Origin: Lachnospiraceae bacterium
Lineage (GTDB): Bacteria > Bacillota > Clostridia > Lachnospirales > Lachnospiraceae
Length of the DNA: 59,232 nt
Direction: 5' to 3'
NCBI GenBank assembly: GCA_017437965.1
Contig: JAFRWN010000139.1
Coordinates: forward strand, 1 to 59,232
Shown: positions 1 to 59,232 of the stretch, one piece after another
Position numbering within the stretch: the first letter of the stretch is position 1
Layout of the letters: each line of letters starts with the position of its first letter
The notes under the pieces: generated by a model
Seen by the model: only the letters and a program-made list of their open reading frames with translations
Databases searched by the model: none
What the model was told of the DNA's origin: nothing
Position numbers and translations under genes: made by a program

Positions 1-756
1 ATTACTGGTTGCGGTTCCGCTGTGTATCGACCAGCTGGGGCTTATTACCGCCTGCTCGTTATGCATGATGATATGTCTTGTTTCCTGAGGCTGACCCATG
101 AAGTGGAAAACAATATTGTCGCCTTCAAGTTCAAAATAGAAATATACTTCCATTCTTCTCTCATGTGTATGCGAAGGCATCGTATTCCATGAACTGGTGC
201 GGTCAAGCTCGGTCATTCCCATCTGAAGTGAGCAGGACTCGCAAACATTCGGATGTATATACTGGTTAACAACACGCTTGTTCATGTTTTCTTCGCTTCC
301 GAGCGGTCTGTGATTGGCCTTTTCCTTTGTGATATATACCGAAGGATAGGTCTTGTGTGCAGGGCTGGAGTTAAGATAGAACTTTGCAGGCTTGTCCGCA
401 TTTTCCGATCGGAAAATAACTTCTTTGGTACCCATGCCGATATACATTCCGTCCTTGTAATCAAGAGCATACTCTGTTCCGTCAAGAACCACACTGCCTT
501 TTCCGCCGACGTTTATCAGTCCCATCTCACGTCTTTCAAGGAAATACTCAGTTCCGAGTTCCTTTGTGCTTCCGAGCTTAAGCTCACCGCTTACAGGCAT
601 TGCACCGCCAGCTATCATCCTGTCCTGATGGGAATATGTCAGTGCAATCTCATCCGCAACAAATACCTTTTCGATCAGATAGTTCTTACGAAGGGTCTCT
701 GTGTCATAGTGCTTTGAATCATCGGGATGATTGCTGTACCTTATATCAAGTGTCAT
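1..756 (-). CDS. kduI: 5-keto-4-deoxyuronate isomerase KduI (partial, 3' end outside window)
   Basis: KduI converts 5-keto-4-deoxyuronate (the ring-opened unsaturated uronate from pectate-lyase products) to 3-deoxy-D-glycero-2,5-hexodiulosonate in the cytosol. The start ATG at 756 follows AGGAGA. The translation begins MTLDIRYSNHPDD and continues with NYLIEKVFVADE and YSHQDRMIAGGAMPVSGEL, matching the KduI N-terminus. Near the edge it reads NEQAVISPSWSIHSG, the conserved C-terminal region. 252 codons are present, so roughly 25 residues are missing. It is the last visible gene of the long pectin operon and acts just before KduD, encoded two genes upstream. The family call is firm; activity is inferred from family. 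Confidence 0.95.
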   Translation of the reverse strand, partial: MTLDIRYSNHPDDSKHYDTETLRKNYLIEKVFVADEIALTYSHQDRMIAGGAMPVSGELKLGSTKELGTEYFLERREMGLINVGGKGSVVLDGTEYALDYKDGMYIGMGTKEVIFRSENADKPAKFYLNSSPAHKTYPSVYITKEKANHRPLGSEENMNKRVVNQYIHPNVCESCSLQMGMTELDRTSSWNTMPSHTHERRMEVYFYFELEGDNIVFHFMGQPQETRHIIMHNEQAVISPSWSIHSGTATSN

Positions 757-801
757 TTTTATATTTCTCCTTTTATTGAATTTCTGTTTTAATGCTTATT
801 T

Positions 802-1644
802 TCAAATAAACTGTCTTAAATGATTTATTGCAAACGGGATATCCTCGCCTGTCGTGCCTTCAAGCACCAGATTTGCATCGGGGCAGACTATACGTGTTTC
901 AGCTATTATTCTTTCGTAGTCAAATATGCCTTTTCCGACGCCGCACTGCTTAAGTGAACTGTCGGGATTTATAACGCAGTCTTTAATGTGGAATACACAA
1001 ATCCTGTCGCCGAAGGTCTGAAGCCCTTCATCAAGTATCTCGTACATTTTATCCACATTTGATGCGTCAAGGTAATTGTAGAGATCGAATATGAAACGTA
1101 TATTGTTTCTGCCTATCTTTTTTACCGCCTTATCAAGCGTCTTCACATCGTAGCATACATGCCCGAAGGCGCCTTCCATGCACACATTCACATCATAATC
1201 CGCCGCATAATCACAGAGCCCGGAAAAAACGTTTACAACCCTGCTAAGAGCCTCATCGGTACGGTTCATCGGATGATAGGACCACTTATCTCCGTTATAA
1301 GAGCCTGTCTCCGAACCAACCCTGTCACATCCGAACTCTCTGGCATATCTGATATAGTCTTTAAAGACTGCAATGCCTTTTTCAATCTTTAGTTCATCCG
1401 GATGAACGGGGTTAAAATATGCACCGATAAGCGGAACACTTTTTCCTGCTTCTTCAAATGCTTTACGGAATGAAGCTGCCCGGCCGCGTAGTTCCTGGCC
1501 GGGAGCATACTCTATTCCGTCAAGGCACTTGTATGCCACAAGCTGAACTCCGTCAAGACCGAGCTCTGTAAGCCTTGCGGCAATATTACTCTCTCCTTTG
1601 ATGCCTAAATCATGTGCACGTATAAAAAGCTTCATAATCATCAT
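802..1644 (-). CDS. Sugar phosphate isomerase/epimerase family protein (TIM barrel)
   Basis: This 280-residue protein resembles the AP-endonuclease-2/xylose-isomerase-like TIM barrels. Visible features are GLDGVQLVAYK near the N-terminus, metal-site-like acids in VCMEGAFG and FIFDLYNY, FHIKDC, and a C-terminal LVLEGTTGED. Family members isomerise or epimerise ketoses or sugar acids with a divalent metal. The substrate cannot be read from sequence. Its position between kduD and kduI in the pectin operon suggests a step in hexuronate or deoxyuronate handling. The kduD stop codon directly abuts the ATG, so coupled translation is likely. A second ATG nine bases in is an alternative start. Confidence 0.8.
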   Translation of the reverse strand: MMIMKLFIRAHDLGIKGESNIAARLTELGLDGVQLVAYKCLDGIEYAPGQELRGRAASFRKAFEEAGKSVPLIGAYFNPVHPDELKIEKGIAVFKDYIRYAREFGCDRVGSETGSYNGDKWSYHPMNRTDEALSRVVNVFSGLCDYAADYDVNVCMEGAFGHVCYDVKTLDKAVKKIGRNNIRFIFDLYNYLDASNVDKMYEILDEGLQTFGDRICVFHIKDCVINPDSSLKQCGVGKGIFDYERIIAETRIVCPDANLVLEGTTGEDIPFAINHLRQFI

Positions 1645-2400
1645 TTATCTTGCAAGCCAGCCGCCGTCGACTGCAAGTGTAAATCCGTTGACATAATCAC
1701 TTGCTGAAGAAGCAAGGAATACTGCAGCACCCATAAGGTCGTCCGGAGTGCCCCATCTTCCCGCAGGAATTCTTTCAAGTATGTCGGCACTTCTCTTTTC
1801 GTCATTTCTGAGCGCTTCTGTATTGTTGGTTGCCATATATCCTGGAGCGATCGCATTAACATTGATGCCGTATTTTGCCCACTCATTTGCCATGGTCATT
1901 GTAATGCCCTTAACAGCGGATTTGCTTGCTGTATAGCTCGGCACGCGGATTCCGCCCTGATAGGAAAGCATGCTCGCAATCTGGATTATCTTTCCGCCGC
2001 TCTCCTGCTTCATGAACTGTCTTGCGGCCGCCTGTGAAAGGAAGAAAAGAGTACGGCAGTTTGTGTTCATTACAAGATCCCAGTTCTCAACCGAGAAATC
2101 AATGCTGTCCTCGCGTTTTATTATACCTGCGTTGTTCACAAGTATGTCAAGCCTTCCGAATTTTTCAACTGCAGTATTTATTATCGTGTCAACCATTTCA
2201 AGGCTTGAAAGATCCGCGGTAATGTACTGAAAATTTTCCTCTCCGAGCATTTCCTGGGTTTCCGTGCTTTTTGATCTGGAAACTCCGAGCACCTTTGCTC
2301 CTGCTTCGACAAAAGCCCTGCTGATGCCCTGTCCGAGACCGGTATTGCTTCCCGTTACAATTGCAACTTTGCCTTTAAGGCTGAACATATCAAGTATCAT
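1645..2400 (-). CDS. kduD: 2-dehydro-3-deoxy-D-gluconate 5-dehydrogenase KduD
   Basis: KduD is a short-chain dehydrogenase that reduces 3-deoxy-D-glycero-2,5-hexodiulosonate to 2-keto-3-deoxygluconate (KDG). The 251 residues carry the cofactor motif TGSNTGLG near residue 16, NNAG near 90, the catalytic serine in IQIASM, and YTASK near residue 155. IAPGYMATNNTEALR and DYVNGFTLAVDGGW are typical of KduD rather than generic SDRs. Length matches the family. It sits after the AEC transporter gene and abuts the isomerase gene; KDG would feed the KdgK and KdgA encoded upstream. Confidence 0.93.
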   Translation of the reverse strand: MILDMFSLKGKVAIVTGSNTGLGQGISRAFVEAGAKVLGVSRSKSTETQEMLGEENFQYITADLSSLEMVDTIINTAVEKFGRLDILVNNAGIIKREDSIDFSVENWDLVMNTNCRTLFFLSQAAARQFMKQESGGKIIQIASMLSYQGGIRVPSYTASKSAVKGITMTMANEWAKYGINVNAIAPGYMATNNTEALRNDEKRSADILERIPAGRWGTPDDLMGAAVFLASSASDYVNGFTLAVDGGWLAR

Positions 2401-2432
2401 GATCGATTACCTCCGTATTCCTGATATTATTT

Positions 2433-3434
2433 TCAAAAAATCCCCAGCATCTTAAGTGCTGCGACATAAATGAATATCGTTACCGTGCTTATCAGGCTGG
2501 TCCAGACAACCAGCTGTCCCGCCAGTTCGTCATCTCCGCCCATTTCCTTTGCCATTACCGCCGAAGAGACGGCAACCGGAGTTGCGAACACTCCTACAAA
2601 AGTGGCAAAGTGCTCACCCGAAAGCGAAAGCGTCCCTTTTAACAGGTATGCAAGAGAAAGGCCCGCTACAGGCACTGCGATGTTTCTTAAGGCTGTTCCC
2701 ATGATGATCTCGCGCTTAAGCCTTGAGATCGCCGAGAACTCAAATCTGCCTCCGAGCACAAGCAGTGCAAACGGTGTGCATATGTTCTTTACGCTTTCAA
2801 GCGATTTGTATATCACCGTGGCATCCTTAAGCCTTAATCCTATGCCAAGCTTTTCAAACCCGGCCCTTATCACAAGCACAAGAAGTCCGGACACGGTGCC
2901 TATTATCAGAGGATTTTTCGCAATCCCCTTTAATATCTTTTTTACATCCGCTTTTTTCTTTTCTTCGCTTCCGTTAAACACCGTCAGCGTTATGACGCCG
3001 AGTATGTTAAACAAGGGAACGCAGAAAGCAGACATTACGCCTGCCGCCGCCGCACCTTTATCACCGAATAACGATTCGGCAAGCGGGATTCCGATAATGG
3101 CATAGTTTGAACGGAAAACTGCCTGTATCATGACGCCGCGTTTCGCGTTGTCTTTAGTATAAGCCATACAGACCGGTATTGCCAGAAAAAAAATCATCAA
3201 TACCGCAACTACGCCGTATATAACATAAGCCGGATTGACATCCGACAGTTTTTCAATTTTATAAACGTTCAGGAAAAGCATTACCGGCAGCAGTACCCTG
3301 AATACCAGTTTGTTTCCCGAATCAAAGAAATCTTTGCCGAGCAGTCCGATACGCTTTATAAAATAACCCAGAGCAATCAGTATTATGATTGGCAAAACGG
3401 CGTTTGCCGCAAATATGAATGCATCAGAAATCAT
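2433..3434 (-). CDS. AEC-family transporter
   Basis: This 333-residue integral membrane protein has about ten hydrophobic segments in the AEC (auxin efflux carrier) arrangement. It opens with AVLPIIILIALGYFIKR and ends with VWTSLISTVTIFIYVAALKML. Bacterial AEC carriers move small organic acids such as malate or malonate, or act as efflux carriers. The gene overlaps the stop codon of the GH4 gene by one base (TAATG), so it is part of the pectin operon. Export or uptake of an acidic sugar or fermentation acid is plausible, but the substrate is not visible. Confidence 0.85.
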   Translation of the reverse strand: MISDAFIFAANAVLPIIILIALGYFIKRIGLLGKDFFDSGNKLVFRVLLPVMLFLNVYKIEKLSDVNPAYVIYGVVAVLMIFFLAIPVCMAYTKDNAKRGVMIQAVFRSNYAIIGIPLAESLFGDKGAAAAGVMSAFCVPLFNILGVITLTVFNGSEEKKKADVKKILKGIAKNPLIIGTVSGLLVLVIRAGFEKLGIGLRLKDATVIYKSLESVKNICTPFALLVLGGRFEFSAISRLKREIIMGTALRNIAVPVAGLSLAYLLKGTLSLSGEHFATFVGVFATPVAVSSAVMAKEMGGDDELAGQLVVWTSLISTVTIFIYVAALKMLGIF

Positions 3435-4831
3435 TACAGCTTCTCCAAAGGAAAGTAGTCTTTAAGATACTTATCTGTTGCCCTGACCATACTTGTGAAA
3501 AGCTCACGTCCGTCTGCAAGCGAAAGGCCGTCGCATAGGGGCTGGTTCATAAATGCTTCAAACAGCTTATCAAGATTACGTTCCTTAATGCCGTAATATG
3601 TATTTTCAATATTGAGGGCATTACGGAGAACCAATGCGTTAACCTCGGGCGGCAATGGCTTTGAAGTTATCGGCTTCAGGCTGTCGCGCGAGAATACACA
3701 GTTTGTCTCGACAACCGATCCCAACGGCAGTCCCTGCATCTGTCCCACATTTATCACGTTTGCATTCGAAACCACGGGAGGCACGACTCCGGCAAGAGCC
3801 TTGATGAGTTCAACAACCTCCTCATCGCTGTGCTTTACGATTACCTCCTGTTCTCCGTCCGCAATCCTCTGAGACAGCCTGATCTTTTCTATCCTGTCCT
3901 GCTTGCGGAAGCTTACGGGAGTAAGGTGGAAAAGCCAGTTTTCAGCATGTTCTTTGTCTTTTATATACCACGATCCGTTCATAAACTCGGCAAGATGCCT
4001 GTCGCCTGCTGCGGCGAGCACACCAAAGCGTCTGAAAAGATCCATTTTAACTTTATTTCCGTAAAGGAAGAAATCATCCCTGAAGCCGTCCGGAGCGACA
4101 CCCATGCGCTCACAATATCCGCTTTCGTAAAACCTGTCGATGAAGCCGGGCAGTATCTTAAGAAGGTCGGTACCCTTATAGCCGGCTTCGGTTATCCAGG
4201 TAAAATGGTTTACACCGCAGGCATCGATCTGTATCTCGCTTCTGTCAGGCCTTTCGACATCCAGCATTTCATGTGCCACACAGGACAAAAACTCCTGAGC
4301 ATGAAAAACTTCATGGCAGCATCCGAAAGCTTTTATTTCGGGATAGACATCATACAAAGTCTTTGTACACGCAGTCATCGGATTTGTAAGGTTTAAAACC
4401 CAGGCATCCGGGCAGTTTTCCTTTATGGCTTTTGCAAAGCCTTCATATATCGGAACAGTTCTCATGGCGCGAAGCACACCGCCGGGGCCGACCGTGTCTC
4501 CTACAGACTGGTATATACCGTATTTTTCCGGAAAATGCACGTCGGCTTCCATCTCATCAAAGGTTCCGGGAAGGATAGAACAGATTACAAAATCAGCACC
4601 CGAAAGGGCGTCCTCAAGTTTTTCGTATACCTTGTAATCCCAGACAGACACACAGTCCTTTGAGGCATTTATCCTTTCTCCTATCCTTTTGTTAAGTTCT
4701 GCAGCTGCAAGGTCGATATCATACAGCGCTATCTCTCCTCCGAGCTCTCCCGCAAGAGCAAGATCGGTCATGAAAACCCTTGCCCACTGTTTCGAACCGC
4801 CGCCTATATATGAAAGCTTGATTTTTCTCAT
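3434..4831 (-). CDS. GH4 family alpha-galacturonidase
   Basis: GH4 enzymes use NAD+ and a divalent metal in an oxidation-elimination mechanism. The 465 residues begin with the Rossmann loop YIGGGSKQW (8-16). They contain DTVGPGG (112-118), LNLTNP (146-151), CCHEV (171-175) and GVNHF (207-211). The CHEV form of the metal-site motif is the one known from GH4 alpha-galacturonidases of the LplD type, unlike the CHSV of alpha-galactosidases. There is no signal peptide, so it acts in the cytosol. It overlaps the GH105 stop by ATGA. Alongside GH28 and GH105, it would release galacturonate from imported oligogalacturonides. An alpha-glucuronidase activity is less likely. Confidence 0.88.
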   Translation of the reverse strand: MRKIKLSYIGGGSKQWARVFMTDLALAGELGGEIALYDIDLAAAELNKRIGERINASKDCVSVWDYKVYEKLEDALSGADFVICSILPGTFDEMEADVHFPEKYGIYQSVGDTVGPGGVLRAMRTVPIYEGFAKAIKENCPDAWVLNLTNPMTACTKTLYDVYPEIKAFGCCHEVFHAQEFLSCVAHEMLDVERPDRSEIQIDACGVNHFTWITEAGYKGTDLLKILPGFIDRFYESGYCERMGVAPDGFRDDFFLYGNKVKMDLFRRFGVLAAAGDRHLAEFMNGSWYIKDKEHAENWLFHLTPVSFRKQDRIEKIRLSQRIADGEQEVIVKHSDEEVVELIKALAGVVPPVVSNANVINVGQMQGLPLGSVVETNCVFSRDSLKPITSKPLPPEVNALVLRNALNIENTYYGIKERNLDKLFEAFMNQPLCDGLSLADGRELFTSMVRATDKYLKDYFPLEKL

Positions 4832-5955
4832 TGTAATCTTTTAACCTCCGTGTAGCACATAAGGAAGGGTGCCACACCCTTAGCATCATTTTCAACAACG
4901 GGTTCGGAAATATAGTACTCATAGCTTCCGTCCCTGTTCGGTTTGTTTTCCGGTCCGAGTCCCGCAACCAGGCATATGCCTCCGAGATTAAGTTCGCCGT
5001 TTTCACTTACCGTAAGATATTTATCACATATTCCGTCAAAGGTCTTTTTCCCGAGTGCAAGATATTCTTCGTCAAGCACCTTAAGCCTTACACCTTTAAG
5101 CATCGCATAGGCTATCATGCTGCTGCCGCTGGTTTCGAGATAGTTTCCTTCCTTTCCGCCGCAGTCAACAACCTGATAATACAGGCCGCTTTCGGGATCC
5201 GCATATAAGGCAATGCCTTTTATCGCTTCGCGGAAAATACCGATAAGCTCCTCCCTGTACTCATCATTGTTTATATATCCGATTATATCGGCCAGTGCGA
5301 CCGTAAACCAGCCTATCGAGCGGAGCCAGAAGTTTTTGGAGCATCCCGTTTTCCTGTCTGCCCAGAATATGGACTTTGAACAGTCACAGCCATGATAATA
5401 AAGCTTTTTGTTTTCATCAAACATCAGCCTGCGGACATTCTTTATCTGGCTCATGATATCGGACAGATCATTATCTCCGAATTCCATTAGGTATCTCACA
5501 TAGAACACCTGGGCCATGTAGATTCCGTCCAGCCATATCTGATTCGGATAGATCAGCTTATGCCAGAAATTTCCCGTAACGGTCCTCGGCTGGTTTTTAA
5601 GCTGGCTGTAGAGAAGTTCAATTGCTTTTTTGTACTTTTCCTTCCCGGTCATCCGGTAAAGATCAAAAAGCACACGGCCCTCGTTCACATCATCGAGATT
5701 ATACTTTTCAACGGAATATCCGAGAAGCGAACCGTCCTCTTTCACATAGTAGTCTATGAAGTTTTCGGCAAAATCCGAATACTTGGCGTCGCCTGTCACC
5801 AGTGCCATGTCAAGAAAGGCCGCAATGATGCATCCGTCGATATAATTCCATGCGGCAGGCTTGCCGAGAAGGATTTTTTCAATGTTCCAGACCGGCTTGT
5901 CCGGTGTTGAATCCGCAAGCAGTCTGTCTATATATTTTTCTATTTTTTCATACAT
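4828..5955 (-). CDS. GH105 unsaturated rhamnogalacturonyl/galacturonyl hydrolase
   Basis: This 375-residue enzyme belongs to the GH105 (YteR/YesR) alpha6/alpha6-barrel family. These enzymes hydrate the double bond of unsaturated uronic acids at the non-reducing end and so release 5-keto-4-deoxyuronate. WLDGIYM (141-147) places an Asp at 143, the position of the general acid in YteR. WLRSIGWF (210-217) and the late SGSSMIAYAMLKG are family landmarks. No signal peptide is present, so the substrate must be imported. Its product is exactly the substrate of KduI in the same operon. The start lacks a good ribosome site of its own and lies five bases after the GH28 stop, so translational coupling is likely. 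Confidence 0.9.
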   Translation of the reverse strand: MYEKIEKYIDRLLADSTPDKPVWNIEKILLGKPAAWNYIDGCIIAAFLDMALVTGDAKYSDFAENFIDYYVKEDGSLLGYSVEKYNLDDVNEGRVLFDLYRMTGKEKYKKAIELLYSQLKNQPRTVTGNFWHKLIYPNQIWLDGIYMAQVFYVRYLMEFGDNDLSDIMSQIKNVRRLMFDENKKLYYHGCDCSKSIFWADRKTGCSKNFWLRSIGWFTVALADIIGYINNDEYREELIGIFREAIKGIALYADPESGLYYQVVDCGGKEGNYLETSGSSMIAYAMLKGVRLKVLDEEYLALGKKTFDGICDKYLTVSENGELNLGGICLVAGLGPENKPNRDGSYEYYISEPVVENDAKGVAPFLMCYTEVKRLQ

Positions 5956-5960
5956 ATTTT

Positions 5961-7499
5961 CTAGACCGTTTCAAATTCTTCCACGTTGTTAACAATCAGT
6001 TCGTCTCCGACACAGCCTTCGATGTTTACATTTTTGACCGTCAGCTTTCTGACATTGTCAAAATACATTCCGGCCCTGCTCATTTTTACCGCATTGTTTT
6101 TCATTGCCGGAACCCCTTCTTTAGCGTTGGGGTCATAGGTGAAGCTTATGTTTTCAACACTTATTTCGTCTATCGGCATTTCGGGAAGCCCGTCGCAATA
6201 GCAGGCGGCGACATGGCAGTTTTTGCATTCCATATTCCTAAATGCAAATTTACCGAGATATGGTGTCCTGTCATCAACCGGAAGCTTTTCCCTTGTCGTA
6301 TTGTACTCGGAAAACCTGTCCGGATCGCAGCAGTTATACCACATGTTTATTACTATCGGAGTAAGTACTCCGTCCATTTTTATATTCTCGAACAGTACTC
6401 CGTCGATCACTGCGTCTTTTCCTCTTCCGCGTCTGGTCTTGATGCGGAGTCCCCTGTCGGTCGAATTAAAAATACACTTTTCAACCGTAAGATTCTTAAC
6501 TCCGCCGGCCATTTCGCTGCCGAGCGTTACAGCACCGTGTCCGAACTGCATAATACAGTTTCTGATGGTATGGTGATCGGCAGGCTGTTTGAATTTCCTG
6601 CCCAGTTCAATTTTTCCTGATTTGATTGCAATACAATCGTCACCGACACTGAACCTGCAGCCGATGATGTACACGCCGTCGCATGCCTCCGGATCAAGCG
6701 CATCGGTATTGGGGCTGTCCTTGGGAGCATTGACCGCAAGATCGAGGAACGCAAGATTTTTTGAAAAGTAAGGATGAAGCTGCCATGATGCAGAATTCTG
6801 TGCAGTGATTCCGTGAACCGTAATGCCTGTGCAGCGGTTGAAAAACAGCAGTCTCGGACGTGCGGTCTTTCTTTCCTTAACATTTATCCACCATTCGCTG
6901 TTCTGTGCATTTCCGTCAATCGTTCCGCGTCCGACTATTTTGATATCCTCGGCATATTCCGCAAAAATAAGGGACTGATGCATCGGAACGGCATTGCCTT
7001 CCCATGTTCCGAAATGAACCTCTTCGCCTGTTTCAATATCGGTTGCGAATCCTGGGATCATGGGATATTTTTTTGTATCGGTACTGCCGAGCAGCACTGC
7101 ATTTTCTGAAAGCTCAAGAGTAATGTGACTTTTAAGCGAGAGCGGTGATGTAAGATATGTTCCCTCGGGGAAATACAGTCTGCCGTCCTTCGGAAGACAG
7201 TTTATCGCAGCCTGTATGCTTATCGTATCATCCGTGCTGCCGTCTCCCGTTGCCCCGAAAGCCTTTACATTTACGGCACAGCTTTCACTAAGGGTTTTAA
7301 AAACGAGGCTTTCACCGTTTGCTTCAAGAGTATATTCCCGACCGGGTTTCAGTCCGAAAAGGGAAAAAACATTTTTATCCGAGGAAAAAAGTTCATTGCC
7401 GTCAAGCTTTACGGTATATTCCGTCTCACTGTAATAAGGTGAACTGCCTTCAAGCTCAAAACATGCGCTTACGGAACTTGTGAATAGTGTTTGTATCAT
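5961..7499 (-). CDS. GH28 polygalacturonase, cytoplasmic (exo-type)
   Basis: This 512-residue parallel beta-helix protein carries the GH28 signature set: NTDALDP (264-270), GDDC (286-289), FGHGAVTLGSE (319-329) and RIKT (352-355). The first ~75 residues look like a small fibronectin-III-like beta domain, followed by the pectate-lyase-like opening VNVKAFGATGDGSTDD. There is no signal peptide or lipobox, which points to intracellular trimming of imported oligogalacturonides, as in exo-polygalacturonases. Its ATG overlaps the preceding gene's stop (ATGA) and has a GGAGG just upstream. Confidence 0.92.
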   Translation of the reverse strand: MIQTLFTSSVSACFELEGSSPYYSETEYTVKLDGNELFSSDKNVFSLFGLKPGREYTLEANGESLVFKTLSESCAVNVKAFGATGDGSTDDTISIQAAINCLPKDGRLYFPEGTYLTSPLSLKSHITLELSENAVLLGSTDTKKYPMIPGFATDIETGEEVHFGTWEGNAVPMHQSLIFAEYAEDIKIVGRGTIDGNAQNSEWWINVKERKTARPRLLFFNRCTGITVHGITAQNSASWQLHPYFSKNLAFLDLAVNAPKDSPNTDALDPEACDGVYIIGCRFSVGDDCIAIKSGKIELGRKFKQPADHHTIRNCIMQFGHGAVTLGSEMAGGVKNLTVEKCIFNSTDRGLRIKTRRGRGKDAVIDGVLFENIKMDGVLTPIVINMWYNCCDPDRFSEYNTTREKLPVDDRTPYLGKFAFRNMECKNCHVAACYCDGLPEMPIDEISVENISFTYDPNAKEGVPAMKNNAVKMSRAGMYFDNVRKLTVKNVNIEGCVGDELIVNNVEEFETV

Positions 7500-8143
7500 T
7501 TTCCTCCTTGTTTGCCGGCTTTAGCTTCGGCATCCTTTATGATTTTTACCATTGTATTTTTCATTGTTATGAAAAGCATGTCAAACCCAAGATAAAACAG
7601 GCCGAACAGTATGGGTTCAACACCGAGCATCGATGCTTTTTCGCTGCTGTCGGGATTTGCGCTTACTCCGATCGCAACATTTATTACATAATAGGTTTTT
7701 ATTACACAGAAAAGTATCAGTCCCGCATATACTACATTAAGGAATAACGACCAGAATTTTCTGACCGTTACCATCATCCATTTATCATACTCTCTTTCTG
7801 TCGGCTCAAAGTGCCTTAAAGCCTTATTTGTCAGAACGTCAGTCACGACGCCCAGACCTATCGCGAGCACTGCCATAAGATCGGCGCCCTGAATGTATAC
7901 CCCGAGGCCCCAGAAGAAGAAATAGCACACAGCACCGGCGAACCAGAACTTTATGAACAATATCTTCAGCCATCCGGGAATACTGAACTTTCCTTTTGAA
8001 GTATATTTTTTTATCTCGGCTTCGGATACCTTGGGTGCATTTTCGGCATGCACAAGCCTGTCGACAGCATCTGTCTTCAGTTTGTAATAATCTGCTGCCG
8101 ATTTTCCGGTATCCTTTTGTTTTTCACGCTTTTTCTTTGCCAT
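7496..8143 (-). CDS. Uncharacterised 4-TM membrane protein of the pectin ABC operon (a)
   Basis: This 215-residue protein has a lysine-rich cytoplasmic N-terminus (~55 residues) and four hydrophobic segments: IKFWFAGAVCYFFFWGLGVYI, MAVLAIGLGVVTDVLTNK, FLNVVYAGLILFCVIKTYYVI and PILFGLFYLGFDMLFITM. A basic tail follows. I do not recognise a named family. It lies between another four-TM gene and GH28, overlapping the GH28 start by four bases, so it is co-expressed with the importer. No clear ribosome site precedes its ATG. An accessory role for the importer is inferred from context only. Confidence 0.75.
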   Translation of the reverse strand: MAKKKREKQKDTGKSAADYYKLKTDAVDRLVHAENAPKVSEAEIKKYTSKGKFSIPGWLKILFIKFWFAGAVCYFFFWGLGVYIQGADLMAVLAIGLGVVTDVLTNKALRHFEPTEREYDKWMMVTVRKFWSLFLNVVYAGLILFCVIKTYYVINVAIGVSANPDSSEKASMLGVEPILFGLFYLGFDMLFITMKNTMVKIIKDAEAKAGKQGGK

Positions 8144-8165
8144 GTTTAACCCGGGTTTATATTAT

Positions 8166-8744
8166 TTATTCATCATCCGATATGTCGATAGCAGCCATAT
8201 TCTCGTTGGCTTCGACATCGATCGAAGTCCTGATCTTTCTGATCGCTTTTGCATAAAGCGGCAGGGTGATGAGAAGAACTGCTGTGATCACAATGCATAT
8301 AACATGCAAGGTCACTACGGATTTTGCAGTATCGATATATTTTGTGTTCTTGTCAATTACAATCTTATTCTCCGCACGCGTTGTTGCCGAAACGATTCTC
8401 TTGATATATACGTTGTCAACAAAAATCAGAAGGGCGAGCATTCCGCCGAGAAGACCCAGCATCGGCTTGTTGGCTTTCTTACGTTTCGGAAATGAACGGA
8501 GGAATACCACAAAGGCAAGTATCGAAAACAGCATTGCCACGAATTCGCACTGGCCCATGTTCTTACCGTTAATTCTCGCGGTCGTATTGGCAATCGCCGT
8601 AAGATTAAGGGAGTAAATAAAGAACGAAGCCATCAACGCTATAAGAGGAATGGTCTGAGGCGAGCGCTTCAGTGCAACAATATATTTGCGGAATACTTCC
8701 TTTATGCCGCGTCCCTGTTTTTTTGTTTTTTTCTGATCAGCCAT
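8166..8744 (-). CDS. Uncharacterised 4-TM membrane protein of the pectin ABC operon (b)
   Basis: This 192-residue protein has a basic cytoplasmic N-terminus (~30 residues), four hydrophobic segments (around PLIALMASFFIYSLNL, FVAMLFSILAFVVFL, MLGLLGGMLALLIFV and HVICIVITAVLLITLPLYA) and an acidic tail ending DISDDE. The short NTTARINGKNMGQCEF loop joins TM1 and TM2. No named family is recognised. It follows the ATPase gene after 13 bases with a good AGGA site and precedes a second four-TM gene. The pairing with the ATPase suggests a structural or regulatory partner of the importer, but nothing in the sequence proves it. Confidence 0.75.
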   Translation of the reverse strand: MADQKKTKKQGRGIKEVFRKYIVALKRSPQTIPLIALMASFFIYSLNLTAIANTTARINGKNMGQCEFVAMLFSILAFVVFLRSFPKRKKANKPMLGLLGGMLALLIFVDNVYIKRIVSATTRAENKIVIDKNTKYIDTAKSVVTLHVICIVITAVLLITLPLYAKAIRKIRTSIDVEANENMAAIDISDDE

Positions 8745-8757
8745 CTGAACTTTTCCT

Positions 8758-9819
8758 TTACTGTCTTATTGCATTGGTTGTTTCCTTGTCGAAGAAATGC
8801 TTCTTCGTGAAAGAAACCTTTACTTCCTCTCCCTCTTTGTATGTACACCAGCCGCGGAATTTGCAGGTAATCTTGTGATTTCCCACATTGCCGTTTACCA
8901 GTGTATTATAACCAAGGTTTTCGTTGGTGAACACTTTGACACCTATCTGTCCGCCCGGAACCACATTCTCGGGACGCACGCCCATGGTAACCGTCTTTCC
9001 CGTATATGCTGCAAGAGTCTTTTTCTCTTCTTCGTCAAGGTCAATCGTAAAGTCCCGGCAAACTGCCTTGCCGTCACGGATCTCAACATCGAACAGGTTC
9101 ATCGGAGGAAGTCCGATAAAGCTTGCAACGAAAAGGTTTGCCGGCTTATCGTAGAGCTCTAGGGGAGTTCCGATCTGCTGTACATGTCCCATCGACATGC
9201 ACACGATCCTGTCGGCAAGCGTAAGTGCTTCGATCTGGTCGTGAGTAACGTAGATTATTGTTGCATTAAGCCTCTTGTGGAGAAGAAGTATCTCACGTCT
9301 TGTCGCACTTCTTAACTTGGCATCAAGGTTTGAAAGCGGTTCGTCAAAAAGGAAAACCTTGGGGGTACGAACTATTGTACGTCCCATTGCCACTCTCTGC
9401 CTCTGTCCGCCCGAAAGCTGACTCGGCTTCTTGTTTAACTGGCTTGTGAGATCAAGTATCTCGGCTGCCGCAAGTACCTTCTGGTGAATCACATTCTTGT
9501 TTTCCTTACGGAGCATCATTGAGAATGCCATGTTTTCATAAACTGTCATGTGGCCGTACAATGCGTAATTCTGGAAAACCATTGCAATGTCACGGTCCTT
9601 GGGAGGCATCTGTGTCACATCCTTGCCGTCTATTATCAGTTTTCCGGAGGATATGTCCTCGAGGCCCGCAACCATACGCAGAGTAGTCGATTTTCCGCAA
9701 CCTGACGGTCCTACAAGCACGATCAGCTCTCCGTCTTTTACATCGAGGTTGAAATCATGAACCGCCTTGACTTTGTTGTCATAGGTTTTTTCAATATGTT
9801 GTAACTGTAAACTGCTCAT
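8758..9819 (-). CDS. msmX: Carbohydrate ABC importer ATPase (MsmX/UgpC type)
   Basis: This 353-residue ATPase energises CUT1 sugar importers. It shows Walker A GPSGCGKST (37-45), the signature LSGGQRQR (135-142) and Walker B FLFDEP (156-161), then a C-terminal TOBE/MalK-like regulatory part from about residue 235 (TMGVRPENV). MsmX-type ATPases often serve several importers from one gene. Here it is inside the pectin operon with its likely permeases, and the second importer at 34.6-37.9 kb has no ATPase of its own, so sharing is plausible. It has a GAGGA site before its ATG. Confidence 0.93.
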   Translation of the reverse strand: MSSLQLQHIEKTYDNKVKAVHDFNLDVKDGELIVLVGPSGCGKSTTLRMVAGLEDISSGKLIIDGKDVTQMPPKDRDIAMVFQNYALYGHMTVYENMAFSMMLRKENKNVIHQKVLAAAEILDLTSQLNKKPSQLSGGQRQRVAMGRTIVRTPKVFLFDEPLSNLDAKLRSATRREILLLHKRLNATIIYVTHDQIEALTLADRIVCMSMGHVQQIGTPLELYDKPANLFVASFIGLPPMNLFDVEIRDGKAVCRDFTIDLDEEEKKTLAAYTGKTVTMGVRPENVVPGGQIGVKVFTNENLGYNTLVNGNVGNHKITCKFRGWCTYKEGEEVKVSFTKKHFFDKETTNAIRQ

Positions 9820-9822
9820 TGT

Positions 9823-10326
9823 TTAATTCCTCTTGGCATCTTTTTCAAGTTCGGCGCAGTAGCTGTTAAGTGTCCGTGTCTTTATGATTCCCATAACTCC
9901 TGCCAGAACCAGCAGGCCTGCCGAAATGCAAAGACATACGGCTGCATATGTAAACTGTCCCTTTGTCATTACCGTTGCGGTTTTGGCACCTACTACAGGG
10001 TTTGCAGCCCTATAAGCCTTAAGCGGCAGATAAAATATCCTGCCGACCTGTATCGCTCCGAGAACGATAGAAACGATTCCGTATCCGAGCTTGTAGTTCT
10101 TGATGCCCTCGGACGAAAGGAACGCCGCAAGCATGAAAACCAGGTTATATACGATGGAGGCCCCTATCAGTATCCTGTAGTAATAGTTTCCGACATCCGA
10201 CCTGTAAATATTTACAAAATAAAGTGCATTTGCCACAATTGCAAGTATGATCATATTTGCGGAAAATTTATTTTTTGTAAATCTCAGGCGGTCTTTTTTT
10301 ATGTTTGCTTCATCCAACTTAGCCAA
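9823..10326 (-). CDS. Uncharacterised 4-TM membrane protein of the pectin ABC operon (c)
   Basis: This 167-residue protein has a basic N-terminal cytoplasmic stretch and four hydrophobic segments: NMIILAIVANALYFVNIY, LIGASIVYNLVFMLAAFL, YGIVSIVLGAIQVGRIFYL and AVCLCISAGLLVLAGVMGI. It ends with a charged tail. The family is not recognised. Its start overlaps the end of the preceding four-TM gene by eight bases, and the ATPase gene begins three bases after its stop, so three genes are tightly coupled. Size and topology resemble protein (b), which raises the possibility of distant homology. Confidence 0.75.
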   Translation of the reverse strand: MAKLDEANIKKDRLRFTKNKFSANMIILAIVANALYFVNIYRSDVGNYYYRILIGASIVYNLVFMLAAFLSSEGIKNYKLGYGIVSIVLGAIQVGRIFYLPLKAYRAANPVVGAKTATVMTKGQFTYAAVCLCISAGLLVLAGVMGIIKTRTLNSYCAELEKDAKRN

Positions 10327-10924
10327 GACAATCTTCCTTTCTGCTTCCTATCGCACGTTTTTCCGCTTTCATTACAACTACCTTAAATACACAGTTCAAT
10401 ATCAGAAGTACCGACGCAAACATCAGGAATCCGAATATCACAAAACAGATGTCAAACCAGAATGTATCTTCGGGCCCGATGTAAAGTGTTCCCCATTCCT
10501 TTGAGAATGTCTTTAATGCTTCGAAATCAACATTGTTAATGAACTGATTTTTATACTTTATTATCTGAGGGATACAATAAACCGATGCAGCGACCGTTGC
10601 AATTGTTGAAAGACCGATTGCTATGTAATTTCCGATATAGTATTTCCTGCGCGAATGCGTGTTGGTGATATACAATATCAGATTAACCAGTATCAGAGCT
10701 ATGCCCACTCTTGTGAAGGTCTTGTTAAAACCGAACATGTCATAGTAGACATTTGAACCGGGGACATAAGTAAACTCATACTCGGTGCCCGGATATAAAA
10801 CCGTCTTCGAAAGGGCGTCATAAAGATCGGTTGAAATACCGAGCGACCCTGCGAATACAAATACCGAGGCAATCAGCATCATCATACATACTATCTTCTG
10901 CAGTAACATTTGTCTTTTATACAT
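10319..10924 (-). CDS. Uncharacterised 4-TM membrane protein of the pectin ABC operon (d)
   Basis: This 201-residue protein starts with a hydrophobic segment (IVCMMMLIASVFVFAGSLGI) and has three further segments. Two sizeable loops are probably extracytoplasmic: about 45 residues after TM1 (TVLYPGTEYEFTYVPGSNVY) and about 30 residues before TM4 (KEWGTLYIGPEDTFW). The C-terminus is basic. No named family is recognised. It is the first gene after the binding-protein gene, separated by two stem-loops, and has AAGGAAGG before its ATG. The exposed loops make contact with the binding protein or ligand conceivable. Confidence 0.75.
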   Translation of the reverse strand: MYKRQMLLQKIVCMMMLIASVFVFAGSLGISTDLYDALSKTVLYPGTEYEFTYVPGSNVYYDMFGFNKTFTRVGIALILVNLILYITNTHSRRKYYIGNYIAIGLSTIATVAASVYCIPQIIKYKNQFINNVDFEALKTFSKEWGTLYIGPEDTFWFDICFVIFGFLMFASVLLILNCVFKVVVMKAEKRAIGSRKEDCLG

Positions 10925-10952
10925 AACAACCTTCCTTATATACTAATTCTCC

Positions 10953-10987
10953 GTCAAAATACAGCTGAGTGTCATCTGTATTTTGAC
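10953..10987 (-). other. Intergenic stem-loop after the binding-protein gene (AT-rich)
   Basis: GTCAAAATACAG (10953-10964) pairs perfectly with CTGTATTTTGAC (10976-10987) across an 11-base loop, giving a 12-bp stem. On the minus strand it is followed by GGAG rather than a T-run, so it is a poor terminator. It lies between the hairpin at 11003 and the ribosome site of the four-TM gene. It may adjust the ratio of binding-protein to downstream mRNA. Confidence 0.6.
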
Positions 10988-11002
10988 TGAGAGTCAGTAT
11001 CA

Positions 11003-11034
11003 TGCCGGGAAGAGAATTGCTCTCTTCCCCGGCA
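11003..11034 (-). other. GC-rich stem-loop at the 3' end of the binding-protein gene
   Basis: TGCCGGGAAGAGA (11003-11015) pairs with TCTCTTCCCCGGCA (11021-11034), with a single bulge and a five-base loop. No T-tract follows on the minus strand. A strong hairpin directly after a solute-binding-protein gene, with the operon continuing, is the usual arrangement for protecting that transcript segment from 3' decay or for partial termination. The role is inferred. Confidence 0.65.
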
Positions 11035-11066
11035 ATAATACAGATTCAGCTATTTTTTACGCTTTT

Positions 11067-13304
11067 TTACAGACTCTTATAGAAAGCTACAAGTCTCTTC
11101 CAAGCATCGTTTCTGCGTGCAAGGTAGGTAGATCCGCCCCAGCCGCCTTCATCGACTGTCTTGGAAACCTTTTCTGCCGTGGAAGCTGCGTCGGAACCCG
11201 ACTCGCCGCCGAAGCCTTTGCAGATGATGTCAACAAAGAGGTTAACCTCTTCCTTTGCAGAACCGAACTGACCCTTGTTTGAAAGCTGGGTAAGCTCGTT
11301 GATCGCATTTGCTTCTGCAACTTCCTGAGGAAGTACGGTAGGAACTGAGGTATACCATGAATTGTCGGCAAGTGCAAGCTCGGGATGCTTGATGGTTCCG
11401 AGTGCGATAGCCTTTGAAATGTAGCCTGCGCCTTCCTTACCTACTGCATGTGTGCACTGATACTCGAATGCCTGGCTCTTTACGAAGCTTAAGGTTGATC
11501 CGATGTAGTAACGTGCATAGTTTGTATAGTTACCGTTCTGGAGTGCCCAGAGATCTTCAAACGACTTGTCTGAGATTACAGGCCACTGTTTTCCGTTGAA
11601 CTCGAATGTTTCAACATTTCCTGATGCATCATGCTTAACAAATTCATCGGGACCGTAGGACATAAGTACCTGACCATCGGGGCTGTAAGCATAGTCGATA
11701 AGCTTAAGGCATGCATAAAGCTTATCCTGGTTGCCTTCAACGCCTGCTGCCGAGATGCCCCATCCGTCAGTCTTAACCGAACGCCAAGACTCGGTAAATC
11801 TCATATACTTCTCGCTTCCGTCATTCCAGCGTGAAACGGGAACCATAACTGCCATGTACTTCTCGCCTGCTGCGTTATCAAGTACAGTAGCATTGTAAGC
11901 AGTCTGTGTCTGGTTGTAATCATAGTGCATGAAACCGTTGTCATCTGCAAGATACTTCTCGGTCTTTACTTCTTCTGTATTGATAAATGCTTCTGAAATA
12001 AGGCCTTCTGTTGCCATATCATGCATCTTTGAAAGTGCTTCATAGGTAGCTGCTTCGTTTCTTGCGTCATGAAGTTCGCCGTCGGTACCTACATAGAGGT
12101 AGTCAAGTCTTGACTCAAGACCGCGGATACCGAAGAGGGTTCCTGCAAAACGGAACATATCAACACGTCTCTGGTTGTTGTTGTCTTCACGGCTGTGAAG
12201 TCCCTGTACGCTGTCGGTACCGTTAAGTGTCTGAGGGTTAGCTACTACGCAGCGAAGAAGTGCAACAAGCTCGTCAACATCCCATGCTGCATTCTGGCCG
12301 ATGAATAAGTCGGCTCTCTTTTCGCCATAGTATCCGTCATAAGTCTTGTCGATATACTCACGGAGCATGTTGACTGCAGCGACACCGTCCATTGAACCGG
12401 TTGCGTTCATCTTGTCAACGATATTTCCGTAAGCGTCATAGTTCTTCTTGATCGTCTCGGTTGCGGAGCCGTCAGCCTTTACAACCTCAACATCGATGCT
12501 GCCTGATGTAGGCATGAAAGCGGTATAAACGGGAGCTGCTGTCTTGTTAGACTTGTCAGCGGTAAACTCGCCTGCACCGTTTAAGAGTTTCTCAACCCAG
12601 TCAGTTCTCATAAGAGGCATACGCTCGATATCATCTACACCGTCGAAATAAGGCGAGAAGTAAATTGCGCCGGCCTTGGGTCCTGCAGCTGCACCTGTGA
12701 TTGAAAGACGAACGATGGGATTGGCTTCAAGATAAGCCTTAAAGTTGGGCATCTTGTCAAGATACTCTGCAAGGTTTACAAGCTTGCCCTGCTGTCCGTT
12801 TTCGGAAAGAAGTGTTGCGGTACCGCTGAGCATATCTACCTGATCGAGCTGTGCATCCCAGTACTTGTACTCGTCTGCTGCTTTGTTGCCCTGGTACTTG
12901 TCTTCTATCTTGATGTCGAGAAGGCTTTCAACTTTCTGCCAGGTGGGCTTAAGATCTCCAGAATTGTAGGTCTTGCCGTCTGCAAGAGTGATTCCTTCGC
13001 CTGCAAGATCTGCAGTGAAGCTCATACCGGTCTTATCGCTGTTGTAACCGCAGGCCATACGAAGCACAGTTCCGCTCGCATAAGTAAGTTCGTCTGCGGG
13101 AAGCGTTTCGGTCGGCTGGCTTGCAGGTGAGCTGCTGTCTTTGCTGCTGTCGGAAGCTGAGCTTGAAGTCGAGCTTGAAGAAGCAGAACTGCTGCTGTCA
13201 GCACTGCTTGAGCTCGATGAACTTGAGCTGCCGCAGCCGGGGAGCATTGTGGAAACAGCAAGAACTGCTGTGAGCATCAATGCCGTGAGTTTTTTGTTTT
13301 TCAT
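11067..13304 (-). CDS. Lipoprotein solute-binding protein of the pectin-oligosaccharide ABC importer
   Basis: This 745-residue protein has a lipoprotein signal (MKNKKLTALML onward, lipobox LPGC with Cys24), then a serine-rich linker of about 40 residues and an extracellular ligand-binding region. It is long compared with the ~450-550 residues of common CUT1 binding proteins and fits the large LplA/YtcQ-like proteins that pair with LplB/LplC permeases. Those permeases are encoded immediately upstream. AAGGAGG precedes the ATG. Oligogalacturonides are the most likely ligand given the neighbouring cytoplasmic GH28, GH105, GH4 and pectin esterase. Confidence 0.88.
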   Translation of the reverse strand: MKNKKLTALMLTAVLAVSTMLPGCGSSSSSSSSSADSSSSASSSSTSSSASDSSKDSSSPASQPTETLPADELTYASGTVLRMACGYNSDKTGMSFTADLAGEGITLADGKTYNSGDLKPTWQKVESLLDIKIEDKYQGNKAADEYKYWDAQLDQVDMLSGTATLLSENGQQGKLVNLAEYLDKMPNFKAYLEANPIVRLSITGAAAGPKAGAIYFSPYFDGVDDIERMPLMRTDWVEKLLNGAGEFTADKSNKTAAPVYTAFMPTSGSIDVEVVKADGSATETIKKNYDAYGNIVDKMNATGSMDGVAAVNMLREYIDKTYDGYYGEKRADLFIGQNAAWDVDELVALLRCVVANPQTLNGTDSVQGLHSREDNNNQRRVDMFRFAGTLFGIRGLESRLDYLYVGTDGELHDARNEAATYEALSKMHDMATEGLISEAFINTEEVKTEKYLADDNGFMHYDYNQTQTAYNATVLDNAAGEKYMAVMVPVSRWNDGSEKYMRFTESWRSVKTDGWGISAAGVEGNQDKLYACLKLIDYAYSPDGQVLMSYGPDEFVKHDASGNVETFEFNGKQWPVISDKSFEDLWALQNGNYTNYARYYIGSTLSFVKSQAFEYQCTHAVGKEGAGYISKAIALGTIKHPELALADNSWYTSVPTVLPQEVAEANAINELTQLSNKGQFGSAKEEVNLFVDIICKGFGGESGSDAASTAEKVSKTVDEGGWGGSTYLARRNDAWKRLVAFYKSL

Positions 13305-13396
13305 TTGAATCCTCCTTGTAAATTCAAAAAATTTGGTATTCTTTTTTATATATCAAGCGCAGATCATACCTCAACCTGCGTGTGACATCATATTTA

Positions 13397-14293
13397 TCAC
13401 TCTTTTACTCCGCCCATGTTTACGCCCTTTGCGAAATATTTCTGTATGAACGGATAGATAACAAGTATCGGGATTATCGAGCATACGATAAGGGCATATA
13501 TGATCGAGTCGGGTGCGTAACTGTGGCTTAACTGCCAGTTGGTGGTGAGCTCCGGATCCGAATACTCCTCGAGCCTGAGTCTCAGGTAAACCTGAAGCGG
13601 CTGTTCGTTGGTATTCGAGATCATCTGTCTCGACCAGAAGTAACCGTTCCAGCGTGAGATTCCGAAGAACAGTGCGACCGTTGCAAGTATTGACTTGCTC
13701 ATCGGCAGGTAAACACGTCTCAGAACCTGCATCTCTGTAGCTCCGTCTACTATGGCTGCTTCCTCAATCTCCGTAGGTACTCTTTCAAAAGCATTTCTGA
13801 GGAGAATGATGTTCATTGCCGCCATACCCATTGCGATAACGACCAGCCATTTGTCATCCGTTATATGGATCTTCTGGAAAGTACGTTTTGTTGCAAGGTA
13901 GTTTAAGTACTGGGGAACCATTCCTGCGCTGAACCACATCGTGAATACAAGAAAAAAGTTAAATCCCTTGCGGAACAGAAGACGTTTTTTTGAAAGTGCG
14001 TAGGCACCGAAAACAGATATCACCATCTGCCATATGGTTCCGTAAAATGTTATGAATAACGTATTGGTGTACGAGTTCCAGAATACATTATCGTTAAATT
14101 CATCCTTGAATGCATCAAACTGAATATGCTTTGGGAAAAGGACAATCTTTGCATCCCTTACATCCTCATATCCGCTTATTGCCGATGAAATCGTGTAAAT
14201 GAAGGGATATAGGCAGCCGATGGCAAACATTGTCAGCAGCACGTAGCTTATCAATTTGAAAATAAACTCAGATACTTCAAGTTTTCTTTTCAT
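13397..14293 (-). CDS. lplC: Carbohydrate ABC transporter permease (LplC/MalG type)
   Basis: This 298-residue permease has six hydrophobic segments. Its ATPase-contacting EAA loop reads EEAAIVDGATEMQVLRRVYLP, and it ends with YPFIQKYFAKGVNMGGVKE, the usual LplC/MalG finish. It works with the LplB-type permease 20 bases upstream in the operon and with the lipoprotein encoded downstream. The substrate is inferred from operon partners. Confidence 0.92.
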   Translation of the reverse strand: MKRKLEVSEFIFKLISYVLLTMFAIGCLYPFIYTISSAISGYEDVRDAKIVLFPKHIQFDAFKDEFNDNVFWNSYTNTLFITFYGTIWQMVISVFGAYALSKKRLLFRKGFNFFLVFTMWFSAGMVPQYLNYLATKRTFQKIHITDDKWLVVIAMGMAAMNIILLRNAFERVPTEIEEAAIVDGATEMQVLRRVYLPMSKSILATVALFFGISRWNGYFWSRQMISNTNEQPLQVYLRLRLEEYSDPELTTNWQLSHSYAPDSIIYALIVCSIIPILVIYPFIQKYFAKGVNMGGVKE

Positions 14294-14313
14294 GGAGTAA
14301 CCTCTTCAGATTA

Positions 14314-15378
14314 TTAGTAAAGCGATACATCGGATGCTTTTCTGGCAATGGTGTTTGCACCGATCACAAGCAGCATACCGATTATGTTGTTCATCATCTC
14401 CGCGGCCGAGGCCAGTCCTTTCAGCGATCCCGCTATACCGTTTCGCTGGGCAAAGGTCGATACGACATCCGCAGTCACATAGGTATTCGAGTTATATAAC
14501 AGAAGGACTTTTTCATAGCCTATGTTAAGAAGTGAACCGATTCTCGTGATCAGCATTATGACTACGGTCGAGAGTATTGCGGGAAGAACCACATATCTCA
14601 TCTGAGCCATCTTGCCTGCACCGTCTATCTGGGCCGCTTCGTAACTCGTCGGCGATATCGCGATCACCGCGGCGAAGAATACTATACTGTCATAGCCCGC
14701 GCTCTCCCATATACCGCTTATCTGATATATCGCCCGGAAGAAGGTCGGGTTGTTCAGCATTCCCGAGTAGGCCGTTTTTTCCGATATCAGTCCGAGGTTG
14801 GACAGTAGATGTGCAACTACACCGGGCTGCATTCCCGCGGTAGTGGATCCCTGCTTGACAAGCATCAGTACCAGCGAGGTCATTATAACGGTTGACATGA
14901 ATTTGGGCAGGTAGGTAAGCACCTGATAAATACTTCTTGCAAAATTGGAACGGATCTCATTGAAGAACAGCGCTATTATGATCGGTACCGGGAATCCGAA
15001 AACAAGTCCGTAAAAACTCAGAAGGAAAGTGTTTCTGAATGCTCTCCAGAACTGGGCGGAAAGTTCGAGATTTCCTTTTCCCGTTATCAGAGTCCTGAAA
15101 TACGAGAAACCGGAGTAATACTGATCCGCTACGGGCTTTGCATCCTCCGTAAGCTTGAAACTTCCAAGCAGCTCATACATTGGCAGATAACGCCACAGAA
15201 GGAATACGGCTATCATCGGAACAAGCATCAGGTAAAGGCGCCAGTCCTTTAAGACCGTCTTAAAGACATTACGCCAGTAATGCTTTTCGACATCGTCCCT
15301 GACTTTCTGTTCGGGATTTTCTATATAGGTGCCGCTTTCCTCATCAAAGATAAGCCAGTCGGTAACCTTTGCTTTCAT
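14314..15378 (-). CDS. lplB: Carbohydrate ABC transporter permease (LplB type)
   Basis: This 354-residue permease has a cytoplasmic N-terminal extension of about 45 residues (WLIFDEESGTYIENPEQ) before the usual first membrane segment YLMLVPMIAVFLLWRYLPMY. The EAA loop is SYEAAQIDGAGKMAQMRYVVLP. AAGGAGGACC precedes the ATG. It is the partner of LplC. The N-terminal extension makes it longer than the ~300 residues common in the family. Confidence 0.92.
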   Translation of the reverse strand: MKAKVTDWLIFDEESGTYIENPEQKVRDDVEKHYWRNVFKTVLKDWRLYLMLVPMIAVFLLWRYLPMYELLGSFKLTEDAKPVADQYYSGFSYFRTLITGKGNLELSAQFWRAFRNTFLLSFYGLVFGFPVPIIIALFFNEIRSNFARSIYQVLTYLPKFMSTVIMTSLVLMLVKQGSTTAGMQPGVVAHLLSNLGLISEKTAYSGMLNNPTFFRAIYQISGIWESAGYDSIVFFAAVIAISPTSYEAAQIDGAGKMAQMRYVVLPAILSTVVIMLITRIGSLLNIGYEKVLLLYNSNTYVTADVVSTFAQRNGIAGSLKGLASAAEMMNNIIGMLLVIGANTIARKASDVSLY

Positions 15379-15416
15379 TTCTAAGGTCCTCCTTATGTTA
15401 ATGTCAACCGGTGATT

Positions 15417-16010
15417 TTATTCATCGTAATCTCCGCCGCCGAGCTGCTGTCTGCGCCTTTCGGATTCGGTTCTTAAAAGATAACTCTTCTGATCCTCAAA
15501 CACTCCGTCAAGCCTTCTCGTGATCATCACCACCACTATCGCAAAAACAAGCGAAAGCGAATCATAGGCGAAGAAAGAACCTATGCTTTTAAACGTGCCT
15601 CCGAAGAACAATCCGACAACTCCCCTGCCTGTCTGTACAAGGCAGAAAACGGATATCACGTACAGCACCGTAAACACAACTTTGTTCCTTACTTTTTCCT
15701 TCCCTGCTGTCTTAAACCAGAGAAGTGCGACGACGGCCAGGCAATTGCCTATGCAGTATACTGCAAACTGTTCAGACCCTGCCCCGATGGCTATGCACAA
15801 AACAAGGCCCGACGTAATTGCATGGATTATTGCATAGGCTCCCCAGCGCATCATTATTATACAAAGCAATGCCACTGTCGGGGAAATAAAGTATATCTCA
15901 CCCGGAAACCAGTATTTTGCGGCACGTGCCGTAACTGCTTCAGCCACAGCCGATATTATAAGAAGTATCACAAGATCTATCGTTCTGTATTGTTTAAAAG
16001 TCAGCTCCAT
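15417..16010 (-). CDS. Membrane protein resembling an ECF-type substrate-binding (S) component
   Basis: This 197-residue protein has about six hydrophobic segments, starting LVILLIISAVAEAVTAR and ending FAIVVVMITRR, followed by a charged cytoplasmic tail with RRRQQ. The compact six-segment architecture with small residues in TM1 and TM2 resembles ECF S components. No ECF ATPases or T component are nearby. It sits between the pectin methylesterase and the LplB permease genes. It could be an uptake protein using a remote ECF core, or another accessory protein of the importer. The family call is tentative. Confidence 0.6.
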   Translation of the reverse strand: MELTFKQYRTIDLVILLIISAVAEAVTARAAKYWFPGEIYFISPTVALLCIIMMRWGAYAIIHAITSGLVLCIAIGAGSEQFAVYCIGNCLAVVALLWFKTAGKEKVRNKVVFTVLYVISVFCLVQTGRGVVGLFFGGTFKSIGSFFAYDSLSLVFAIVVVMITRRLDGVFEDQKSYLLRTESERRRQQLGGGDYDE

Positions 16011-16034
16011 TGATTACTTCCTGTTCATACGGCG

Positions 16035-16943
16035 TTACTTAAAATGTTCCATAAGTCTTTTTATTTCGTTTTCATCCAATATCCTGCTCCAGGAAACCCT
16101 TCCTTCCGGAACAGCTCCGTATTCCGAAAACCTTGCTGTTTTATCCCTGTCCGTGTCGTTCCATTTGTCAAAGCCCTCTTCCGATATATGCCTGCCGTAT
16201 CTGCAGTTTATAAAAGAGCTTTTGCCGTAGTCACGCCAGGGGCGGGCAAGAAATATTGAACCATCCTTTACCCCACCTTCGCAGGTAAAGCTGCAGTTAT
16301 CAAATACGAAACCGATATCCTGCAATTTTGCATGTGCCGGTGCGGCTGTATATCCTGATCCGCGTACATCAAAAACCGAACGGATCTCACAATTCTTAAA
16401 GAGTGCATCTCCGCAGCCAAAAATGAAATCCACATTTCCGGCTATCAGACAATCCTCAAAAACCTGGCGCATCGCGCCTCCTCTTCGAAGCTCTTTTTTA
16501 AGGAAGCCGTCATATCTTTCGATAAGGTCATCCGGCAGAGGACCGCAGAAAACGGTATCCTGGGTTGAAAGGAAATGACAGTTATGTGCCTCAAAATCAT
16601 CGGCACATACAGTAAGGGCAACCTCCTGTCCCTTAAGCTCCGGAAAACGTGCATCGTTTTCTATCGTCAGATTTCGAAACCTTACACCGTCGGCAAGCAC
16701 CGCAACGGTATATGTACGGAAGGTGTTGAATTCGACACCTTTTTCGTCAGGCTTCTTTGCAAAATCGTCCCAAACAATCTTCGTATCCTCCGCGGAACTG
16801 CCGATGATCTCGATACCCGGAATGCTTATTTCAAGCTTTTCCCTGTATATTCCGGGTTCCAGTATCAAACGCGTGCCGGGGAATGCACCGCGGAGGATCT
16901 CATTAAGACTGTTTTTAGGAGTTACGTATACAGAATTACTCAT
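16035..16943 (-). CDS. Pectin methylesterase (CE8), cytoplasmic
   Basis: CE8 esterases remove methyl groups from methylgalacturonate residues. The 302-residue beta-helix shows the catalytic set: FLSTQDTVFCGPLP (124-137) with Gln128 and Asp130, NVDFIFG (170-176) with the second catalytic Asp at 172, and ARPWRDY (233-239). There is no signal peptide, whereas most plant-cell-wall pectinesterases are secreted. It therefore probably de-esterifies imported methylated oligogalacturonides before GH28 and GH4 act. The ATG overlaps the uxaB stop codon by one base. Confidence 0.93.
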   Translation of the reverse strand: MSNSVYVTPKNSLNEILRGAFPGTRLILEPGIYREKLEISIPGIEIIGSSAEDTKIVWDDFAKKPDEKGVEFNTFRTYTVAVLADGVRFRNLTIENDARFPELKGQEVALTVCADDFEAHNCHFLSTQDTVFCGPLPDDLIERYDGFLKKELRRGGAMRQVFEDCLIAGNVDFIFGCGDALFKNCEIRSVFDVRGSGYTAAPAHAKLQDIGFVFDNCSFTCEGGVKDGSIFLARPWRDYGKSSFINCRYGRHISEEGFDKWNDTDRDKTARFSEYGAVPEGRVSWSRILDENEIKRLMEHFK

Positions 16944-18430
16944 TATTGTATGCTCTTATAGGCTGCCTCGGCACCTTCGGTGCGTATCTTTTTAAGATCG
17001 GCAAGCACAGTATCATAAAGTCCTTCGATCTCTGTGAGATCTCTGTCCCACATCTTTTCGTTCGAAAGCACTTTTTTCACGAGAACCGCATCATCTATGT
17101 CTTTGTTCTCATAGTAGAAATCAAGCACCCATGCATCATCCTGGACCTTGTACTCATTGCCGGCAGGGCGGACACATATAAGTCCGTCTTCCGTCCTCTC
17201 TTTGATATTGCTTGAGTAAAATGCTATGTATGCTGCAAGGCTCATTACGAGTGCCTCGGGAAGCTTGTTGTATTTATCGATATATTCAAGGAAAGACGGC
17301 ATATTGCGTGCTTTCCATTTTGAAGTCGAATTAAGCGATATGCTCATCAGCTCATGGTTTACAAAAGGATTGTTGAATCTGTCGGTAACGGCCGATGCGA
17401 ATTCCTCGCAGTCCTTTTTGTCAAGCGGAAGTACGGGTATCACTTCCTCGAAGAGCATCTTGTTCATGAAGCCTCTGATAGTGTCATTGTGCATGCAGTC
17501 GCGGACTATATTCTGTCCCGAAAGATATGCACCGAGAACGAAACCGGTGTGTGCTCCGTTTAATATCCTTACTTTACGTTTCTTGTAAGGGGTTACATCG
17601 GGAACAACATGTACGTTTACTCCTGCTTTCTTAAAAGGAAGCTTGTCGGCAAGCCAGTCGGGTCCTTCGATATACCATACGCCGAAAACCTCGCCTACAT
17701 CAAGCAGAGAATCCTGATATCCGTTTGCTTCCTCAAGCTGCTTAACCTCCTGTTCGTCGCGGATACGTCCCGGGACAATGCGGTCAACCAGAGTTGAGCA
17801 GAACACACATTCATTGTTTATCCATGCTTTGAAGTCCTCGCCCCAGCCCCACTCATCGGTATGTCTGAGTACAATTTTCTGAAGTTCTTTGCCGTTATTG
17901 TCGATGAGCTCGCAGGAAAGGATCACAAGTCCTTTCTTTCCGGCAAGGAAACGTTCATGGAGAAGTACCGCAAGCTTTGCCGGGAAAGATACGGGAGGCA
18001 CCTGTCCGGGTTCCGAAGCCGCATCATATACTATTCCTGCCTCGGTGGTATTGCTTGACACATATTCAAGTTCATCGCTCTTGGCTATTTCTTTTACTGT
18101 TTCCCAGTCCTTGTAGGGATTGTAGCATTTGTCAACTACTGAAATGACACGCTTTCTGTCAACCTTCTCTCCTTTTTCGGAGCCGCGAAGATAAAGTGTG
18201 TAAAGTCCCTCCTGTTCGTTGATCATGTCCGAAAGTCCCTGTGCGATGGGCTGAACAAGTGCAACCTTGCCGTTCCATCCGGCCTTTTCGTTTGACATGT
18301 CGAAGAAATAATCCACGAAAGCCCTAAGGAAATTTCCTTCACCGAACTGCAGCATCTTTACAGGTGCTTTTTTCAAAACATATCCGTCATAGCCTGACTT
18401 TTCAAGTACTTCATAGTTTAACTTAAGCAT
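16943..18430 (-). CDS. uxaB: Tagaturonate reductase (altronate oxidoreductase) UxaB
   Basis: UxaB reduces D-tagaturonate to D-altronate with NADH, the second step of galacturonate breakdown. The 495 residues have the N-terminal nucleotide-binding opening LQFGEGNFLRAF (27-38) and the mannitol-dehydrogenase-family active-site segment KVRILNGAHTG (286-296). Length and the order next to uxaC support UxaB over fructuronate reductase UxuB. The next pathway enzyme, altronate dehydratase (UxaA), is not encoded in this window and must lie elsewhere. Confidence 0.92.
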   Translation of the reverse strand: MLKLNYEVLEKSGYDGYVLKKAPVKMLQFGEGNFLRAFVDYFFDMSNEKAGWNGKVALVQPIAQGLSDMINEQEGLYTLYLRGSEKGEKVDRKRVISVVDKCYNPYKDWETVKEIAKSDELEYVSSNTTEAGIVYDAASEPGQVPPVSFPAKLAVLLHERFLAGKKGLVILSCELIDNNGKELQKIVLRHTDEWGWGEDFKAWINNECVFCSTLVDRIVPGRIRDEQEVKQLEEANGYQDSLLDVGEVFGVWYIEGPDWLADKLPFKKAGVNVHVVPDVTPYKKRKVRILNGAHTGFVLGAYLSGQNIVRDCMHNDTIRGFMNKMLFEEVIPVLPLDKKDCEEFASAVTDRFNNPFVNHELMSISLNSTSKWKARNMPSFLEYIDKYNKLPEALVMSLAAYIAFYSSNIKERTEDGLICVRPAGNEYKVQDDAWVLDFYYENKDIDDAVLVKKVLSNEKMWDRDLTEIEGLYDTVLADLKKIRTEGAEAAYKSIQ

Positions 18431-18469
18431 AATTCCTCTTGATTACCTCTCTGTTTTAATATACGAACC

Positions 18470-19906
18470 TTAATTGTCTATTCCGAAATATCTCTTTGCG
18501 TTGTAAAATGATATTCCCTCAACTATCTTCTTTAAACTTGCTTCGTTGTTCGGATATTCTCCGTCCTCAACCCATTTTCCGATCAGATTGCATGCAATAC
18601 GGCGGAAATAATCATGTCTGGTGTATGAAAGGAAGGATCTTGAATCCGTCAGCATGCCGATGAAATTTCCGAGAAGCCCGAGATTTCCGAGGGAGCGCAT
18701 CTGCTCTTCCATGCCGTCCTTTGTATCAAGGAACCACCATGCAGCGCCGAGCTGCATTTTGCCGGGCATTTCATCGGACTGGAAAGCTCCGATGCAGGTG
18801 GCAAGCTGGTTGAAATCATTGTGGTCGAGCGAGAAAACAATGGTCTTGGGAAGCTCTCCGGTTTTGTCAAGCTCAGAGAAAAGCTCGGCAATCTCGTCAT
18901 AGCAATTGCTCTTTGCAATCATGTCATAGCCGGTATCCGGTCCCTCAAGCCTGAACATTCTTTCATTAACGTTCCTGCTGCAGGAGTAATGGATTTCCAT
19001 TGCGATGTTTTCTTTATGGTATTTCTTTGCAAGGAAAAGCAGCAGTTTGGTCTGGTATATCTCTGCTTCGAACATATCCACGGGTTCGCCTGCAAGTGCC
19101 TTTTTGAGTGCCGTATCAGCCTCCTCGTCGGAGCCGGGCCTGAAAGGAATGTAGTCAAGACCGTGATCGGAAGCCTTGCAGCCGTGAGCCTTAAAGAAAT
19201 CTATGCGCTCGCCGAGTGCTTCGCAGACCTCATTTGTCGTTTCAAGGCTTTTTCTTCCCGTACATGCGGCAAGCTTCTTAATGTAGTCGGCAAAGCCTGC
19301 TTTTGTTATATTTATTGCCTTATCGGGACGGAAGGACGGGCAGACCTTAAAGCCGAGATCTTCTTGGGCAAGCTTTTCATGCCAGATAAGATCGTCAACC
19401 GGATCGTCCGTGGTACCTATGTATGCAACCTTTGATTTACGGATTATGCCGCGAACCGAAAGCTCCGGATCGTTCTTCAGCATTTCACAGGTCCTGTCCC
19501 AGATTTCTTTTGCATTTTCTTCTGTAAGAGGGGTATTGATTCCAAAATATTTTTTCAGCTCGAGATTGGACCAGTGATACATCGGGTTTCCGATTGCCAT
19601 CTCAAGAGCCTTTGCAAACTCCAAAAATTTTTCAAATGCCGGAGCGTCGCCGGTTATCTTATCCTCCGGCACTCCGTTCGAGCGCATTACGCGCCATTTA
19701 TAATGATCTCCGAAATAACTTCCGTCGGGATTTTTTCCTCCCAGCCAGATCTGCGCTATGTTATCGTACCGGCGATCCTCATATATCTCCTGAGGAGAAA
19801 TATGACAGTGATAATCTATTATCGGAAGGTCTTCTGCATAATCATGGAACAGATGCTTTGCAGTATCATTGTAAAGGCAGAAGTCCTTATCAAGAAAAGT
19901 TTTCAT
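18470..19906 (-). CDS. uxaC: Uronate isomerase UxaC
   Basis: UxaC isomerises D-galacturonate to D-tagaturonate and D-glucuronate to D-fructuronate. The 478-residue amidohydrolase-fold protein contains the metal motif DYHCHISP (31-38), LGGKNPDGSYFGDHYKWR, and the late SFLSYTRHDYFRR and LIGKWVEDGEYPN segments characteristic of the family. It is the first gene of the 19-gene operon, directly behind a strong promoter with a LacI-type operator. AAGGAGC precedes the ATG. Confidence 0.95.
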   Translation of the reverse strand: MKTFLDKDFCLYNDTAKHLFHDYAEDLPIIDYHCHISPQEIYEDRRYDNIAQIWLGGKNPDGSYFGDHYKWRVMRSNGVPEDKITGDAPAFEKFLEFAKALEMAIGNPMYHWSNLELKKYFGINTPLTEENAKEIWDRTCEMLKNDPELSVRGIIRKSKVAYIGTTDDPVDDLIWHEKLAQEDLGFKVCPSFRPDKAINITKAGFADYIKKLAACTGRKSLETTNEVCEALGERIDFFKAHGCKASDHGLDYIPFRPGSDEEADTALKKALAGEPVDMFEAEIYQTKLLLFLAKKYHKENIAMEIHYSCSRNVNERMFRLEGPDTGYDMIAKSNCYDEIAELFSELDKTGELPKTIVFSLDHNDFNQLATCIGAFQSDEMPGKMQLGAAWWFLDTKDGMEEQMRSLGNLGLLGNFIGMLTDSRSFLSYTRHDYFRRIACNLIGKWVEDGEYPNNEASLKKIVEGISFYNAKRYFGIDN

Positions 19907-19948
19907 GCTTTTGTTGCTCCTTCATTTTGTAAAATGCAACGCGCATGT

Positions 19949-19996
19949 TGTAAGCGCTTACATTTTCATTATATTACTAGTGTTGTAAAATGTCAA
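19949..19996 (-). promoter_or_regulatory. Promoter and LacI-type operator of the uxaC operon
   Basis: On the minus strand TTGACA (19991-19996) and TATAAT (19968-19973) are separated by 17 bases, both matching the sigma-A consensus exactly. Five bases after the -10 lies the perfect 14-bp palindrome TGTAAGCGCTTACA (19949-19962), which would cover the start point and block transcription. The same palindrome, with one base change, follows the kdgK promoter. The sequence also fits the CcpA cre consensus TGWAANCGNTNWCA, so the local LacI protein, CcpA, or both could bind. Confidence 0.88.
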
Positions 19997-20006
19997 CAAA
20001 AATATT

Positions 20007-21014
20007 CTATTTTGTTGTCTCTCTTTGGATAAGATTACAAGAAATCATGAGTTTGTTGCTGAGCCTGTAGCCGTCGTCATTCAGATTATGCATGATTCTC
20101 TCCACAGTATCATGGCAGATTTCGGGAGTGTGGTTGTCTATGCTGCTTATTTCCGGTGTACTCGAAATCGCAAGTATGGAATTGTTATATCCCACTATTT
20201 CGATATCATCGGGAATCGAAAGCCCGGCAGAAACTGCGTATTTCACAGCACCCACGGCAATATTATCATTTGCCGCAATGATTCCGTCGGGTCTGTCTTT
20301 TAAATCAGCCAGACTCTTTTTAACAGCATGTATGTCGTTTTCCACATAAACGACATTTGCGGTAAGGCCCGCGCCTTCCACCGCCTCTTCATAGCCTTTT
20401 TTCTTTTTGTTTGAACTGTAGCTGTGAGAATCAGTCAGAAACAATATGTTTCTGCGTCCTCTGCCGATAAGCCCGGCGGTCACATCGTTCACAACGGATT
20501 CATCATCGCATACCGATGCATAGATATTGTCACCGCTTACATTTCCGTTTACGATGAACACCGGCACCTTCTTTGCGGCCTCTCTGATGTAGTCGGTAGC
20601 AAAGGTATCGATTCCGTTGCCGGCATATGTAGAGCCTACCAGTATCAGAGTGTCTATGTGCTTAGAAAGAAGCATCTCGCATTTTGACTGTTTGCCGCTG
20701 AGTTCAAAGCCGCTACAGCTCAGTATGCAGTCATAGCCGTACCTTTTAAGCTCCTTTTCAAGACAGTCCACAGCTGTCGACATGTAATGATCATCCAGCG
20801 TAGGCACCAGGATTCCGACAGTATGCATAGTGTTCAGGCCAAGCCCCTGAGCGAAAACATTGGGCGTGTAGCCCACATCTTCTATCACTTTTAAAACCTT
20901 TGCCCTGGTAGATTCCGAAACCTTGTCGGAACCGTTTACGACACGTGACACCGTCGCAATGGATACATTCGCTATTCCGGCTATGTCATAAATATTTAAG
21001 GCATCTTTTTTCAA
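20007..21014 (-). CDS. LacI-family transcription regulator (KdgR-like)
   Basis: This 335-residue LacI/GalR repressor has an N-terminal helix-turn-helix, NIYDIAGIANVSIATVSRVV (7-26), followed by a periplasmic-binding-protein-like sensor domain. The start codon is TTG, chosen because AAAGGAG lies eight bases upstream and the frame has no suitable ATG. It overlaps the kdgA stop codon (TTGA). Encoded third after kdgK and kdgA, and just before the uxaC promoter, it is the obvious candidate for both TGTAARCGCTTACA operators, which would make it autoregulated. KDG or a uronate is a likely inducer, by analogy with KdgR/UxuR. Confidence 0.88.
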   Translation of the reverse strand: MKKDALNIYDIAGIANVSIATVSRVVNGSDKVSESTRAKVLKVIEDVGYTPNVFAQGLGLNTMHTVGILVPTLDDHYMSTAVDCLEKELKRYGYDCILSCSGFELSGKQSKCEMLLSKHIDTLILVGSTYAGNGIDTFATDYIREAAKKVPVFIVNGNVSGDNIYASVCDDESVVNDVTAGLIGRGRRNILFLTDSHSYSSNKKKKGYEEAVEGAGLTANVVYVENDIHAVKKSLADLKDRPDGIIAANDNIAVGAVKYAVSAGLSIPDDIEIVGYNNSILAISSTPEISSIDNHTPEICHDTVERIMHNLNDDGYRLSNKLMISCNLIQRETTK

Positions 21015-21661
21015 GAACGGATCTCCTTTACAATCTGTGCGGCTTCCGAAACTTTTTTCTTTATTTCGTCAAATGCTCCGGCTTTGATCATATCGCCCTT
21101 TACCATCCATGAACCGCCGCAGCAGAATATCTTGTCGGATTCAAGATATTCTCTCACATTCTGGGCACTGATGCCTCCTGTAGGCATGAATTTAAGTGCC
21201 GTAAGAGCTGTGCCTATAGCCTTTATCATCTTAAGACCTCCCGCATTTTCTGCCGGGAAGAATTTTACTCTTGTAAGTCCCGCCTTCAGCGCCTGTATCA
21301 TTTCGCTGGCGGTCTGTGTACCGGGACAGACAGCTATGTCTTTTGAAATGCAGTAATCCACGATTTCTTTGTCAAAGCCGGGAGACACAATGAACTTTGC
21401 TCCCGCGCCGACTGCACGGTCTACCTGATCGATCGTAAGTACAGTGCCCGCTCCGACAAGCATATCGGGAAATTTTTCCGCCATTATCCTTATTGATTCT
21501 TCTGCGGCTGCGGTTCTGAAAGTAACCTCGGCTGCCGGAAGTCCTCCTTCCATCAGAGCTTTTCCAAGAGGCTCCGCATCCTTTGCGTCATTTAACACTA
21601 CAACGGGGATAATACCCACTTCTTCAAATTTTTTAAAAACAGCATCCGTATTTGCACTCAT
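21011..21661 (-). CDS. kdgA: KDPG/KHG aldolase
   Basis: This enzyme cleaves 2-keto-3-deoxy-6-phosphogluconate into pyruvate and glyceraldehyde-3-phosphate. The 216 residues show the family set AAEVTFRT (43-50) with Glu45 and Arg49, GAGTVL (70-75), and RVKFFPAE (131-138) with the Schiff-base Lys133, then MPTGGI. Length is typical. It follows kdgK by 65 bases containing a stem-loop and overlaps the lacI start. Its pyruvate would feed the pyruvate:ferredoxin oxidoreductase encoded a few kb away. Confidence 0.95.
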   Translation of the reverse strand: MSANTDAVFKKFEEVGIIPVVVLNDAKDAEPLGKALMEGGLPAAEVTFRTAAAEESIRIMAEKFPDMLVGAGTVLTIDQVDRAVGAGAKFIVSPGFDKEIVDYCISKDIAVCPGTQTASEMIQALKAGLTRVKFFPAENAGGLKMIKAIGTALTALKFMPTGGISAQNVREYLESDKIFCCGGSWMVKGDMIKAGAFDEIKKKVSEAAQIVKEIRS

Positions 21662-21677
21662 GTCTAACTCCGTTTTC

Positions 21678-21703
21678 CCTGTCCGGCCTTTACACCGGAC
21701 AGG
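21678..21703 (-). other. Stem-loop between kdgK and kdgA
   Basis: CCTGTCCGG (21678-21686) pairs perfectly with CCGGACAGG (21695-21703) over an eight-base loop. On the minus strand the bases after the hairpin are GAAAACGG, so a full terminator is unlikely and read-through into kdgA is expected. It may modulate kdgA-lacI levels relative to kdgK. Confidence 0.6.
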
Positions 21704-21726
21704 TTATTTTATTTTTGGTGGAAGAA

Positions 21727-22824
21727 TTATCGTTTTACTCTTGCTCCGGCGCCTCCCATTATTGCCTCAACTTCCTCTTTTGAAGCCATTGAAGTATCAC
21801 CGGGTGTTGTCATTGCAAGCGCCCCGTGAGCAGCACCGTAATTTACGGCTTTCTCGGCATCGCCTGTTGTCATCAGACCGTATCCAAGGCCGGATGCGAA
21901 GGAATCGCCGCCGCCCACGCGGTCCATGATCTCAAGTCCGTTGTATTCCTTCGACATGAAAATCTCACCGTCAGCCCAGCAGATTGCCTTCCAGTCGTTA
22001 ACGGTTGCGGTCCTTACAGTACGAAGAGTTGTAGCAACTGCCTTGAAATTCGGATAGGTCTTTGCGGCCTCTCCTATCATTTTCTTGTATCCTTCAAGAT
22101 TGAGTTCTTTAAGATTTTCGTCATTGCCTTCGATTTTGAAACCGAGGCAGGCTGTGAAGTCCTCTTCGTTTCCGATCATAACGTCAACATATTTTGCGAC
22201 TTCCTTATTAACCTCCTGAGCCTTTGCAAGACCTCCTATCGCGCTCCACATTGAAGGACGGTAGTTCAGGTCGTATGAAACAATGGTTCCGTATTTCTTT
22301 GCTGCCTTGCATGCGGCGATAACCGTTTCGCAGGACTGCTCGGAAAGTGCGGCATAGATACCGCCTGTATGAAGCCATCTTACTCCGAGGGTACCGAAGA
22401 TATAATCAAAATCGAAATCTGCCGGAGATGCCTGTGAAATCGCTGTGTTGGCACGGTCCGAACACCCTACCGCTCCTCTTATTCCGAAGCCTCTCTCCGT
22501 AAAATTCAGGCCGTTTCTGCATATACGGCCGATACCGTCGGTCTTTTTCCAGTATATCAGGGAAGTGTCAACTCCGCCCTGTTCTATAAGGTCTTTAAGA
22601 AGTTTTCCGACCTCATTGTCTGCAAAAGCTGTGATTACAGCTGTCTTTAAGCCGAAGCACTTGTGCAGACCGCGGATAACGTTATATTCTCCGCCGCCTT
22701 CCCATGCTCTGAATTCCCTTGCGGTACGGATGCGTCCCTCGCCGGGATCCAGACGGAGCATTATCTCTCCGAGTGAAACGGCGTCAAATCTGCATTCTTT
22801 TGCATCCCTCAGTTGTAAATCCAT
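21727..22824 (-). CDS. kdgK: 2-keto-3-deoxygluconate kinase (PfkB family)
   Basis: KdgK phosphorylates KDG to KDPG. The 365-residue PfkB sugar kinase has an N-terminal SLGEIMLRLDP (17-27), the substrate-side GGGEYNV, SYDLNYRP (183-190), and the catalytic anion-hole motif GGGDSFASG (304-312) with base Asp307. The KDG assignment comes from LGEIMLRLDP and from the direct kdgA partner. GAGGAGG precedes the ATG. It is the first gene of the kdgK-kdgA-lacI unit. At 365 residues it is somewhat longer than the usual ~310-345. Confidence 0.92.
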   Translation of the reverse strand: MDLQLRDAKECRFDAVSLGEIMLRLDPGEGRIRTAREFRAWEGGGEYNVIRGLHKCFGLKTAVITAFADNEVGKLLKDLIEQGGVDTSLIYWKKTDGIGRICRNGLNFTERGFGIRGAVGCSDRANTAISQASPADFDFDYIFGTLGVRWLHTGGIYAALSEQSCETVIAACKAAKKYGTIVSYDLNYRPSMWSAIGGLAKAQEVNKEVAKYVDVMIGNEEDFTACLGFKIEGNDENLKELNLEGYKKMIGEAAKTYPNFKAVATTLRTVRTATVNDWKAICWADGEIFMSKEYNGLEIMDRVGGGDSFASGLGYGLMTTGDAEKAVNYGAAHGALAMTTPGDTSMASKEEVEAIMGGAGARVKR

Positions 22825-22906
22825 GATCTATCCTCCTCGTATTTCTGTTTTTTATTGTTTTATTTCCGGACGGCCGCAGCCGTCATTTTTGTTACTTTTC
22901 CACAAA

Positions 22907-22958
22907 TGTAAACGCTTACATTCCTATTTTATTATAATACTTTGAGAGTATTTGTCAA
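22907..22958 (-). promoter_or_regulatory. Promoter and LacI-type operator of kdgK-kdgA-lacI
   Basis: On the minus strand TTGACA (22953-22958) and TATAAT (22931-22936) are separated by 16 bases. Ten bases after the -10 box lies the operator, TGTAAACGCTTACA in plus orientation (22907-22920). It differs by one base from the operator in the uxaC promoter. The position over or just past the start point indicates repression. As lacI is the third gene of this unit, the site would close an autoregulatory loop. It also matches the cre consensus. Confidence 0.87.
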
Positions 22959-23007
22959 GTGTAAATTAAATTATTTTCCATTTCAAAAGGGTATTTTTGC
23001 CGAAAAA

Positions 23008-23041
23008 AACACAGATACCCCACAGTCGAAGCATCTGTGTT
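23008..23041 (-). terminator. Rho-independent terminator after the GGDEF gene
   Basis: AACACAGAT (23008-23016) pairs with ATCTGTGTT (23033-23041). On the minus strand the hairpin is followed directly by a run of T, and on the plus strand by TATATTTTTT, so it can work in both directions. It insulates the GGDEF gene from the kdgK promoter. Confidence 0.8.
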
Positions 23042-23059
23042 ATATTTTTTACCAAAGAA

Positions 23060-24493
23060 TCAATGTGAATCCTGTATCGACAGTTCAAAGATTTTTCCTA
23101 TCGTTGAAAGCGCAAGTATTTCATATTCCGACCACTTCTGGCGCTGACCTTTCTTAACAAACATGACATAGCCCTGGTATTCTTCAAAGAAGCTGAAGCG
23201 GTAGAAAAGCGCAGACTCCGCATCTCTTTTCATCAGCTTGTTTTTAAGGAACTCCATATCCTCGCCGAGCAGATACAAACCGTCCACGATCAAAAGGCCA
23301 TCATTGTCGAACTTTGAATAAAACTTATTGTCAAGCTCCATCCAATTAAGGTCCTTGTTTTCAAGCGCGGAACCGTTCTCCGTCCATTTGAAACCAACCT
23401 TGCCCTTGTCGTAAACTATCAGTATTTCCTTCAGTTTGAAAGCCTGGCCGACATTTGCAAAGGCAGAATCATTGCTGCTTGTCCCTTTTTTCAGATAGTC
23501 CTCCATCATGTAATGGATTATTCCGATCTTGTCAAAGTTCTTTGCAATGATATTTTTTATGCTCTCGGTCTCGCCGTTGTTGAAATTTTCAACGAACTCG
23601 GCATGCATTTCCGGAGTATAGATGATATATCTGTTACGTCCCTTTTCCTTTGCGAGATAAAGCATTTTATCGGCTATATCCATTACCTTGCTGCAGGTAT
23701 TGCCATGATCGGGATATGCGGCAGCGCCCATTGAACAGGTGAGCGAAATACCGCCAAGCTTGTCCTTGAACTGTTCCTCAACGCTTATCCTTATATCACG
23801 CATGAAAGGCCTTAACTCTGTCTTGCTGTGGATATCCTTTGTAACTATCATGATCTCGTCACCGCCGACACGGCCTACAAGCCCATGCTCTCCTATCACA
23901 TTATTGATGATAGCAGTTACGGTATGAAGGACATTATCTCCGAACATATGCCCGAAACTGTCATTTACAACCTTGAAATTATCCAGATCGAAAATGATGA
24001 TATATGTGCTCGGGCAGTCTCTTCTCGCACAGACCTTCTGGGCATAATCATTGATCGCACGCTTGTTAAGCATATCAAGCATGGCATCCTTGTCGCTCGA
24101 ACGTCTGTATTCCGGGATCACGTTTCCTACAAGCTCCTGACCGGACGGGATAAGCACACCATAGCTTTTGTCATCCTCTGCGGGATATGTTCTGAAACTG
24201 ACCGTATACCTGCCCGATATCAGATCGAGAAAAGAAACACTTTCTTTTCTTCTTTCTCTCAGTGCCTTATAGAACGCTTCCAGCTGCTTGGGTGCCGCTT
24301 CGGTTCCCGAAAGCCTGACGTTTATGTCCCATTTGTCCAGCTCGCCCTCATACATTATTTCTTTTTCGGGTGTAAACTTAAATACAGTGATTTTGTCTGA
24401 AGCTGCTTCATAGACAAATTCAATGATTCCGGATATATTAAGAAAGCGTTTTAATTCCAAAGACTGATCTTCAGTCTTATTTCCTGCTGTCAT
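23060..24493 (-). CDS. GGDEF-domain protein (diguanylate cyclase-like) with C-terminal GAF-like part
   Basis: A central GGDEF domain (about residues 150-305) is flanked by an N-terminal PAS-like region and a C-terminal region of about 170 residues that ends EYEILALSTIGKIFELS, as in GAF-like sensors. The signature is RVGGDEI, with Ile in place of Phe; FDLDNFKVVNDSFGH supplies the substrate and metal residues. No RxxD inhibitory site is visible. The start is placed at the ATG behind AAGGAGGACGA; an in-frame ATG 33 bases upstream has no ribosome site. Cytoplasmic: no membrane segments. It would make cyclic di-GMP if the GGDEI form is active. Signal unknown. Confidence 0.85.
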   Translation of the reverse strand: MTAGNKTEDQSLELKRFLNISGIIEFVYEAASDKITVFKFTPEKEIMYEGELDKWDINVRLSGTEAAPKQLEAFYKALRERRKESVSFLDLISGRYTVSFRTYPAEDDKSYGVLIPSGQELVGNVIPEYRRSSDKDAMLDMLNKRAINDYAQKVCARRDCPSTYIIIFDLDNFKVVNDSFGHMFGDNVLHTVTAIINNVIGEHGLVGRVGGDEIMIVTKDIHSKTELRPFMRDIRISVEEQFKDKLGGISLTCSMGAAAYPDHGNTCSKVMDIADKMLYLAKEKGRNRYIIYTPEMHAEFVENFNNGETESIKNIIAKNFDKIGIIHYMMEDYLKKGTSSNDSAFANVGQAFKLKEILIVYDKGKVGFKWTENGSALENKDLNWMELDNKFYSKFDNDGLLIVDGLYLLGEDMEFLKNKLMKRDAESALFYRFSFFEEYQGYVMFVKKGQRQKWSEYEILALSTIGKIFELSIQDSH

Positions 24494-24590
24494 TTCGTCC
24501 TCCTTAGGCAGACTGATAAACATCAAATCTTCCCATATATATCTTTACCATAAAACTCACCATATTGCAAGTATTTTTTGTAAAATATGC

Positions 24591-25955
24591 TCAAACGGAA
24601 AGCAGGTATCTGTCTATCGCTTTGGCAGCACGCTTCCCTGCTCCCATGGCGCTGATAACGGTTTTGGGACCGGTCACGGTATCTCCTCCGGCAAAAACGC
24701 CGGGTCTGCTTGTCATGCCGGTTTCGGGATCCGCCGTAAAATAGCCTTTCAGGTCTGAATCAACACCCTTCACCGAGTCATTGTCACTGCCGCTTCCTAT
24801 TGCTTCGATTATAAGATCGGCTTCGACGGTAAACTCAGAGTCAGGTATTGCGACCGGCTTTCTTCTTCCGGATTCGTCAGGGTCGGAAAGCTGCATTTTC
24901 ACACATTTAAGCCCCGCTGCCCTGTTATCCTTTATTTCAACAGCAACCGGTGCCGTAAGATACATTACTTCAACACCCTCATCCGCTGCTTCCTTTAGTT
25001 CTTTCGGATCTGCGGGCATTTCCTTTTCGGAACGCCTGTAGATTATCATAACCTTTTCTGCACCCGGGATACGTGCAGCACATCTGCAGGCATCCATTGC
25101 GACATTTCCGCCGCCGACTATTGCGATGTTCTTGGCTTCGGGCAGTTTTTTCTCCAGATTTATCTTTTCCAGAAAATCCGAAGCACTTACGACGCCGTCT
25201 GCCTCCTGTCCCGGAATGCCAAGCCTTACCGCCCTGCCTGCGCCGTTTGCGATAAATACCGCATCAAAACCCAGGCTGTCCAAAAGATCATCCACTGAAA
25301 AATCCCTTCCGAGTGCTTTTTCTGTTTCGGCCTTAACGCCCTTTGCATAAAGACCTTCTATTTCCTTTTCAAGTATGTCTTTAGGAAGCCTGAACTCAGG
25401 GATACCATATGCAAGCACTCCGCCGAGCACCTTTTCCTTTTCGAATACTGTTACCCGGTAATCGAGGTCCAGAAGGTCTCCGGCACAAGCGATTCCCGCA
25501 GGGCCGGAGCCGATTACTGCGACCTTTTTCCCATTATCCGTATTTTCTTTTTCAATGTCATTACCGGCATTTTCCCTGTGATAGTCCGCCACAAAGCGTT
25601 CAAGTGCACCAATAGCAACCGGACGTCCGGTTTTTGCACGTACGCATTTGCCTTCGCACTGAAGGTACTGAGGGCAAACTCTTCCGCAGACTGCCGGAAG
25701 CGATGTTGTTTCCCTGAGTATCCTGTACGCCTCATCGAATTCACCCTCAGATACCTTTGCGATGAATTCCGGAATATTGTTATGTACCGGACAGCCGTCG
25801 GTCTGACAGGGATGTTTTCTGCAGCGCAGGCATCTCATGGCCTCGCGTATCGCCATGTCCTCAGTATATCCGAGGGCCGCCTCGTCAAAATTCTGTTTTC
25901 TGACCACCGGATCCTGCATCGGCATCCTTGTGGCTTCCTTACTCATATTAATCAT
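24591..25955 (-). CDS. GltD-like NAD(P)-dependent FAD/Fe-S oxidoreductase
   Basis: This 454-residue protein matches the glutamate-synthase small-subunit/NfnB/DPD-like family. Two cysteine groups (42/45/50/55 and 90/94/100/104) can ligate [4Fe-4S] clusters. GSGPAG (149-154) binds FAD, GGGNVAMD (281-288) binds NAD(P)H, and the C-terminal GVFAGGDTV closes the FAD site. No glutamate-synthase large subunit is nearby. Its ATG overlaps the stop of the pyruvate:ferredoxin oxidoreductase gene (ATGA) with GGAGG upstream, so it probably moves electrons between ferredoxin and NAD(P)H rather than making glutamate. The electron-transfer role is inferred from context. Confidence 0.85.
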   Translation of the reverse strand: MINMSKEATRMPMQDPVVRKQNFDEAALGYTEDMAIREAMRCLRCRKHPCQTDGCPVHNNIPEFIAKVSEGEFDEAYRILRETTSLPAVCGRVCPQYLQCEGKCVRAKTGRPVAIGALERFVADYHRENAGNDIEKENTDNGKKVAVIGSGPAGIACAGDLLDLDYRVTVFEKEKVLGGVLAYGIPEFRLPKDILEKEIEGLYAKGVKAETEKALGRDFSVDDLLDSLGFDAVFIANGAGRAVRLGIPGQEADGVVSASDFLEKINLEKKLPEAKNIAIVGGGNVAMDACRCAARIPGAEKVMIIYRRSEKEMPADPKELKEAADEGVEVMYLTAPVAVEIKDNRAAGLKCVKMQLSDPDESGRRKPVAIPDSEFTVEADLIIEAIGSGSDNDSVKGVDSDLKGYFTADPETGMTSRPGVFAGGDTVTGPKTVISAMGAGKRAAKAIDRYLLSV

Positions 25956-28900
25956 AAGCTGCCTCCTGCCTGTTCCTTCGATTTCATCACAAGCTCATCA
26001 TATCTGTCCTTTGCAGTCTGTTCAGCCTTTGTAAACAAAGCCTCAGCTTCTTCAGGGAACTTGAGCTTCAGTGAATTGTAACGTACCTCTCCCATCAGGA
26101 AGTCACGGTAATTCTCAGTAGGTCTTCCGCTGTCGAGAGACAAAGGATTAAGGCCTTTCTCTGCAAGCTCCGGATTATAACGGAGCAGGTTCCAGTAACC
26201 TGCACGGACTGCATTTCTCATTTCGAGCATGGACTTGTTCATGCCGGCCTTTACGCCATGGTTAATGCACGGTGCATAGGCAATGATGAGTGAAGGTCCG
26301 TCATAGCTTTCCGCTTCCTTAAGTGCCTGTATGGTCTGCGCAGGATTTGCTCCCATTGCAATCTGGGCAACATATACATAACCGTACTGCATTGCAATCT
26401 GCGCCAGATCCTTTTTCTTTACTTTCTTTCCTGATGCGGCAAATTTTGCCACAGCACCGATGGGCGTTGCCTTTGATGACTGTCCGCCTGTGTTTGAATA
26501 TACCTCGGTATCGAATACAAGCACATTTACATTCTCACCCGATGCAAGCACATGGTCAAGTCCGCCGTAACCGATATCATAGGCCCAACCGTCACCGCCG
26601 AATATCCACATGGAAGGCTTTGTAAGAAGGTCTGCATTTTCAACCACATAAGCAGCATCAGCATTTTCCGCTGCAACCCCCTTACATTTTTCAAGCAACA
26701 TTTCTCCTGTTATCTTTGAAGCATCGGCATTGTCCATGAACATAAGCCAGTTGTCCGCTGCCGCACCGACAGTTTCCTTAAGCCTTTCGACTGCAGACTT
26801 AAGTTCGGTCCTTCTTGCTTTTACGGCAGTTGCCATACCATAACCGAACTCTGCATTATCCTCAAACAGTGAGTTTGCCCATGCAGGACCCTTGCCTTCC
26901 TTATTTACGGTATAAGGTGTCGAAGGTGCCGAGCATCCCCATATCATTGAACAGCCTGTCGCATTTGCAACAAACATCCTGTCACCATAAAGCTGGGTTA
27001 CAAGCTTTGCATAGGGTGACTCGCCGCAGCCCGGACATGCGCCCGAGAATTCAAGAAGAGGCTGAACGAACTGGCTGCCCTTTACAGTATCCGTTGAGAA
27101 AGGTATCTTTCTGTCTTCATTATGGACCGTAGCGAATAATTTATCATATTTGGCCTGCTGCTCTTCCATGAATGCTATATTGGTAGCTGCCATTTCAAGT
27201 GCTTTCTTCCTTGCAGGGCAGACATTTGCACATGAACCGCAGCCCGTGCAGTCCTTTGCCGAAAAGCCGAGCACGAAATACATATTCTTCATGCCCTTCA
27301 TCGGCTGTGCCTCCGGATAGTCCTTTGCCTCTTCCTCTGTCAGTACGAAAGGTCTTATCGCACCGTGAGGACATACAAGCGAGCACATATTGCACTGCAT
27401 GCAGTTTCCTGAGCACCAGTGAGGAAGGTCAGCCGCAATGCCTCGCTTTTCAAATGCTGCTGTACCGGAAGGCAGCACGCCGTTTGCTGTCTCAAGGAAG
27501 GAGGAAACAGGACAGTTGTCGCCGGTAAGAGTATTGGTCGGAACCAGAATGTTATTAAGGTAATCGGTTGTGAACTTATCACGTCCCACAAGACTAACGG
27601 GCGCGGGATCATCCGGTGCGTTCTTCCAGCTTTCGGGAACGCTAACTTCATGAACACTTTCTACACCACCGTCAATTGCAGCACAGTTCATGTCAACGAT
27701 GTTCTGGCCCTTCTTGGAATAAGTCTTTACGATCGCATCCTTCATATATGCAACAGCATCATTGATATCAATAATCTGTGCGATCTTGAAATATGCGGCC
27801 TGCAGTACCGAATTGGTACGCCTTGCGCCGAGTCCGACTTTCTTTGCAAGCTCTACGGCATTGCAGGTATAGAAATGGATATTGTTGTTTGCTATATATC
27901 TTTTTACGGTTGCAGGCAGATGCTTTTCAAGCTCCTCGTCGGTCCATACGCAGTTAAGAAGGAAGGAACCGCCTGGCTTTACATCCTGCACCATCTCATA
28001 CCTTGTCAGATATGCACTGTTGTGACAGGCAACAAAATCAGCCTGTTTTACATAATATGAAGACTTTATCGGTTTGTCACCGAAACGGAGGTGCGAAATA
28101 GTCACACCACCTGATTTCTTCGAATCATACTGGAAATATGCCTGAACAAACTTGTCCGTGTGGTCTCCGATGATCTTGACTGAATTCTTGTTTGCACCGA
28201 CAGTACCGTCGGCACCGAGACCCCAGAATTTGCAGGCTTTTGTTCCTTCGGGAGTGACATCCGGATGAGTTGTTACCGGGAGTGAAAGGAAGGTTACATC
28301 GTCTGTTATAGAGAGCGTGAACTCCCTCTTCGGTGCATCGCTCCAGAGGTTTTCATAGGCTGCAAGGATATCTCCGGGCTGAACGTCCTTTGAACCGAGG
28401 CCGTAACGTCCACCGCAGATCAGGCAATTCTCCCACTTTGTGCCTCTGAGTGCCGAGCAGATGTCAAGGAAAAGCGGCTCGCCGATACTTCCGGGCTCCT
28501 TTGTTCGGTCAAGCACAGCAATTTTCTTAACAGTTTCCGGAATAACCGCCGTCAGATGCTTAACTGAGAAAGGTCTGTAAAGATGGACTTCAACAATTCC
28601 GACCTTTTTTCCTTGGGCATTCAGATAATCCACAACTTCTTCCGCTGCGTCGCAGACCGAACCCATGGCTACGAGTATCTCTGTTGCATCCTCCGCTCCA
28701 TAGTAATTGAAAGGCTTATAGGATGAGCCGATTCTTTCGTTCACCATGTCCATATATTTAACGATTATGTCGGTAGTATCATTATATGCCTTGTTGCAGG
28801 CCTCCCTGTGCTGGAAGAAAGTCTCAGGCTGCTCTGCACTTCCGATAAGATGGGGATGGTTGGGATTAAGTGCCCCGCGCCTGAAGGCCTTTACAGCCTC

Positions 28901-29488
28901 CCAGTCCACCATGTCTTTAAGTTCCTCATAGTCCCATACCTCAATCTTCTGATACTCATGTGAGGTTCTGAAACCGTCGAAAAAGTGCATCATCGGAAGC
29001 TTTCCTGCGATAGTTGCAAGATGTGCAACCGCTGAAATATCCATTACCTGCTGCACATTGTTCGAACACAGCATTACAAAACCTGTCTGGCGGCAGCCCA
29101 TAACGTCGGAGTGGTCTCCGAATATTGAAAGCGCATGTGTTGCCAGAGCTCTTGCCGCAACATGAAAGACAGTCGGAGTCTGCTCACCTGCGAGCTTGTA
29201 CATATTGGGGATCATAAGAAGCAGACCCTGGGATGCTGTAAAGGTCGTTGTATATGCACCTGCCGCAACACCGCCGTGAACTGCACCTGCAGCACCGCCC
29301 TCGGACTCCATCTCTATTATTTTAACCTGCTCTCCGAAAATATTCTTTCTTCCCTGAGCTTCCCACTCGTCCATGTTCTCCGCCATCGGAGACGAAGGAG
29401 TGATGGGATAGATTGCGGACACCTCGGAAAATGCATATGCAACATGAGCCGCTGCCATATTTCCGTCCATGGTTTTTTGTTTTCTCAT
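25952..29488 (-). CDS. nifJ: Pyruvate:ferredoxin (flavodoxin) oxidoreductase, single-chain
   Basis: PFOR oxidises pyruvate with CoA to acetyl-CoA and CO2 and reduces ferredoxin. The 1178-residue single-chain enzyme is full length. Its N-terminus has AYAFSEVSAIYPITPSSPMAE. Two [4Fe-4S] motifs appear near residues 690 (CMQCNMCSLVCPHGA) and 746 (CTGCGSCANVCPA). The proximal-cluster CPGCGES is near 817, and the thiamine-diphosphate segments FGGDGWAYDIGYGG and EVYSNTGGQ lie near 975-1000. It lies between the polyferredoxin and the GltD-like gene in one operon. Its ribosome site AAGGAGGAG is inside the last codons of the polyferredoxin. Confidence 0.97.
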   Translation of the reverse strand: MRKQKTMDGNMAAAHVAYAFSEVSAIYPITPSSPMAENMDEWEAQGRKNIFGEQVKIIEMESEGGAAGAVHGGVAAGAYTTTFTASQGLLLMIPNMYKLAGEQTPTVFHVAARALATHALSIFGDHSDVMGCRQTGFVMLCSNNVQQVMDISAVAHLATIAGKLPMMHFFDGFRTSHEYQKIEVWDYEELKDMVDWEAVKAFRRGALNPNHPHLIGSAEQPETFFQHREACNKAYNDTTDIIVKYMDMVNERIGSSYKPFNYYGAEDATEILVAMGSVCDAAEEVVDYLNAQGKKVGIVEVHLYRPFSVKHLTAVIPETVKKIAVLDRTKEPGSIGEPLFLDICSALRGTKWENCLICGGRYGLGSKDVQPGDILAAYENLWSDAPKREFTLSITDDVTFLSLPVTTHPDVTPEGTKACKFWGLGADGTVGANKNSVKIIGDHTDKFVQAYFQYDSKKSGGVTISHLRFGDKPIKSSYYVKQADFVACHNSAYLTRYEMVQDVKPGGSFLLNCVWTDEELEKHLPATVKRYIANNNIHFYTCNAVELAKKVGLGARRTNSVLQAAYFKIAQIIDINDAVAYMKDAIVKTYSKKGQNIVDMNCAAIDGGVESVHEVSVPESWKNAPDDPAPVSLVGRDKFTTDYLNNILVPTNTLTGDNCPVSSFLETANGVLPSGTAAFEKRGIAADLPHWCSGNCMQCNMCSLVCPHGAIRPFVLTEEEAKDYPEAQPMKGMKNMYFVLGFSAKDCTGCGSCANVCPARKKALEMAATNIAFMEEQQAKYDKLFATVHNEDRKIPFSTDTVKGSQFVQPLLEFSGACPGCGESPYAKLVTQLYGDRMFVANATGCSMIWGCSAPSTPYTVNKEGKGPAWANSLFEDNAEFGYGMATAVKARRTELKSAVERLKETVGAAADNWLMFMDNADASKITGEMLLEKCKGVAAENADAAYVVENADLLTKPSMWIFGGDGWAYDIGYGGLDHVLASGENVNVLVFDTEVYSNTGGQSSKATPIGAVAKFAASGKKVKKKDLAQIAMQYGYVYVAQIAMGANPAQTIQALKEAESYDGPSLIIAYAPCINHGVKAGMNKSMLEMRNAVRAGYWNLLRYNPELAEKGLNPLSLDSGRPTENYRDFLMGEVRYNSLKLKFPEEAEALFTKAEQTAKDRYDELVMKSKEQAGGSL

Positions 29489-29491
29489 CTC

Positions 29492-30577
29492 TTACTCCTC
29501 CTTTAATCCTTCTTCTGCCTTAAGAAGTGCCTCACGCTGCAGATAAATATATTCCGGAACGCTCATTGCCTTTATACAGTTATTTCTGCACACATACTGG
29601 CACATGTTGCAGTCCTCGCACAGTGAAGTATCTATCACCGCATGTTTTTCTTCCATATATATAGCCTGGTTCGGACAGTTTTTCACGCAGTCCTCACAGC
29701 CGACACATGCACTGTCGCACACCTTCAGCTTATCTTCATAGTCATCTGTCGACATACAAGGCACAAGCTTCTGTCCCTGGTACGGAACGATAGTGATAAG
29801 CCCTCTCGGACATGCATAGGTACAATCGCGACAGCCTACACATTTGTCAGGATTTACGTAAGCCGTGCCATCAACTATGCTTATGGCATCATACCTGCAG
29901 ACCGCGGTACAGCTTCCCTGACCGAGGCAGCCTGTGGTACAAAGCCCAAGAGCCTTGAAGTCAAGTTTTGCCGCCGAAACGCAGTCCTGTATGCCAAGAG
30001 CCTTTATTTTTTCCGAAGCCTTCTTACCGCCACTGCAACGTACAAAAGCTACCTTATCTTTAAGTACTGTTAAATCATGAAGGGTATCCACAATGATCTT
30101 TTTCTTGCATTTTACAGTGCAGGCACTACAGCCAACGCACTTTTCATAATCGATCACTGCGTGGTTGTCAATAATAGAAACCGCTCCCTGCGGGCACGCT
30201 CTCGTGCACTCGCCACAGGCAATGCAGCCGAAGCCGCAGGTTTTCCTTACGGTATCCTCATCTTCTTCCTTTGATGAGCACGGAATGAAATTTGTTGCAT
30301 CGTCGGGTATCATCCTGATAAGTCCCTGAGGGCATACACCCTCTTTTGCACAGTCTCCGCAGCCATCGCATTTTTCACGGTCAATAACAACCTTTCCGTT
30401 TTCAATGCTCATGGCACCCTGTTTGCAGACTGTAACGCAGGAACCTGCTCCCACACATCCGTTTTTACATTCACCCCTTAAAAAGCCGGACGCCACTGCT
30501 TCGGCACAGCCCGTAACTTTTCCCGCAAAACGCTCTTTTCCGGCCGCGCAGCCGGAACATGCGATAAATGCTTTCAT
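29492..30577 (-). CDS. RnfB-like polyferredoxin with about eight [4Fe-4S] motifs
   Basis: This 361-residue soluble protein is built from repeated bacterial ferredoxin units. Cysteine groups occur in CVGAGSCVTVC, CDGCGDCAKEGVCP, CIACGECTRACP, CVGCSACTVKC, CLGQGSCTAVC, CVGCRDCTYACP, CVGCEDCVKNCP and CEDCNMCQYVC. The recurring GCxGxGSC...C followed by AISI...VDGxA..C layout matches the RnfB C-terminal domain, present here about twice. There is no N-terminal membrane anchor, unlike true RnfB, and no other rnf genes are near. It is the first gene of the PFOR operon, with AAGGAGG before the ATG, and probably receives or relays PFOR electrons. Confidence 0.87.
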   Translation of the reverse strand: MKAFIACSGCAAGKERFAGKVTGCAEAVASGFLRGECKNGCVGAGSCVTVCKQGAMSIENGKVVIDREKCDGCGDCAKEGVCPQGLIRMIPDDATNFIPCSSKEEDEDTVRKTCGFGCIACGECTRACPQGAVSIIDNHAVIDYEKCVGCSACTVKCKKKIIVDTLHDLTVLKDKVAFVRCSGGKKASEKIKALGIQDCVSAAKLDFKALGLCTTGCLGQGSCTAVCRYDAISIVDGTAYVNPDKCVGCRDCTYACPRGLITIVPYQGQKLVPCMSTDDYEDKLKVCDSACVGCEDCVKNCPNQAIYMEEKHAVIDTSLCEDCNMCQYVCRNNCIKAMSVPEYIYLQREALLKAEEGLKEE

Positions 30578-30631
30578 ACTGTTCCTCCTTTATTTGAAAA
30601 AAATACAAAAATTTCAAAATACATGTATACA

Positions 30632-30659
30632 ATTATAATGTTTTTTGGTATGATTGTAA
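30632..30659. promoter_or_regulatory. Divergent promoter region of the polyferredoxin operon and the MocR gene
   Basis: On the minus strand TTACAA (30654-30659) and TATAAT (30632-30637) are spaced by 16 bases and would drive the polyferredoxin-PFOR operon. The octamer ATTATAAT (30632-30639) is self-complementary, so it also gives a plus-strand TATAAT (30634-30639) for the MocR gene, with a weak TTTCAA 16 bases upstream. A regulator bound here would affect both directions. Confidence 0.6.
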
Positions 30660-30722
30660 TGACCAGAATTTGTAAATTTAAGCAGGTCAGATTTTCTTTT
30701 GAAGAATCAGGAGGGTTAGCAG

Positions 30723-32123
30723 ATGCTTACATATGATCTTTCTAAACGTAAGGGCTCGTCAATATATGAATATCTATATAAATGCATCAAAGAGGATATA
30801 CTTAACGGCAAAATCCTGGCAGGTGACAAGCTGCCGTCAAAAAGGACCTTCGCCAAGCATCTCGGTGTCAGCACTGCTACGGTTGAGAATGCCTATTCCC
30901 AGCTTCTTCTCGAAGGTTATGTGACCAGTGTTGAAAAAAGCGGTTTCTATGTCAACCAACTGGATAATTCCAAACAAAAGGCAAAAGAAAAGAGGCCCAA
31001 GCCCCTTGAAGAAGAATTTGAGTATTCATTTTTCTCGGATTTACGTTCAAACAGGCTTCAGAGAGCCAATTTCCCGTTTTCAACCTGGGCAAGACTGATG
31101 CGCTACACCATCTCCTCCCATGACGAAGCTCTTCTAAAAACTGTTCCTTTCAACGGCATATATGAGCTCCGCGAAGCCCTTTGTAATTATCTTGCAGATA
31201 ACAAGGGCATGAAGGTCGAGCCCTACCAGATATTTGTAGGCTCCGGAACCGAATATCTCTATGCACGTCTTATTCTCCTGTTCCGCTCGGAGAAATGGGC
31301 AATAGAAAATATCGGCAATCAGAAAATTGCTAATATATATGATATGTACAATGCTGCCTGGTCCTTTGTTGATACAGACGAAAACGGTCCTCTGATCGAC
31401 AGCCTTGTAAAAGAGAATTCCAATATTGTTCACATCTCACCCGCGAACAATTTCCCTTTAGGTAATATCATGCAGGTAAAACGCCGTCAGGAGCTGCTCG
31501 CATGGGCGGCCGCCGGTTCCGACCGTTTCATACTCGAGGACGACTACGATAGTGAGTTCCGTTACAAAGGAGCCCCTATTCTTCCTGTATATTCAATGGA
31601 TACCGAAGGCAAAGTGATCTACATGAACACCTTTTCCAAAACCCTGATTCCGTCGCTCCGTATCAGCTTCATGGTGCTTCCGCCCGCACTGGTTGAAAGA
31701 TACCTGAAAAAACTCAGCTTCTATTCCGGTACGGTATCGAGCATCGAGCAGTACACCCTTGCACATTTCATACGCGACGGTTACTATGAACGTCACATAA
31801 ACCATATGCGCAACTACTTCCGTTCGATCCGTGACGACCTTATCAGCGAGATCGAGCATTCTCCCATAAAGGAAATTGCAACCATCATCGAACCAAGCGC
31901 CGGAACACATTTCTTATTAAAGCTTGATACAGAGAAACCCGACTGCCGCCTGAAAGCAGAAATCAAGGCAAAAGACATTGACGTCGCTGCCCTCTCGGAT
32001 TATCTGCTTACCAAAAACCGGGATACCCACACCCTTGTCATCAATTACTGCGGAATACACCGCGACAGGATACATGAGACCGTAATGCGTCTTTCAGAAG
32101 CGGTTCTGGCACCATTTACGTAA
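30723..32123 (+). CDS. MocR-type (GntR HTH + aminotransferase-like) PLP-dependent regulator
   Basis: This 466-residue protein has an N-terminal GntR winged helix (about 10-78; LPSKRTFAKHLGVSTATVENAY) joined to a class-I aminotransferase-like domain. The PLP-site elements are present: ILEDDYDSEFR (270-280) and the Schiff-base segment TFSKTLIPSLR with Lys306. MocR/PdxR proteins sense PLP or PLP-amino-acid adducts and usually regulate the divergent gene. Here that is the polyferredoxin-PFOR-GltD operon. AGGAGG precedes the ATG. The 3' end overlaps the convergent lacI gene by eight bases. Confidence 0.88.
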   Translation: MLTYDLSKRKGSSIYEYLYKCIKEDILNGKILAGDKLPSKRTFAKHLGVSTATVENAYSQLLLEGYVTSVEKSGFYVNQLDNSKQKAKEKRPKPLEEEFEYSFFSDLRSNRLQRANFPFSTWARLMRYTISSHDEALLKTVPFNGIYELREALCNYLADNKGMKVEPYQIFVGSGTEYLYARLILLFRSEKWAIENIGNQKIANIYDMYNAAWSFVDTDENGPLIDSLVKENSNIVHISPANNFPLGNIMQVKRRQELLAWAAAGSDRFILEDDYDSEFRYKGAPILPVYSMDTEGKVIYMNTFSKTLIPSLRISFMVLPPALVERYLKKLSFYSGTVSSIEQYTLAHFIRDGYYERHINHMRNYFRSIRDDLISEIEHSPIKEIATIIEPSAGTHFLLKLDTEKPDCRLKAEIKAKDIDVAALSDYLLTKNRDTHTLVINYCGIHRDRIHETVMRLSEAVLAPFT

Positions 32124-33129
32124 CATTTCTTTTCAATACGGTTTCACGGACTACAAGCCTTCCCGGGATGATCATAATTCCCTTTCTTCCCTCCGGCTCG
32201 TTGTCTTTATTTTCAATTACCCGGATGCACTGGTTTATCATTTCTTCTGTGTTTACGTGATAGGTTGTAAGTGAAACCCCCGGAAGAACATTGTCGGCAT
32301 AGTCGTCGTATCCCACAACAGCTATGTCCTCGGGAACCCTGTACCCTGCCTGATTCAGCTGTGCTATCAGCTTGTATGCTGCTTCATCACAGTTACATAC
32401 AAAAGCTTCAGGCATTTCCTCCGGAAATACAAGCGGTATAAATCTTCCGTCCTTGTCCCTGTCGGAAATTATCCACTTTTCCTCCATTCTCAGATCCCTG
32501 GCTATCAGATATTTCATATAACCTGTAAACCTGTCAAGTATGCTGCGGGTCGCCTTATAATTTCCGATAAAACCAATTTTTCTGTAACCGTTCTTTACAA
32601 GATGTCGGGTCAGGGTATAGCCACCGTTAATGCTGTCGCCTGCAATACAGTCCACATCATACTCTTCGTTTTCGAAATCGAAGAATATCACTTTGATACC
32701 TGTTGACACCACACTTTCAAGGAAATGATTTTTCATCTCGCCGATGATTACTATCTGCGAGATAGATTCCATTCTGAATATCTTCGGCAGATTGCTTGCT
32801 TCCTCATCTTCCTTACGGACAATCTCCAGAATTCCGATATGACCTCGTAATGAAAGACTCTTTATCATTTTCTGGTAAATCTGGAAATAAAATGAATTAT
32901 CATTGTTAAGATAACGCTCAGACATTATAATGGCAACTATCTGGTTTTTTCCTTCCGAATTGGCACCATTGTTTTTCGGAACATATCCTATTTCATCAGC
33001 CGTTGCAATGATTTTTTCCCGAAGCTCGCTTCCGACGCCATCTTTTCCTGCCAATGCCTTGGATACCGTCACTATACTGACATTCAGCCTTTTTGCAATA
33101 TCCTTCATGGTTACATTTTTCACGCTCAT
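32116..33129 (-). CDS. LacI-family transcription regulator
   Basis: A LacI/GalR protein of about 337 residues. The helix-turn-helix is MKDIAKRLNVSIVTVSKALAG, followed by a periplasmic-binding-like sensor domain with FVCNCDEAAYKLI and VVGYDDYADNVLPG. The start is placed at the ATG spaced eight to nine bases from AGAGG; the in-frame ATG nine bases upstream directly abuts that site. It has its own promoter and lies just past the terminator of the neighbouring sugar-importer operon, which is its most likely target. The sugar sensed is unknown. Confidence 0.87.
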   Translation of the reverse strand: MSVKNVTMKDIAKRLNVSIVTVSKALAGKDGVGSELREKIIATADEIGYVPKNNGANSEGKNQIVAIIMSERYLNNDNSFYFQIYQKMIKSLSLRGHIGILEIVRKEDEEASNLPKIFRMESISQIVIIGEMKNHFLESVVSTGIKVIFFDFENEEYDVDCIAGDSINGGYTLTRHLVKNGYRKIGFIGNYKATRSILDRFTGYMKYLIARDLRMEEKWIISDRDKDGRFIPLVFPEEMPEAFVCNCDEAAYKLIAQLNQAGYRVPEDIAVVGYDDYADNVLPGVSLTTYHVNTEEMINQCIRVIENKDNEPEGRKGIMIIPGRLVVRETVLKRNVT

Positions 33130-33166
33130 AGAAGTCATCCTCTCGGTTAATTAAACTTTATCTGTT

Positions 33167-33196
33167 ATTATAAAGTAAATTCTTGCTAATTTCAAC
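33167..33196 (-). promoter_or_regulatory. Promoter of the second lacI gene
   Basis: TTGAAA (33191-33196) and TATAAT (33167-33172) on the minus strand are 18 bases apart. They are positioned about 30 bases before the gene start. The next feature upstream is the hairpin at 33225. Confidence 0.7.
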
Positions 33197-33224
33197 CTAA
33201 TTTATTAAATAATCTCCAAAAAAT

Positions 33225-33276
33225 GTGGATTTAGCTAAACTCAGCGCATTATATGATTGCTTAGCTAAATCCACAA
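33225..33276 (-). terminator. Long hairpin terminator of the second sugar-importer operon
   Basis: TGTGGATTTAGCTAA (33225-33239) and TTAGCTAAATCCACA (33262-33276) form a perfect 15-bp stem around a 22-base loop. On the minus strand it is followed by CATTTTTT, directly after the DUF624 gene stop. The arms contain the palindrome TTTAGCTAAA (33231-33240) and the near-copy TTAGCTAAA (33262-33270), so they could also act as DNA-level operator half-sites for the LacI protein encoded next to them. Confidence 0.8.
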
Positions 33277-33285
33277 AGGAACGGC

Positions 33286-34611
33286 TTATTTATTTTCAAG
33301 GATCTTTTCTGTATATTCCCTGCAAAACCCTTTATTGTCAGCATTTATCGGATATACAAGTATCATTTCTTCTCCTGCATTATCCTCAATGAATTCCAGT
33401 TCCATCTCCTTTATATATGGAAGATCAGTAACCCTGAGTCCGCATGCGAAAACATCTCCGTCACTGTTTTCGTCCACAAGCAGTCTCTCATTATTACTTT
33501 TTAACTGGTCTTCCGAAAGAATATCGTTTACGTTCTTAAAAATCGCATCCACATCGTTGCAGTAAGAAAGAAAGCTTTCGGGAACAAGAGCACAATCAAT
33601 CTGGCCCACTGAAATCATGATAAAAAACTTTTCATAATCACTATAATCAACTGCACCACCGGTATGTTCTTCATATCGTATCCTGCAGATTTCCGGTTTT
33701 TCCTCGGCTTTTTCATTCCCGAGAAATGCATTGACCGCCATCACATGTGGTTCTGTATTCTGCTTCTGTTTCAGAACATCATGCATTATGATCAACACAA
33801 ACATCAGTGAAATCATTACCACTCCGACAGCTTTTCCATAATAATGAAAAAGATACGATAGTTTTTCCCTTGTATTCATTTTCGACAAACGATATCTGAT
33901 AAGTTCTTTTCCGGTAAGACACTCTTCTGCCGGATCATGCAGGCGGGGCAGATCATAATCTTTCGACTCTTCACTTAAGTATATTGTTTCCTTTTCACGT
34001 GAACTTATATACTTCATATAGCAATTATCAAAATAAACCGCCTTTGGATAAATGATGACTCCAATTCCGCCGACGATCACCAGAAAAAGAAACGGCATGG
34101 AAATGTTGAAAAGAAGTAAAACTACTATCTCAGCCAAAAGTATTCCAATCGACGGCAAAAGATTTATCATCATGAATCCGTACGAACATCTGAACGAACC
34201 TTTTATGGTGTCTTTAAATCTTGCCCTGTAGGATAAATACCATGAAAGAAAGGTCGTAAACATTGCAAGCATTGACAGCATACAGCCAAAGCCAAAAGAG
34301 AATATCCCTGTGTTTTTAACCCTGAAACAAAAGAGATTAAAAACAAGAAGCGCCAGAATACACAACAATAATATCCAGCCCCCAAGGGATTCCTTCAGGT
34401 TTTTCCGGAAGGACCGGAGAAATTCGGAAACCACCGGTCCTTCCTCATTTCTGTGCATCTTCATGCACGCGTCATATGCAGCCGTAAGGGAAGCTCCCGC
34501 AGTTATAAGGGGGAGGGAAAATACAAATACAAATATTCCAAGTATAAACAGATCACCCAATCTGTTCATAAACCTGTTAAATGGATTTTCATATGAGAAA
34601 ATGTTTTGCAT
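33286..34611 (-). CDS. DUF624 (YesL-like) membrane protein with a large extra C-terminal domain
   Basis: The first ~210 residues match DUF624/YesL, a membrane family repeatedly found with LplB/LplC sugar importers (NPFNRFMNRLGDLFILG opening; several membrane segments). After about residue 255 come a cytoplasmic stretch, another membrane helix (VVMISLMFVLIIMHDVL) and roughly 150 residues that are probably extracytoplasmic (FIMISVGQIDCALVPESFLSYC). Typical DUF624 proteins stop near 210 residues, so this one is twice the usual size. The start is placed at ATG 34611; an in-frame ATG 120 bases upstream would overlap the permease gene. It is last in the binding-protein-permease-permease operon. Confidence 0.8.
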   Translation of the reverse strand: MQNIFSYENPFNRFMNRLGDLFILGIFVFVFSLPLITAGASLTAAYDACMKMHRNEEGPVVSEFLRSFRKNLKESLGGWILLLCILALLVFNLFCFRVKNTGIFSFGFGCMLSMLAMFTTFLSWYLSYRARFKDTIKGSFRCSYGFMMINLLPSIGILLAEIVVLLLFNISMPFLFLVIVGGIGVIIYPKAVYFDNCYMKYISSREKETIYLSEESKDYDLPRLHDPAEECLTGKELIRYRLSKMNTREKLSYLFHYYGKAVGVVMISLMFVLIIMHDVLKQKQNTEPHVMAVNAFLGNEKAEEKPEICRIRYEEHTGGAVDYSDYEKFFIMISVGQIDCALVPESFLSYCNDVDAIFKNVNDILSEDQLKSNNERLLVDENSDGDVFACGLRVTDLPYIKEMELEFIEDNAGEEMILVYPINADNKGFCREYTEKILENK

Positions 34612-34628
34612 GGAGTTTCCCTTTCGTT

Positions 34629-35489
34629 TTATGCTTTTACCGAACCGGCCGTAAGACCGCTGTAAATCTGCTTCTGACAGGTAATAAAGATAACAAGTGC
34701 CGGAAGCAGTGAAATGATCACGCCCGCACATATCAGGTTATATTTGCTTCCCAGAGGTCCTACAAAGGTATATAATGAGGTTGCAACGGTAGCATATTTC
34801 GTCTTATCCTGCAGATAAAGATTTGCAGCATAATATTCATTATAGGTTGCAACACCCTTTAGAATGCAGCTTGTGACTATGGCCGGTTTTAGAAGCGGGA
34901 GCAGAATGCTTCTGTAAATCCTGAAATAGCTTGCTCCGTCAACAATGGCGGATTCATCAAGTGAAACCGAAATATTCTCAAAATACTGTATATAAATATA
35001 TATCGATATTATGTCCGTACCACACATCATTATCACGTAACCAAGTATCGAATTAATGAGTCCCAGCTTGAACATCATCTGATAAACTGCTATCTGCATC
35101 GCAATGCCGGGCAGAAGGGTTGCAAAAAGAAACATATTCCTTACTATCGTATTACCCGGAAATTTGAAACGGCTGAGAACATAGGCCAGCTGTGTTCCTA
35201 TGATTGTTGAAATCGTCAGGACACACACAAGAATAATAAAGGAATTGAGAAAAGCCCTTCCCATACCGGCCTGTTTGAATGCATCCGTAAAGTTACTGAA
35301 ATTCAGCCAATTCTTCGGAAGCGTCATAACATTTGTTGTATTGTATTCTTTTTCTGTTTTGAATGCGGTTATAACACAGGATACAATAGGGAGTACCGAA
35401 ATAAAGGAAAAGAACAAAAGCGACAGATACTTGAGTAGTGAAAGTATCTTCTTCATAATCTTATTTTTTTCTATTTTTCTGTCTGTCAT
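34629..35489 (-). CDS. Carbohydrate ABC transporter permease (MalG type)
   Basis: This 286-residue CUT1 permease has six membrane segments and the EAA loop DESAIVDGASYFRIYRSILLP. It ends CQKQIYSGLTAGSVKA, the classic MalG-family C-terminus that contacts the ATPase. It follows the MalF-type permease by 15 bases. No ATPase gene is in this operon, so a shared MsmX-type ATPase is expected. Confidence 0.92.
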   Translation of the reverse strand: MTDRKIEKNKIMKKILSLLKYLSLLFFSFISVLPIVSCVITAFKTEKEYNTTNVMTLPKNWLNFSNFTDAFKQAGMGRAFLNSFIILVCVLTISTIIGTQLAYVLSRFKFPGNTIVRNMFLFATLLPGIAMQIAVYQMMFKLGLINSILGYVIMMCGTDIISIYIYIQYFENISVSLDESAIVDGASYFRIYRSILLPLLKPAIVTSCILKGVATYNEYYAANLYLQDKTKYATVATSLYTFVGPLGSKYNLICAGVIISLLPALVIFITCQKQIYSGLTAGSVKA

Positions 35490-35504
35490 TTTACCACCCT
35501 GCCC

Positions 35505-36389
35505 TCAGGCATCCTTTGTATCTTTGAAAACGTATTTGAAGAAAAGCTTCTGCAGTATCGTTGCCGCTATTATAATAAGCAAAAGCACTATATCCATTGC
35601 ACTTGCCAGTCCTACCTTATCATGATTATGTTCAATCTGATGCATGATAACAAAATAAGTTCCGGTTCCGTTTGCACCACTGGTGATTACATAAGGTGGT
35701 TCGAATGCGCTCAGACTTCCTGTAATCGAGAGAATAACATTGAGTACCACTATTGTTTTTATGCTTGGCAGGATAATATAGCGGAACTGCTGAAAACGTG
35801 TTGCCCCGTCAAGCATCGAAGCCTCATAAAGTGTAGGATCCACCGACATTATCGCACCAATGAACAGTACCGTATTCTGACCGACATAACGCCAGATTGA
35901 CGTTGCAACAAGTGACCAGTTGTTGATTCTCTGATCCCTGAGCCAGAAGGGAAGATTTTTAGGGTCAAAGCCACACCACTGAAGTACAGTGTCAAAAACA
36001 AAGCCTCTTGTATAGAAAAACTTGAAGATGAAACCGACAGCAATACCATTTATCAGATAAGGGAAGAATATCATTCCTTTATAGATATTGCCTCCCTTTA
36101 CTTTAAAGCTGAGAACCGTAGCCAGATACAGTGCAAGGACCAGCTGTATAACAGATCCTGCCATATAATAAAGACTGAGCTTCAAAGCTTTAAAGCAGTC
36201 ATCTCTTTGAAATACTTTTATATAGTTTTTCAGTCCTACATAACCTTTTACCCTGGTATAGCTCATATTGTAGAAGCTGTAGCCAAACATTTTTCCGAAG
36301 GGTATATAGGTAAACACGAGCAGCAGACAAAGCGGGATCATCATAAATGCCGCTCCCGTAATGACCTTTTCCTTTTTCCGACCGATCAT
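35505..36389 (-). CDS. Carbohydrate ABC transporter permease (MalF type)
   Basis: This 294-residue permease has six membrane segments and the EAA loop LYEASMLDGATRFQQFRYIILP. AGGAGGAAAAG precedes the ATG. It is the second gene of the importer operon, after the lipoprotein binding protein. Substrate is not visible from the permease. Confidence 0.92.
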   Translation of the reverse strand: MIGRKKEKVITGAAFMMIPLCLLLVFTYIPFGKMFGYSFYNMSYTRVKGYVGLKNYIKVFQRDDCFKALKLSLYYMAGSVIQLVLALYLATVLSFKVKGGNIYKGMIFFPYLINGIAVGFIFKFFYTRGFVFDTVLQWCGFDPKNLPFWLRDQRINNWSLVATSIWRYVGQNTVLFIGAIMSVDPTLYEASMLDGATRFQQFRYIILPSIKTIVVLNVILSITGSLSAFEPPYVITSGANGTGTYFVIMHQIEHNHDKVGLASAMDIVLLLIIIAATILQKLFFKYVFKDTKDA

Positions 36390-36472
36390 CTTTTCCTCCT
36401 GTTTTTCAGGCTGTTTTCGGTCCGGGTTTTATCCCGGACCAAAGCCACATGCCTGAATATGTGTATAACGTA

Positions 36473-37891
36473 TCAATAAAGAATATCGATATCAAGTTCT
36501 TCCTGTGCGTTGTTCCACTTTGTTGTCCACTCCTTCATTATGTCATCAAAGCTCTTGGAACCGTCAAATGCTGCTTCAATAATAGCCTGAACTCTTGCAT
36601 CGCCACCGGCATTGAATCCGAGCTCGCTTTCTGCATTCATTTCATTCATGTAGTCTTCTTCTCCTGCAAGTGCAGCATCATTTTCTACTACTTCTACGCC
36701 TGTGAAAGAGAAAGTTGTGAAGGCTGTCTTCGAGATAGGATAACCGCCCTCAAGCTCACACCATCCTGACTTTTCAACCATCCATTTAACAAATACCATA
36801 GCTGCCTTCTGCTTGCTCTCGGTAGTTGTTGCGGAAATACCATAGCAGTAATCTGCGCCAGCGGTAGCATACTGCTTTCCATCTACTGTTATAGGGAAAG
36901 GAATATATGAAATATCATCGGCATGATCTCCTGCTGCCTTCATCTGTGCAACGGCCCATGATCCGAGAACCATACATCCGATCTCTCCGTTATTGATTTT
37001 TGCCTTGCAGCCTTCCCAGTCAGTTGTAGTATAATCTTCTTCAATAAGCTTGTTTGCAACCGCATCATAAAGTATCTTGTACAATGCATAAGCACCAGTA
37101 CCGTTTCCGTTATCCTTAAAAGGCTCCTTGGTATGAACGAACTTCTGGTTCATCCACTTTGTATCACCTGTGGTTATCGCACCAAGATATGCATCCCATG
37201 CACCCATGGTCCAGCCTGCTGCATAGTTGGTATAAAGAGGAATTGCATCAGTTTTTTCCTTGATTGCCTTTAAAGCATCGATGAATTCATCGGGTGTCTT
37301 TGGCATCTCGGTAATTCCAGCATCTTTAAACACCTTGCTGTTGATAAGGATACCCTGGGCATTACCCATGTAAGCAATACCATAGCAGTTTCCTCCTGTC
37401 TTCCAGTTATTTGCAAAATTGATAAGGCCATCCATTTCCTCGGTTGTTCCGTAAGGAATAAAATATGTAGGAAGCTCTGCCTTATCGATTGAAGGGATGA
37501 ACATTACATCACCCCAATCCTTGGTTGTAAGACGAAGCTTTGCATCCTCTGCATAATCTGTGATTGCCTCCATCTCAACCTTGATGTCAGGGTACTCCTT
37601 GTTGAATTCCGCTACGAGCTTTTCCATCGTTCCGTCAGCTGCACGGTCTGTCTTGTGATGGAGAAACTTGATTGTTTCCTTTAAATCCTTGTAATCCTCT
37701 CCTAATTTGATTGAAGCATAAGTAAGCCCTTTTTCAGTGTCCGTACTTCCCGAACTGTCAGAACCTACCGTCTTTGAAGAAGACGAATCCGAGCCTGAAC
37801 TACTGCTATTGCTGCTTCCTGAACAGCCGATTGTTGAAAACATCATTGCTGCACTTAAGGCAAACATTGCTGCTTTTTTGAATCTGATCAT
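36473..37891 (-). CDS. Lipoprotein solute-binding protein (CUT1 family)
   Basis: This 472-residue protein has a lipoprotein signal ending STIGC (Cys23), then a serine-rich linker and a family-1 extracellular binding fold. Typical segments are ETIKFLHHKTDRAADGTMEKLVAEFNKEYPDI cut short here to its hallmark EKLVAEFNKEYPDIKV, GCMVLGSWAVAQMK and MVFVKWMVEKSG. The start is placed at the ATG behind AAGGAGGATC; an in-frame ATG 36 bases upstream is less likely. It is the first gene of the importer operon (binding protein, MalF, MalG, DUF624) and is divergent from an araC gene. The sugar is unknown. Confidence 0.9.
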   Translation of the reverse strand: MIRFKKAAMFALSAAMMFSTIGCSGSSNSSSSGSDSSSSKTVGSDSSGSTDTEKGLTYASIKLGEDYKDLKETIKFLHHKTDRAADGTMEKLVAEFNKEYPDIKVEMEAITDYAEDAKLRLTTKDWGDVMFIPSIDKAELPTYFIPYGTTEEMDGLINFANNWKTGGNCYGIAYMGNAQGILINSKVFKDAGITEMPKTPDEFIDALKAIKEKTDAIPLYTNYAAGWTMGAWDAYLGAITTGDTKWMNQKFVHTKEPFKDNGNGTGAYALYKILYDAVANKLIEEDYTTTDWEGCKAKINNGEIGCMVLGSWAVAQMKAAGDHADDISYIPFPITVDGKQYATAGADYCYGISATTTESKQKAAMVFVKWMVEKSGWCELEGGYPISKTAFTTFSFTGVEVVENDAALAGEEDYMNEMNAESELGFNAGGDARVQAIIEAAFDGSKSFDDIMKEWTTKWNNAQEELDIDILY

Positions 37892-37918
37892 TGTTGATCC
37901 TCCTTTATGGTTTTTTCT

Positions 37919-37938
37919 GTTAAGCACATTTACTTAAC
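37919..37938. promoter_or_regulatory. Small inverted repeat upstream of the binding-protein gene
   Basis: GTTAAG (37919-37924) and CTTAAC (37933-37938) are arranged as an inverted repeat with an eight-base gap, 28 bases upstream of the binding-protein ATG. It may be an operator for the divergent AraC protein or the LacI regulator. The rest of 37892-38084 is AT-rich, and I found no convincing minus-strand promoter in it. Confidence 0.35.
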
Positions 37939-38084
37939 GTATGCTGGTTTTTAGTTTAATGTCTTTAAATCAAAAAGTCATCGGTAAATCTTGCGTTTTA
38001 TATGTATATATTGACATTTTTAAGCATTTTTATCAATTTTTACATTTGAGTTCGCAACAAATTTGATATTTTTTACAAAAGCTA

Positions 38085-38113
38085 TTGACTTGCAAACATT
38101 TAAGTGTTATGAT
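38085..38113 (+). promoter_or_regulatory. Promoter of the araC-family gene
   Basis: TTGACT (38085-38090) and TATGAT (38108-38113) are separated by 17 bases. The expected start point is near 38120, leaving a leader of about 60 bases that contains two copies of a 13-base repeat. Confidence 0.75.
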
Positions 38114-38122
38114 TTTGTATGG

Positions 38123-38158
38123 ATTTAGGTAATTTCACGCCTTGCATTTAGGTAATTT
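38123..38158 (+). repeat. Two 13-bp direct repeats in the araC leader
   Basis: ATTTAGGTAATTT occurs at 38123-38135 and again at 38146-38158, a period of 23 bp (about two helical turns). They lie just downstream of the predicted start point, where a bound protein would block elongation. Direct repeats at two-turn spacing are typical AraC-family half-sites, so autoregulation is the simplest reading. A related GGATTTAGCTAA appears in the hairpin at 33225-33276. Confidence 0.7.
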
Positions 38159-38181
38159 GTAATATTGTGGAGGATAACTAT

Positions 38182-38997
38182 ATGTATGATGTTAGAAAAG
38201 CTGCGAATTTTTCTGCAAACTATCTGCCATGTCTTCTTTTTGCAGAAAGAAAATCATATCCCGCTGAATGTGAAACCAGATTTAAGGAAGGATCGGAACA
38301 ACTACTGATTTATGTAATCTCCGGACGTACTATAATAAGGAACAAAAAACAGTTATTTTCAGTGCCGGCAGGTTATGTCTGCCGTTTTGATCAGACCTCT
38401 GAAACCACACTTTCTTTTGACATGGATTCAGAACTGTTTATCGTCAGATTTACCGGTTCTGTTGCTAATAATACTAATGCTCTCATATCCGGTAAGCCAT
38501 TAAAGATTGAGGATATGCTATCACCTTCAGTCATTTTTTATTTTGAAAGGCTATTAAAAGAAAAAACACATAATGATGAAGAACTTAATACCGGAAATCT
38601 CAGCGATCTGCTTACACTTCTGTCAGACATTTATAGTAAAACAACAAAGCAGATAAAAAAAGTACCCATGCAGGCATTAAGTATAAGAGAATATATAAGA
38701 ATGCATTACAGAGAGCAGATAAGTCTTGACAGTTTATCGGAAATATTTCATATCAACAAGTTCCAGATCTGCAGAAAATTCAAGGAAGCTTTTTCTCTTT
38801 CTGTTCTTCAGTATCAGTTCGAACTTCGTCTGGCTACAGCATCCGAGCTTTTAAAGAATACTGATATGACCATTAACGAAATCAGCTGTTACCTTGGATT
38901 TGATGAATCTTCTTCCATGATAAGACTGTTCAAAAAAAAATACAGCTGCACTCCCGGTTCTTTCCGGAAGAGCAGCCAGTTATTGTGCATAGTTTAA
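38182..38997 (+). CDS. AraC-family transcription regulator
   Basis: This protein of about 271 residues has an N-terminal cupin-like ligand domain and a C-terminal pair of helix-turn-helix motifs (ISLDSLSEIFHINKFQICRKFKE and MTINEISCYLGFDESSSMIRLFKK). The start is placed at ATG 38182 because GTGGAGG lies eight bases before it; an in-frame GTG at 38167 overlaps that site. It is divergent from the sugar-importer operon, which it probably regulates. It ends three bases from the convergent response-regulator gene. Confidence 0.88.
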   Translation: MYDVRKAANFSANYLPCLLFAERKSYPAECETRFKEGSEQLLIYVISGRTIIRNKKQLFSVPAGYVCRFDQTSETTLSFDMDSELFIVRFTGSVANNTNALISGKPLKIEDMLSPSVIFYFERLLKEKTHNDEELNTGNLSDLLTLLSDIYSKTTKQIKKVPMQALSIREYIRMHYREQISLDSLSEIFHINKFQICRKFKEAFSLSVLQYQFELRLATASELLKNTDMTINEISCYLGFDESSSMIRLFKKKYSCTPGSFRKSSQLLCIV

Positions 38998-39000
38998 TAA

Positions 39001-39795
39001 TCATTTCACCTCGCGTTCAACCTGACCCACACGGTGCAGAGCCCATTCATACTGGTTCATGTACTCTCCTTCGTAAAGCGAAAGGGCTGCAGGATTTCTT
39101 TTTAAAGCAAAATAATAGTCGCAGGGGATTTTTTCGGGTATTATCGCATATGAATCTCTGTTCTGTATCATGATATCCGAAATGCCCAGTTTTTCAAGCA
39201 ATATGCGGAATTCATATACTATCTGCGCGAAGTATTTTCTCTGCTTCTCACCGTCATTCACCTCGTCGCACCAGAGGGCAGCCCGTAGTTCTGCATTGCT
39301 TGCGGTTGAGCCCCTGCGGTCGATAAGATAGGCAAAAAGCTCCTTCACCTTTGCCCTGCCGAAATGTATAGGCTCACCGTCAAAGAAAGCCTCGAAATTG
39401 CCGAAGCAGCGTACATAAAGCCCTTTTCTTTCCTGAACAACCGGATTACGCAGGTTAGCGATTGCATTTCTTACATCATTTACCATTGCGGGTTTAAGTA
39501 TATAGTCGCTTACATATATTTTAACAGCGTCCAGAGCATACTGAGGATAGGCCGTTACCATCACTATATTGATCATCGGCCTGATACTTTTGAACTCTTT
39601 GGCAAGAGTAAGTCCGTCCTTTCCGGGCATATTGATATCCAGAAATGCCACATCATATGCATTCTCCCTGCAAAGCCTTACTGCATCTTCACTGTCATCG
39701 GTCTTATCAATTTCCGCGTCTTCCACTGCCCTTTTCATCACTCTTTCAAGATCTTTAAGAGCAGTAATTTCGTCATCAACAAGAAGTATTTTCAC
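39001..39795 (-). CDS. Response regulator with SARP/winged-helix-type output
   Basis: This 264-residue protein has a CheY-like receiver (acid pair Asp7-Asp8, phospho-acceptor Asp53 in FLDINMPG, Lys101). It joins an output domain from about residue 126 (LYVRCFGNFEAFFDGEPIHFGRAKVKELFAYLIDRRG abridged to its core GRAKVKELFAYL) that resembles the AfsR/SARP-type winged helix plus helical tail. The start codon is GTG, overlapping the kinase stop (GTGA). A run of eight G residues nine bases upstream serves as its ribosome site. Encoded with a LytS-like kinase and a GGDEF protein. Confidence 0.85.
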   Translation of the reverse strand: MKILLVDDEITALKDLERVMKRAVEDAEIDKTDDSEDAVRLCRENAYDVAFLDINMPGKDGLTLAKEFKSIRPMINIVMVTAYPQYALDAVKIYVSDYILKPAMVNDVRNAIANLRNPVVQERKGLYVRCFGNFEAFFDGEPIHFGRAKVKELFAYLIDRRGSTASNAELRAALWCDEVNDGEKQRKYFAQIVYEFRILLEKLGISDIMIQNRDSYAIIPEKIPCDYYFALKRNPAALSLYEGEYMNQYEWALHRVGQVEREVK

Positions 39796-41129
39796 AACCA
39801 GTTACCCCCCCCGATTTTTTCCGGTCCGGAATACAGTGGTATCAGGATTTTTACCAATGTACCCTCTCCAGGTCTGCTTTCTATTTCAAGTCGTCCGTTA
39901 CACATCAGCGCCAGCCTTTTTTCAAGGTTCGAAATGCCGATATGCGACCTGTCATCTTCATTATCATTTCTTTTATTATCCGGCAGCGGGTATATCATTC
40001 CCACACCGTCATCCTTAACCTCAACCACATGATCCATTTCGGTTTTATAGCTTTTTATCACAAGGCTTCCCTGTCCGTCCGGTTTCTTTCTGATACCATG
40101 GTTTATCGCATTTTCAACAAGAGTCTGTACCGAAAATGCGGGGAGCATAAAATCCGTATCATTAAGTTCCATCTTCACATCAAGCTTTTCTCCGAATCGT
40201 TCCTTTGCCATGTAAAGATAATCCTCACAGGTAGCGAACTCCCTGTCTGCCCTTATGCAATCCTTCTCGGAAAGCATATCAATACTTCCCCTGAGAAAGC
40301 CCGCAAAATGATTAAGTACCTCTTCGGCTTTTTCCGGCTCATCAAGATATGACCTGATTGCGGTAAGGCTGTTATATATGAAATGGGGCTTGATCTGTGC
40401 CATAAGCACATCAACCTTCAGTTTTTCATTTTCCGCCTGCTGTCTGTAATAATGTTCGGTCTGGTCCTTAACAATATATGTAAAAATGAAAAAGGCGGCT
40501 ATGATCGTTCCGAGAAGTATCGTGTTTACACCATAGAACGTCATCTGGATAAGCATCGAAATCATGGGTACCAGAAGATAGATAAAAAACGCTTTTCTCA
40601 GCCTTTTGCTGAGTTTCTGTCTGTAAAAATAAAGCGCAAAAAGATTCAAAAGCATTAAAAGTACCGTAGGCACCAAAAGAACCGGGTAAAACGGTCCTCT
40701 TGAATAGGTATTGTCAGAACTTATTGTGTATATGACGGTTGAAAACTGGGTGAATATGAGAAGGTCGATGTAAACAAACCATAATCCCATGGAAATAATG
40801 AAAAACCTGTTTTTCCTTATATTCTTTTCACCGGCACATTCCAGAAGAAAAGCTACGAGTATAGGCATCAGAAGTGATGAAAATGCCGATTCCGTAAATA
40901 TCGAAATTCTCTCCCAGAATGCACCTGTTTCATTCTTGACCAGATATGAAAACTGTGAGACAAGGCTCGATGAAACATATAAAATTATAAATGCAAAAAT
41001 GATGATAAAATACTGTCTCGTCTTTTTTCCGAGCTGACGAAACATGATTGCCTGAATAAGTCCAAGTATACTTAAAGCCATTCCGGCAACCGTAATCATA
41101 AGGTCTATTATGGATAAGGGATCATTCAA
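39792..41129 (-). CDS. Sensor histidine kinase (LytS/YesM-type HisKA_7TM-like)
   Basis: This 445-residue protein has about seven N-terminal membrane segments (1-222) followed by the His_kinase motif QIKPHFIYNSL with His249. An HATPase domain follows, with VENAINHGI, DGVGM and GISNLEKRL. The membrane part shares a YSxGPxYPV-like segment and overall layout with the GGDEF protein encoded just upstream. It partners with the response regulator, whose gene it overlaps by four bases. The stimulus is unknown. Confidence 0.88.
   Translation of the reverse strand: MNDPLSIIDLMITVAGMALSILGLIQAIMFRQLGKKTRQYFIIIFAFIILYVSSSLVSQFSYLVKNETGAFWERISIFTESAFSSLLMPILVAFLLECAGEKNIRKNRFFIISMGLWFVYIDLLIFTQFSTVIYTISSDNTYSRGPFYPVLLVPTVLLMLLNLFALYFYRQKLSKRLRKAFFIYLLVPMISMLIQMTFYGVNTILLGTIIAAFFIFTYIVKDQTEHYYRQQAENEKLKVDVLMAQIKPHFIYNSLTAIRSYLDEPEKAEEVLNHFAGFLRGSIDMLSEKDCIRADREFATCEDYLYMAKERFGEKLDVKMELNDTDFMLPAFSVQTLVENAINHGIRKKPDGQGSLVIKSYKTEMDHVVEVKDDGVGMIYPLPDNKRNDNEDDRSHIGISNLEKRLALMCNGRLEIESRPGEGTLVKILIPLYSGPEKIGGGNWL
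39805..39812 (-). promoter_or_regulatory. G8 tract acting as ribosome site of the response regulator
   Basis: Eight consecutive G residues (minus strand) encode the final glycines of the kinase and lie nine bases before the GTG start of the response regulator. No other purine-rich site is present, so this tract must serve as the Shine-Dalgarno sequence. Homopolymers of this length can change length during replication. Confidence 0.55.
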
Positions 41130-41147
41130 AATCCAAATCTCCTTTTC

Positions 41148-42311
41148 CTACATTTTTCTCCTGTCAACACCGATTTCACGGTAATAATTTGTTTTTTCAA
41201 CATACATTTCAAGATCCGCCTCTTTGGTAAGTTCCTCGGGAGACAGTCCTTCATGCTCCGAAAGCAGTGCAAAACCAGCCGAAACACTTAAAGTTTTTGC
41301 CTTCTTTCCGGTCCACTCGGAAGCCACGGCGTACAATTCCTTAATTGCTCTCTCGGCTTCACCTCGTACCATGCTTGTAAATACAACAAATTCGTCACCA
41401 CCGATACGGAAGGTCTCGCCATAACTGCCGACAGTTTCAAGTATGCAGTTTGCAGCGCCGCAAATAAGCTCGTCACCTGCCTCATGGCTCATTTTGTCAT
41501 TTACAGCCTTAAGTCCGTTGATATCAATAAGAAATACAGCAAAATCCTCGGGCATTTCACCTTTTGCCATATAATTCTTCATGGTCTGTGAATAAGCATA
41601 TCTGCTTTTCACTCCGGTAAGGGCATCCGTGGTAATTGCTATCTGCTGTTCCTTAAGGCGCTCATCGCTCATAAGCTGCGTATATTCAGCATAATGTATG
41701 AAAATCATGGCAGCACATATCGTAAGTGTGATATATGCCGTTCTGTGCTCTCCGCCGAGCACCTCCTGTATTCCGATACCGGTAATCATCAGAACAAGAA
41801 TGGAATACAGAGATATCCTGTTATGCTTGCTGAATTTCATTCCGTATATGATAAATTCAATAATTACTATAGCAATTATTATAAGATACATGATCACATA
41901 TACCAGGTAAAGCGGCCCATGAGAATAATTATGACTATCGTCTACCTTTACCATCCAGCCGGTAAATACCGAAATGATCTGGAAAAACGCATTAAAGCAC
42001 ATCGTCCCCACAAGAAACTTGTGCCAGCGGTTTCTGATCTTTATCTGGCCGATAATTGCTCCGCCCGCCATCGGAGTAAGCATATAATCAAACATTTTGA
42101 TAACACGCAGAAACCACACGGGGACATCGTCATTTCCGCAGAGCTTAAGCCCCGTCCATTCGGCAAAAGACGAAACGGCAATAAGAAAATAGGTAAGATA
42201 AAAGATTTTCTTATCCTTTCTATTTATACGGTTGTTTTCCCATACCAGAATACAGAGTGTGAGCAGCGACAGCCATGACAATATCAATATCGATGTATAG
42301 TAATCAGACAT
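41148..42311 (-). CDS. 7TM-sensor diguanylate cyclase (GGDEF)
   Basis: This 387-residue membrane protein has about seven segments in residues 1-210 and a GGDEF domain from about 225 (TTDALTGVKSRYAY) to the end. The active-site motif RIGGDEF (302-308) and FLIDINGLKAVND are intact, so cyclic di-GMP synthesis is expected. No RxxD inhibition site is visible. The membrane domain resembles that of the neighbouring kinase. It is the first gene of the GGDEF-kinase-regulator operon, 18 bases before the kinase. Confidence 0.88.
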   Translation of the reverse strand: MSDYYTSILILSWLSLLTLCILVWENNRINRKDKKIFYLTYFLIAVSSFAEWTGLKLCGNDDVPVWFLRVIKMFDYMLTPMAGGAIIGQIKIRNRWHKFLVGTMCFNAFFQIISVFTGWMVKVDDSHNYSHGPLYLVYVIMYLIIIAIVIIEFIIYGMKFSKHNRISLYSILVLMITGIGIQEVLGGEHRTAYITLTICAAMIFIHYAEYTQLMSDERLKEQQIAITTDALTGVKSRYAYSQTMKNYMAKGEMPEDFAVFLIDINGLKAVNDKMSHEAGDELICGAANCILETVGSYGETFRIGGDEFVVFTSMVRGEAERAIKELYAVASEWTGKKAKTLSVSAGFALLSEHEGLSPEELTKEADLEMYVEKTNYYREIGVDRRKM

Positions 42312-42421
42312 TCTTTAATCCTCTCATAATCCATTTCTCTTACAAACAAAATTAAGTCAGTCAAATATTACCATACAGACTATCACATATATATCACATG
42401 AAAAACCCGGTCCATGATTTT

Positions 42422-42823
42422 TTATTGTTTTTTGAAAACGTAATATGCTCCGGCACCGAGGAATATTCCGCTGCCAAGTGTCAGTAGGACACCCGATACA
42501 AAGCATATTATCATCGGAATATTTCCGGATGACGTAATGTCTGCCGGATTATCCGGATTGTACTTGATCTTTACACTTTTTCCAACTTTATACTTTGAAC
42601 TGTATTCGTCAAGCTCCTCATTATATTCCTTGCCGTCCACCGTATATTTTACATACACATGATGGGTGTCAGAATCATCGCCGGTACCCGCTTCTACGGT
42701 TATTTCGGTAATTTCTGCAGTTGTTTCGGTATAATCGCTCTGCTTATGCTTCTGTACAAATCCAAGGACAATAAGGATAATTCCGAAAATAAGGCCCAAA
42801 ATGGCAAGTATCAGTTGCTTCAT
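42422..42823 (-). CDS. DUF3592 membrane protein
   Basis: This 133-residue protein has an N-terminal membrane helix (ILAILGLIFGIILIVLGFV), a beta-rich external domain (VYVKYTVDGKEYNEELDEYSS; GKSVKIKYNPDNPADI) and a C-terminal helix (MIICFVSGVLLTLGSGIFLG). This matches the DUF3592 layout. Function is unknown in the family. It is monocistronic, with its own promoter. Confidence 0.82.
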   Translation of the reverse strand: MKQLILAILGLIFGIILIVLGFVQKHKQSDYTETTAEITEITVEAGTGDDSDTHHVYVKYTVDGKEYNEELDEYSSKYKVGKSVKIKYNPDNPADITSSGNIPMIICFVSGVLLTLGSGIFLGAGAYYVFKKQ

Positions 42824-42859
42824 GGCATAGTATCCCTTCTGTTACTTTTTTATAGAAAT

Positions 42860-42888
42860 ATTTTACCATATGTCCGGATTAACATCAA
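42860..42888 (-). promoter_or_regulatory. Promoter of the DUF3592 gene
   Basis: TTGATG (42883-42888) and TAAAAT (42860-42865) on the minus strand are separated by 17 bases, about 40 bases before the ATG. Confidence 0.6.
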
Positions 42889-42957
42889 CCCATTATCTTT
42901 TTCTTCTGAAAAATCTCACAAAGAGCAAAGCAGCGAACATGTAAAAAATAATGTTGC

Positions 42958-42986
42958 GATTATTATTGAAATGTGGTATAAATTAA
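42958..42986 (+). promoter_or_regulatory. Promoter of the 114-residue hypothetical gene
   Basis: TTGCGA and TATAAA are separated by 17 bases, with a TG shortly before the -10 box. Positions are approximate. It precedes the ATG at 43027 by about 40 bases. Confidence 0.5.
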
Positions 42987-43026
42987 GTATATATGTGATT
43001 AAAATTTATACAGCGAGGTATAAATC

Positions 43027-43371
43027 ATGGATATAGAACGAGAAATCGAACTGATGAATCATGTTATCGCCAACGCTATCATCCATGGCGGCGACTGGGA
43101 AGGACCTTATGAGTCAAATACTGTCGGACTTGTTAAAGCTGTCAACAACTGGCTTCGCGAGAAGGGTATCAAAGATAAATACCATGTTGTTGAGGATGCT
43201 TATAATGCGACAATAACAACCGATCCTTTCCCTCTTTACCGTGGTGAAGATGCAGAAAAGCCTTACACGACCCAAAGCGGCAATTTCCCTTTTTTGAAGA
43301 TTGCCCCTATTGATGAAAATGGCTATGCCTACGGCCGTTACAGAAACAACGAGCTTGATGACATTGAATAA
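43027..43371 (+). CDS. Conserved-looking small hypothetical protein (114 aa)
   Basis: This is a soluble 114-residue protein with no signal peptide or membrane segment. It opens with an amphipathic helix (IEREIELMNHVIANAIIHGG), has a helical NNWLREKGIKDKY and a polar C-terminal part with aromatic residues (YAYGRYRNNELDD). GCGAGG precedes the ATG, codon use matches the neighbours and a promoter is present, so it looks real. I do not recognise the family. It stands alone on the plus strand, convergent with the GNAT gene. Confidence 0.7.
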   Translation: MDIEREIELMNHVIANAIIHGGDWEGPYESNTVGLVKAVNNWLREKGIKDKYHVVEDAYNATITTDPFPLYRGEDAEKPYTTQSGNFPFLKIAPIDENGYAYGRYRNNELDDIE

Positions 43372-43379
43372 AGCCCGTT

Positions 43380-43829
43380 TTACTTCACATAGTCCGGATC
43401 TATTCTGATCATTTCAGCAAGAGCTTTGTTCCTGTAATTCAGATCTTCACGAAGCGTAAAGCCCTGCGCTTCCCAGAAGGCATTTCCGCCTTCGTTCTTT
43501 TTGAATGCAACGAGAAGGACCTTGTTGATCCCCTCTTTTTCTAGTGCGTCAAGAGCAAGGTCAACAAGTTTATTTCCTATTCCCATACGTCTGCAATCCG
43601 GCGATACACATGCATGCTGGATGATTCCTCTTCTTCCGTCATGCCCGCAAAGAATGACACCAACTACCTTTTTGTCCAGTACGGCAACATAGGACGTGCT
43701 TGGATTCCGCTTCAGATATTTATCAATTCCTTCGCGTGAATCATCCTTATTGTTCAAACCGTTTCCGCATCTGATCCAAAGTTCATATGCTTCCTCATAG
43801 TCATCAATTGTCATAATTCTGTATTCAAT
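43380..43829 (-). CDS. GNAT family N-acetyltransferase
   Basis: A GNAT protein of about 149 residues. The acetyl-CoA loop is CVSPDCRRMGIGNKLVDLAL, and the C-terminal motif KNEGGNAFWEAQGF is standard for the family. The start is placed at ATG 43829, behind a GAAAGGAAAAAGG stretch; an in-frame ATG 42 bases upstream lies near the end of the preceding gene. The acetyl acceptor is unknown. It follows the flavoprotein gene by 32 bases in the TetR operon. Confidence 0.87.
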   Translation of the reverse strand: MEYRIMTIDDYEEAYELWIRCGNGLNNKDDSREGIDKYLKRNPSTSYVAVLDKKVVGVILCGHDGRRGIIQHACVSPDCRRMGIGNKLVDLALDALEKEGINKVLLVAFKKNEGGNAFWEAQGFTLREDLNYRNKALAEMIRIDPDYVK

Positions 43830-43861
43830 CATGTTTTTTACCTTTTTCCTTTCGTTTGAAT

Positions 43862-44578
43862 TTATTTCCATGGTCTTACCTTGCCGATCCAGCCGTTCTC
43901 ATTCCAGTACTTAAAGTCAGTATATTCGGGATCCTGTTTACCAAGACTTGTCTGCAGCATCCTTACGGCATAGAACTTTGCTTTCACAGTAGTGTTTGTA
44001 TGACCCGGTTTACTATAATCAATGTTTCGCATTTTCCTTGCAACACTGCTAAGCTTCTTTTGGAAGGAATCTCTCTTCTTTTCATCGATTTTGTTCCAGT
44101 CAATTTCTGACATCAATTTAAAGCTTACAACCTTTATCGATGAAATACCCCACCATGAAAGACTGTCTTTAATATCCTTTGCAGTGGATTTTGCGCCTGC
44201 TCCAAGGCATTGTGTAATGATCACCGCACGCTTTCCGAACATTTCTTTTGCAGGACGGTGAGGCATCCATCGGTAACCGAAATGATCCAGCATTGCCTTC
44301 ATTGCGCCGGTGGTATGAAATACATAAGCAGGGGATGTAAATACCAAAAGATCCGCTTCAAGCATAGACTTTTCAATCTTCTGAACTTTTTCTGCATCCT
44401 TACATAGATTCTGTTTCTCGCGGAAACATGCTGTGCAACCCGTACAAAATCCCGGACCGTCCTTCGGAAGATAATACTCTGTTATTTCCGCATTATCCCT
44501 GAACGATTCCAGAAATATTTCTTTCATCCTGTATGTCACACCGTGTTTTTCGGTTCCGTTGATGACTGTAATCTTCAT
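43862..44578 (-). CDS. NAD(P)H-dependent FMN reductase/flavodoxin-fold protein
   Basis: This protein of about 238 residues has a flavodoxin-like fold (KITVINGTEKHGVTYRMKE, phosphate-loop region; VFTSPAYVFHTTGAMKAMLDHF; VIITQCLGAG). A cysteine cluster CTGCTACF...C near residues 45-59 suggests an Fe-S site or zinc site, as in iron-sulfur flavoproteins. ATG 44578 is favoured because it is nine bases from GGAGG; ATG 44584 is only three bases away. Its gene overlaps or abuts the tetR stop, so it is the likely target of TetR control. A quinone, azo or nitro compound reductase role is possible. Confidence 0.83.
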   Translation of the reverse strand: MKITVINGTEKHGVTYRMKEIFLESFRDNAEITEYYLPKDGPGFCTGCTACFREKQNLCKDAEKVQKIEKSMLEADLLVFTSPAYVFHTTGAMKAMLDHFGYRWMPHRPAKEMFGKRAVIITQCLGAGAKSTAKDIKDSLSWWGISSIKVVSFKLMSEIDWNKIDEKKRDSFQKKLSSVARKMRNIDYSKPGHTNTTVKAKFYAVRMLQTSLGKQDPEYTDFKYWNENGWIGKVRPWK

Positions 44579-44580
44579 TA

Positions 44581-45207
44581 TCATTTTCCTCCGTTATTTC
44601 CTGCATACAACCTGTTAAACTGCCTTATATGTGCTTCCAGCGTTTTAAGTGCTTCATCCTCACGTTCCGGATCCCGATCGCACATGGTCAGAAGCATGTA
44701 AATCGGAGCGTAAAAATGCAGGGTCATAATTTCCACATTCTCCGCCAGCAAAACGCCTGCGGAAACCATCAGTCCCAGAAGCATTCCCTGATAGGAAAGC
44801 GGATCATCTACATACTGTTTCATATATAGATCCGCAAGCTTCTTATCATGGAACTGCTCAATGGTCAGCATCTTTCGAAACCGCCTTGTATAGTCATCAT
44901 GTAAGAAATAAAGGAACAAATTGTTTCCGATAACAATCAGCTGCTCTTCCGATATATTCTTATAGATTTCGGCATCCGCAGAAGCGTCAGCACCATTTAT
45001 CTGTAATGCGCCGGCCTCCTCCAAAAACCGTCTGTTCATCTCTTCGATGATCGCATCGAAAATAGCCTGCTTGCTTTTATAATGCTTGTAAATGGACGGA
45101 GCCTTAATTCCTACTCTCTCAGCAATATTTTCCACAAAAACATTTGCATATCCTTTTTCGGAAAACAGAGTCAATGCTTCGTCCATTATCCTTTGTTTAG
45201 TATCCAT
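44581..45207 (-). CDS. TetR-family repressor
   Basis: This 208-residue protein has an N-terminal TetR helix-turn-helix (RIMDEALTLFSEKGYANVFVENIAERVGIKAPSIYKHYKSKQ abridged to its recognition core GIKAPSIYKHYKSKQ) and a helical ligand domain. It is the first gene of a tetR-flavoprotein-GNAT operon whose promoter has two copies of an inverted repeat, so it is almost certainly autoregulated. The inducer is unknown. Confidence 0.92.
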   Translation of the reverse strand: MDTKQRIMDEALTLFSEKGYANVFVENIAERVGIKAPSIYKHYKSKQAIFDAIIEEMNRRFLEEAGALQINGADASADAEIYKNISEEQLIVIGNNLFLYFLHDDYTRRFRKMLTIEQFHDKKLADLYMKQYVDDPLSYQGMLLGLMVSAGVLLAENVEIMTLHFYAPIYMLLTMCDRDPEREDEALKTLEAHIRQFNRLYAGNNGGK

Positions 45208-45222
45208 TTCTTTTCCTCTCCG

Positions 45223-45270
45223 GCTAATTCAAATTAGCTATATTATAAGCTAATTCAAATTAGCTGTCAA
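45223..45270 (-). promoter_or_regulatory. TetR operon promoter with two embedded operators
   Basis: On the minus strand TTGACA (45265-45270) and TATAAT (45242-45247) are spaced by exactly 17 bases. The spacer is almost entirely the inverted repeat AGCTAATTCAAATTAGCT (45248-45265). A second copy, GCTAATTCAAATTAGC (45223-45238), lies directly after the -10 box. The palindrome arms are identical in the two copies and 25 bp apart. TetR dimers on both would occlude the polymerase completely. Confidence 0.92.
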
Positions 45271-45272
45271 GA

Positions 45273-45316
45273 GCAAAAATAAAAAAATCCGAAAGCAGCT
45301 GTTTGCTGCCTCCGGA
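45273..45316 (-). terminator. Rho-independent terminator of the araC-family gene
   Basis: TCCGAAAGCAGC (45288-45299) and GCTGCCTCCGGA (45305-45316) form a 12-bp stem with two G-U pairs and a five-base loop. On the minus strand it is followed by TTTTTTTATTTTT. It lies between the AraC stop codon and the TetR promoter. Confidence 0.88.
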
Positions 45317-45335
45317 CTATTATAAAGCCCTGACA

Positions 45336-46151
45336 TTAATTTCTGTATGCGGCCGGCGATACGCCGACCGTCTTTTTAAAAACTGTGCTGAAATAACAGG
45401 GATCGTTATAACCGCAGGTCTTACTGATCTCGGCAACCGTCATCCCGCTCTCTCTTAAAAGTCTTTTTGCCTCGTCTATCCTTCTTCCTGTCAGATAAGC
45501 GCCCGGACTCATATTAAGGCTGCTTTTGAAAAGCCTGCAAAGATGCTGGTGGGTAATGCCCGACAGAGAAGCCAGATAAGTAACGGGTATATCGCTGCCG
45601 TAATTTTCGTTTATATATTTAAGAGCAGGCACAAGCATTGACAGATTCCTGCTCCTTTTGTTGTCCTCTTCCGTCACAAAGAGCCTTCTGAAGCCTATGA
45701 TATAATCATATACGAGACAGGAACAGCTGTAACCGCTGAACATTATATCCCCCTGCTGTGAGGCTATCATTCTGTCAAAAATATGTCTCATATTGGCAGG
45801 ATCAACGGCTGTAACGGTCATTATCCCCGTCATACCAAGCTTTTTTAACGTCTCGTCACAGGCGCTGCCGTCAAATGCGATCCAGTCAACCTCCCAGATC
45901 CCGTTCACAGGATAATATTCATGTCCGGTTTCCTTCGGAAGAAAGATAAAAGTATTTTCCGCTGTCTCCACTGTCTTTTCTCCAAACCTCAGGATTCCCT
46001 TGCCTTCGCGGCAGAACAAAATCTGATGCCATCTGTATCCGTCAGGCCTTGTTATATGTCCCTGATATCTTGTTCCTCCTATCCCCTTAAGCAAAAACGG
46101 CAGGCCGGCAAGTTCCGGGTCATATGGATAGATTCCGGTATCCTTTTTCAT
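45336..46151 (-). CDS. AraC-family transcription regulator
   Basis: This 271-residue regulator has an N-terminal cupin ligand domain (YRWHQILFCREGKGILRFG; FIFLPKETGHEYYP) and a C-terminal double helix-turn-helix (VTYLASLSGITHQHLCRLFK; MTVAEISKTCGYNDPCYFSTVFKK). It is divergent from the GH26-esterase gene across 277 bases, so control of that gene by a mannan-derived sugar is likely. Confidence 0.9.
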   Translation of the reverse strand: MKKDTGIYPYDPELAGLPFLLKGIGGTRYQGHITRPDGYRWHQILFCREGKGILRFGEKTVETAENTFIFLPKETGHEYYPVNGIWEVDWIAFDGSACDETLKKLGMTGIMTVTAVDPANMRHIFDRMIASQQGDIMFSGYSCSCLVYDYIIGFRRLFVTEEDNKRSRNLSMLVPALKYINENYGSDIPVTYLASLSGITHQHLCRLFKSSLNMSPGAYLTGRRIDEAKRLLRESGMTVAEISKTCGYNDPCYFSTVFKKTVGVSPAAYRN

Positions 46152-46358
46152 TTTTTTAACCTCTTACTAATTATTCCAGAATTTTTGGCAGCTTCGGTTA
46201 TAGCATGGCCAAGCCCCATAAAACGCTTGCTGTTTCTGGCATTTTCTCGTCTGACTACATTGTAAACCGGAGTCATATCAAAGTCAATATATTGTTTTGT
46301 CTGTTATCACTTGTAATTTCTGAACATTTTCAGGAAAGCCTTTTTTCATATTATGATA

Positions 46359-46387
46359 TTGAACATTGCAGTGTAAAATGCTATCAT
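46359..46387 (+). promoter_or_regulatory. Promoter of the GH26-esterase gene
   Basis: TTGAAC (46359-46364) and TATCAT (46382-46387) are separated by 17 bases. The ATG is about 40 bases further. Region 46152-46358 is otherwise AT-rich, and I see no gene or clear operator repeat in it. Confidence 0.7.
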
Positions 46388-46428
46388 TTAATCAGGATCC
46401 GGCACTACAATTTTTCAGGAGGTTTATC

Positions 46429-48354
46429 ATGAAAATAAAAAGAAAACTCGCTCTTTTACTTGCATCGGCAATGCTTTTTTGTCTGACCGGCTGCAATTCT
46501 TCAAAAAATGATCAATCCGGTTCTTCCGGCGATTCCCAAGCAACACCCCAGGAGTCCATAAGCGAAACACCGGTTCCAAACGATCCGGCAAGCAGCTCGG
46601 AAAATAAAAAAGAGGAGGCTCAGAGCGTGGCCGAAAAGAAAAACCTGATCTACGATTACATATGCGATAATTTCGGGAAAGTAATGATCTCCTGCCAGCA
46701 GGAATCCACCTGGATGGGTTCTCCGGATTATGAAATGAACTATATCAAAGATACCACGGGAAAGCTTCCGGCCATGCGCGGACTTGACTTCATGAACAAT
46801 GATTTCAAAGGCGTGGTTTCCCGTTCAAAAGCCTGGGATGCCAAGGGCGGACTTGTCACTATATGCTGGCATACCGGAGTAAACGGAAGCGGCTATCAGG
46901 AAAGCCTTGATGACAACCCCGATTTTTCAAAACTTCTCACCGAAGGCACTCCTGAATATGAAGCAATGATGAAGAGCTGGGACCAGGCTGCAAATGCGCT
47001 TGCCGAGCTTCGCGACGCAAATGTCCCCGTGCTCTGGAGACCTTTCCATGAATTCGACGGACAATGGTTCTGGTGGGGCAAAGGCGGAAAAGACAATTTC
47101 ATAAAGCTATGGCGTCTGATGCATGACAAATTTACGAACGAATACAAGCTTGACAATCTTATCTGGGTTCTCGGTTACTCCGGAGAAGTAAAAGACGACT
47201 GGTATCCCGGCGACGAATATGTCGATATCATCGGTTCGGACACCTACGATAATTCAACCAATCTGAGAGCCTGGAGAAAACTCAAAAAAGTCGCCGAAAA
47301 ACCGATGGCTTTCCACGAATGCGGCAATGTCCCTCCGGTTGAAAAATTTGAAAGCGATAAAGATCTCTGGTCCTGGTTTATGATATGGCATACCGATTAT
47401 ATAACCAAGAACGATAAGGAAAACCTGAAGAAAGTCTATCTGAGCGACAAGGTTATCACCCTCGATGAACTGCCGGACTTCGGCAAAGGCAGTTCGGATT
47501 CCGAAAAAAGCTCAGACAAACAGGAGGCAAGAATGACAAAATATGAAGAAATGATAACAACCGTTCCCGAAGCAGGTTATGATGCATCGCGCGAAGGAGT
47601 TATCTATCCTGAATTCAAAAAATACACCTACTACTCCAATACGGCAGAAAGAGACACCGGCGTTAATGTTCTTCTCCCCATCGATTACTCTGCCGAAAAA
47701 GAATATCCTGTACTCTATATCCTGCATGGCTTCTACGACAGCGAAGACTGGATGGCAAGAGATGTCGTCGGCCTCAGCAGGATACTTACCAATCTGCAGC
47801 TTGACGGCAAAGCAAAGGAAATGATAGTTGTTCTCCCCTATATATACTGCAGCAAGGAAAATGCTTATGTTACAGGAATGGATCTTAAGAACTGTCTTGC
47901 CTACGACAATTTCATCAATGACCTTACAACAGATCTGATGCCCTTTATCGAAAAGACATTCTCTGTTGCAAAAGGACGCGAAAATACTGCGATCACCGGT
48001 TTCTCGATGGGCGGACGGGAATCCCTGTTCATCGGATTTATACATCCCGAACTTTTTTCATATATCGCTGCAGTATGCCCCGCGCCCGGTCTTGTAAGCG
48101 TCAGCGGATCAGGCATGCATCCCGGCCAGATGAAAGACAGCGAAATGACTTTTCCGGAAGACAAAAAGCCCGCCTTGCTTTTGATCTCTTCATCAAAAGC
48201 AGACGGGACAGTAACAACATTTCCTGACAGCTACAGAAACATACTAAAGGCCAACAACGAGGAATTTCTTTCTCAGGTCATGGCGACAACAGGACATGAC
48301 CACACAAGTGTCAAGCCTCATTTATATGTTTTGTTTAAAATGCTTTTCAGTTAA
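46429..48354 (+). CDS. Lipoprotein GH26 endo-mannanase fused to a CE1-like esterase
   Basis: A 641-residue surface lipoprotein (lipobox LTGC, Cys22) with a polar serine/glutamate linker to about residue 68. The GH26 domain spans about 70-345: WRPFHEF (203-209) holds the acid/base Glu208 and AFHECG (294-299) the nucleophile Glu297, with DIIGSDTYDN between. After a short serine/lysine linker (352-366) comes an alpha/beta-hydrolase of the putative-esterase family (375-641) with LHGF, the nucleophile elbow GFSMGG (524-529, Ser526) and GHDH near the end. This suggests simultaneous cutting and deacetylation of acetylated mannan; xylan/lichenan specificity is possible for GH26. The start ATG is behind AGGAGG; the longer frame lacks a signal. 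Confidence 0.88.
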   Translation: MKIKRKLALLLASAMLFCLTGCNSSKNDQSGSSGDSQATPQESISETPVPNDPASSSENKKEEAQSVAEKKNLIYDYICDNFGKVMISCQQESTWMGSPDYEMNYIKDTTGKLPAMRGLDFMNNDFKGVVSRSKAWDAKGGLVTICWHTGVNGSGYQESLDDNPDFSKLLTEGTPEYEAMMKSWDQAANALAELRDANVPVLWRPFHEFDGQWFWWGKGGKDNFIKLWRLMHDKFTNEYKLDNLIWVLGYSGEVKDDWYPGDEYVDIIGSDTYDNSTNLRAWRKLKKVAEKPMAFHECGNVPPVEKFESDKDLWSWFMIWHTDYITKNDKENLKKVYLSDKVITLDELPDFGKGSSDSEKSSDKQEARMTKYEEMITTVPEAGYDASREGVIYPEFKKYTYYSNTAERDTGVNVLLPIDYSAEKEYPVLYILHGFYDSEDWMARDVVGLSRILTNLQLDGKAKEMIVVLPYIYCSKENAYVTGMDLKNCLAYDNFINDLTTDLMPFIEKTFSVAKGRENTAITGFSMGGRESLFIGFIHPELFSYIAAVCPAPGLVSVSGSGMHPGQMKDSEMTFPEDKKPALLLISSSKADGTVTTFPDSYRNILKANNEEFLSQVMATTGHDHTSVKPHLYVLFKMLFS

Positions 48355-48366
48355 CGGCAAACTTAA

Positions 48367-50571
48367 CTATTTGCCCATTTCGAGCTGGGCGCTTACAAGG
48401 CGGTAATAGATTCCCTTCTTTTCCATCAGTTCACTGTGGCTTCCCACCTCCGCTATCTCATGTCCGTCGATGACCATGAGCCTGTCGGCATCCTTAAGCG
48501 TGGAAAGCCTGTGAGCGATCGCAAAGGTCGTACAGTTTTTCCTCAGTCTTTCGATGGCCTTCTGTATCAGGTATTCGCTTTCTGTATCAAGATTCGAGCT
48601 GGCCTCATCAAGTATCAGTATCCTGGGATCAACAAGCACCGCCCTCGCGATAGCGAGTCTCTGCCTCTCTCCTCCCGAAATGTTAAAGCCGTGCTCGCCA
48701 ACATAGGTATTGTAGCCGTCGGGGGTTTTCATGATAAAATCATGGGCATTGGCAAGCTTTGCCGCCCTGATGATCTCCTCCTTTGTCGCATCGGGTTTTG
48801 CAAATTTCAGATTGTTGTAAATGGTTCCGGCGAAGAGAAAATTCTCCTGAAGAACGATTCCGAGTTGCGCATGGTACTCATCCTTCTTGTATTTCTTTAT
48901 GTCTATGCCGTCGATCTCTATGCTTCCGGCATTTACATCGTACAGCCTCATGATAAGGTTGATAAGCGTCGATTTTCCCGTTCCGCTTGCGCCGACCAGG
49001 CCTATCATCTCGCCCGGCTTTGCCGTGAAACTGATGTTCTCAAGCACCGGCGAATAGGAATGATAACCGAAACAGACATTCCTGAATTCGACCTTTCCTT
49101 CTATCCTGTGGGAAAGAGGTTCCTCGCTTTCCGGTATCAGCGGTTCCTCGTCCATGATATCGTAAATACGTTCAAGGCTTGTAAGCAGCGCAGTGATCCT
49201 TCTCGGCAGGAAGGTCATCCACTCAAGAGGACCGTAAAGTATCCAGGCATAGGCGATGAGCTGCGTAAGCTGACCTAAAGTCAGATCGCCGTCAAATACG
49301 CGCAGTCCGCCGTAAAGAGTGATCGCATATATACCCATGCTCATCGTAAAGGTAAGAATGGGATAGAAAACAGCGAAGAAAACCTCGTTTTTGACCGAGA
49401 CCTCTGCGAAATCGTTTGTAAGCTTCTTAAATTTTCCGGCTTCCTCCTTTTCGGTACCGAAGCTCTTTACCACCCTCATTCCGCCGAGCACATCCTGAAG
49501 TCCGGAGTTCAGCTTGTCGCTTTTGGTCCACTGCATATGGAAGCGCCTGTGGACATTTTTCCAGAAGGATATCGAAAGCCCAAGTGCCACGGGTACAAAT
49601 ATAACGGATATGAGCGTCAGCTTTACATTTATGCTCAGCATCACGACAATTGCCGCTATCATGTTAAAAATGCAGGACAGCATGCCCGAGAAGGCCTCCT
49701 CCATGAAGCCGCTGACTTCCTTTGTGTCCCTTGAAATGCGGTTGATGATGGCTCCCGCCCTTCTTTCGTCGATGAAGGACATCGAAAGTAACTGCACCTT
49801 GCGGTAAAGCATATGTCTCATGTCAAGCGAGATTTTTGTTCCTACCGTGTTGCAGAGCCAGTATTTTGCAACGCCTGCGGCAACTCCCACCGCCGTCACG
49901 CCAAGCATGGCTGCGGCAAAGATGCCGATCACCTTAAGATCCGCCTTTCCCGTAACCAGATATTTATCGATAAAAACCTGCTGGAATTTCGGTCTTAAAA
50001 GCTCGACTGCCGCCACTACAAACATTGTCAGGGCGATCACAAGCATATACAGCCTGTAGGAAAAACACAGCTTTGCGAATTTCCTGAGCACGCCCATATG
50101 CGAAGCGCTTTTATGCTCGCCGTGAGCACAGTAAGGACATATCGTCCTGCCCCGCATCGGCCTTCCGCATTCCGGACAGGTCTTTTCTCTTTCAAGGCTC
50201 ACGATCCTCTCGCTTCCCTTATCGCGAAGTATCTCGACAGCCCTTGCAATATATGCCATACGGCTGATATGCTTGTGCGAAAAGCGAAGGAAAAGCTCGT
50301 CATAGTCCCTGTCCCTTCTTTTTAGTACAAGCATGCCCTGTCCCACACCGGGCTCGCATTTAAGCCTTTCGATATCGGATATTCCTATCCTCTCCCTGAC
50401 GCTTCCGGCCTCGATCACACAGAGCTCATCGGCACTGACCGCCAGAAAGGAATCCCTCTGAGTGATGCTGCCGTCACCTCTTATATCAAAGGGCGAGCAG
50501 TATTTTATCTTTTCTTTTGTCATTCCCGATGACGTCTTCAACGGCAGAGGAATCGCAACATTTAAATTCAT
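48367..50571 (-). CDS. ABC exporter-type transporter with N-terminal PH-like domain and zinc ribbon
   Basis: A 734-residue half-transporter. Residues 1-125 form a small beta-rich domain, followed by a zinc ribbon (Cys132, 135, 145, 148). A six-helix ABC exporter membrane domain (about 165-460) precedes the ATPase with GASGTGKST, the signature SGGERQR and ILILDEAS. The N-terminal domain and ribbon are not part of ordinary ABC exporters. It is the last of three genes (ABC, DUF1854, ABC), and the two ABC proteins probably form a heterodimer. NCBI naming links DUF1854-associated ABC transporters to cyanophycin metabolism in proteobacteria; no cyanophycin genes occur here. Confidence 0.87.
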   Translation of the reverse strand: MNLNVAIPLPLKTSSGMTKEKIKYCSPFDIRGDGSITQRDSFLAVSADELCVIEAGSVRERIGISDIERLKCEPGVGQGMLVLKRRDRDYDELFLRFSHKHISRMAYIARAVEILRDKGSERIVSLEREKTCPECGRPMRGRTICPYCAHGEHKSASHMGVLRKFAKLCFSYRLYMLVIALTMFVVAAVELLRPKFQQVFIDKYLVTGKADLKVIGIFAAAMLGVTAVGVAAGVAKYWLCNTVGTKISLDMRHMLYRKVQLLSMSFIDERRAGAIINRISRDTKEVSGFMEEAFSGMLSCIFNMIAAIVVMLSINVKLTLISVIFVPVALGLSISFWKNVHRRFHMQWTKSDKLNSGLQDVLGGMRVVKSFGTEKEEAGKFKKLTNDFAEVSVKNEVFFAVFYPILTFTMSMGIYAITLYGGLRVFDGDLTLGQLTQLIAYAWILYGPLEWMTFLPRRITALLTSLERIYDIMDEEPLIPESEEPLSHRIEGKVEFRNVCFGYHSYSPVLENISFTAKPGEMIGLVGASGTGKSTLINLIMRLYDVNAGSIEIDGIDIKKYKKDEYHAQLGIVLQENFLFAGTIYNNLKFAKPDATKEEIIRAAKLANAHDFIMKTPDGYNTYVGEHGFNISGGERQRLAIARAVLVDPRILILDEASSNLDTESEYLIQKAIERLRKNCTTFAIAHRLSTLKDADRLMVIDGHEIAEVGSHSELMEKKGIYYRLVSAQLEMGK

Positions 50572-50591
50572 CTTCCGTCCTTCTTTTTATC

Positions 50592-51230
50592 CTATAAAAA
50601 CAGATCCAGCTTTTTCAGTTCCCTGCCGCTAAGCCTGGTATAATCGGGGATTTCAAAGCGGTTTTCGTCAAGGTCTGTGATCAAAAGCCTCACATCGTTT
50701 AGATATATCACGCTGTTTGAATTCAGCCTGATGGTAAAGCGGCATCTGCCCTGCTTCGTTTCCACATCCCAGTAAGCAAAGCCGTGCTGCTCCTTTATAT
50801 TGTTTATCTTCGTGATCACAGGCGTAAAATATCTGATGGCAAGCTGTTCCTTTACCATTTTTATGCTCTCTGCATCCAGATCCTTTTCAATATCCTTTAT
50901 CACACCTATTTCCGGAGCCTTTTCGCTTGCCTCGCGCACGGAAATGTAACGGCCCGGATCCGTGAACGGAAAGCCGCTGAAAAAGTTTACCCTTTTGTAG
51001 AACTCTGTAATGTTTCCAACCTCGTCGCTTCCGTCTATCCTCGTTGTTTCCTGACCGTACAGCCCTTTATTTTTCTGTTTTTCCCCGGTCTTTACCAACA
51101 GCGAAACAAAGCCTCCCTTTGTTCGTTCAAAATGGGCGTTTGAACTGTCGAGATATCTTAATCTCAGCATCATCTTAGTTTCTTCTTCCATCTGCTCCAT
51201 GGAAAATTCTTCGTTTTTATTATCCTCCAT
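50592..51230 (-). CDS. DUF1854 family protein
   Basis: This 212-residue soluble protein has an acidic N-terminus (EEFSMEQMEEETKMMLRLRYLD). Its C-terminal half has the family pattern KINNIKEQHGFAYWDVETKQG and VIYLNDVRLLITDLDENRFEIPD. DUF1854 proteins are encoded with ABC half-transporters, as here, between two of them. The repeated beta-strand pattern resembles the small N-terminal domain of the neighbouring ABC proteins, so it may dock to them. Function is unknown. Confidence 0.85.
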   Translation of the reverse strand: MEDNKNEEFSMEQMEEETKMMLRLRYLDSSNAHFERTKGGFVSLLVKTGEKQKNKGLYGQETTRIDGSDEVGNITEFYKRVNFFSGFPFTDPGRYISVREASEKAPEIGVIKDIEKDLDAESIKMVKEQLAIRYFTPVITKINNIKEQHGFAYWDVETKQGRCRFTIRLNSNSVIYLNDVRLLITDLDENRFEIPDYTRLSGRELKKLDLFL

Positions 51231-51243
51231 CTTGCCCTCTTTT

Positions 51244-53589
51244 CTAATCTCTTAAAGCAAGTGCCTTGGTCTGAAGCTCGCGAAGCTTATAGTAGGTACC
51301 CTTAAGCTCTTCAAGCTCCTTGTGGCTTCCTTCTTCGACAACCTTGCCGTCGTCTATTACTATAAGATGATCCGCATCCCTTAAAGTCGAAAGACGGTGG
51401 GCTATCGATATGGTAGTCCTGTCCTTTATCAGCATATTGATCGACGACTGTATCGCAAGCTCTGTTTCGGTATCGACAGATGCGGTCGCCTCGTCAAGTA
51501 TCAGTATCTTAGGATCGGCAAGTATAGCCCTGGCAATGGAAATCCTCTGCTTTTCGCCTCCCGAAAGAGACCTTCCGGTTGCCCCGACTATCGTATCATA
51601 ACCGTCCGGAAGCTTGCATATGAAATCATGGGCGGAGGCAAGCACCGCTGCCCTTACCACCTCTTCTATGCTCGCGTTTTTATTGGTGTAACGGATATTA
51701 TCCGCCACGCTTCCGACAAAAATATAGGTTTCCTGCGAAACCATGGCGATATTTCCGCGAAGCGTGTCGAACGAAAGGTCCTTTAGGTCGTACCCGTCGA
51801 TCTTCACCACGCCCTCATCGGGATCGTACAGCCTGTTGATGAGGCTTACGATGGTGGTCTTTCCCGCGCCGCTTCTTCCGACTATGCCAAGCATTTCTCC
51901 GTCCTTTACCTTAAAGCTTACGTTCTTTAACACGGGCTTATGCTCCTCATAGCCGAAGGTCACATTGTCAAGCTCCACATCTCCCTTAAGCCTTTCTATC
52001 CTTACCGGATTCTCTTTCTCAACTATATCGGGCTTGGCATCGATTATCTCAAAAATCCTCTCCGACGCGTTCATGCAGTTTGTAAACCATCTGATGCAGT
52101 TAGAAAAGAAATCCATCGGACCGTTTAACTGCTGGACATATCCGGCAAAGGTGATAAGAAGACCGAGCGAAAAGTTCTGCCTGTAAATGACAAGATAAGA
52201 ACCGACAAGCCAGACCATCAGCCCCGCAAGGCCTTCTGCCGCCGTATATATCTCATAGAATTTGCTGTCATATTCGACAACAGCCATCTCGGCCTCTCTG
52301 AGCCTTCCGTTCGCTTTATCGAATCTTTCCGTTTCGTTTTCTTCCTTGCCGAAGGCCTTTACGACCCTTGCTCCGTTAAGATTGTCGTTTACCCTTGAAT
52401 TAAGCGTCCTGTTTGCCCTGTGCCTTCTTCCGTAACGGTGCCACAGGACAGGCCTCATAAACCAGCTGATCATAAATGTAACAGGAATGAAAATCATCGA
52501 AAACAAAGCCAGAGTCACATTCAGCCTTAGCATGATCACGATAGTTGCGATAAGAGTAAAACTGTTTATGATAAAATAAGGCAGGGCATCGGTAAAAAAG
52601 CCCATGACCTCGTCTGCGTCCGATAGCACCCTTGTCATTAACGAGCCCGTCTGTTTACTGTTATAAAATTTGATGGAAAGCCTGCCCATTGATGTAAATA
52701 CATCGTTTTTCAGATTTCTTACCAGTCTCGGAGTGATTTTTGCCGTCAGCACTCCCTGCAGTATTCCCGTCAGCTGTATCGTAAGCTTGGTAAGTATCAT
52801 CGTCAGCACCACAAGGGCCAGAGCAAGGACATAATCTTCAGGATCGAGCCCCAGTATCCCCATGAACTTTTCATCCTTTTTCAGCACCCTGTCATATAAA
52901 ATCGTACCGTTAAGGTAGGGCCACACCAGATTTAAAAGTGCCGTGACGATGTAACACATGAACTTTACCGCTATCTTTGCCGTGTTGCCTCTAAGATATG
53001 AAACAGTCCTGATAAACAGAGAGCGCTTGTTCATGCACTTTGGGCATACCTTACGGTCCTTGTCGGGATACATCGTTCCGCATTTTTCGCAGTAAAGGCC
53101 CTCGTTTTCATCCTCTAACGACTCTTCCTTTATCTTCCCGTTTCCCTTGTATTCGTTCACCAGCTTTTCGAGCTTTAAAACACCGTGTATGCACCTGTTT
53201 GACAATATTGCAAGCCTTTCCTCGCTACCGTCCTTATTTACGGCGATCACGACGGCACCGGCAACCAGTCTCTCAATTTTCAGCCTGTCAATATCGTCAA
53301 GCATCACAAAACGATACTGCCACTGTCTTTTGAAATCGACCTGCCTTTCCCTGCGGTTAAGATTTCCCTTATAAAATCTTATCTCGTCCTTCCCGCAGAC
53401 CGCACTTGCAATCAAAAGACGCGCTCCGGGCTTTTCATTTTCAAACAGACCGATCCATCCTGCCGTAAAACGGCACTCCCCGTCGCAGTCCGTTTCCGTA
53501 AAAAAGGAAGCGCTTTTGTAGTCTATGTTCTCTCTTTCCAGCAGTTCAAGAAAATCGAGGCTGAATTTTTTGTCACCGAAAATATACAT
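51244..53589 (-). CDS. ABC exporter-type transporter with N-terminal domain and zinc ribbon
   Basis: A half-transporter of about 781 residues. An N-terminal region of ~160 residues rich in beta structure is followed by a zinc ribbon with CEKCG and CPKC (Cys167, 170, 182, 185), then six membrane helices. The ATPase has GRSGAGKTT, LSGGEKQR and ILILDEAT. The start is placed at the second in-frame ATG, since a promoter ends only about 15 bases before the first one (53610). It is the first gene of the trio and the likely heterodimer partner of the 734-residue protein. Confidence 0.86.
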   Translation of the reverse strand: MYIFGDKKFSLDFLELLERENIDYKSASFFTETDCDGECRFTAGWIGLFENEKPGARLLIASAVCGKDEIRFYKGNLNRRERQVDFKRQWQYRFVMLDDIDRLKIERLVAGAVVIAVNKDGSEERLAILSNRCIHGVLKLEKLVNEYKGNGKIKEESLEDENEGLYCEKCGTMYPDKDRKVCPKCMNKRSLFIRTVSYLRGNTAKIAVKFMCYIVTALLNLVWPYLNGTILYDRVLKKDEKFMGILGLDPEDYVLALALVVLTMILTKLTIQLTGILQGVLTAKITPRLVRNLKNDVFTSMGRLSIKFYNSKQTGSLMTRVLSDADEVMGFFTDALPYFIINSFTLIATIVIMLRLNVTLALFSMIFIPVTFMISWFMRPVLWHRYGRRHRANRTLNSRVNDNLNGARVVKAFGKEENETERFDKANGRLREAEMAVVEYDSKFYEIYTAAEGLAGLMVWLVGSYLVIYRQNFSLGLLITFAGYVQQLNGPMDFFSNCIRWFTNCMNASERIFEIIDAKPDIVEKENPVRIERLKGDVELDNVTFGYEEHKPVLKNVSFKVKDGEMLGIVGRSGAGKTTIVSLINRLYDPDEGVVKIDGYDLKDLSFDTLRGNIAMVSQETYIFVGSVADNIRYTNKNASIEEVVRAAVLASAHDFICKLPDGYDTIVGATGRSLSGGEKQRISIARAILADPKILILDEATASVDTETELAIQSSINMLIKDRTTISIAHRLSTLRDADHLIVIDDGKVVEEGSHKELEELKGTYYKLRELQTKALALRD

Positions 53590-53618
53590 TTTTCTTTCCC
53601 AAAATATCATGATTTTAA

Positions 53619-53676
53619 TGTAATAACCATAATATAATATCAGTGCTCTTTATGTCAAGTTTTATTAGTTATTACA
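53619..53676 (-). promoter_or_regulatory. Promoter of the ABC-DUF1854-ABC operon flanked by an inverted repeat
   Basis: On the minus strand TTGACA (53653-53658) and TATATT (53631-53636) are 16 bases apart. TGTAATAAC (53619-53627) and its exact complement GTTATTACA (53668-53676) bracket the promoter with about 49 bp between their starts, upstream of -35 and downstream of -10. This layout suits a repressor that binds both sites. No regulator gene is adjacent. Confidence 0.65.
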
Positions 53677-53779
53677 AATGTTTTAAATTTAAATATACAT
53701 TATTCCGGATTAGTGTTATAATATAGATTAATGACCAATCATTCTGTATCAATTGGTTTGAAAGGATCAAGCTGAAATA

Positions 53780-55552
53780 ATGAAGAAAATAAAAACTTTC
53801 TTTTTATCTATAAGAACCAGGCTGGTTTTGCTTGTAATCGTAGGGATTATAATACTTGCTGCCAGCCTTGTTGTGATAAGCGTTCTGCTTTCGAGCAAAA
53901 TACTTACCAAGGGTGCAACAACCCAGATGAACTTGTTTTGTGAGGAACGTGCCGATGATATCAATACGGAGTTTCTCAGGATTGAAGATGCTGTCGGAGC
54001 GCTTTCAAGATGGACTAAAAGCAAGATAAAAAACATAAATTCAATAACCGAAGACGAAAAGCTTCGCGACTCGATAGTCAAGGATGCAGATGACCTCATC
54101 CATTTTATGACTGAGGACAACAAATTCATCCAGGGAGCATATATTCATTACACTCTCGATATCACCGGTGTTACAGACCGCGATGAGGGTGTATATTATT
54201 CGCGCAACAAAAATGGCGGATTCGAAATAATACCTTTTACCCAGTCAGAGATTGAAAAAGATCCTGTTGCGGATTACTGGTATTATGATCCGATAAAAGC
54301 TAAAACTGCCCTCTGGACCAAGCCCTATTATGACGGAAGCGTTGATGATTACCTTATCTCATATGTCCAGCCGATTTTTATGGAAGAAATTCCCGTTGCA
54401 ATCATCGGAATAGACATAAACTTCAGAACGCTCACTGAATGGGTTGATTCCATGAGTTATCGCGAAACAGGTTATATGTATCTTAAGGAAGCTGACGGGA
54501 GTGTTCATTATCATTTTGATGAGCTCAGGCAAGAAGAACTGCATGGTGACGGCGAAGATCATATTGTTGAAAATGCAAAACTCATGAATATGGCGTCTAC
54601 CGATGATGAACTGATCCGCTATAATTACAACAATCAGGATCGCGTAATGGCATTTGTCACACTTCGAAACGGAATGAAATTTGTTTTGTGCGATGATTAT
54701 GACAGTATTTATAAAGAAAGAAACCATGCGACCATTCTGATGATTTCAGTGTCTGTAATACTTACTGCAGTGCTTGCCATCATAACAATTATAATGGTAT
54801 CGCGTATTACTAATCCTTTAAGAAAACTTACTTCCGCTGCTACAGAAATAAGCAGCGGTGATTATGATGTGGTGCTTTCTCCTGAGAAGAACAACGAGGT
54901 AGGCGAACTTTCCAAGGCCTTCAGACTTGCAATAGACAAGATACGTGCAAGGGAAGAAGACAACAAGGCTTTAGTAGCCGCTCAGAACCAGCGTATAGAG
55001 AGAGCTGCGGAAACGTTAAAAAAACAAAGCGGGGATATTATCACCCTTAAGAATCTGGCATATGTGGATTCTCTTACTAAAGTAAAAAACAAGACCGCAT
55101 ATGATGACACAACAAAATATATAGACAGCCAGATCAAAAACGGTATGGCTGAGTTTGCTGTCATAATGTGCGATCTTAACTACCTTAAAATAATAAACGA
55201 TAATTATGGCCATCAGGCCGGAGACCTGGCGCTTAAGCGGGCGGCAGAATTGCTTTGTACTGCATTTCCGATGAGCTCGGTATTCCGGATCGGCGGAGAT
55301 GAATTTGTCATCATCCCGTCAGGTATCGAATATGCAAGGCTTGATGAGCATCTCCGCAACATAAAAAATATGCTCGATGCAGAAAGAGCTTCATCGGATG
55401 AACTGGATAAACGCATTTCAATCTCTGTGGGAAGTGCTGTGTTTAACCATAATACCGATCACTCATACCGCGATGTTTATGAACGTGCAGACATGATGAT
55501 GTATGAGGAAAAACAGAGGATACATGCCCTTGACGGATATGATGCCCGGTAA
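53780..55552 (+). CDS. Membrane receptor diguanylate cyclase (dCache-HAMP-GGDEF)
   Basis: This 590-residue protein has an N-terminal membrane helix (15-38), an external dCache-type ligand domain (about 40-312; PYYDGSVDDYLISYVQP around 182-198) and a second helix (317-341). A HAMP region (about 340-392), a coiled coil and a GGDEF domain (about 425-585) follow. The motif FRIGGDEF (502-509) is intact and MCDLNYLKIINDNYGH supplies the metal site, so ligand-controlled cyclic di-GMP synthesis is expected. A TATAAT at about 53715 gives a promoter with a weak -35. Cache domains often bind amino acids or organic acids. Confidence 0.9.
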   Translation: MKKIKTFFLSIRTRLVLLVIVGIIILAASLVVISVLLSSKILTKGATTQMNLFCEERADDINTEFLRIEDAVGALSRWTKSKIKNINSITEDEKLRDSIVKDADDLIHFMTEDNKFIQGAYIHYTLDITGVTDRDEGVYYSRNKNGGFEIIPFTQSEIEKDPVADYWYYDPIKAKTALWTKPYYDGSVDDYLISYVQPIFMEEIPVAIIGIDINFRTLTEWVDSMSYRETGYMYLKEADGSVHYHFDELRQEELHGDGEDHIVENAKLMNMASTDDELIRYNYNNQDRVMAFVTLRNGMKFVLCDDYDSIYKERNHATILMISVSVILTAVLAIITIIMVSRITNPLRKLTSAATEISSGDYDVVLSPEKNNEVGELSKAFRLAIDKIRAREEDNKALVAAQNQRIERAAETLKKQSGDIITLKNLAYVDSLTKVKNKTAYDDTTKYIDSQIKNGMAEFAVIMCDLNYLKIINDNYGHQAGDLALKRAAELLCTAFPMSSVFRIGGDEFVIIPSGIEYARLDEHLRNIKNMLDAERASSDELDKRISISVGSAVFNHNTDHSYRDVYERADMMMYEEKQRIHALDGYDAR

Positions 55553-55584
55553 ATCAATGTATCAAAGTGTCTTACCAGCAAAAA

Positions 55585-56751
55585 TCATATACGGGCATCA
55601 ATCTTTCGATACGCCATTTCCAAAAGACTGATATTCAATGCAGCAAATATCAGCAGATAAAACGGCATGATGCCGATTCCGATAATCTGCTGCAATATTC
55701 CGAACACCATGGGCATGAAAGTGCTTCCTACGTAAGCCGATGCCATCTGCAGTCCTATTACCGCTGCAGAATACCTTTTTCCGAAGTTTGACGGTGCCAT
55801 ATGCTGTATAGCCGGGTATACAGGTCCCATTCCGGTTCCGATGACAACAAATCCAACTGCGGTAAAAACATAATGCGTATCCGGTATGATAATCATAATT
55901 ATGCCAAGCAGTTCAACCGCGATTCCGATCCGGATAAGCAGTCTGTCTCCAAGCCTGTTGGAAACAAATCCGGATATCAGCCTTCCTATCATCAGGCCAC
56001 CGAAAACAAGCGACCCGAATGATGCGATCATGCCGTCGCTAAGTCCTGTTCTGGTTCCCGCAAAATAACTGGGTGTCCACAAAAAGCATGTGCACTCTCC
56101 CGAACAATAGGCATAAAACGCTATCAATGTCAGGATCACACCGGGCACCTTAAGTGTTTCCTTAATACCGGCACTTTCCTTAATTTCTTCATCATCGGAA
56201 GCATTCTCATTCTTTTTCCAAAGAGGCAGAGATATGATGCATACCAAAAGTATTCCTGTCTGCAGAAAGGCAGTCCAGCGGTATCCTTCATTCCATCCGG
56301 CACGGCTCAGTGCCAGCGCCATGATATACGGGCTTATAACCGCTCCCACACCATAAAAGCAATGCAGAAAATTCATTGCGGAGCCCGAATAATGATTCGC
56401 GACATAATGATTGACCGATGCATCAATCGCTCCGGCTCCAAGCCCGTATGGAATTGCGATTACAAACAGCATCCAGTACTCTGTTGATACTGAAAACCCA
56501 AGTAATCCCAGTATCGTAAAAAAGATAGACACTATCACTATCCATTTCGTATGGAACTTCTTTATGATGCGCGGGCTCAAAAGTGCCGATATGATCGTCA
56601 TGAAGGATATGGTCATGGATACATAGCCAGCATATGATGAAGGAACGTTAAAAGCCTCCTGCATCTTTGGCCAGCCCGATCCCAGAAGTGAATCAGGCAG
56701 ACCCAGACTCACAAATATCAGATATATTACTGCTAAAAGCAAAGAACCCAT
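55585..56751 (-). CDS. MFS transporter
   Basis: This 388-residue protein has about twelve membrane segments, MFS-type, with a central cytoplasmic loop (WKKNENASDDEEIKES). The opening LIFVSLGLPDSLLGSGWP and the repeat-like GFVVIGTGMGPVYPAIQHMAP resemble FucP-like and related sugar/H+ symporters or efflux carriers. It is convergent with the GGDEF gene 33 bases away. Substrate unknown. Confidence 0.87.
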   Translation of the reverse strand: MGSLLLAVIYLIFVSLGLPDSLLGSGWPKMQEAFNVPSSYAGYVSMTISFMTIISALLSPRIIKKFHTKWIVIVSIFFTILGLLGFSVSTEYWMLFVIAIPYGLGAGAIDASVNHYVANHYSGSAMNFLHCFYGVGAVISPYIMALALSRAGWNEGYRWTAFLQTGILLVCIISLPLWKKNENASDDEEIKESAGIKETLKVPGVILTLIAFYAYCSGECTCFLWTPSYFAGTRTGLSDGMIASFGSLVFGGLMIGRLISGFVSNRLGDRLLIRIGIAVELLGIIMIIIPDTHYVFTAVGFVVIGTGMGPVYPAIQHMAPSNFGKRYSAAVIGLQMASAYVGSTFMPMVFGILQQIIGIGIMPFYLLIFAALNISLLEMAYRKIDARI

Positions 56752-56813
56752 TTTCTAGTTCTACCTTTCATCCACCAATTTTCAAATGTCATAATTTTTT
56801 TATCGTGTCATTA

Positions 56814-56885
56814 TCAAAATAATCTTTCATCCCTCAGAATTGAGAAATACATCCTGTCTTCATAAGTTCCATTCATTAAGAACCA
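56814..56885 (-). pseudogene. Remnant of a GNAT acetyltransferase 3' end
   Basis: The minus strand reads MNGTYEDRMYFSILRDERLF then stop, preceded within four codons by an in-frame stop. NGTYEDRMYFSILRDE is the usual C-terminus of RimJ/RimL-type acetyltransferases. Only about 20 codons remain and no start or upstream part exists here. Confidence 0.6.
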
Positions 56886-57012
56886 TCATCATGTCTTACG
56901 TAAACAACTTCGATTCCGTTTTTACGAGCCTCATCTATGAGTCTTGCCTCATTATTCCTGAATTCATCAAAAGCATATAGTTTCTCGTTCGTTATGCCTT
57001 TCTGTACATGGT
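56876..57012 (-). pseudogene. Remnant of an isochorismatase-family hydrolase N-terminus
   Basis: In one minus-strand frame VQKGITNEKLYAFDEFRNN is followed by EARLIDEARKNGIEVVYVRHDDG and then a stop. This is the opening third of an isochorismatase-like cysteine hydrolase, lacking the initial strand with the catalytic Asp and everything after the DDG. It lies immediately after the SDR-fusion gene and is not a functional gene. Confidence 0.65.
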
Positions 57013-58362
57013 TTATATAGCTTTTCCGCCTGATACTTTGATCACCTGTCCGGTAATCATTCTTGCCTGCTCACTTGCCAAAAACAAAATAGTTTCGGCA
57101 ATATCTTGCGGTTGAATTAACTTTCCCATCGGAATCAACGGAATAACTACTTTTTCAAAATCGGAATCGATCCATCCAGTCTGTGTCGGACCGGGTGCCA
57201 CACAATTCACAGTAATCCCGTACTGTGCCACCTCAAGAGCAATACTGTGGGTAAGTGCTTCCAAAGTCGCTTTGCTTGCTCCGTAAGTAATCTGTCCTGC
57301 AAAAGCCTGGGCGGCATCGGTAGAAATATTGATAATCCTTCCATAATCACCACGATGCTTAATAAATTCCCGAATCATCAGAATACTTCCACGGACATTG
57401 ACCGCAAAAGTATCATCAATCACACTTTGTGTAATCGTTTCTATCGTATCGCAACCGGTTTCGTCATCTGTTGCTGCATTATTAAGCAAAATATCAACTC
57501 GTCCGTATTTTTCAAGGACTGTGGAATATATTTCCTTTACAGCATCTTCATTCGAAATATCGCTCTCTAAAACTATGTATTCAGCACCTATTTCCTTAAG
57601 CTTATCTTCTACAGCTTCTGCCGTTCCTGCATTTGCCCCGTAATATCTGTCTACGCCATTCCTGTCGGTCTTAGAAGCATCAAATGGCCTTGATATTTTT
57701 TTATATACCAACACCACCTTTGCTCCTTCACGGGCAAAAGCCAATGCTGTCGTTGCACCGATTCCCCACGGATTATTCGCTCCGGTAATAATGGCAACCT
57801 TTCCGGTCAATCCATAACTTATCATGAGGGATTTACAATTAATGCCAAACACTCTGAGCATCGTCTTTTCATAATCATCTTCGATTATTGTAACGTTCTC
57901 GCCGGCACGCCGAAATCCATCTATGATATTCCGGTTGTCCATCGATACTCTTTCAAATGTGCAGTCTTCATCCTCTATTCTGGACTCGATTTCTGAAGCA
58001 TGTCCTGTGATATCGTCCCAATGGTTCCTTATATACTCATCCGACATAGCCAGACAGATAAATCTGATTGACCTTAAATAATGATCCTCGAAATCCTGTC
58101 TCCATTTAAACGGTACATAACAGCCCTCGACAACAAGGTTCTGTTCATTCTCTATCGCCGTCTTTATAGTCTCACAAACAATAGGCCAAAGATATCGGGT
58201 AAGCTCTTCGTCATCTTCTGGTGTGAGGTCGGTATTACCGCTCCGAATCAGTCCCATTTTCAGATGATCTATGGAAAGATAAGGATATTTATACTTTTCA
58301 AGCATCCTCTGTGCCAACACTGTTTTTCCTGTATGAGATGCACCTGTTATTATTATGATCAT
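57013..58362 (-). CDS. Fusion of a P-loop kinase-like domain and a short-chain dehydrogenase
   Basis: This 449-residue protein has residues 1-177 forming a nucleoside-kinase-like P-loop domain (Walker A GASHTGKT, 7-14; YLSIDHLKMGLIR; NLVVEGCYVP). Residues 180-449 form a complete SDR with TGANNPWGIGATT (193-205), NNA (294-296), NISTDA (345-350), YGASK (360-364) and a C-terminal GQVIKVSGG. Met180 could be an old SDR start but has no ribosome site. Neither domain seems broken. The SDR half resembles 3-oxoacyl-ACP reductase-like proteins. The surroundings hold several gene fragments, so a deletion-born fusion is plausible. Function unknown. Confidence 0.78.
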   Translation of the reverse strand: MIIIITGASHTGKTVLAQRMLEKYKYPYLSIDHLKMGLIRSGNTDLTPEDDEELTRYLWPIVCETIKTAIENEQNLVVEGCYVPFKWRQDFEDHYLRSIRFICLAMSDEYIRNHWDDITGHASEIESRIEDEDCTFERVSMDNRNIIDGFRRAGENVTIIEDDYEKTMLRVFGINCKSLMISYGLTGKVAIITGANNPWGIGATTALAFAREGAKVVLVYKKISRPFDASKTDRNGVDRYYGANAGTAEAVEDKLKEIGAEYIVLESDISNEDAVKEIYSTVLEKYGRVDILLNNAATDDETGCDTIETITQSVIDDTFAVNVRGSILMIREFIKHRGDYGRIINISTDAAQAFAGQITYGASKATLEALTHSIALEVAQYGITVNCVAPGPTQTGWIDSDFEKVVIPLIPMGKLIQPQDIAETILFLASEQARMITGQVIKVSGGKAI

Positions 58363-58542
58363 AGCCTTGTTTTCAACTCCGTTCTTATTTTTTCAAGATT
58401 ATTGTATTAGTTCTTCTTTTCTCTATAACATCATAAAACTCCATACATTATCTTCTTATCATATTTATAAATCCATTTATTTTCTGATTTAATTTGCTAA
58501 TCTTTTTCAATAGAATCTAATTCGTTCAGAGCCGTTATTTTA

Positions 58543-58905
58543 CTATGTTTCATCAGGGTAATCCCAGAATCCACCGGTATGGAAGTTTTCGTTTCCCAGC
58601 GGCTTTGCAGTCAGTTTGAAGATCACACATCCGTCCGGACACACTACCGTTTTGGAGTATTTCCCATCTCCACCGACTTTGGTAAGATCGCCACCACTTC
58701 TGACAGCTTCCATCAAAGGAAACAACATCATCATTGTCTTTGAACAGATTCCGTAACCATCCGCGCTAACCGGACATCCATAAGTACATTTATAAACATC
58801 ACCGATTTCTTCACCATTACGACAATATCTCTCTGTATGATCTCCATGCAGAAAACCTGTTACTTCTACCGTAAATTCATATTCTTCGTCATACCACTTT
58901 TTCAT
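58543..58905 (-). CDS. TIGR04076 family protein
   Basis: This 120-residue protein matches the small cysteine-containing TIGR04076 family: GDVYKCTYGCPVSADGYGICSK and LFPLMEAVRSGGDLTKVGG, with VVCPDGCVIFKLTA near the end. Function in the family is unknown; conserved cysteines suggest metal or redox chemistry. AAACGGAGGATAAAT precedes the ATG. The 180 bases between it and the fusion gene are AT-rich; I see no gene in them. Confidence 0.82.
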   Translation of the reverse strand: MKKWYDEEYEFTVEVTGFLHGDHTERYCRNGEEIGDVYKCTYGCPVSADGYGICSKTMMMLFPLMEAVRSGGDLTKVGGDGKYSKTVVCPDGCVIFKLTAKPLGNENFHTGGFWDYPDET

Positions 58906-58941
58906 ATTTATCCTCCGTTTGTCAACCCTTTAAACTTGAAT

Positions 58942-59100
58942 TCAGCGAACTAATCTTATCGTCTGAGCATCTGCGTCAAGCTCAGCTGTGGTACCAATTG
59001 GGATAGTCAACATGGGCGCACAGTGGCTGAAATCACACTCCGCCAGTACCGGGATATCAGGTCTGCCGATATAGTCATACTGCATCACATCAATAATGGA
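58942..59100 (-). pseudogene. Remnant of an S66-family LD-carboxypeptidase 3' end
   Basis: The minus strand reads IIDVMQYDYIGRPDIPVLAE, then CDFSHCAPMLTIPIGTTAEL and DADAQTIRLVR before a stop. This is the C-terminus of S66 serine carboxypeptidases (MccF/LdcA-like), including the SH-AP-PIG segment with the catalytic-region His. Everything upstream of it is missing: stop codons and the end of a GNAT gene lie directly before it. Confidence 0.7.
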
Positions 59101-59103
59101 TTA

Positions 59104-59232
59104 TCACAGTTTCCAAACACTTTTACTTATTACATATACTCCATCGTGATATTCTCCTTCTCCTTCAAAGAAGGTTTCAAATCCACACTTTTCCAAAACA
59201 CGTCCTGAGGAAACATTTTCCAGGAGTCGAAT
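59104..59232 (-). CDS. GNAT family N-acetyltransferase (partial, C-terminus)
   Basis: The last 42 codons of a gene entering from the right edge read NVSSGRVLEKCGFETFFEGE then ...VISKSVWKL and stop. N-x-x-S-x-x-VLEKCGF is the RimJ/RimL-type GNAT C-terminal motif. Whether the rest is intact cannot be judged, as the 5' part is outside the window. Confidence 0.65.
   Translation of the reverse strand: MRLLENVSSGRVLEKCGFETFFEGEGEYHDGVYVISKSVWKL

What the first reader, a model, noticed from the sequence alone, without database searches (positions are those of the whole stretch)
7496..10924. Two pairs of uncharacterised four-TM proteins bracket the importer ATPase
Four small membrane genes, each predicted with four membrane segments and basic cytoplasmic ends, are arranged as pair-ATPase-pair within a pectin ABC importer operon with overlaps or tiny gaps. 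None matches a named family that I know, and they are not the DUF624/YesL protein usually seen in that place. A membrane assembly that anchors, gates or regulates a shared MsmX-type ATPase would be new. The sequence shows the genes, topology and coupling; the role is inference.
Basis: partly seen in the sequence, partly recalled or inferred. Interest (0 to 1): 0.75.

Follow-up and report, generated by a model that had tools for sequence, protein, structure and literature searches.

The report
Nine-gene uronate importer with tetraspan partners
Bacteria, many of them from guts and rumens, carry a fixed set of genes that encodes a predicted import pump for pectin-type acidic sugars together with four small membrane proteins of unnamed families, whose genes flank the pump's ATPase gene and which likely work as extra parts of the pump.

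Summary
P4-P3-ATPase-P2-P1 lie as described; P1-P4 reach no Pfam or NCBIfam cut-off and show no homology to each other by profile comparison. They belong to a larger cassette, X-LplB-LplC-SBP-P4-P3-ATPase-P2-P1, in which X is a further unnamed membrane protein. Of 86 loci examined (85 distinct), 58 (57 distinct) have all nine genes in this order, 27 are cut by a contig end and agree as far as they go, and one lacks X only. In 98 related genomes P1, P2 and P3 occur in the same 6; in 391 genomes of the class P1 and P4 occur in the same 4. The permeases match AlgM1/AlgM2, the ATPase MsmX/AlgS; neighbours are pectin and uronate enzymes. P4-P3-ATPase-P2 are tightly packed (median gaps -4, 3, 14 nt), with a predicted hairpin between them and the binding-protein gene. 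AlphaFold gives four-helix bundles for P4 and P2, without a significant Foldseek match. Best reading (inferred): a dedicated importer of uronate oligosaccharides with four auxiliary tetraspan subunits that tie ATPase and binding protein to the permease. An ordinary DUF624-type importer in the same window is a contrast. No complex was modelled or tested.

The parts
15417..16010 (-). X: 197 aa, six hydrophobic segments, unnamed family, first gene of the cassette
   Evidence: No Pfam/NCBIfam match at E<=1; in first position in 58 of 86 loci, 27 others cut by contig ends before it, absent in L024; in 5 of 98 related genomes
14314..15378 (-). LplB-type permease, AlgM1-like
   Evidence: PDB 4tqu_M AlgM1 E=6e-62; EAA loop at residue 247
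13397..14293 (-). LplC-type permease, AlgM2-like
   Evidence: PDB 4tqu_N AlgM2 E=1.3e-73; EAA loop at residue 178
11067..13304 (-). large solute-binding lipoprotein, 745 aa, distantly AlgQ1-like
   Evidence: PDB 1y3n AlgQ1 (490 aa) E=2.2e-8, best stretch residues 381-553
10925..11066 (-). 142-nt gap with predicted hairpins between the SBP gene and P4
   Evidence: MFE -54.9 kcal/mol, z -7.6; z<-2 in 48 of the 53 loci folded, out of 61 with both genes; no Rfam match
10319..10924 (-). P4: 201 aa tetraspan protein with two outer loops of about 35 aa
   Evidence: AlphaFold pLDDT 90.3, four long helices; no Foldseek match at E<=1e-3
9823..10326 (-). P3: 167 aa tetraspan protein (TTG start), overlaps P4
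   Evidence: Four hydrophobic segments; same 6 of 98 genomes as P1 and P2
8758..9819 (-). cassette ATPase, MsmX/AlgS type, intact motifs
   Evidence: MsmX 6yir E=7.9e-105, AlgS E=5e-102; Walker A, LSGGQ, Walker B and H-loop patterns in 80 of 80 best ATPase hits per locus, 77 ATPases lying beside P2; the few others may be second ATPases
8166..8744 (-). P2: 192 aa tetraspan protein, conserved cytosolic C-tail
   Evidence: AlphaFold pLDDT 80.4 with 176-192 under 50; cytosolic tail 164-192 conservation JS 0.66 against 0.54-0.70 in its membrane helices
7496..8143 (-). P1: 215 aa, predicted tetraspan, with a cytosolic N-terminal region of about 58 aa
   Evidence: 984 proteins at E<=1e-3; 6 of 98 related genomes; the region is missing in the distant L023 and L024 copies
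5961..7499 (-). GH28 pectin hydrolase, overlaps P1 by 4 nt; no obvious signal peptide by eye
   Evidence: Pfam GH28 E=9.6e-39; N-terminus printed
3434..5955 (-). GH88 (4828-5955) and GH4 (3434-4831) enzymes
   Evidence: Pfam

Best explanation
P1-P4 are likely dedicated auxiliary membrane subunits of an AlgM1/AlgM2-type ABC importer that is predicted to take up uronate oligosaccharides such as those of pectin. Shown: one conserved gene cassette in fixed order, occurrence of P1, P2 and P3 in the same genomes (and of P1 with P4), a permease pair and ATPase with intact motifs, four unnamed families, and predicted four-helix bundles for P2 and P4. Inferred: the four bundles would pack around the LplB-LplC core; the cytosolic tails of P1 and P2 would dock the cassette ATPase; the conserved outer loops of P2-P4 would contact the oversized binding lipoprotein. 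Coupling of loaded binding protein to ATP hydrolysis would thus use these subunits, which the four-subunit alginate and GAG importers do without.
For: Order X-LplB-LplC-SBP-P4-P3-ATPase-P2-P1 complete in 58 of 86 loci (57 of 85 distinct), 27 cut by contig ends and consistent, 1 without X. P1, P2, P3 in the same 6 of 98 genomes; P1 and P4 in the same 4 of 391, the window's own included. Trees of P1-P4 and of LplB+LplC+ATPase share 26 well-supported splits (of 42 and 37); 5 of 42 conflict strongly. Tight packing of P4-P3-ATPase-P2: median gaps -4, 3, 14 nt. Conserved loops and tails: P2 outer loop 1 JS 0.68, P2 C-tail 0.66, P4 inner loop 0.74. Substrate class: GH28 cluster in 60, GH88 in 56, GH4 in 46 of 84 loci; GH88 in L023 and L140, heparinase II/III-like proteins in L024.
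Against: No physical evidence of a complex: no co-purification, no complex model, no coevolution test (too few paired sequences). Related importers work with two permeases and two ATPases: the GAG transporter Smon0121-Smon0122/Smon0120-Smon0120 showed ATPase activity in liposomes with its binding protein (PMC5717064, passages). Conserved operon order also fits regulators or assembly factors. P1-P4 diverge about twice as much as the permeases and ATPase (mean p-distance 0.46-0.49 against 0.20-0.23; SBP 0.36). ATPase distances correlate least with P1 and P2 among the cassette parts (0.67, 0.69, against 0.91 with LplB), which does not favour P1/P2 docking to the ATPase, and P1 and P2 correlate well with flanking GH28 (0.86, 0.80), so co-variation is not specific to the core. 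Outer loop 2 of P2 and P3 is poorly conserved (JS 0.47, 0.42). The P1 N-terminal region is missing in L023 and L024, so its docking role cannot be general.
Confidence: 0.5

Rival explanations
1. P1-P4 are a sensor or regulator group that reads transporter state or substrate and signals to the cell, in the place where DUF624/YesL proteins stand in other sugar operons.
For: The ordinary importer of this window carries a DUF624 gene. P1 has a conserved cytosolic region in most copies. P2 members touch the membrane parts of sensor families weakly: HisKA_7TM in 15 of 74 (best E 8.1e-4) and 7TMR-DISM_7TM in 13 of 74 (best 1.2e-3).
Against: Four families without detectable kinship kept together in every complete cassette is a lot for a sensor; in the window proteins no signalling domain reaches a cut-off (HisKA_7TM in P2: 17.7 bits against 28.6); a LacI-type gene lies in the pectin region at 20007-21014.
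Confidence: 0.17
2. P1-P4 are membrane chaperones needed to fold or assemble the permease pair or to mount the ATPase, and are absent from the mature importer.
For: Tight packing with the ATPase gene but not with LplB-LplC, and co-inheritance with one permease clade.
Against: Conserved outer loop 1 in P2, P3 and P4 (JS 0.58-0.68) suggests lasting contacts outside the cell; a related importer was purified from recombinant E. coli membranes (Smon transporter, PMC5717064 passage).
Confidence: 0.13
3. P1-P4 and the cassette ATPase form a separate membrane machine, for example an exporter or remodelling complex, while LplB-LplC are driven by the second MsmX-like ATPase.
For: The ATPase gene is packed with P4, P3 and P2 and set apart from LplB-LplC by the SBP gene and predicted hairpins; a second MsmX-like ATPase lies near the cassette in 31 loci, two of them one contig.
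Against: The cassette ATPase is closest to MsmX and AlgS, which serve EAA-loop permeases (partners from established knowledge), and its distances follow LplB (0.91) better than any of P1-P4 (0.67-0.83); P1-P4 have no EAA-like motif; other loci show no second ATPase in reach.
Confidence: 0.1
4. Neutral hitch-hiking: small membrane genes fixed in an operon without a role in the importer.
For: They diverge faster than the permeases and ATPase.
Against: Reading frames and order are kept in genomes of other families at 23-28% identity, with no loss of any of P1-P4 in the 59 loci that span the whole P4-P1 and LplB-SBP stretch.
Confidence: 0.03

Closest known systems
AlgM1M2SS/AlgQ alginate importer of Sphingomonas sp. 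A1
   Same: LplB, LplC and SBP match AlgM1 (6e-62), AlgM2 (1.3e-73) and AlgQ1 (2.2e-8); ATPase matches AlgS (5e-102); uronate substrate class
   Different: The Sphingomonas transporter is described as four subunits, AlgM1-AlgM2 and AlgS-AlgS (PMC5717064 passage); here five further membrane proteins, and an SBP of 745 aa against 490 aa
Smon0121-0122/0120-0120 GAG importer of Streptobacillus moniliformis
   Same: Same importer type, imports uronate-containing disaccharides that a cytosolic UGL then degrades (PMC5717064 passages)
   Different: Active in liposomes without further subunits
YtcQP-YteP and YesOPQ with MsmX, Bacillus subtilis
   Same: Polygalacturonan and rhamnogalacturonan importers, most probably energised by MsmX (PMC5730181 passages)
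   Different: MsmX serves several importers; the paper's passages name a binding protein and two transmembrane domains for each, no further subunits
TogMNAB of Dickeya dadantii
   Same: ABC transporter for pectin oligosaccharides into the cytoplasm (PMC12838403 passage)
   Different: The name gives four components; not compared by sequence here
DUF624/YesL-type sugar operons
   Same: Unassigned membrane protein beside an importer; an example lies at 33286-37927 of this window
   Different: P1-P4 and X show no DUF624 match; no MalK-type ATPase gene stands beside that operon
Auxiliary tetraspan subunits such as AMPA-receptor TARPs (analogy only)

Membership tests
Type I ABC importer, AlgM1M2SS-like (MalFGK2 class) | Two permeases of the AlgM/MalF-G family with EAA coupling loops | tested here: met
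   EAA-type loop in window LplB and LplC, and in 58 of 59 LplB and 60 of 61 LplC copies
Type I ABC importer, AlgM1M2SS-like (MalFGK2 class) | MalK/MsmX-type ATPase with intact Walker A, signature, Walker B and H-loop | tested here: met
   all four motifs in 80 of 80 best ATPase hits per locus, a few of which may be second ATPases
Type I ABC importer, AlgM1M2SS-like (MalFGK2 class) | Solute-binding lipoprotein | tested here: met
   AlgQ1-like at 2.2e-8; no Pfam SBP match for the window protein; lipobox pattern in 49 of 63 copies
Type I ABC importer, AlgM1M2SS-like (MalFGK2 class) | Imports uronate oligosaccharides | not testable with these tools
   Only inferred from neighbours
DUF624 / YesL (PF04854) | P1-P4 or X match PF04854 | tested here: not met
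   Not among the matches at E<=1 for the five window proteins; found instead at 33286-34731
ECF transporter S-component (considered for X) | Profile match to PF12822 | tested here: not met
   No Pfam match for window X at E<=1; HH probability 0.2% against 28 PF12822 members
ECF transporter S-component (considered for X) | S-component fold | not tested
One tetraspan family with four paralogues | P1-P4 homologous to each other by sequence profile | tested here: not met
   All six HH comparisons at 0.5% or less; control LplB-LplC 94.7%; common fold not compared directly
TARP/claudin/tetraspanin-like proteins | Shared fold beyond a common helical bundle | tested here: inconclusive
   no Foldseek E<=1e-3; middling Z
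Shared MsmX-type ATPase | Sequence relation to MsmX | tested here: met
   6yir E=7.9e-105
Shared MsmX-type ATPase | Serves several importers | not testable with these tools
   Gene stands in the cassette wherever the contig reaches it; 53 columns separate it from the nearby second ATPase group

The most novel reading that the evidence does not exclude
A type I ABC importer built as a many-subunit supercomplex: four unrelated tetraspan proteins form a membrane collar that holds a dedicated ATPase and an oversized binding lipoprotein to an AlgM1/AlgM2-type core, with X as a fifth accessory protein, so that long acidic oligosaccharides can be captured and threaded in.
Probability: 0.35. Interest if true: 0.85.

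Novelty: new variant of a known kind. Interest (0 to 1): 0.66.

Why it matters
Sugar importers of this class are taught as a closed set: two permeases, two ATPases, one binding protein. Here a cassette whose P1 gene is found in 295 stretches of a collection of 84,980 species genomes adds five unnamed membrane families, four of them kept in every complete copy examined. If they are subunits, the parts list of a textbook transporter class changes, and the uptake of acidic fibre by gut and rumen bacteria gains five genes to test. The strict linkage makes the question directly testable by deletion and co-purification.

Tried and rejected
Paralogy of P1-P4: no sign by profile comparison. X as an ECF S-component: suspected from its hydrophobicity pattern; PF12822 and HH gave nothing; one of 56 X members touched TrpP at E=0.072, and 4 of 70 P4 members touched PF12822 at best 0.003, with HH for P4 at 0.5%; not pursued. 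SinI-like hairpin in the P1 N-terminus: suggested by PDB hits at E=0.17 and 0.24, dropped because SinI is not among the 25 shown of 39 Pfam families that any of 80 P1 members touched (14 families were not shown). DUF4149, DUF6057 (42 of 74 P2 members, best 3.7e-5), DUF2569, HisKA_7TM and other weak Pfam matches: read as hydrophobic noise; the member lists carry no cut-offs, so this is judged, not proven. Fold analogies: no Foldseek match at E<=1e-3 for P4 or P2. Viral contigs: no relative of P1. Rfam: no match in 1-22000. Cross-phylum spread through the Sphaerochaetaceae record L093: not claimed, because its genome is a 1.4 Mb bin with two P1 matches. Coevolution between P1-P4 and the core: not run, too few paired sequences. 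Literature: the searches (two found no paper) listed nothing whose title or shown start of abstract describes this cassette; of papers, only passages of PMC5717064, PMC5730181 and PMC12838403 were seen. CbiN as a precedent for auxiliary importer subunits is recalled; one search gave only a listing.
Full report
OBSERVATION. The window's minus strand holds, in transcription order, X (15417-16010), LplB (14314-15378), LplC (13397-14293), a 745-aa solute-binding lipoprotein (11067-13304), P4 (10319-10924), P3 (9823-10326), an ATPase (8758-9819), P2 (8166-8744), P1 (7496-8143), then GH28, GH88 and GH4 enzymes. P1-P4 reach no cut-off in Pfam or NCBIfam, and profiles of the four find no convincing relative of known structure (best E 0.036).

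CONSERVED CASSETTE. P1 has 984 relatives at E<=1e-3 in the protein database. A scan of 84,980 species genomes with a P1 alignment gave 295 encoding stretches, of which the best 80 were fetched. Those 80, the window and five loci from relatives (86 in all, L020 and L025 being one contig) were annotated with profiles of the nine families. In 58 the full order X-LplB-LplC-SBP-P4-P3-ATPase-P2-P1 is present; 27 are cut by a contig or locus end and agree as far as they go; L024 has the other eight but no X. Five of the 27 show P1 alone. Two further loci come from the class survey: L140 has the eight genes LplB to P1 (it ends before X could be seen), and L141 has all nine (the automatic list missed P4 there, which is open in the raw translation and is found by profile). 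The 80 were chosen by P1 similarity, so they lean to close relatives; L023, L024 and L140 are the distant cases, with 23-28% identity for P1, P3 and P4 in L024, where P2 is found by profile only.

CO-OCCURRENCE. In 98 related genomes P1, P2 and P3 occur in the same 6. P4, searched with one sequence only, was found in 5 of 98, and in the sixth (G082) by BLAST at 4.9e-7 in the cassette. X is in 5 of 98 and not in G082. In 391 genomes of the class, the window's own included, P1 and P4 occur in the same 4. Every match of these surveys falls in a cassette, except that G358 has P1 and P4 on two contigs and was not read through. So one permease clade, not LplB in general, goes with P1-P4.

CORE. LplB and LplC match AlgM1 and AlgM2, the SBP matches AlgQ1 weakly, the ATPase matches MsmX and AlgS. 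EAA-type loops are present in both window permeases, in 58 of 59 LplB and 60 of 61 LplC copies, and ATPase motifs in 80 of 80 best hits per locus (one search places 77 ATPases beside P2, so a few of the 80 may be second ATPases). P1-P4 and X in the window have no EAA-like motif.

SUBSTRATE. Flanking proteins of 84 loci were clustered and one representative of each of the ten largest clusters scanned: GH28 in 60 loci, GH88 in 56, GH4 in 46, a Mem_trans carrier in 45, an SDR in 42, KDPG aldolase in 27, an AP_endonuc_2-type TIM barrel in 26, PfkB in 25, pectinesterase in 17, an AraC-type regulator in 13. Counts are lower bounds because many loci are short, and they rest on one scanned member per cluster. 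Distant loci keep the theme: GH88 in L023 and L140, two heparinase II/III-like proteins in L024. The common thread is uronic-acid oligosaccharides. That the importer carries them is inferred.

EXPRESSION LAYOUT. Across loci the median gaps are X-LplB 45, LplB-LplC 12, LplC-SBP 89, SBP-P4 138, P4-P3 -4, P3-ATPase 3, ATPase-P2 14, P2-P1 62 nt (starts were chosen by alignment). The SBP-P4 gap folds far better than shuffles in 48 of 53 loci folded (z<-2; 61 had both genes, the rest were too short, too long or incomplete), and LplC-SBP in 31 of 49 (40 shuffles each, so z is rough). For L098 the two folds disagree: z -0.9 with hand-set borders, -5.0. The ATPase thus sits in one packed block with the tetraspan genes, apart from its permeases.

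INTERNAL CONTRAST. The same window holds an ordinary importer at 33286-37927: SBP_bac_1 and a DUF624 protein around two permeases that the LplB and LplC profiles find. No MalK-type ATPase gene other than the cassette one was found in the window; the two other ATPase hits are 734 and 788 aa proteins. Outside the window the best match to the cassette ATPase in this genome is a 49% fragment at the start of contig C39. The cassette is therefore a different kind of operon from the DUF624 kind.

INHERITANCE. Trees of P1-P4 and of LplB+LplC+ATPase over 57 loci share 26 well-supported splits (42 and 37 such splits), with 5 of 42 in strong conflict. Distance correlations of P3 and P4 with LplB, LplC and SBP are 0.82-0.87; GH28 with the same three gives 0.44-0.62. 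Against specificity: P1 with GH28 gives 0.86 and P2 with GH28 0.80, while the ATPase with P1 and P2 gives only 0.67 and 0.69.

MECHANISM. Committed reading: auxiliary subunits of a dedicated uronate-oligosaccharide importer. Steps shown: cassette, order, co-occurrence, core motifs, predicted bundles for two of four. Steps inferred: physical association, tail-ATPase docking (the correlations do not favour it), loop-SBP contact, need for coupling. Confidence 0.5. Relatives without such subunits work in vitro (PMC5717064, passages), so the subunits would be an addition to a self-sufficient core, perhaps for longer or more charged substrates.

NOVELTY. The importer type is known. The window's copies of the five membrane families reach no cut-off in Pfam or NCBIfam, and ten paper searches listed nothing on them by title or shown abstract. 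New variant of a known kind.

Noticed in passing
window 15417-16010: X, a 197-aa six-segment membrane protein of no named family, opens the cassette and has several invariant residues in its C-tail; among loci that reach its place it is missing only in L024.
   Followed up: partly
window 10925-11066: Strong predicted hairpins between the SBP gene and P4, recurring in 48 of 53 loci folded; a weaker signal lies before the SBP gene (31 of 49).
   Followed up: partly
window 33286-37927: Ordinary sugar importer operon with SBP_bac_1, two permeases and a DUF624 protein, with no MalK-type ATPase gene beside it.
   Followed up: partly
L020:627-1727 and 30 further loci (L025 is the same contig): A second MsmX-like ATPase, about 50% identical to the cassette ATPase, lies near the cassette; 53 alignment columns separate the two groups.
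   Followed up: partly
window 11067-13304: The binding lipoprotein is 745 aa (964 aa in L140), against 490 aa for the AlgQ1 chain; the extra part is unassigned.
   Followed up: no
window 2433-3434: A Mem_trans permease gene follows the GH4 gene, and its cluster is near the cassette in 45 of 84 loci.
   Followed up: no
L093 / genome G483: A record titled Sphaerochaetaceae holds the cassette, and its 1.4 Mb bin has two P1 matches, one with an internal stop; transfer or binning error not resolved.
   Followed up: no
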